Below the pieces are notes generated by a model. The model saw only the letters and a program-made list of their open reading frames with translations. It had not been told where the DNA came from and did not search any database. The position numbers were made by a program, and so were the translations under genes. A stretch of DNA of 22,625 nt from a virus. The stretch covers positions 1-22,625 of IMG/VR virus record IMGVR_UViG_3300020377_000038. One strand, given 5' to 3'. Below are positions 1 through 22,625 of the stretch, piece after piece. Position 1 is the stretch's first letter. Each line of letters opens with the position of its first letter.

Positions 1-706
1 CATATAAACTGTTATCATCAACAGCAGTAACAATCTCTTCTTTAACATTGAGTCCTACCCTACATGATGGACGTGGTTCGTATTGATTAAGTATAATTGT
101 CTCTCTTGCTACCTCTACAAAAGTTCCACGAATAAACCATACACCTTGTGTTATTGCAAACGCAGATCCTATTTGTGCAGCATTTGAATTTATTGTGGTT
201 GCAAAATCACTCCCTTCTGTGATCGTGGTGGATCCGTAGGTGAAACTTGATAAGGTTATGAGTGTCTCACCATCTAAGAATGAATCATCTGTAAAATTGT
301 CAGATGACTTTTCATACTTAATATAAAGAGTAGTATGATTTGTTTCTGACGATGAGGCAGACAATACCTTAACACATTGTGCGATGATGCCAGAAGTCTT
401 ACCTTGTATTCTAAGACCAACTAATTTGTCATAGTATAACTCTACAGGAACACCAAAAAATGTAGACTCTACTTTGACACAACTATATTGATTATCAAAT
501 TTGAATACGCCAGGAATCACCATAGATCCCTCTTTGAACATATGTTTACCAAACTTCTCAATCTGTCCCTGTAGGATAGACTGTAGTGTGGTCAGTTCTC
601 TTGCTTGAACTGGTGTGCCAGGTTTGAAAAGAACTTTGTTGAAGTTCTTAGACGAATCAAAATCGTCAAAATATGGACTGACGTTTAAGTTGGTGTTCTG
701 TGGCAT
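1..706 (-). CDS. DUF4815-like tail/baseplate structural protein, 3' end cut by window edge
   Basis: The frame opens with ATG at 706 and stays open to the left edge, giving 235 residues of a longer protein. The N-terminus contains SPYFDDFD, then KNFNKVLFKPGTPVQARELT and LQSILQGQIEKFGKHMF at about residues 10-58. This signature is common to the DUF4815 family of large structural proteins in T4-like cyanophages, where members are thought to be tail-fibre or baseplate-associated. The part after residue 60 is beta-rich and reads like a phage fibre protein. The ATG lies two bases after the gp8 stop codon, so it should be co-transcribed and probably translationally coupled with gp8. Its position after gp8 corresponds to the gp9/gp10 region of T4, but I see no direct similarity to those proteins. 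The family call is from motif recognition; the exact virion position is inferred. Confidence 0.85.
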   Translation of the reverse strand, partial: MPQNTNLNVSPYFDDFDSSKNFNKVLFKPGTPVQARELTTLQSILQGQIEKFGKHMFKEGSMVIPGVFKFDNQYSCVKVESTFFGVPVELYYDKLVGLRIQGKTSGIIAQCVKVLSASSSETNHTTLYIKYEKSSDNFTDDSFLDGETLITLSSFTYGSTTITEGSDFATTINSNAAQIGSAFAITQGVWFIRGTFVEVARETIILNQYEPRPSCRVGLNVKEEIVTAVDDNSLY

Positions 707-708
707 CT

Positions 709-2250
709 TTAGAATTCTAAGATAATTTTGATATCTTCACGTTGGTTAGTCGCTCTTGTAACCTCTGGTCTATGGTCAATATAGATTATATTACCAGAGT
801 ATTTTTTGATCTCTGGATTTGCTAATCCATTATTGTATGTTTGACCAAAATAAAATGTTCTTGCGTTGACTGTTGTTGATACTCCAGTAAAAGTTGTATC
901 TATGGCAAGAGTTTGTGTGCCAGTAGGAGTCGTTACAATAACATCGTTGCTGCCCCCTGTTGGGTTCGCTTGAAACCTATTTAGTTTGTATCCGTAGGTC
1001 GGTTTGGCACCTAAAGAGTCATTTGTAGCAACGGATCTGTCTTGCCAATACTGCAATGTTTTTGTTACAGCATCATATCCAATAATCTTACCTATAGCAG
1101 TAGATCCAACACCCACTGTTTGTATAACATCTCCGTCAGCAGCTACAACTAAACTTGTAGTCGCTGCCCCGACCAATTTTAAACCATACACACCAGACGC
1201 TGATGATGAGGTTAATAAATTTGTGCTACCAAAAGATTGTGGGTTCTCAAGTATACCAATACGAGCAAATTGGTTTCCTGTAGGAAAATCAGGGTTGGTT
1301 ACGTCACTGTTTTCAATACGAGAATAGATAAGAATTTTATTAGCACCCAACTCTCTATAGATATCTGCACCATGACCACCTGGAGGTGGGATGATAACTG
1401 AGAATTGTGATGGCGTACCATTATTTGTCACCACTGAGTCTAGATCCAATGTTGCAAATGAGTACCCTGAACCACCGTTAGTGACCTGAACTGCAGATGG
1501 TTGACCATTGATGAATGTGACAGATGCCAGACCGTCTGATCCATCTCCTCTTATTGGCACACCATTCTTAGTGCCATTGAATGCGTAGGAGGCACCCACG
1601 ACGTTCTCTATAACAATAGTCTCTACTCTACCCTCAACTGCAGAATTCCTTACGTCAGCAACGTCGGTATTATTTGACCAATTAGCAGGCACTGGGATAA
1701 ATTCTGCACTATCAAATTTTATGATATCACTTGGTTTGATAGTATAGAGATATTTCCATACATACCCATCACTTTCAAGTCTAGGTTGTAGATCTGTATG
1801 TGTGGGTTCCTCCAATGATATAACCCCTGCACCACTATTGGATGGTGCTGCTCCATTGTATATGCACTCATAGACTCTAAAGTCTGAGTTCATAACATAG
1901 AAGTTTGTATTGTATAGAGAGGTAGAACTGGTCTGTGGTGATAGATTGTCTATACTATAATCATGTCTATACATCTCAAATATAGTACCACTTGACCAAG
2001 TAATTTTTTTGATTACTCTTAGTACATCAGTGGATGTAATTTTTTTGGCAGATATTAGAGTATCATAAATGTCATCATGCTCATCAAAATTATCGATAGG
2101 TGCTGGAGTGTTAGTATTCCAATCAGATGCAACCGAGGTTGCGTTTGGTAAACCTATGAAAACATAATAACTATTGTCGCTAGTGGATATTCCACTAACA
2201 AAGTTAGTCGCATTTAGAACTCTAATCTGATCGGTTATGACAGCTGGCAT
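709..2250 (-). CDS. gp8: gp8-like baseplate wedge protein
   Basis: This 513-residue protein resembles T4 gp8, a subunit of the baseplate wedge. The best landmark is ESDGYVWKYLYTIKPSD at residues 159-175, which matches the GDGYVWEYLFEIPPD segment of T4 gp8. It is preceded by a short YECIYNG strand (about 127-133), also found in gp8. T4 gp8 is 334 residues, so this protein is much longer. The extra length lies mainly after residue 190 and includes a glycine-rich module (GSGYSFA near 262) like modules in the two large upstream proteins. The start ATG at 2250 is 34 bases past the stop of the upstream gene, the largest gap in this structural operon. A late-promoter-like box lies in that gap, and no convincing Shine-Dalgarno sequence is visible. 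The downstream DUF4815 gene follows after two bases. Confidence 0.88.
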   Translation of the reverse strand: MPAVITDQIRVLNATNFVSGISTSDNSYYVFIGLPNATSVASDWNTNTPAPIDNFDEHDDIYDTLISAKKITSTDVLRVIKKITWSSGTIFEMYRHDYSIDNLSPQTSSTSLYNTNFYVMNSDFRVYECIYNGAAPSNSGAGVISLEEPTHTDLQPRLESDGYVWKYLYTIKPSDIIKFDSAEFIPVPANWSNNTDVADVRNSAVEGRVETIVIENVVGASYAFNGTKNGVPIRGDGSDGLASVTFINGQPSAVQVTNGGSGYSFATLDLDSVVTNNGTPSQFSVIIPPPGGHGADIYRELGANKILIYSRIENSDVTNPDFPTGNQFARIGILENPQSFGSTNLLTSSSASGVYGLKLVGAATTSLVVAADGDVIQTVGVGSTAIGKIIGYDAVTKTLQYWQDRSVATNDSLGAKPTYGYKLNRFQANPTGGSNDVIVTTPTGTQTLAIDTTFTGVSTTVNARTFYFGQTYNNGLANPEIKKYSGNIIYIDHRPEVTRATNQREDIKIILEF

Positions 2251-2281
2251 TATTTAAATCCGAAAATTAGCTCGTAATTGT

Positions 2282-2289
2282 TATTTATG
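2282..2289 (-). promoter_or_regulatory. Late-promoter-like box (CATAAATA) upstream of gp8
   Basis: The minus strand reads CATAAATA here, matching the NATAAATA late-promoter motif described for T4-like cyanophages (TATAAATA in T4). It overlaps the stop codon of the upstream gene and would start transcription near 2276, leaving a leader of about 26 bases before the gp8 ATG at 2250. It sits in the only sizeable gap of the structural operon, which favours function, but an eight-base AT-rich word can occur by chance. Confidence 0.5.
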
Positions 2290-5200
2290 TGTAATCCAGT
2301 AGTAATTTTGTTGACCTCTGGATTGTTGGGGCAGTTGTTAGACCTGTTAGTCCATTGAGTGTATTTGCTGTGAACGCCAATCCGACAGTTCCTGTTGAGA
2401 ACTTTGCCCAACTGTAATGTCCATAGAAGCAATCAAATCCTGAACTTAGTCCCACAGCGTTGATACCATGACCTGATGCAATCTCAGTTGATACCCTAAT
2501 AGTTTGACCAGATCCAACCCTTGCTATGTCGCTCACTTGGAATACCCCATCAAGTGCAACAGTGGTAATACCAATGGTGGTTGCTCCATTGTTTGATTTT
2601 GCAGTGACACCATTTCCAATTGTGGATCTGCTTATAACAAAGTAATCACCCGTTCCTATACCAGTTTCTGTAAACCCACCAAACTTATTGTCTCTTAGAA
2701 CAGAATTAGGAGGTATAGAAAACTCAAATTGTATTCCTTTTGCTGTCACCCCTATGCCAACTACATCTCCGTAGTCACCATCCAGTGTTGCTCCACTTAT
2801 ATCTTTGATTGGATTTATAAATCCTGTGGTGCCAAAACCAGTATTGTTTTTGTTAGTGTCAACTATACGAACTCCAAAACTTGTGGTATTGGGATCCTCA
2901 GTTTTTGTAAATGCAACTATACCACCTTTCGCATATACTACAGTGTCTGTTGTCGCCACATCTGCGATGATGTTGGATGCAGGGAATACCTGACCTGCAT
3001 ATAAACCTCTTGCCTTACTTACCTTAATACCATCAATTATTTTATCATGCTGTTGTTTTCTCCACGTGACTGGTCTCTGTGGATTCTTGACATCTGATAT
3101 ACCTTGACCTTTGTATATTGTTGTTTGTAATGTATCTCTAGATACTGTCTCCCTTATAGTCCTAGGATCTTGTGTAAGTATTGATGTATTAGATGGTGGT
3201 GTATTGATTGTCACAATATCACCCTTCATAATTGTCTCCACTGCCTGTGCAGTACCTACATCTGCATCAGTGCCACGATAGAACAACACTTGTAATGACG
3301 ATCCCGAAGCAGGTGGTTCTGAAAATCTTATTTGTGTGCCACCTGTAAACGTATACGCTTTGCCAGGTTTCTGCATAACATCATTGATGAATATAACCAA
3401 CACATCATCAAGACTTATTGGATTACCACTTGGTTTCTCAATACTGACAGGTGTTCCATTCTCCGTTATTGTAAATTGTGTCCTACTACCATTGAATAAA
3501 TTAGAGAAATCGTCTAATATTTGGAACTTACCCAATACCCACCCTGCAAATTTGTCATCAGATGTGGAGGTGACAGTAAACTGTGCAGGTGTGTGTGGTT
3601 CTCTTGTAGGTATGCCAGATATTGTCAAGGTCTCACCAACAGTGTATCCATATCCCGTATTTGTCAGTATAGGTTCTGATACACTGCCAGCAGCACTAAC
3701 AGTTATTGTGACAGAGGCACCTATACCAGTGTTAGCACTCACAAGTTTTATGTCATCATACCCGTATGGTGAGTCAAACACGAGTTGTGGCACGTTAGTA
3801 TGTGTGTAACCTGCACCAGCTGTGCCCATAGTGACAGTTTTTATATTACCATCTTGAATAGAAAATGTGCCTGCAGCATTTGTTGTAGGATTGCCTCCCC
3901 TTACTTTTACTTTGAAACTTGTAGAGGCACTCCTATACCCTGACCCAGTGAATCCCATTGCCACGGTTATGGTGCCGAACCCTGACACAACAGCAGTTCC
4001 AAATCCAGTTTGTAGTTGTTGGTATCCTATTCCTTGTGTGTTTCCTAGACCAGATATTATACCTCTTCTTGGTAGTCTGTTTGCGTTTACATCAGATGTG
4101 CTGTATACCTCAGTTAGACCTGCTATATCATTACCAGTAAATCTTATAGATGTGATACCAGTGGAAGACACGTATTCATAATCAATCTCAGGTTTTTGAA
4201 AAGTATTGTTTAGTAGAACAACACCAAAATCAGATGTTATACCAGTGATGTTAGAACCACCACTCTTCATAGTGAAGGTTTTTGCTATGCCAGTAAAACC
4301 ATCAGACAAATCGTCAAGTAAAAAATTACCTGAGTAATCAGACCTTATAAAACTCCTACCTTGAAACTCACTACCATCGACTATGTCTGCAACAAGGAGA
4401 TTGTGAGTTCCTATCCCTGCTGATGTAAGCGTAATACCAATACCAGTAACTGCATCACCTTTTGTGTTTGCGAAAGAAAAATTATTGGTTGCATTCTTGA
4501 TTATAAAATAATCTCTGTTACCTACAAGTGGTGCAGGTGGTGTAATTGACCTAAGTTTTACCTGTGTGCCTGTCTCAAATACCTCTGTCAATGCTGAAAA
4601 TTTATTACCAACTACGTCAATAGATGCAGAAGATACACCAATAGTTTGACGTGTGCCACCAAAAGGAACGTCTGCAAAATGTATTTTATTTTGTCGTATT
4701 TGATAGTCACCTCTTAATTGTGTGACTGCAACGTTACCCGTATGTGGTTCCTCAAAGGTTCCTAACCATGCTCTGTCAAGCAATACGTTGTTTGGCATGG
4801 TACCAAAACCTATGACTTGTATTCTACATATCTCGTTCCCTATCTTAACCATGTCATATTGTTTGAACCCTCTTATATCGCTAAATCTTACCTCCCTATT
4901 CAACATTGTATTTGCAGTTGTTGTCGCTGTTCCAGTTGTTATTATGGGAGACTGAATAACATTGTCAATAGCAACAATCACTTTGGTGTCAAGTTTCTGT
5001 GATGTGAATCTGTGTGTAGACCCCACACCCACTGTAGTCAATCCTATAGGGTCATTTGAGATAGCAAGTGATTTACTTGCAGCGAGTTTGAATCTATCCT
5101 CGTCAACCTTTATAACAAATACTGATGATGGAAGAGAAGTATCTGCACCAATACCACTACTGTTATGATCAATACCTATCGCCTTATTACCACCTGTATC

Positions 5201-5401
5201 ATATGTCAATTCCTCACCTGTCACATAAAAATGATTCTTTATAACAAAAGTATCTGAACTGACAATAACTTTTGTCGTGCTGCCTGCATCAAACTCGTGA
5301 GAAAAAATAGGATCTCCCTTATGAGTCAAATTAAATGACCTTTGGAAACTCTCAGTTTCGGTATTGAATTGTTTATTGACGGATGCTAGTTGAAATGACA
5401 T
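2285..5401 (-). CDS. Large tail/baseplate structural protein (1038 aa) with repeated modules
   Basis: A structural protein of the type found next to gp6 and gp8 in marine T4-like phages; it has no obvious T4 counterpart. Residues about 155-240 (NTMLNREVRFSD, then AWLGTFEEPH and GDYQIRQNKIHFADVPFGG) match a segment seen in many cyanophage tail proteins. A module with the pattern DDFSxxFNGSxTxFxxTxNG...VLVxIND.MQKP...YxFxGGTxIxF occurs at about 630-712 (FYRGTDADV ends it). A divergent copy is at about 358-425. Glycine-rich GSGY/GAGY/GYGY turns lie between them. The C-terminus carries FDCFYGHYSWAKFS near residue 990-1003, another common ending motif. The ATG overlaps the previous stop by one base (TAATG) with no clear Shine-Dalgarno, so translation is probably coupled. 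The virion role is inferred from position and style; enzymatic activity is not suggested. Confidence 0.8.
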   Translation of the reverse strand: MSFQLASVNKQFNTETESFQRSFNLTHKGDPIFSHEFDAGSTTKVIVSSDTFVIKNHFYVTGEELTYDTGGNKAIGIDHNSSGIGADTSLPSSVFVIKVDEDRFKLAASKSLAISNDPIGLTTVGVGSTHRFTSQKLDTKVIVAIDNVIQSPIITTGTATTTANTMLNREVRFSDIRGFKQYDMVKIGNEICRIQVIGFGTMPNNVLLDRAWLGTFEEPHTGNVAVTQLRGDYQIRQNKIHFADVPFGGTRQTIGVSSASIDVVGNKFSALTEVFETGTQVKLRSITPPAPLVGNRDYFIIKNATNNFSFANTKGDAVTGIGITLTSAGIGTHNLLVADIVDGSEFQGRSFIRSDYSGNFLLDDLSDGFTGIAKTFTMKSGGSNITGITSDFGVVLLNNTFQKPEIDYEYVSSTGITSIRFTGNDIAGLTEVYSTSDVNANRLPRRGIISGLGNTQGIGYQQLQTGFGTAVVSGFGTITVAMGFTGSGYRSASTSFKVKVRGGNPTTNAAGTFSIQDGNIKTVTMGTAGAGYTHTNVPQLVFDSPYGYDDIKLVSANTGIGASVTITVSAAGSVSEPILTNTGYGYTVGETLTISGIPTREPHTPAQFTVTSTSDDKFAGWVLGKFQILDDFSNLFNGSRTQFTITENGTPVSIEKPSGNPISLDDVLVIFINDVMQKPGKAYTFTGGTQIRFSEPPASGSSLQVLFYRGTDADVGTAQAVETIMKGDIVTINTPPSNTSILTQDPRTIRETVSRDTLQTTIYKGQGISDVKNPQRPVTWRKQQHDKIIDGIKVSKARGLYAGQVFPASNIIADVATTDTVVYAKGGIVAFTKTEDPNTTSFGVRIVDTNKNNTGFGTTGFINPIKDISGATLDGDYGDVVGIGVTAKGIQFEFSIPPNSVLRDNKFGGFTETGIGTGDYFVISRSTIGNGVTAKSNNGATTIGITTVALDGVFQVSDIARVGSGQTIRVSTEIASGHGINAVGLSSGFDCFYGHYSWAKFSTGTVGLAFTANTLNGLTGLTTAPTIQRSTKLLLDYT

Positions 5402-8400
5402 TAGTAATTGAAAGTTGCGTCAGACGCTACAGCGTCGGGTTTGTCAATCTTAAGTTCAGCAACCCTTATGGTGTATGCCTTGTTAGCGACTGGTGTAAAT
5501 CTTAATTGTGTATTATTTCCTAATATATGTATGCCAGTATTATCGATATTACGTTTTTCTGAATCTGCCGTAAACAGATTATTGTACTTACTGAAGTTAG
5601 CATTACCACCAAATGAGTTTGCTGCAATGTTAAACACAGAGTATTCATCGTCTGTTGTGTTGTGAATCTCTATATGATACTTACAGGTTGTATAATTGTC
5701 ATATGATTTATTAGATATAATCTGTGGATTTGGTGTACCAGATATAGGAGCGATTGTTGTAAATGTACCGTCAAGTTCTGTGTCACCAATAATATATGAA
5801 CCAACTATACCAGTATTGGCATGTGTTTGTGCAACACCCACGGAACGTGACAATGCTGTAACTGTCACAGCAACACCGACGGGTGATGTGTGTCTTAGTT
5901 TCAATGTGTTTGATAACATGTTTACTTGGAACGTACCGACATCAGTGTCAGCGTCCATTTTACCATAATTGGTAAACAACACTTTATTATTTCCGTCGGC
6001 TAACCATGTAAACTCGTCGATTTCTTTTTCAAAACCTGGCGATCTTGCTGCTACCAAAATACTACCTGATTTGTACATAGTAGCATCGATTGCGTCAACT
6101 TCCTGTACCACTGCTGATCCAAAAGTATTCAAGGTTACAGTCTTGCCTTTGTATTCTTGGAATCCAAATGAGGTAGAACCCACACCAACACCATGTGTCA
6201 ATATCTCCTTATGGAATGTGATATCATATGCAAATGATGAGTTGTTAGGTACAAACAATACACTCGCAAGAGGTCCTGATGTCTCAGTTACAAACTCACC
6301 CAACTCTTTTCCATCAGACAAGACGTTGTATGTGTTCAAGTAAGCATCTACACCGTCATGGAATACTACAAACTCTGTATATTGTGTTGCGTTGACAGAT
6401 ATACCCAACGCTGTATCAAGAACGACCTGTGCATAATATTTGACAGCGTTTATACCATCACTGCTAGGACCTCCTGTCAACATGTCAAAAGTGTCTAACT
6501 CAACCGATCTGATAAGGTTAGGATCTGAGTAGAACTGTGGACTCAAATCATCTATCTCTAATACTCTGTTTGTGTTGCAAATTATAGCATCACCAAATCT
6601 ACCAGATGTAAATGATATTTCATCACTCACTGAATTAAACTCATCTGTGTTCTCAGTTACAAGGTCGAATTGATGATTATCGTGTATAGATGCTTGTGCA
6701 TCTATAACAACAACATTACCTGCTGCTGATGATATTCCAGCAACTACAGGTGCTGAGGATGGCACTGAGTTGATAAGTAGATCGGAGTGTTTTTTAAATC
6801 CTGATATATGTGCAAGTGAGTCTACAGGTTCACTCCATGATGCTATACCAACTGTACTCTTGAGTGAGTAAGAGAAGTTTTGATAATAATCATTATCTTG
6901 TATTCTTTGATAGAAGTCAGATAATTTTCCTGTGTCTTTCTCAAACCCAAATGGTTTTTCTATTGAACTATCAAGTTTAAAATGTCCTGTGTATTCTTGT
7001 GTAGACTCTATGGTGCCACCTGCAGTAGAGAACTTACCTCTTATTACATCACCTGTATTGAATCCTACTAAGTTGTTAATACGTAAAACATTACGAGTCT
7101 TACCAACACCTTTGACAACCTCGGCAACACCACCACCTGAACTTGTTACTGGTTCACCATTAAGGAAAGTGCTCTCTACAAGGTTGACCTTAAATTTTGC
7201 AAGATCCTCATCTCTTGTAACTGTTCCAAACTTACCTTTGTCATGTGTGCCTAGGTCTTTTGATACTTTGTATTGTATTGTTGCCCCATTAACATTACCA
7301 AAGTTTGTGGTGACACCTGTGAGAGTAAATGATTGGAACTCAAAATCAGAAGAGTTGAATCCATTCCCTGTTGCCACACCCACATTTTCTACAAATACTT
7401 TATCGCCAACCTTGAAAGGTATTGGCACTGCTGTAGTAAATCCTGTTATCGGAGTTTGTAATCTCAAAGTTACAGTCCCTGCAGAATAAATTGCACTTAC
7501 TATACCTACACCATTACTATTGTCAATCGCATATAATTCTACGTCTCCTGTGCTAAGGTTACCACCACCACTTACAATCTTAACACCTGTGACAGATCCA
7601 CCTGTCATCTCTGCCTCAAATTGTGCGTCAAGATTTACTGAGTTTGTCTTACTATTATAAATTGCAAAGTTTGGTGCACTTAGATAGTTTCTACCTGTAG
7701 AGGTAATTGCAACACTACCTACTGCAAAGTTATCTTTCAAGAACACAACTTGTGGGACTGCTGCCTGTGGTCTGAGGGTAGCATCAGATGGATAATCATA
7801 TCCAAATTCAACAATGTCAACTTTGTCTATAGCACCTATGTCACTACCAAATGCCTTCAAGTTTGCTGAGGTTCCAGTTGTTGATGCAACTGCCACCTCT
7901 GGTGTGTCAATGTAAGATTGACCACCTGCCTCAAGAAGAACACGTGATATACCACCTGTTATGTTAGTTGATGTTGTTGTGTAATCTATTTGTGATTCAC
8001 TTGTATAACCAACCACCTCAGGTAAGTCAAATATGTTGAATGTAAATGTATTACTTGTTGTGGTTGTTATGGTGTGTTTGCCAGTAAATTTACTGTTATT
8101 CACAAATATCTTACCAAAATCTTTAATGTTCTTATCAATCTCTATGTCTTTTGTATTCTGTAATGGTAAGAATTTGTAGTACAAGACATCAGGAACCTGA
8201 TTGTTAAATTTAATGCTTGTAAATGAATCTGGATTGCCAGGTATGCCACTCTCTTGTACCTCTGTCTCAGAAACACCTGACCCTACAAATGGTTTGTTGA
8301 AATTTGAATCTAAGAAAAACTTAAGTTTAGTATTTTCTAGAGATGAATCTGATGTGTCAACCTTAAGCGTTGTGCCATCTGTAAGTGGTAATGGTGGGTT

Positions 8401-11400
8401 TACAGATGATCCTATGCTTATAAATCTTGTGCCAGGATCATATATTGCAGTCACAGAACTCGTTGCAGCAGACACCACTGTCATGTCAATCTCATCATTT
8501 GGTCTAAAGGTATGATCTACATTGGTGGTCGCTACGACGTTTATTATTCTTACTGTTGCTGTAATTTCACCCTTCTGCGTCGTAAATGAGTGTGTGTTGC
8601 CTATGCCTGTATTACCTGAATACATGACTCTTTGTAAGTCAGATCCAATACCACTCTGAGTGGTAACAATACCAATTAAATCATTGTTTATTTTTTGTAC
8701 AAATACCTCAGGTGGTAACGGTCTTCTAAATGTCACGTTAACACGCTTCATGGCATCAGTTTGATACGTGAGGGACGTGCCTGCACCTGGCGAATACGCT
8801 ACCCTATCACCAGTCTTGAATGGGTGGTTAGGTAGATATATTGATCTTGTTGGTATAAACTTTTGCTTTGTCTCGTTATTGTGGAATGCCACAAGTTGAT
8901 TACCACCTCTGCCTGCCACAGTAACTGTTGTGCCTATACCTACTCCAAAAGTGCTTCCTGTTCCAACCACAGACTCTGCGTTGAAGAAGTAAGACTCATC
9001 TAAAGGAGTGATAAGATCAGAGACCCCACTTAAGTTATAAGTAAATTCTTTTTCTATTCTTGATATCTTTGATCCAAACGTATGTGCGATAGCAATAGTT
9101 CCATTCTGCTTTCTTATCATCTCGACTCTATTATTTTGCACATCAAAGTTTACAATTTTTAATTGCTCAGAACCTATACCCACTATATCGTTGATTCTAA
9201 ATTTATAATCACTCAATACATCAGGTAACCACTCATTCAATATCACACTTGTAGTCAAACCAAAAGTATTCATCGTCATACCAATACCAGACGATACCTC
9301 TGGCACATTGATTTGTGCTTTTGTTGCTAGGGCACTATGAGTTGTTGAAGATATACCAAGAATCTCCACCACTGCTCTGTCAGGTATGCTATGGGGGAAA
9401 GTGGTGATACCAGTGACTAAATTGTTCTTAACAACAAGGGTTGTGTTGGGATGAGTTACGACACTTGACGTAAATGTTGAGATGCTAGGTCCTGTGATAT
9501 TTGTAACCCTACCTATTGCACCAAATCCACCTGTATCCTTATTATCAAACGTTAATTTATCTCCTACTTTATAATTCTTACCCACAAGTATTACATCTAC
9601 TCTCTCAACAGATCCTGTTCTTGTTTTTATAATCTTAGAGTTAATGTCTGTATTTTTATTAGAATTGCTTACAAACTCATACTCAGGAATATTGTATGGT
9701 AGTGTGTTTCTAACAAGATTCAATGACACAGGGTCAGTGTCTTGTGAGTTGTCATCTATATTGAATTGATCTGGTTTGGAATGATATGAATCACCAACAA
9801 TATATGGGAACACAGGTCTCCTTACACCGTTAAATGGTGATGTAGGGTTGTTAATTGGTGTTGCCTCTACAGTGGTGTAGTATGCATATACTCCATTAGG
9901 ATATTCAGGTGTAGCAGCAAATCTACCGTTGTGTTCATCTAAATCACCTACACCATCAACGTAAGTAAAGTCCTCAACAAAGAACCCTGCAGGGTATTTT
10001 GTAATACTAGGACCGTCAACTCTTTGACTTGCAAGTTTAGTGTAACCAGACTCAAGATATTTTATCGCCCCGTCCACAACAGCGTAAGGTCCGTAAATTG
10101 GATGACCATCATATGCCCAACCTATGATAGGTGAATGATCTTGTCCAAAATCTTCAAGATAATCACGTAGTCTTCTAGGTGCATAGTAGTTTACGTATGG
10201 ATTACCATTATCAGGATTTGTTATATTCTCAAAGAACCCATCATCATCTTTTACATCTCCAAATCTAGCAAATCTATCAACCTGATTTACTGTCCACTTC
10301 TTGATAACACTGGAGAATATTGCATCTTGACCTGGCGTTGCTGCCCTTGCTGTTGTTTGTGCTTGCGTATAGTTTGCACCCTTTTCAATTATGTCAATAG
10401 ATGTTATGGTGCCTCCACTGACGTTTGCTTTTGCCTTACAACCAACACCATCACCTGATATTATTATGTCTGGGGTGCTGAAGAAATTCTCTCCCCCATC
10501 TTTTATAATGATTTGATCTATTCTGCCATTTACAACAAAGGGTTGTAGAAATGCCTTCTGACCTATGGTGGTTTCTATAACTGGTTTGTAGTTATCGTTG
10601 ATAACTGTAGAACCATAATCACTACCTTTATCATAAACGTGCACAGCGTTTATCCTACCTCTTATGATAGGTGTTGCTGTAGCGTTAGATGTGGTGATAC
10701 CTTGTCTTCCATCTATTGTTATTGATATGGGTGGGTCTTGGAATACATGCACTCCTAAACCATTATTTGTAAGACTGATAGGTGTGGTATCTGTTTTATT
10801 AGAGGCAAGTCTGAAAGAATTGTTGTCTACCTTTCTTACAAAGTATTCTGTATTGTTTGTCAATCCACCAATGGCACTATTCACAGTGCCTATTGATGAA
10901 TATTTTATAACTTCATTTTCAGAAAATCCATGATTGTCGATATTGATTAAGTTTATAAATGTGTTTATACCAACTGTTGTTGTCCTTACTTCTCTGTTCT
11001 TAAATAGTCCACTATTCTCTACTTCTACTCTATCTACCTTTTGTCTTCTTGCAGTGGTCTTAAACCTTTGCAACCCTCCACCATTGATTGTTAAATTTAT
11101 TGTTCCTACACCTGCAAGTGCTTTTGTTCTGGATTCTGATATGTGAATATTAAAATCATCTATCTTCACTACAAAGTATGGAGCAGTATCAATCAAAGTG
11201 CCAGGTGTCACTCCAATACCGATAGTGCTACTGCCATTAGCGTCATATATTATCTCCTCACCATTTTTTAACCCATGTGGCGACGTAAATACAAATCTAT
11301 CAGTCGCAGTATTGACAACTGAACCTGCAGAAGTAGAGTCAAACTCCACAACCTGATGATCAATTCGCATTTTTGCTTTTAAAATCGCAGTATCATTATT

Positions 11401-13674
11401 ACCACCTACTATTCTTACATTAGGGATCTCCTCATAATCTAATCCCTTTGTATCCATTACTACTTCTTCAATAGTTCCCTCAACATGTGCTATTACTGAC
11501 GCACCTGATCCTACATGCCCGTCTTGGGTAACTGATATCCTTGGTGGGTTTATTACGTCATAATTTGATCCTGTGTTTAGAACCTCTACAGATTGTAGAG
11601 GACCGAAGTAAACAACGTCAGAGGATTTATATGAATACGCTTGGACACCATTAGCAAACAAACCAACACCACCCTGCACAGTTTTTGTCTTTGTCTCTGC
11701 AAACTCAGGGTCACCGAATCTTTTAAGCAACTTCTGTGCACCTAGTGTGCTGCCAGAGACAGCAAAGGGAGTCAGGAAGTGTGTAGAAAGACCTGACACG
11801 TCAGATGAACCGAACGCTGTAAGAAACTGTCCTCTACGCACGTTCTCAGCAGTGTATGCTAACTTTACAGTATTTGCATCTACCTTCTTAATATAATACG
11901 CTTCATTTTCATTTAAGTTAGAGAGAGTATTGATACCTGCAGATGTGTATACGACTAGATCGCCATCATGAAAATTATGTTCTGATACAGATATCTCTAC
12001 AGTATTAGCAGCGACAGCACTGTTATCAAATGAGCGTATTCTCTTTTGAGGATCTATGTCCCAGTGTGGAAAACTATTACATGCGACGTATGTTGCCTTT
12101 CCGTCTGTATATGTGTTTTGAATATCGGCAGTATGTCCGTCACTCGACAACTTTATTTTTCTACGTATGCGATATTTTCTGTTAAAGTCTAGCGTAGGTG
12201 AACTCACAGAGACACGTTTTGGTTCAGTGTCGAATGTAAATGTTATACTTCCATCAAATTCTGTGCCATCATCTGCGATTATTGATATCAAATCACCAAC
12301 ATACAACTGGTGGACTGCATCTAGATCAAAGTTATACGCATTCTGACCTATTAATGAGAACCCACTAACTGAGTATGTCGCAGTTGTATTGTATAACCAC
12401 GTGCTGTAGTTGAGATCTGATCTTGGTTCACCTAATGTTTTTACATTTATTACTGCATCTTCCTGTTGGTTTATTGCGTTACCCTCAAATGAACTAAGAA
12501 CACTTAAAACATTGAATGTTACAGGTAAAAGAGGATCACCATCCTCAAATGATGTCGCTACAATACCTGAGGTAACTGTTGACCCAATGCCACATGGAGA
12601 TGTAAGAGGTGATATGCCAGTAAACTGTGTATAGTTCTTACCAGTGTATGATATTGTTCTATCTTCATAATTAAATGTTCCTGTTGCACCAAACCCTATT
12701 GTAGAGTCAACATTTAGTATTGTTCCACCAACAGGTGTAGATTGTGTTATGAAAGTCTTTCCTACTTGTGTGAATTTACCTATGGTTGTTCCTTTTGATA
12801 TAGAAATTTTGTAAAACTCACTTCCTCTGAACACCACCTTCTCTACAGCATAAATTGAACCACTTGTTTGTAGAGGTGTTGTCTCCTGTATCAAGGATTG
12901 TCCAGTTATTTTGAGTGGATTACCAAAAACTAAATCACATATCAAAACATCATTTACGACATACTCAGCGTCAGATGGTTTGATAAGAAATTTTGATGGT
13001 TGAACCATCTCAACAGGTTCGCCATACAATGCACCAAACAATATCTTAAATGCTTCTTCTGTTCCCTTAGACTTATAGAAGTCTTTTGCTTGTCTTATAA
13101 AATTAGATTGATTGAGTCTATTATTAAGGTTTCTTTCTGCAAAACCTGGCAATATTTGCTTCTTTAGTTTTTTGAGGAATGACTTGAGAAATACATTAGA
13201 TAAATTGGTAACTCTGGAATCCACAGCATGAGTACCAACACCACTATTAGTAAAAGTAAGAAACTCTGGCGAATTTGTTTTACTATTATTTTCAATCCCA
13301 CTGAATCCACGTGCACAACCTGTAAATGAAGTTGATGTTATACCAGTATATGTAATTATCTCATCGTCTATCTTAAGCAAACCGTATCGATTCGGCCATC
13401 CTTTTGTAGAGTCAACAAAAATTTCTTTGACTGCACCATTTGTATATGATGTAAGTGAGGTAAATCCAGTTAAGGACTCGTTAGTCAATACATCTAAACT
13501 TTTATAAGACGCTAAATTGTCTGCGATGTCAATCGGTGCACCTTGAAACTCCTGTGAGATATAATACTGTTTGAGAAACTCTCCCAGTAAAGGATTTTCT
13601 GTTTCTATAACTTGTGGTATTTGATTCTGAATTATTTCGTGAATCTTTACCTTAGAAAAGGATGTCTGTATCAT
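5401..13674 (-). CDS. Giant YHYH-domain baseplate/tail structural protein (2757 aa), at the gp7 position
   Basis: At 2757 residues this gene covers over a third of the window. It lies where T4 carries gene 7 (between 6 and 8), but T4 gp7 is only 1032 residues and I cannot show homology. Residues 1-60 (LLGEFLKQYYISQEFQGAP), 85-125 (repeated turns ending FTGCARGFSGI) and 195-222 (AKDFYKSKGTEEAFKILFG) match the N-terminus of large cyanophage structural proteins. A YHYH-type domain spans about 1120-1300, with HSPIIGWAYDGHPIYGPYA at 1180-1198, DEHNGRFAATPEYPNGVYAYY at 1246-1266 and FPYIVG at 1289-1294. At least three copies of a module ending in YFVxKVDxNxFxLA occur near 555-635, 790-870 and 900-980. 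G-x-x-Y/P-rich beta modules recur throughout. The C-terminal third has DYYQNFSYSLKS and a final NTQLRFTPVANKAY segment. Its ATG overlaps the gp6 stop (TAATG), with GGTGGA upstream as a possible ribosome site. Confidence 0.88.
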   Translation of the reverse strand: MIQTSFSKVKIHEIIQNQIPQVIETENPLLGEFLKQYYISQEFQGAPIDIADNLASYKSLDVLTNESLTGFTSLTSYTNGAVKEIFVDSTKGWPNRYGLLKIDDEIITYTGITSTSFTGCARGFSGIENNSKTNSPEFLTFTNSGVGTHAVDSRVTNLSNVFLKSFLKKLKKQILPGFAERNLNNRLNQSNFIRQAKDFYKSKGTEEAFKILFGALYGEPVEMVQPSKFLIKPSDAEYVVNDVLICDLVFGNPLKITGQSLIQETTPLQTSGSIYAVEKVVFRGSEFYKISISKGTTIGKFTQVGKTFITQSTPVGGTILNVDSTIGFGATGTFNYEDRTISYTGKNYTQFTGISPLTSPCGIGSTVTSGIVATSFEDGDPLLPVTFNVLSVLSSFEGNAINQQEDAVINVKTLGEPRSDLNYSTWLYNTTATYSVSGFSLIGQNAYNFDLDAVHQLYVGDLISIIADDGTEFDGSITFTFDTEPKRVSVSSPTLDFNRKYRIRRKIKLSSDGHTADIQNTYTDGKATYVACNSFPHWDIDPQKRIRSFDNSAVAANTVEISVSEHNFHDGDLVVYTSAGINTLSNLNENEAYYIKKVDANTVKLAYTAENVRRGQFLTAFGSSDVSGLSTHFLTPFAVSGSTLGAQKLLKRFGDPEFAETKTKTVQGGVGLFANGVQAYSYKSSDVVYFGPLQSVEVLNTGSNYDVINPPRISVTQDGHVGSGASVIAHVEGTIEEVVMDTKGLDYEEIPNVRIVGGNNDTAILKAKMRIDHQVVEFDSTSAGSVVNTATDRFVFTSPHGLKNGEEIIYDANGSSTIGIGVTPGTLIDTAPYFVVKIDDFNIHISESRTKALAGVGTINLTINGGGLQRFKTTARRQKVDRVEVENSGLFKNREVRTTTVGINTFINLINIDNHGFSENEVIKYSSIGTVNSAIGGLTNNTEYFVRKVDNNSFRLASNKTDTTPISLTNNGLGVHVFQDPPISITIDGRQGITTSNATATPIIRGRINAVHVYDKGSDYGSTVINDNYKPVIETTIGQKAFLQPFVVNGRIDQIIIKDGGENFFSTPDIIISGDGVGCKAKANVSGGTITSIDIIEKGANYTQAQTTARAATPGQDAIFSSVIKKWTVNQVDRFARFGDVKDDDGFFENITNPDNGNPYVNYYAPRRLRDYLEDFGQDHSPIIGWAYDGHPIYGPYAVVDGAIKYLESGYTKLASQRVDGPSITKYPAGFFVEDFTYVDGVGDLDEHNGRFAATPEYPNGVYAYYTTVEATPINNPTSPFNGVRRPVFPYIVGDSYHSKPDQFNIDDNSQDTDPVSLNLVRNTLPYNIPEYEFVSNSNKNTDINSKIIKTRTGSVERVDVILVGKNYKVGDKLTFDNKDTGGFGAIGRVTNITGPSISTFTSSVVTHPNTTLVVKNNLVTGITTFPHSIPDRAVVEILGISSTTHSALATKAQINVPEVSSGIGMTMNTFGLTTSVILNEWLPDVLSDYKFRINDIVGIGSEQLKIVNFDVQNNRVEMIRKQNGTIAIAHTFGSKISRIEKEFTYNLSGVSDLITPLDESYFFNAESVVGTGSTFGVGIGTTVTVAGRGGNQLVAFHNNETKQKFIPTRSIYLPNHPFKTGDRVAYSPGAGTSLTYQTDAMKRVNVTFRRPLPPEVFVQKINNDLIGIVTTQSGIGSDLQRVMYSGNTGIGNTHSFTTQKGEITATVRIINVVATTNVDHTFRPNDEIDMTVVSAATSSVTAIYDPGTRFISIGSSVNPPLPLTDGTTLKVDTSDSSLENTKLKFFLDSNFNKPFVGSGVSETEVQESGIPGNPDSFTSIKFNNQVPDVLYYKFLPLQNTKDIEIDKNIKDFGKIFVNNSKFTGKHTITTTTSNTFTFNIFDLPEVVGYTSESQIDYTTTSTNITGGISRVLLEAGGQSYIDTPEVAVASTTGTSANLKAFGSDIGAIDKVDIVEFGYDYPSDATLRPQAAVPQVVFLKDNFAVGSVAITSTGRNYLSAPNFAIYNSKTNSVNLDAQFEAEMTGGSVTGVKIVSGGGNLSTGDVELYAIDNSNGVGIVSAIYSAGTVTLRLQTPITGFTTAVPIPFKVGDKVFVENVGVATGNGFNSSDFEFQSFTLTGVTTNFGNVNGATIQYKVSKDLGTHDKGKFGTVTRDEDLAKFKVNLVESTFLNGEPVTSSGGGVAEVVKGVGKTRNVLRINNLVGFNTGDVIRGKFSTAGGTIESTQEYTGHFKLDSSIEKPFGFEKDTGKLSDFYQRIQDNDYYQNFSYSLKSTVGIASWSEPVDSLAHISGFKKHSDLLINSVPSSAPVVAGISSAAGNVVVIDAQASIHDNHQFDLVTENTDEFNSVSDEISFTSGRFGDAIICNTNRVLEIDDLSPQFYSDPNLIRSVELDTFDMLTGGPSSDGINAVKYYAQVVLDTALGISVNATQYTEFVVFHDGVDAYLNTYNVLSDGKELGEFVTETSGPLASVLFVPNNSSFAYDITFHKEILTHGVGVGSTSFGFQEYKGKTVTLNTFGSAVVQEVDAIDATMYKSGSILVAARSPGFEKEIDEFTWLADGNNKVLFTNYGKMDADTDVGTFQVNMLSNTLKLRHTSPVGVAVTVTALSRSVGVAQTHANTGIVGSYIIGDTELDGTFTTIAPISGTPNPQIISNKSYDNYTTCKYHIEIHNTTDDEYSVFNIAANSFGGNANFSKYNNLFTADSEKRNIDNTGIHILGNNTQLRFTPVANKAYTIRVAELKIDKPDAVASDATFNY

Positions 13675-15815
13675 TAATATCCACCTGATGATCCACTTGA
13701 ACTAGGAGTTGATGTTGTTGATGATGATGACGAAGTCATGCCAGATGACATGGTTGATGATGTATCTATAGGAGCAAGAGGAGTGTTAGATATCATCTTG
13801 CTATTGTTACCGTGTACAGCACCAGTCATTTTCTGACCATTTGCCATGGTATGAAATGCACCAAAGTAAGGTTGCCCATCAACATACCCTACAAGAGTTG
13901 CAGTCGTTGCGTTCGTGGTGCTTGGAACAATTGCTCCTCTGACCTTTGATCCATTAGAGTAACTTGATTCCACATCGTACCTTGTTCCTGATGTATTTGC
14001 ACCAGTAGAAATGGAGTCTTGCCTCATAAAGAAGTTGCTTTCGGCAACATCAAACTGTAAATACAATTCCTTTCTTGCTAGAACATCATTGGAGTCAGGT
14101 ATTGCTTGTATTTGTATAATATTATCTGGTAGTAGTGTGGATGTTATGTTAACTGTATCAATCATTATCTCGCCCTTTTCATAATCAACAGATCCAAAGG
14201 TATTTGACACCACAGTTACCTCTGTGTCAGATGATAACTGGAATAGGAAGAGATTACCTTTTGTTGTGCCTGTGATGACAGTGTCTGACATATACACAGT
14301 CCCTGATATACCAGAGACATTGAATCCTGTTGATTTTATATTGTAACTTGCGTCTTTTGTATGGAAGGTATTGTCAAAACATAACTCGTATTGTGCAAAT
14401 TGATTTATCTTTGCCTCTAAGTTTCTTCTTATCCTTACTTTTGTTATATTACTTGTGATAGATGAGTCAACATTGTCGATTAAAGACAATACATTACTAT
14501 ACTTGAATCTGCCACCAAATTTATTTAATTCTGTGCCAGTTGCAAACTCAGTTAGTGCTGATGTTACGTTTGATTTTAAATTTTCTGGATCTCCTACAAA
14601 ATTAGTATTGTAGTAGACATGACTATCAATCTCAACATATAGAAATTTTAAATCCATTAGTTCTGGCACAATACCTGCAACAGAGTATTTCTTCAATGAT
14701 GTTAATATTTGTTTTTTAGAAAATTGTGAGAGAAACGAACCGTTTTTAGGTTTTGCTGCTATGAACACACGACCAAATTTAGGTGGATCTAATTCTTCAC
14801 CACCAAAAGCACTTATAGATTCTATGTTTGGAAATACGGAAGGTATGATTGCTTCGTAATCACTAGCAGTGACTGCTCTGTGTTGAGATGAGTAAAGTCT
14901 AGGGGCATAGTATCTTACGCTCCTTACATCCTCTATAGAGTCACCATTTTCTGATGGTGATATGGGAGTGAGGAAAGGTTCGTAATCAGAGAGTAAAGCA
15001 CCATCTTGATTTAACAATGTTCCAGTAAAACTTAACCTTGCTACTCCGTTGCCACCTTTACCTTGTGTCCTTATGTAAGAAACATCAACGATATTACCAT
15101 TCGACAACTTCTTACCGAAGATACCATCACCAAACAATATCTCGTACTTCTCGTCTGTTGTCTCTTGTATAAGATATATTTGAGAAGTTGATGTGATACC
15201 AAGGATATTATCAACTAACTTATATTCATCTGTGGTTGTGCTAGATGAATTTTCTCTTACTTTGACGACAATCGTAGAGGTATCTATACCGTCGTTTGGT
15301 AAGACGAACCTTTGATTAGGTTGGGAGTCATCTATGAAGAAATTTTCTGTTAGATATTGACCTTGAAATACTTTAATAACTCCATTTGACTCACCGTTGA
15401 CAACAGTTCCCGTAACCTCTTCTGGTATAGAAAAAATATAATTGATGTTGTTAGCGTTACCATTACCAATCAAACCTGGTTGAAACTTGATGATCTCGGT
15501 TGTGCTTGGTAGATCAAGTATATTATAACTTACCTCTGCTGTTGCTGCTCTCCTTGAACGTGGGACATAACCTATATTTCTAGCAAGTGATACAACGTTT
15601 TCACGTAATGTGGCACTGTCAATAAAAGTCTCATTGACAACCATATTAGTGTTGTACGCTGTGATATAAGAATTATATGCAAGTAAGTTTACAATGACAG
15701 ACAGATTAGACCCATCAAAGTCCATATCTGTAAAATTAGAATTCTCCCTCAGATAATCCTTGATGGTTTCTTTTATATCCTCAAAGTTGAGGTTAGTGAA
15801 TTGTTGTAGTGCCAT
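13674..15815 (-). CDS. gp6: gp6-like baseplate wedge protein (baseplate J-like)
   Basis: A 713-residue protein close in length to T4 gp6 (660 residues), the wedge subunit that forms the inner baseplate ring. The N-terminus reads FEDIKETIKDYL and SNLSVIVNLLAYNSYITAYNTNMVVNE, then LRENVVSLARNIGYVPRSRRAA (about residues 11-91). This is the usual start of gp6 and baseplate J-like proteins in cyanophages. Later segments such as YAPRLYSSQHRAVTASDYEAIIPSVFPNIESI are also typical of baseplate J family members. Near the C-terminus, PYFGAFHTMANGQKMTGAVH (about 646-665) is a His/Met/Gly motif found in phage tail proteins. The last roughly 29 residues are almost all Ser, Thr and Gly, a flexible tail. The ATG overlaps the gp25 stop by one base (TAATG), with AGG a few bases before it, so translation is likely coupled to gp25. 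Confidence 0.92.
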   Translation of the reverse strand: MALQQFTNLNFEDIKETIKDYLRENSNFTDMDFDGSNLSVIVNLLAYNSYITAYNTNMVVNETFIDSATLRENVVSLARNIGYVPRSRRAATAEVSYNILDLPSTTEIIKFQPGLIGNGNANNINYIFSIPEEVTGTVVNGESNGVIKVFQGQYLTENFFIDDSQPNQRFVLPNDGIDTSTIVVKVRENSSSTTTDEYKLVDNILGITSTSQIYLIQETTDEKYEILFGDGIFGKKLSNGNIVDVSYIRTQGKGGNGVARLSFTGTLLNQDGALLSDYEPFLTPISPSENGDSIEDVRSVRYYAPRLYSSQHRAVTASDYEAIIPSVFPNIESISAFGGEELDPPKFGRVFIAAKPKNGSFLSQFSKKQILTSLKKYSVAGIVPELMDLKFLYVEIDSHVYYNTNFVGDPENLKSNVTSALTEFATGTELNKFGGRFKYSNVLSLIDNVDSSITSNITKVRIRRNLEAKINQFAQYELCFDNTFHTKDASYNIKSTGFNVSGISGTVYMSDTVITGTTKGNLFLFQLSSDTEVTVVSNTFGSVDYEKGEIMIDTVNITSTLLPDNIIQIQAIPDSNDVLARKELYLQFDVAESNFFMRQDSISTGANTSGTRYDVESSYSNGSKVRGAIVPSTTNATTATLVGYVDGQPYFGAFHTMANGQKMTGAVHGNNSKMISNTPLAPIDTSSTMSSGMTSSSSSTTSTPSSSGSSGGY

Positions 15816-16219
15816 TATAACCTGTTAGGTTCTAGGATAAAATTGATATTTTGTGTTGGTGCTGACATACCAACGATTTTATACTCTATTTTTACATCAA
15901 GTGCATTATCATCTGGAGTTACATCCACACCAATACCTGTCAATTGCACTCTTGGTTCGTTGTTTGTGATGGTGGTCTCAATCTCACTTCTAACATCGTC
16001 TACAATATCGACTGTTGACAACTCAAAAAGTGATTTTTCGATATTAGTGCCAATCAAACGGTCAAAAGGCACCTCTCCTAAGATGATTCTCACTAAATTT
16101 TGCACCGACTTCTTGATCGCATCCTCATTTTTAAGCAAAACGATATCATTCGTCACAGGATGACGTTTAAATGACAGTGAAATGTCATTAAATCCTTTTG
16201 AAAATGACTGTGAGGGCAC
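15815..16219 (-). CDS. gp25: gp25-like baseplate wedge protein (probable GTG start)
   Basis: Homologue of T4 gp25, the small lysozyme-fold wedge protein that joins the sheath to the baseplate. The body reads GFNDISLSFKRHPVTNDIVLLKNEDAIKKSVQNLVR, a conserved PFDRLIGTNIEKSLFE segment and NNEPRVQLTGIGVDV, in gp25 order. The longest frame begins at a TTG at 16261, but that codon lies in the T-tract of a terminator and upstream of a GATAAATA late-promoter box. A transcript from that promoter could not contain it. The in-frame GTG at 16219 lies about 14 bases after the predicted transcript start and yields 134 residues, close to the 132 of T4 gp25. No good Shine-Dalgarno precedes either codon, so the start is inferred. 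The gene is first in the structural operon and overlaps gp6 by one base. Confidence 0.88.
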   Translation of the reverse strand: MPSQSFSKGFNDISLSFKRHPVTNDIVLLKNEDAIKKSVQNLVRIILGEVPFDRLIGTNIEKSLFELSTVDIVDDVRSEIETTITNNEPRVQLTGIGVDVTPDDNALDVKIEYKIVGMSAPTQNINFILEPNRL

Positions 16220-16238
16220 TAAATTATATGATCTTGTA

Positions 16239-16246
16239 TATTTATC
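16239..16246 (-). promoter_or_regulatory. Late-promoter-like box (GATAAATA) for the gp25-gp6 operon
   Basis: The minus strand reads GATAAATA, matching the NATAAATA late-promoter motif of T4-like cyanophages. It lies just downstream of an intrinsic terminator and just upstream of gp25, the first gene of the baseplate operon, which is where a late promoter would be expected. Transcription would begin near 16233. The box lies inside the longest gp25 frame, which argues for a later translation start. Confidence 0.6.
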
Positions 16247-16259
16247 ACTATTTAGAGTC

Positions 16260-16286
16260 AAAAAAAGACCCTCATTGCTGAGGGTC
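16260..16286 (-). terminator. Intrinsic terminator ending the accessory gene cluster
   Basis: On the minus strand a perfect 8-bp stem (GACCCTCA / TGAGGGTC, 16267-16274 with 16279-16286) closes a GCAA tetraloop of the stable GNRA class. Seven consecutive T residues follow (16260-16266). This is a textbook Rho-independent terminator. The hairpin overlaps the last codons and the TGA stop of the 63-residue gene, and it separates the accessory genes from the baseplate operon. Confidence 0.9.
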
Positions 16287-16463
16287 GTCTTCGTGTCCTA
16301 AGTATTTGACTTCTATTTCGTCTGGATGAGGAAATCCTGAGTGAAAAAACTCGTCTGCTAAATCTTGTGTGATGTCTTGCATTTCTTCCTCAGTTATAGA
16401 AGAATGTATCTTCTCTCCTGATATGTAAATATCATATAATTCCATGTTACGTGTATATTGCAT
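16272..16463 (-). CDS. Small acidic conserved-type phage protein, function unknown (63 aa)
   Basis: A short acidic protein with the pattern MELYDIYISGEKIHSSITEEE, then DLADEFFHSGFPHPDEIEVKYL. Small proteins with a similar (L/S)xEFxxxGxPHPDEI core occur in marine T4-like phages as hypotheticals, so it is probably real; I know no function. Two starts are possible: ATG at 16463, nine bases after the glycosyltransferase stop, or ATG at 16445, which would begin MELYDIY and better fits the family style. Neither has a clear Shine-Dalgarno. The first ATG sits in the loop of a 7-bp inverted repeat. The stop codon and last codons form the stem of the downstream terminator. It should be co-transcribed with the glycosyltransferase from the sigma70-type promoter at 17251-17279. 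Confidence 0.65.
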   Translation of the reverse strand: MQYTRNMELYDIYISGEKIHSSITEEEMQDITQDLADEFFHSGFPHPDEIEVKYLGHEDDPQQ

Positions 16464-16468
16464 ACACG
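16450..16468. repeat. 7-bp inverted repeat over the start of the 63-aa gene
   Basis: The plus strand has CGTGTAT at 16450-16456 and ATACACG at 16462-16468, separated by five bases. The arms are perfect complements. The ATG at 16461-16463 falls at the loop-arm junction, so an RNA hairpin could hide this start, or the DNA could be a small operator. There is no T-tract, so it is not a terminator. It may be chance. Confidence 0.35.
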
Positions 16469-16472
16469 CTAT

Positions 16473-17228
16473 CTATATAATTCTTGTTTTCTCATGACCA
16501 ACTCTGCATTTAGGATCGATCCATATTTCAAAACCAGCTTTAATTGCATCTAGACAGAAAGATACATCCTCACCACACATGTCTTGCACCTCACCAGAGT
16601 CAAATACTTGCATCTGTGGAGCAAACCAAGGATATGTCATCTCCTTATGTTCAAAAACACCTTTCTTAATAAGCAACCAACCAAACCCAGAATAGTCAAC
16701 TGTGAAAGGTTTACGACGTTTGACAATACCATCAACCATTTCATGATTCATGACACCACCATTTTCTTTAAAGTCATCCTCTTCTAACCAGTGTGCACAT
16801 GATGTTGTTTGACCATCCTCAGTAGCATACCATCCACCTGCGATGTCTTTGTCCATTGCTACAACTCTATAAAAGTTTTCTAAGTTGAATACGATGTCAC
16901 TGTCTATCCATAATTGATAGTCATAGTTTAGTTTGCCATCCCAAGGTAATTGATCAGGACCTCGTAACACGTTCGCACCAAGACATTTGCATCGTGCAAA
17001 GTTCACCATTGATGAGTAGTCTTGTGATATTTGTATACTCGCTCCATTCTGTACTAATTCAAAACAGAGAGATACAAAGTTTTTGAGGAAGATATATGAT
17101 ACATTTCTGCCAGGCAGACAGAAAACTATGCTCTTGCCTTTGATTAGTTCTTTTGCTGCCTCTATATCAAAGTCATCAGACTTGTCAGTCTTTGGTGGTT
17201 TGGACACCACCTTAAATCCTTTTGCCAT
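16473..17228 (-). CDS. GT-A type glycosyltransferase-like protein
   Basis: A 251-residue protein with the layout of a GT-A glycosyltransferase, which moves a sugar from a nucleotide donor to an acceptor. A Rossmann-like start, KSIVFCLPGRNVSYIFLKNFVSL (32-54), leads to a DxD motif in YDYQLWIDSDIVF (D109 and D111). This motif normally binds the metal and the donor diphosphate. After a segment of aromatic residues, CGEDVSFCLDAIKAGFEIWIDPKCRVGH (218-245) gives the ED acidic pair, the DP strand and the late histidine typical of such enzymes. There is no signal peptide or membrane helix, so it should act in the cytoplasm. Donor and acceptor cannot be read from the sequence. The gene begins about 15 bases after a predicted sigma70 transcript start, leaving a very short leader, and is followed by a 63-residue gene and a terminator. 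Confidence 0.82.
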   Translation of the reverse strand: MAKGFKVVSKPPKTDKSDDFDIEAAKELIKGKSIVFCLPGRNVSYIFLKNFVSLCFELVQNGASIQISQDYSSMVNFARCKCLGANVLRGPDQLPWDGKLNYDYQLWIDSDIVFNLENFYRVVAMDKDIAGGWYATEDGQTTSCAHWLEEDDFKENGGVMNHEMVDGIVKRRKPFTVDYSGFGWLLIKKGVFEHKEMTYPWFAPQMQVFDSGEVQDMCGEDVSFCLDAIKAGFEIWIDPKCRVGHEKTRII

Positions 17229-17250
17229 ACTATTAGGTACACTCTCAAGT

Positions 17251-17279
17251 ATTATAACAAATTATATAGCATCTATCAA
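17251..17279 (-). promoter_or_regulatory. Near-consensus sigma70 promoter with extended -10, upstream of the glycosyltransferase
   Basis: The minus strand shows a -35 box TTGATA (17274-17279), a spacer of exactly 17 bases, and a perfect -10 box TATAAT (17251-17256). A TGT immediately before the -10 gives an extended -10 (TGTTATAAT). The -35 and part of the spacer lie in the last codons of the upstream SGNH-like gene. The start point would be near 17244 and the gene starts at 17228. Such a site would be read by the unmodified host RNA polymerase, independent of the phage late system. Confidence 0.72.
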
Positions 17280-17951
17280 CTGGATGATTCTATCTGCGAT
17301 TTTCTTGTGTCCAAGTGCAGACGGATGACCACCATGAACACCACTAGCATAGTGTTTTGGATATTGTTTCATAAGTCCTAGAACATCCATGTTAAGCATG
17401 GTGCGTGGTATGTCACGGCATAATTTTCTCCAATGACCAAACCCTTTCTCAAATATACGATCAGGAAATCTTAGTGCATTGTCATAGTGATCTGCTATCA
17501 ATGCAACATACTTCTGACCCTTATGCTTACAGTATGAGTCCCATAGAAATAGATTTTGCCACAGATTTTCTACACCGACTTGATCAGTGTACACATCTCT
17601 GTAATAAACACTCTCTCGCTCACTACGTAATTTTTGTGGAGTGCAAGGAATAATTTTACCATTATCGTCAAACAACTCAAGTCTCTGGTGCACAGTGAAT
17701 TGGATAATGACTATGTCAGCGTTCATCTTTTCCAACCACTCTATAGTATTTCTAACAATATAATCGTTACTTACACCACACTCCCCAAGATTTATAGAGG
17801 GTCTTTTGTAATGATCACTTACAATTTTACTGTACCTCTCTCGTAGTCTATTCTGCAACTCATCACCATATGTCCAACTACAACCTGTAAATAATAGGGA
17901 GGCATTTTTCAGAGATTTCTCTCTCCAAGCATTATATTCTTCTCTGTCCAA
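17262..17951 (-). CDS. SGNH/GDSL hydrolase-like protein, copy 1
   Basis: A 229-residue protein of the SGNH/GDSL type, a fold used by esterases and acyl- or acetyl-transfer enzymes. Block I is LLFTGCSWTYGDEL (19-32), with Ser25 the likely nucleophile. Block III is GVSND (59-63), with Asn62. Block V is HGGHPSALGHKKIAD (206-220), with His209 the likely catalytic histidine. The aspartate usually three residues before that histidine is replaced by His206. It is a clear paralogue of the product of 19941-20534: both share GCSxTxGxEL, QFTV, GxENxWxNxFLxDxYCKxxGQKY and HPSxxGHKxIA. The start is a TTG at 17951, overlapping the sulfotransferase gene by 20 bases. No ATG or GTG is available before block I, so a non-ATG start seems required. 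The target is unknown; removal or transfer of acyl groups on a glycan is a guess from the neighbours. Confidence 0.78.
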   Translation of the reverse strand: MDREEYNAWREKSLKNASLLFTGCSWTYGDELQNRLRERYSKIVSDHYKRPSINLGECGVSNDYIVRNTIEWLEKMNADIVIIQFTVHQRLELFDDNGKIIPCTPQKLRSERESVYYRDVYTDQVGVENLWQNLFLWDSYCKHKGQKYVALIADHYDNALRFPDRIFEKGFGHWRKLCRDIPRTMLNMDVLGLMKQYPKHYASGVHGGHPSALGHKKIADRIIQLIDAI

Positions 17952-18600
17952 AACAATCCATCCCGAATCTATCGTAACAATAGTTATACGTGTTATTATA
18001 ATCTACATCGACATACCTACGCAATCCCTTCTTAGATGAATTATACACTTTGTTAGGGTTCAGAGTGAGATGAGGTATATCTAAAAATTTTATTAGTCTG
18101 TCTAGATCTTTTGTAAAAAGTGTCTCGTAGAATCCATAAAAAACATTGTCAAATACCTTATCAAGATTTTTTATGGTGATCTCATACCTAGATCTAATAT
18201 GATAAGAGTCTAATTTATAACCGTCAAAATTACCAGTGTGTTGCATTGCTGACCACAGTCTTTCTACAGGATCACGCATCAAAAACACCACCTTTACAGT
18301 ATAACCCCTCTCCTTCAAATAACCATTTATGTGTGAATAATTATCAGCAGACAACTTACAGTAATTTGGCGTTATGTCACCTGTTACTAGGTTAGGTATA
18401 CTCTCAAAGTAATCAAGATACTCATTTGGGTTTGCAAATGGTGGTTGTCTTGAGAACTCATCTTTGAGATCAAACCACCAATCCCAAAATTTGTACTCCT
18501 TACCAAAACCCATATCAACATACGGTGACTTACACAATTGACTATGCAACCATGTGGTTCCACCTCTCTGACATCCAACACAAAGTATGAATTGTTTTAT
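17932..18600 (-). CDS. PAPS-dependent sulfotransferase-like protein; expected ATG is ATA
   Basis: Sulfotransferases move a sulfo group from PAPS to a sugar or other acceptor. The N-terminus reads KQFILCVGCQRGGTTWLHSQL, where GCQRGGTTW (9-17) is the 5'-phosphosulfate loop. GKEYKFWDWW (33-42) matches the KE-aromatic acceptor-site region and GDITPNY (74-80) the family GE-SP-Y motif. VVFLMRDPVERLWSAMQH (104-121) is the 3'-phosphate site, with Arg109 and Ser117. All key motifs are intact over 222 residues. No ATG, GTG or TTG lies between the upstream in-frame stop and the 5' loop; the first available TTG (at 18549) would delete the loop. The codon where ATG is expected is ATA at 18600, overlapping the previous gene's TAA (ATAA). 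An ancestral ATGA overlap changed by one base explains this. AAAAGGA lies two bases upstream. Translation may start at AUA, or the base may be an assembly or sequencing error. Confidence 0.8.
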   Translation of the reverse strand: MKQFILCVGCQRGGTTWLHSQLCKSPYVDMGFGKEYKFWDWWFDLKDEFSRQPPFANPNEYLDYFESIPNLVTGDITPNYCKLSADNYSHINGYLKERGYTVKVVFLMRDPVERLWSAMQHTGNFDGYKLDSYHIRSRYEITIKNLDKVFDNVFYGFYETLFTKDLDRLIKFLDIPHLTLNPNKVYNSSKKGLRRYVDVDYNNTYNYCYDRFGMDCFGQRRI

Positions 18601-18974
18601 GTTCCTTTTATAGAATCCTTAGTGTATATATTCTTGCTTAAATAACCACCACGACCACCTACCCATCCAGTTGGTTTATTTTTATTTGGTGCACCTGTAC
18701 GAATAACGTTTGTTTCAGTGGTATGCCATGTGGTGCCTGCACCGACAACATCTATTGGACATACTTGCATCATTTTTTCCATGCCTTTCTGCACAGCAAT
18801 ATCATAATTTTGAGAGTAACCATAATACGATAGTCTTGAGAGAGATCCACCAACCCCAACAGTTCCCTCCGTTGCAACGTGCCACTCCCATTGACTAGGT
18901 GTTGTTGCAGAAGTCCAACGAACAACTAGATAAGTGTCCTCAGATACGTTTCTTGCATCAATTTTTTCTGCCAT
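18597..18974 (-). CDS. Small tandem paralogue B, function unknown (125 aa)
   Basis: I do not recognise this family. The protein has 125 residues with no signal peptide or membrane segment. It aligns along its length with the 115-residue product just upstream. Shared features are WxWxVxTxGTVxxGG (29-43 here), GYS (52-54), A...G..KM, GxGxTxHT (78-85), VIRxG (90-94) and a glycine-rich end GxxGGRG (103-109). The regular spacing of aromatic and glycine residues suggests a small beta-rich domain rather than an enzyme. It starts with ATG one base after the paralogue's stop, preceded by a good ribosome site (AAAGGG, 18983-18988, eight bases away). Its TAA stop overlaps the probable ATA start of the sulfotransferase. 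A small virion or decoration protein is possible but unproven. Confidence 0.75.
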   Translation of the reverse strand: MAEKIDARNVSEDTYLVVRWTSATTPSQWEWHVATEGTVGVGGSLSRLSYYGYSQNYDIAVQKGMEKMMQVCPIDVVGAGTTWHTTETNVIRTGAPNKNKPTGWVGGRGGYLSKNIYTKDSIKGT

Positions 18975-18975
18975 G

Positions 18976-19323
18976 TTAGGAACCCTTTGAGAATCTTTCT
19001 ACTGTAATTGAACTACCCCTACCACCTGTATATCCAAGTGGACTGAGTGTTGATATACCTAAACGTATGACACCTGCGTCATTCGTATGGAATGTGACAC
19101 CTGTGCCTATTACACCATCTCCTATCACGGTTCTCATTTTATACGCACCAGTCTTAATTGCTGTTATCATGCTCTCGGAGTATCCATTAGTCTCAACCCT
19201 AGGTTCAGTTCCACCAATAGAGACCGTGCCTGATGTCACCACTGACCACTTCCAGAGACCTCTGGAGGAATCAAACGCAACTCTTAGTTTAGTATCAGTT
19301 TGAAAATTTTGTTTGATCGCCAT
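18976..19323 (-). CDS. Small tandem paralogue A, function unknown (115 aa)
   Basis: Unrecognised 115-residue protein, paralogous to the next gene downstream. It carries WKWSVVTSGTVSIGG (24-38), NGYSES (46-51), GTGVTFHT (73-80), VIRLG (85-89) and GYTGGRGSS (97-105). The residues that agree between the two copies are mostly Trp, Gly, Thr and Arg, which suggests a conserved fold with divergent surfaces. The ATG at 19323 lies 22 bases after the stop of the oxygenase-like gene, the largest gap in this part of the cluster. I see no convincing Shine-Dalgarno or promoter there. The gene touches its paralogue with a one-base spacer. No enzymatic motif is evident. Confidence 0.75.
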   Translation of the reverse strand: MAIKQNFQTDTKLRVAFDSSRGLWKWSVVTSGTVSIGGTEPRVETNGYSESMITAIKTGAYKMRTVIGDGVIGTGVTFHTNDAGVIRLGISTLSPLGYTGGRGSSITVERFSKGS

Positions 19324-19345
19324 ATGTTATAAGAGATCTATCGTA

Positions 19346-19954
19346 TTATTTAGTTCTTATGATATTACCAACTATGACAAACCTTTCGTCGAGGTTTATT
19401 CTCTCATCGACACCATGGTAACAATAACTAGGAAATACCATAAAATCACCTTGCCTTTGACATGGTGGATATATTTTCTCATCACCTTTTCTAAAGAAGA
19501 AGCAATCCTGATCGGGCACTTTTATAAAGTGCACCCATGAGAGCATATCACCCATTTCAGTATAATGGTCGTGATCTACCATAAACCCTTTGACATCCTT
19601 CTTTGATAATTGTCCCCAGATAGATGAGAAAGAATATATCCTATGCTTACCGTATAAACGAAACAACTTTAATATCTCTACAAGTTTGGGTGTGTATATC
19701 CTTGACATTTCCATGTCAACATACCCCGTCTCATTTTTATAGTACCCCGTCCAATGCAAACCAGAACACACAGATTTAGATGTAGATGATTTGTATAAAC
19801 CATGCTTACCTATCAATTGTTCTTTACTAACATTTTTACCACTTATGGGTTCATGCTCTTGGTAGTGTAACTCCTTACGATAGGTATCATCCTTATATTT
19901 GTCAAGGAAATAATCCTCCTTACCATGCACCCAATTCTCACTATGAACATACAT
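19346..19954 (-). CDS. 2-oxoglutarate/Fe(II) oxygenase-like protein
   Basis: The C-terminal half has the pattern of the phage-common 2-oxoglutarate/Fe(II)-dependent oxygenases, which usually hydroxylate a substrate. In order it shows MVDHDHYTEMGDMLSWVHFIKVP, GDFMVFPSYCYHGVDE and ERFVIVGNI. The histidines of DHDHY (about 128 and 130 from the chosen start) and of YCYHGV (about 180) are the likely iron ligands, and Arg191 the likely 2-oxoglutarate contact. The usual HxD/E spacing is not exact, so activity is less certain than the fold. I chose the ATG at 19954 (MYVHSENW), giving 202 residues and a 14-base overlap with the upstream SGNH-like gene; a longer frame needs a TTG at 19975. GAGG lies about 12 bases before the ATG. 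The substrate is unknown. Confidence 0.7.
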   Translation of the reverse strand: MYVHSENWVHGKEDYFLDKYKDDTYRKELHYQEHEPISGKNVSKEQLIGKHGLYKSSTSKSVCSGLHWTGYYKNETGYVDMEMSRIYTPKLVEILKLFRLYGKHRIYSFSSIWGQLSKKDVKGFMVDHDHYTEMGDMLSWVHFIKVPDQDCFFFRKGDEKIYPPCQRQGDFMVFPSYCYHGVDERINLDERFVIVGNIIRTK

Positions 19955-20534
19955 GTTTAATAATAACCTCAGCAATCCTCTTGTGACCCTCTGGTGAGGG
20001 ATGTTTGTGTTCTAGAAGGAGACTCTCGTCCTTGATGATGTCCCTATGCAAACGTAAAGGGGCAGGTGCCTTCCAATAAGAATTTATATCTAAATCATCT
20101 TTCCAGTGATCTGCAAACAAAGCAGTGTATTTTTGACCCACCTTCTTACAATATGTGTCAAACAAAAATATGTTCTTCCACATATTCTCTATGCCTATGT
20201 GTCTGTTGTAGACAGATTTATACCATTGATTGCGAGCATGGTTGTTATGATACTTCTCATCTCTTTGTGATGGTGTCCAATGACGTTCTCGCCCTCTGTC
20301 GTTATACCAGTTACGTCTAGGAGGCACAGTAAATTGAATAAAGACGTGATCTATGTCAAGTCTAGGAATCATCTTTATCGTATTGATTGTAATCTTATCA
20401 TTGCTCAAACCACACTGTGCATAGTTTACTTCCTCTATGCCAAAGTGATTGCAAACTATATGACTATACCTGTCACTCAGATTATCAAGTTCACCACCCC
20501 ATGTGTTACTACATCCATTAAAGAACAATAACAT
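19941..20534 (-). CDS. SGNH/GDSL hydrolase-like protein, copy 2
   Basis: Paralogue of the SGNH-like protein at 17262-17951. Block I is LLFFNGCSNTWGGEL, with the likely nucleophile Ser9. Block III is GLSND (42-46). The C-terminal block is EHKHPSPEGHKRIAE, with the likely catalytic His178; the usual aspartate three residues earlier is a glutamate. The middle shares QFTVPPRR, IGIENMWKNIFLFDTYCKKVGQKY and ADHW with copy 1. A frame opens at a TTG (20567) with further ATGs at 20561 and 20555, but only ATG 20537/20534 is preceded by a ribosome site: GAGAAG at 20539-20544, four bases before 20534. That start also places block I right at the N-terminus and leaves a 17-base overlap with the carbamoyltransferase gene. 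It overlaps the oxygenase-like gene downstream by 14 bases. Substrate unknown. Confidence 0.78.
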   Translation of the reverse strand: MLLFFNGCSNTWGGELDNLSDRYSHIVCNHFGIEEVNYAQCGLSNDKITINTIKMIPRLDIDHVFIQFTVPPRRNWYNDRGRERHWTPSQRDEKYHNNHARNQWYKSVYNRHIGIENMWKNIFLFDTYCKKVGQKYTALFADHWKDDLDINSYWKAPAPLRLHRDIIKDESLLLEHKHPSPEGHKRIAEVIIKHVCS

Positions 20535-21897
20535 CATACTTCTCACTAAATTCATTTGCATGATCAAGGGTATTTACCATAGGTTCTCCACGCACATTCA
20601 AAGATGTATTGAGTAAGACAGGACAACCTGTACGTTTATACCAACACTCCAGTATGGGTCTCAGAATGCTTACAGAGTCCTCTGGCACTGTTTGTACCCT
20701 AGCAGACCCATCGACGTGTATTACGGCAGGGATTGCCCCCTTCTGTTTGCACTGATAAACAAATGACATGTACCTTGAACTTGATGGCATATCAAAGTAG
20801 TCTTGACAATGCTCCTCCAATACAGCTGGTGCAAATGGTCTGAATTTTTGTCTCTTTTTGATTTCATTTACTAAATCCTTGTTCTCTGGTTTTCTTGGAT
20901 CTGCTAATAGACTTCTATTGCCAAGTGCACGAGGTCCGTATTCAGCACGTCCGTTTGCTATACCTACCATACCACGCTCAAGTAATATGTCCACTGCCCT
21001 TCTAGGGTCACACAACCTTTGTATATTGTATCCTAGGTAGGGTGTGAAGTTTACCTTGCCCCCATATGATAGTAATGCTGCTCCTAGTGCTGCACCTGCA
21101 TCGCCAGGATTTGGCATAATCCATAAGTTATAAGTCTCTCTTAGTTTGGTGTTCACCACACAATTTAAGGCAACACCTCCACCATAACAAATATTATTAC
21201 TGTAACGTGACGCTCTCTCAAATATTGTAAGTAGTTCTAACTCAAGTATTCTCTCTGCACTTTTTGCGACATCAAATTTATTGTAATCACCTAGTCTTAT
21301 ACCTCTATGACTGTTCTTTCTCAACGCTCTCTCTACAACATTTAAGAGCACAGGTTGACCAAACGCTGCCATACCCATGAATATGTACTCTTCATCTAGT
21401 GGACGTAGACCTGCCCACTTTGTAAGTGCAGAGTACCACAAACCAATAGACTTAGGATACCACTGCGACCACACCTTCTTATACACTGCCTTACCCTCTA
21501 CCATCTTCGCAGTCCATATTGATGAGCAATCCCATTCACCTATGCTATCGATAACTACACACGCTGCCTCATCAAAGATAGATGTCTGGAACGCTGCTGC
21601 AGCATGTGACTTATGATGACCATGATAGTTTGTAGGTTGCATTGCTAGGACTCTGTCTTTCTTCCAATGACTTTGACCTGCAACCAACTGTCTTGTTTTC
21701 TTTAACCACGGTCTCTCATAGAAAGCAACAACATCATCATTTGTAAAACACTTAGCGACATTGACTGCTGCCTCGTCCAATACCTTATCATGTTTTATTC
21801 TAGAGTATCTCTCTGAGTGTGTAGCAAAACAAATCTTGCCACCCTCACACACTACAGCGATTGCTGCATCATGAAACCCTTCGCTAAATCCAATCAT
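20518..21897 (-). CDS. NodU/TobZ-type O-carbamoyltransferase
   Basis: Members transfer a carbamoyl group from carbamoyl phosphate, via carbamoyl-adenylate, to a hydroxyl on a sugar or natural product. The N-terminal domain shows GFSEGFHDAAIAVV (3-16), HSERYSR, HGHHKSHAAAAF (92-103, metal-binding histidines) and VIDSIGEWD (115-123). The middle shows YGGGVALNCVVN (238-249) and NPGDAGAALGAAL (263-275). The C-terminal domain has GRAEYGPRALGNRSLLADPR (316-335), FRPFAPAVLEE (352-362), HVDGSARVQTV (394-404) and CPVLLNTSLNVRGEPMV (425-441). All usual motifs are intact. At 459 residues it is shorter than many bacterial members (over 500) and ends soon after the last motif. The ATG has GAGG eight bases upstream (21906-21909). 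It overlaps its upstream neighbour by 14 bases and the next gene by 17. Such genes also occur in other marine phages. Confidence 0.93.
   Translation of the reverse strand: MIGFSEGFHDAAIAVVCEGGKICFATHSERYSRIKHDKVLDEAAVNVAKCFTNDDVVAFYERPWLKKTRQLVAGQSHWKKDRVLAMQPTNYHGHHKSHAAAAFQTSIFDEAACVVIDSIGEWDCSSIWTAKMVEGKAVYKKVWSQWYPKSIGLWYSALTKWAGLRPLDEEYIFMGMAAFGQPVLLNVVERALRKNSHRGIRLGDYNKFDVAKSAERILELELLTIFERASRYSNNICYGGGVALNCVVNTKLRETYNLWIMPNPGDAGAALGAALLSYGGKVNFTPYLGYNIQRLCDPRRAVDILLERGMVGIANGRAEYGPRALGNRSLLADPRKPENKDLVNEIKKRQKFRPFAPAVLEEHCQDYFDMPSSSRYMSFVYQCKQKGAIPAVIHVDGSARVQTVPEDSVSILRPILECWYKRTGCPVLLNTSLNVRGEPMVNTLDHANEFSEKYDVIVL
20539..20544 (-). promoter_or_regulatory. Ribosome binding site (GAGAAG) deciding the start of SGNH-like copy 2
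   Basis: GAGAAG on the minus strand lies one base before ATG 20537 and four bases before ATG 20534, inside the end of the carbamoyltransferase gene. None of the upstream candidate starts (TTG 20567, ATG 20561, ATG 20555) has a comparable site. It therefore favours the short form of the protein, preferably from 20534. Confidence 0.55.
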
Positions 21898-22625
21898 ACT
21901 TTCTACCTCGCCTCCTCATATCTCTCATATTTCTTTTTGAGATATAATCTTTTGCTATCTGCTCATACTGATCTCTCTCAGGGTAGTCGCCAGGATGAGT
22001 TTGATCTCTTGGCAACTCATTCTTGTCAAAACCAAAAGTCTCTGTGTAATCATCTCTATCCATATTAAAGTATACAGGTTCTAATCCTTTTTTAATAAAA
22101 TACACCTCTATCCTCCTTAGATCTCTGACTACCTTATCAAGGTAATCCTCTACTTTTCCATTATGACTCCATCTTTTTATTTTACTGGCAAAACAATCAA
22201 CCAAGTTTTCTTTGTATGGTATTACATTCTTTCTTAATTTGTATTTACTTAAAACATAGGTCTCATTCTTACTCTCATCGTCCATACTATGCGAAGGAGT
22301 GCCTATCATGTTTCTTCCCATAATAGTAAAGGGTTCAAATATAATGTCAACATCCATCAGTTCATCTCTTATGTTGTTTCTCCAATACTCCATCATAGCA
22401 CTTTTTGATGAAGTCCACCTCATGTATGGTTCCAATACAGTTCCCCAATAATTTTTAGATGGTGAGACAGGAAAATGTTTTTGTTTTTCACAGAACCACT
22501 TGTCAGTAAAAAATACCTCAACAAGGTCTTTGTCCTTCATCAAGACATCAGGAGGTCTCCTTTCATTAAGACCTCCAAAATATTTTACCATTAGATCACC
22601 ACCAACCTCACTCGTGTTGGAGTGC
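21884..22625 (-). CDS. Unknown protein with SGNH-like C-terminal motif, 5' end probably beyond the window
   Basis: An ATG at 22591 would give 235 residues, but the frame stays open through it to the right edge, adding HSNTSEVGGDL before the methionine. The true start may therefore lie outside the window. The C-terminus reads RDQTHPGDYPERDQYEQIAKDYI. Asp196-Gln-Thr-His199 (numbered from that ATG) fits the DxxH end block of SGNH-type hydrolases, and the following helix (YEQIAKDYI) is also typical. No block I is visible, which fits a missing N-terminus. The middle has no motif I recognise. The final residues are very basic (KRNMRDMRRRGRK), partly because they overlap the ribosome site and start of the carbamoyltransferase gene (14-base overlap). 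If correct, this is a third SGNH-like gene in the cluster, but similarity to the other two is not evident outside the end block. Confidence 0.6.
   Translation of the reverse strand, partial: HSNTSEVGGDLMVKYFGGLNERRPPDVLMKDKDLVEVFFTDKWFCEKQKHFPVSPSKNYWGTVLEPYMRWTSSKSAMMEYWRNNIRDELMDVDIIFEPFTIMGRNMIGTPSHSMDDESKNETYVLSKYKLRKNVIPYKENLVDCFASKIKRWSHNGKVEDYLDKVVRDLRRIEVYFIKKGLEPVYFNMDRDDYTETFGFDKNELPRDQTHPGDYPERDQYEQIAKDYISKRNMRDMRRRGRKYDWI

Follow-up and report, generated by a model that had tools for sequence, protein, structure and literature searches.

Background

Enzymes that carbamoylate, sulfate, or acylate sugar hydroxyls are known from rhizobial Nod-factor tailoring, where NodH is the sulfotransferase. 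Known phage systems for modifying lipopolysaccharide (LPS) or O-antigen, by comparison, comprise one or a few membrane enzymes. In cyanophages, LPS is a known receptor, and sulfation is common in cyanobacterial exopolysaccharide (EPS) (PMC4390846). Nol-like carbamoyltransferases (T4-GC 303, 721, and 1350) are sporadic cyanophage accessory genes (PMC3037559), and the biological function of phage sulfotransferases has been called unclear (PMC10580990). In the literature that we searched, there was no paper on a phage island combining carbamoyltransferase, sulfotransferase, and SGNH genes.

Here, we analyze a window of 22,625 nt (positions 1 to 22,625 of IMG/VR record IMGVR_UViG_3300020377_000038) that contains the glycosyltransferase (GT)-proximal edge of a larger hypervariable island belonging to an uncultured cyanophage clade.

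Layout of the Locus

The genes discussed here (Table 1) lie on the minus strand in the order ORF1, a NodU/CmcH-type carbamoyltransferase (CarbT), SGNH1, a 2OG oxygenase, sm1, sm2, a sulfotransferase, SGNH2, GT, and a 63-aa protein, followed by a terminator and gp25. The overlapping, tightly packed genes described in an earlier sequence-only reading are borne out, with gaps of −44 to +22 nt throughout 17262–22624. The cluster continues past the end of the window, where ORF1 is cut.

Table 1. Features of the island edge and of the flanking baseplate genes (window coordinates)
Feature	Position	Strand	Basis or remark
gp6 baseplate wedge (flank)	13674..15815	-	phrog_219, 9e-190
gp25 baseplate wedge (flank)	15815..16261	-	phrog_261, 8e-44
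Late-promoter-like CTAAATA...ATAAATA ahead of gp25	16232..16255	-	
Intrinsic terminator of GT unit	16267..16286	-	8-bp stem, T run
63-aa conserved protein, second gene of GT unit	16272..16463	-	phrog_3252
GT, probable glycosyltransferase	16473..17228	-	Kyanoviridae core gene, T4-GC 102 / phrog_1574
Sigma70-like promoter of GT unit	17251..17279	-	TTGATA-17-TATAAT, TG before -10; score 11/12
SGNH2, SGNH-fold protein 2	17262..17951	-	TTG start; AF2 model, TesA/GDSL matches
PAPS-dependent sulfotransferase-like protein	17932..18600	-	Pfam; probable ATA start
sm2, small protein (cluster 11)	18597..18974	-	Paralog of sm1
sm1, small protein (cluster 11)	18976..19323	-	Paralog of sm2
2OG-Fe(II) oxygenase-like protein	19346..19954	-	phrog_81, 5e-13
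SGNH1, SGNH-fold protein 1	19941..20561	-	GCSxTxG, HPSxxGH; paralog of SGNH2
CarbT, O-carbamoyltransferase (NodU/CmcH/TobZ family)	20518..21897	-	Pfam, phrog_1601, PDB matches
ORF1, C-terminal 246 aa of ~340-aa protein	21884..22624	-	Conserved CarbT neighbor; no family match

The same reading held that the cluster ends in its own terminator and behaves as one unit. The terminator is real and is kept in nearly all island contigs, but it follows GT and the 63-aa gene and is assigned to these two genes and not to the tailoring cluster, which runs beyond the window. GT also has its own conserved promoter (a score of at least 10/12 is reached by 85/89 contigs with the island and by 49/50 cyanophage contigs lacking it, vs 3% of shuffles). 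Homologues reaching 89% identity are found for it in 105 phage records, it adjoins gp25 in isolates without the island, and, since 52 tree rows have GT without the island, the two are not co-inherited. Because it is a core gene with a conserved promoter of its own, and shares a terminator with the 63-aa gene, GT is judged from the sequence to be an independent core cyanophage gene outside the island, though transcription may read through into it from upstream genes. Its identity as a glycosyltransferase, also proposed earlier, is probable, given PHROG glycosyltransferase matches (3e-4 and 5e-3), a DSD motif, and the label "glycosyltransferase" on homologues in part of the isolate annotations; a profile search of the PDB gave no convincing relative.

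Products of the Island Genes

The carbamoyltransferase assignment is firm: CarbT matches PF16861 (4e-53, 179.8 bits, cut-off 27) and PF02543 (6e-31, 108.7 bits, cut-off 24), both over the curated cut-offs. In the PDB it matches decarbamoylnovobiocin carbamoyltransferase (5e-48), as well as GdmN and TobZ; these nearest enzymes act on sugar or polyketide hydroxyls. The motifs HHKSH, DSIGEW, and NPGDAG are present, and the key residues (HxxxH, Asp, and GD), common to the window and AG-345-D19, align to the solved decarbamoylnovobiocin enzyme; by analogy with TobZ, we take them to be metal and active-site residues.

Where two or three SGNH-like proteins had been suggested, two stand, SGNH2 by its fold and SGNH1 as its paralog. 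The AF2 model of SGNH2 (pLDDT 94) matches TesA/GDSL esterases (Foldseek E 2e-6; VIA Z 15.6, rmsd 2.8, 163 residues), and its matches include carbohydrate esterases. The third candidate, ORF1, gave a weak model (pLDDT 69) with no clear SGNH match; the best fold matches were a GTPase, Stf0 sulfotransferase, and adenylate kinases, all with E > 0.1, which are at most weak hints of a P-loop or Stf0-like fold. Nothing above chance was found for ORF1 in Pfam and PHROG, nor a convincing relative in a profile search of the PDB. Its family (cluster 10/A7) is well conserved, with a mean column identity of 66% in 21 relatives, and ORF1 is present in 25/54 island contigs.

The SGNH family numbers 168 members in the fetched loci, of which 162 keep the block I Ser in a GxSxTxG-type motif and 153 the block V His in an HP-GH motif. 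Three residues before the catalytic His, where the classical triad has Asp, one finds P/Y/N/K/Q/E etc., and Asp is not among the 12 commonest residues there in the 168 members; a Ser-His dyad is possible. Read from sequence, IQxT stands where the block III Asn (oxyanion) is expected. Acyl removal is as plausible for these proteins as acyl addition. Single-protein IMG/VR scans with SGNH2 and sm1 gave no match, and at the sensitivity of the SGNH profile scan, bacterial and archaeal genomes yielded no relative and hence no cellular donor.

The sulfotransferase also holds up, with PF13469 (2e-6) and PF00685 (4.5e-5) both over the Pfam cut-offs and the motifs QRGGTTW and RDPVERLWS in the translated frame. 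Its start is best placed at about 18600, at an ATA overlapping the sm2 stop codon, because the PAPS loop lies upstream of any ATG, GTG, or TTG. This gene was found in no other surveyed relative (1/54 island contigs). The relatives carry an array of sulfotransferases (ST3), whose profile has carbohydrate sulfotransferases as its best PDB matches (the sulfotransferase 3rnl, 2.2e-6; heparan-sulfate 3-O-sulfotransferase 5, 3-OST5, 1.2e-3). An RDP-type 3′ motif is seen in 94/141 ST3 members, and only 4/30 have Pfam matches. APS kinase was found in none of 17 records, so PAPS would be host-derived.

The proposed oxygenase is likewise upheld (Table 1), with homologs at the same position in L008, L012, L092, and L094–L096, and an occurrence of 8/54 island contigs. 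The small paralogs, found in 5/54, are duplicated in the window, L092, and L095 and single in L008, L012, L094, and L096. A CTAAATA ahead of sm1 (19353–19347) overlaps the oxygenase stop codon; as it coincides with the conserved RTK-stop end of that gene, it should be read as no more than a hint of a late promoter. Among defense-system models, the only hit was a weak one linking sm1 with a type I specificity subunit (1.7e-3), which was taken as chance.

The Island in Relatives

Relatives in IMG/VR were reached by profile scans with A1 and A5. The order [sulfotransferase]n-ORF1-CarbT-SGNH-GT-63aa-gp25 recurs on dozens of contigs, with one CarbT, up to seven SGNH genes, and up to eight sulfotransferase paralogs per contig. 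CarbT is the fixed point of the island, occurring once and once only in 31/31 contigs that extend at least 6 kb upstream. An SGNH gene follows it directly in 44/54 island contigs, and at a second locus another CarbT, this one split, has an SGNH gene directly beside it. Co-occurrence between the same structural genes is thus confirmed for CarbT, SGNH, and sulfotransferases, but not for GT, which is present without the island, nor for the sporadic oxygenase, small paralogs, and window sulfotransferase.

The island is confined to one clade (support 100/99), in which 26/28 rows carry it, the other two being contigs cut at most 950 bp upstream of GT; it is present in 0/52 other tree rows. Since psbA is found in two relatives, the hosts are taken to be cyanobacteria. 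The SGNH and main sulfotransferase families were seen in no isolate record and were found in one sorted single virus particle. Island genes are under purifying selection (dN/dS about 0.04–0.3 where dS could be estimated). HNH endonucleases are scattered through the island, some relatives also encode radical-SAM enzymes there, and the gene set varies freely. The tailoring pathway proposed from the window alone therefore survives as a linked tailoring cluster, but as a hypervariable decoration island and not one fixed pathway.

Proposed Function and Alternatives

Glycans as the substrate class are supported indirectly: in a few relatives, the sulfotransferases have genes for sugar epimerases or for a CMP-sugar cytidylyltransferase as neighbors. 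NAD-dependent sugar epimerase genes lie 0.7–2.2 kb from a sulfotransferase in 3/20 records, and a CMP-sugar-type cytidylyltransferase gene overlaps a sulfotransferase gene in AG-345-D19. We give roughly even chances to a variable glycan-decoration island whose acceptor is most likely a cytosolic precursor of host surface polysaccharide. A single polymer as the target of every product, and the nature of that polymer, are inferences, as are the host-envelope precursor as acceptor and superinfection exclusion as the benefit. After infection, cytosolic enzymes would draw on host carbamoyl phosphate and PAPS; CarbT and the sulfotransferases would carbamoylate and sulfate sugar hydroxyls, acyl groups would be trimmed or transferred by the SGNH proteins, and other positions would be altered by the oxygenase and, in relatives, by radical-SAM enzymes. 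With a cytosolic precursor of host LPS or exopolysaccharide as the acceptor, the re-patterned host surface would no longer bind rival or sibling virions, and the numerous, shifting paralogs would follow the differences in glycans between host strains. No export, polymerase, or lipid-carrier gene turned up in the island, leaving its enzymes to work on putative acceptors; this weighs against the proposal, as do the minority of records with epimerase or cytidylyltransferase neighbors and the missing Asp of the SGNH proteins.

None of our tests tells a host glycan from a virion glycan, and the latter is the main rival, though an unlikely one. GT would attach a sugar, in the cytosol, to a protein of the baseplate or tail; the island enzymes would sulfate, carbamoylate, and acylate that sugar, changing adsorption. 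The fixed position of the island between GT and the baseplate operon, enzymes without an obvious export route, and the sulfotransferase and cytidylyltransferase of AG-345-D19 near tail-fibre-like genes all fit; yet GT is conserved in isolates that lack the island genes altogether and has a promoter and terminator of its own, no glycoprotein candidate was found, and the only small non-enzymes, sm1 and sm2, occur in few relatives. Somewhat less probable again is an accessory hot spot, in which unrelated genes with no common substrate gather in a tolerated gap before gp25. Gene content does differ strongly among relatives, the same gap in isolates holds unrelated small genes, and the HNH endonucleases are suggestive, but the recurring content is mostly group-transfer and sugar enzymes, and the constancy of CarbT and its SGNH neighbor, repeated at the second locus, argues against such a hot spot.

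Two further readings are very improbable. A small diffusible metabolite, made or tailored by the phage, would suit carbamoyl- and sulfotransferases with oxygenases, which are typical of natural-product tailoring, and AG-345-D19, judged by eye, also has methyltransferases and a protein resembling amidinotransferases; however, neither the window nor the listed island ORFs showed a recognizable scaffold-building gene (PKS, NRPS, terpene synthase, or RiPP precursor), and sugar-nucleotide enzymes are present instead. DNA hypermodification against restriction by CarbT and partners, as with the 5-hydroxymethylcytosine (5hmC) carbamoyltransferase, is disfavored most; sulfotransferase arrays are not known to take part in DNA modification, which we count against it. 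Phage carbamoyltransferases of the same Pfam family do modify 5hmC, and an oxygenase and GT are nearby, but the hydroxymethylase that co-occurs with the DNA-modifying enzymes (PMC8670742) is of the thymidylate-synthase family and was in 0/17 records, all fragments, and CarbT is only 24% identical to the 5hmC enzyme.

Returning to glycan decoration, we tentatively put forward, at rather less than even confidence, a combinatorial sulfation, carbamoylation, and acylation system, in which one CarbT and old, diverged arrays of sulfotransferase and SGNH paralogs would write strain-specific patterns on a host-surface or virion glycan, with a logic like that of Nod-factor or glycosaminoglycan coding; such a system is undescribed in viruses in the literature searched. 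Because up to eight sulfotransferases share a single mappable locus with CarbT and SGNH proteins, the function of phage sulfotransferases becomes directly testable. If the proposal is true, viruses edit the surface-glycan sulfation and carbamoylation of major photosynthetic cells of the ocean, affecting who infects whom. The island also adds two phage protein families hardly present in reference libraries and isolate genomes, namely the array sulfotransferases and the SGNH proteins.

Comparison with Known Systems

Of the described phage enzymes, the 5hmC carbamoyltransferase (MetaGPA) is an O-carbamoyltransferase with the Pfam families of CarbT, from which CarbT differs in its low identity and in having no hydroxymethylase partner in the 17 fragmentary records. 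The Nol-like carbamoyltransferases of cyanophage isolates (phrog_1601) are of the same family as CarbT but share <40% identity with it, lie elsewhere in the genome, and in many cases match over part of the length only; no SGNH or sulfotransferase array was found in these isolates.

Like the rhizobial Nod-factor tailoring genes (NodU/NolO and acyl enzymes), the island would supply strain-variable enzymes to carbamoylate and sulfate sugar hydroxyls and to edit their acylation (PMC5080398). Unlike them, it has no backbone synthase (NodC/B/A), has a large sulfotransferase paralog array, and resides in a phage genome; as no glycan backbone synthase is present in the window or the island ORFs, it is Nod-factor-like in its working and not a member of that system. 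As in phage LPS/O-antigen modification and superinfection exclusion, phage-borne genes would change a host receptor glycan, but here through many soluble sulfotransferases, SGNH proteins, and a single CarbT.

Distribution of the island

When IMG/VR was scanned with the alignment of the probable glycosyltransferase (GT), with no selection for the island (the carbamoyltransferase–SGNH–sulfotransferase gene set upstream of GT), 80 loci were recovered. Among the 28 of highest GT identity (L008–L035), all 25 with more than about 1 kb of upstream sequence possess the carbamoyltransferase (CarbT), the other three being cut; the remaining 52 have no CarbT upstream of GT, the sole exception being L080, with one 37% CarbT fragment downstream of GT. 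In the GT tree, the 26 island rows (window included) and two truncated contigs make up one side of a branch with 100/99 support. The island is conserved, is confined to one clade, and is hypervariable. The sequence-only reading had seen one unit whose families might co-occur in relatives: a linked set at a fixed place is indeed found, but relatives vary its gene content.

One contig (L033) is rearranged, with GT inverted relative to CarbT, gp25, and gp6. Eight island contigs encode an HpcH/HpaI-type aldolase. HNH endonuclease genes lie among the island SGNH genes of L019, L020, L025–L027, L029, L032, and L034, and could drive island exchange between phages.

Coordinates of the window genes (minus strand) and of loci in relatives
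Feature	Source	Positions
ORF1 (cut by window end)	window	21884-22624
CarbT	window	20518-21897
SGNH1	window	19941-20561
Small paralog sm1	window	18976-19323
Small paralog sm2	window	18597-18974
Sulfotransferase	window	17932-18600
SGNH2	window	17262-17951
GT	window	16473-17228
Split CarbT, then SGNH	L161	1-3053
Split CarbT, then SGNH	L159	1-2062
Sorted-particle contig	L005 (MH319727.1)	1-7955
Rearranged locus	L033	2446-5815
Aldolase	L010	914-1774
Aldolase	L140	1588-2448

Gene content and paralogs

A second scan, by SGNH profile and thus biased towards SGNH carriers, brought the contigs with CarbT upstream of GT to 54, of which, with that bias included, 52 carry SGNH, 42 ST3 (a sulfotransferase array family of relatives), 25 ORF1, eight the oxygenase, and five the small paralogs; the window's own sulfotransferase occurs in the window only (1/54). 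Each of the 31 contigs that extend at least 6 kb upstream has one CarbT, with up to seven SGNH and up to eight ST3 genes, both families being present in 29. Since the ST3 array of relatives lies beyond ORF1, that of this genome would be expected past the window end. None of 30 ST3 proteins matched PHROG.

Within a contig, ST3 and SGNH paralogs are about 30% identical, and at 50% identity 18 ST3 and 20 SGNH groups span several contigs; these are old, diverged copies rather than recent duplications. Comparison with close relatives puts dN well below dS in the island genes, which are thus under purifying selection; most of them change in protein sequence several times faster than GT or gp25.

Genes of the window

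The window, a virus record of 22,625 bases, has the cluster on its minus strand ahead of the T4-like baseplate operon of a cyanophage (gp25, gp6, gp7, and other wedge proteins). Family searches bore out the carbamoyltransferase (of NodU/CmcH type), the sulfotransferase, the oxygenase-like protein (2OG-Fe(II)), and the glycosyltransferase-like protein. The two SGNH-like proteins are paralogs (GxSxTxG and HPxxxGH motifs), and the SGNH2 model (67 sequences, pLDDT 94) resembles TesA/GDSL esterases (VIA Z about 15); the family lacks a conserved classical-triad Asp. The supposed third, ORF1, has no recognisable SGNH character.

No ATG, GTG, or TTG in the sulfotransferase frame preserves the PAPS loop, which is kept only if the start is the ATA at about 18600, overlapping the upstream stop (ATAA). 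This suggests either a non-canonical start that is translationally coupled or frameshifting out of sm2. The small paralogs, with no relatives found in databases, occur as two copies in the window, L092, and L095 and as one in L008, L012, L094, and L096.

GT had been counted in the cluster, which did not hold. The phage collection has relatives of it in 105 records, almost all from cyanophages; in isolates, GT stands before gp25, and the genes upstream of it are small and unrelated. A sigma70-like promoter (score at least 10/12) precedes GT in 85/89 island and 49/50 island-less contigs, versus 3% of mononucleotide shuffles, and the terminator after the downstream 63-aa gene, common to both genes, is kept in nearly all island contigs. 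This conserved promoter and terminator argue that GT and the 63-aa gene form a separate unit, although some transcripts may read through from upstream.

Substrate and host

Enzyme relatives and sugar-enzyme neighbours favour a glycan as the substrate class. Known acceptors of CarbT relatives are sugar and polyketide hydroxyls, SGNH fold relatives include carbohydrate esterases, and the PDB matches of ST3 proteins are carbohydrate sulfotransferases, heparan-sulfate-type enzymes among them. In three records, sugar epimerases are found 0.7-2.2 kb away from a sulfotransferase, and in sorted particle AG-345-D19 a CMP-sugar-type cytidylyltransferase overlaps one.

Precursors of host surface glycans are judged the most likely acceptor, with a virion glycan second; sulfation is common in cyanobacterial exopolysaccharides, and LPS serves cyanophages as a receptor (PMC4390846). 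Carbamoylation of DNA, described for another phage carbamoyltransferase (PMC8670742), is disfavoured: CarbT has low identity to the DNA-carbamoylating enzyme, and no hydroxymethylase was found in 17 records, all fragmentary.

A PhoH-like gene (by eye) adjoins a second locus, in which two proteins make up the C- and N-terminal parts of a split carbamoyltransferase and an SGNH gene comes directly after them (L161, L159, L158, L164); this adjacency strengthens the probable functional linkage of CarbT and SGNH. One short contig of AG-345-D19 (L005) carries SGNH, carbamoyltransferase, sulfotransferase, and radical SAM genes, with methyltransferase-like and amidinotransferase-like ones (by eye). Two relatives encode psbA, a sign of cyanobacterial hosts, on a 122-kb contig and on a 66-kb contig of AG-345-D19, the AG-345 plate being an extracellular-particle sort (PMC6122165). 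Isolate records yielded no SGNH or ST3 families at the sensitivity used; only AG-345-D19 did.

Comparison with known systems

Single phage carbamoyltransferases and sulfotransferases are already known (PMC3037559, PMC10580990); no publication in the literature searched described them combined at a single constant position, with arrays of paralogs and confinement to one clade. In its working the island resembles a Nod-factor-type set of tailoring enzymes, but it has no backbone synthase and so does not belong to that pathway.
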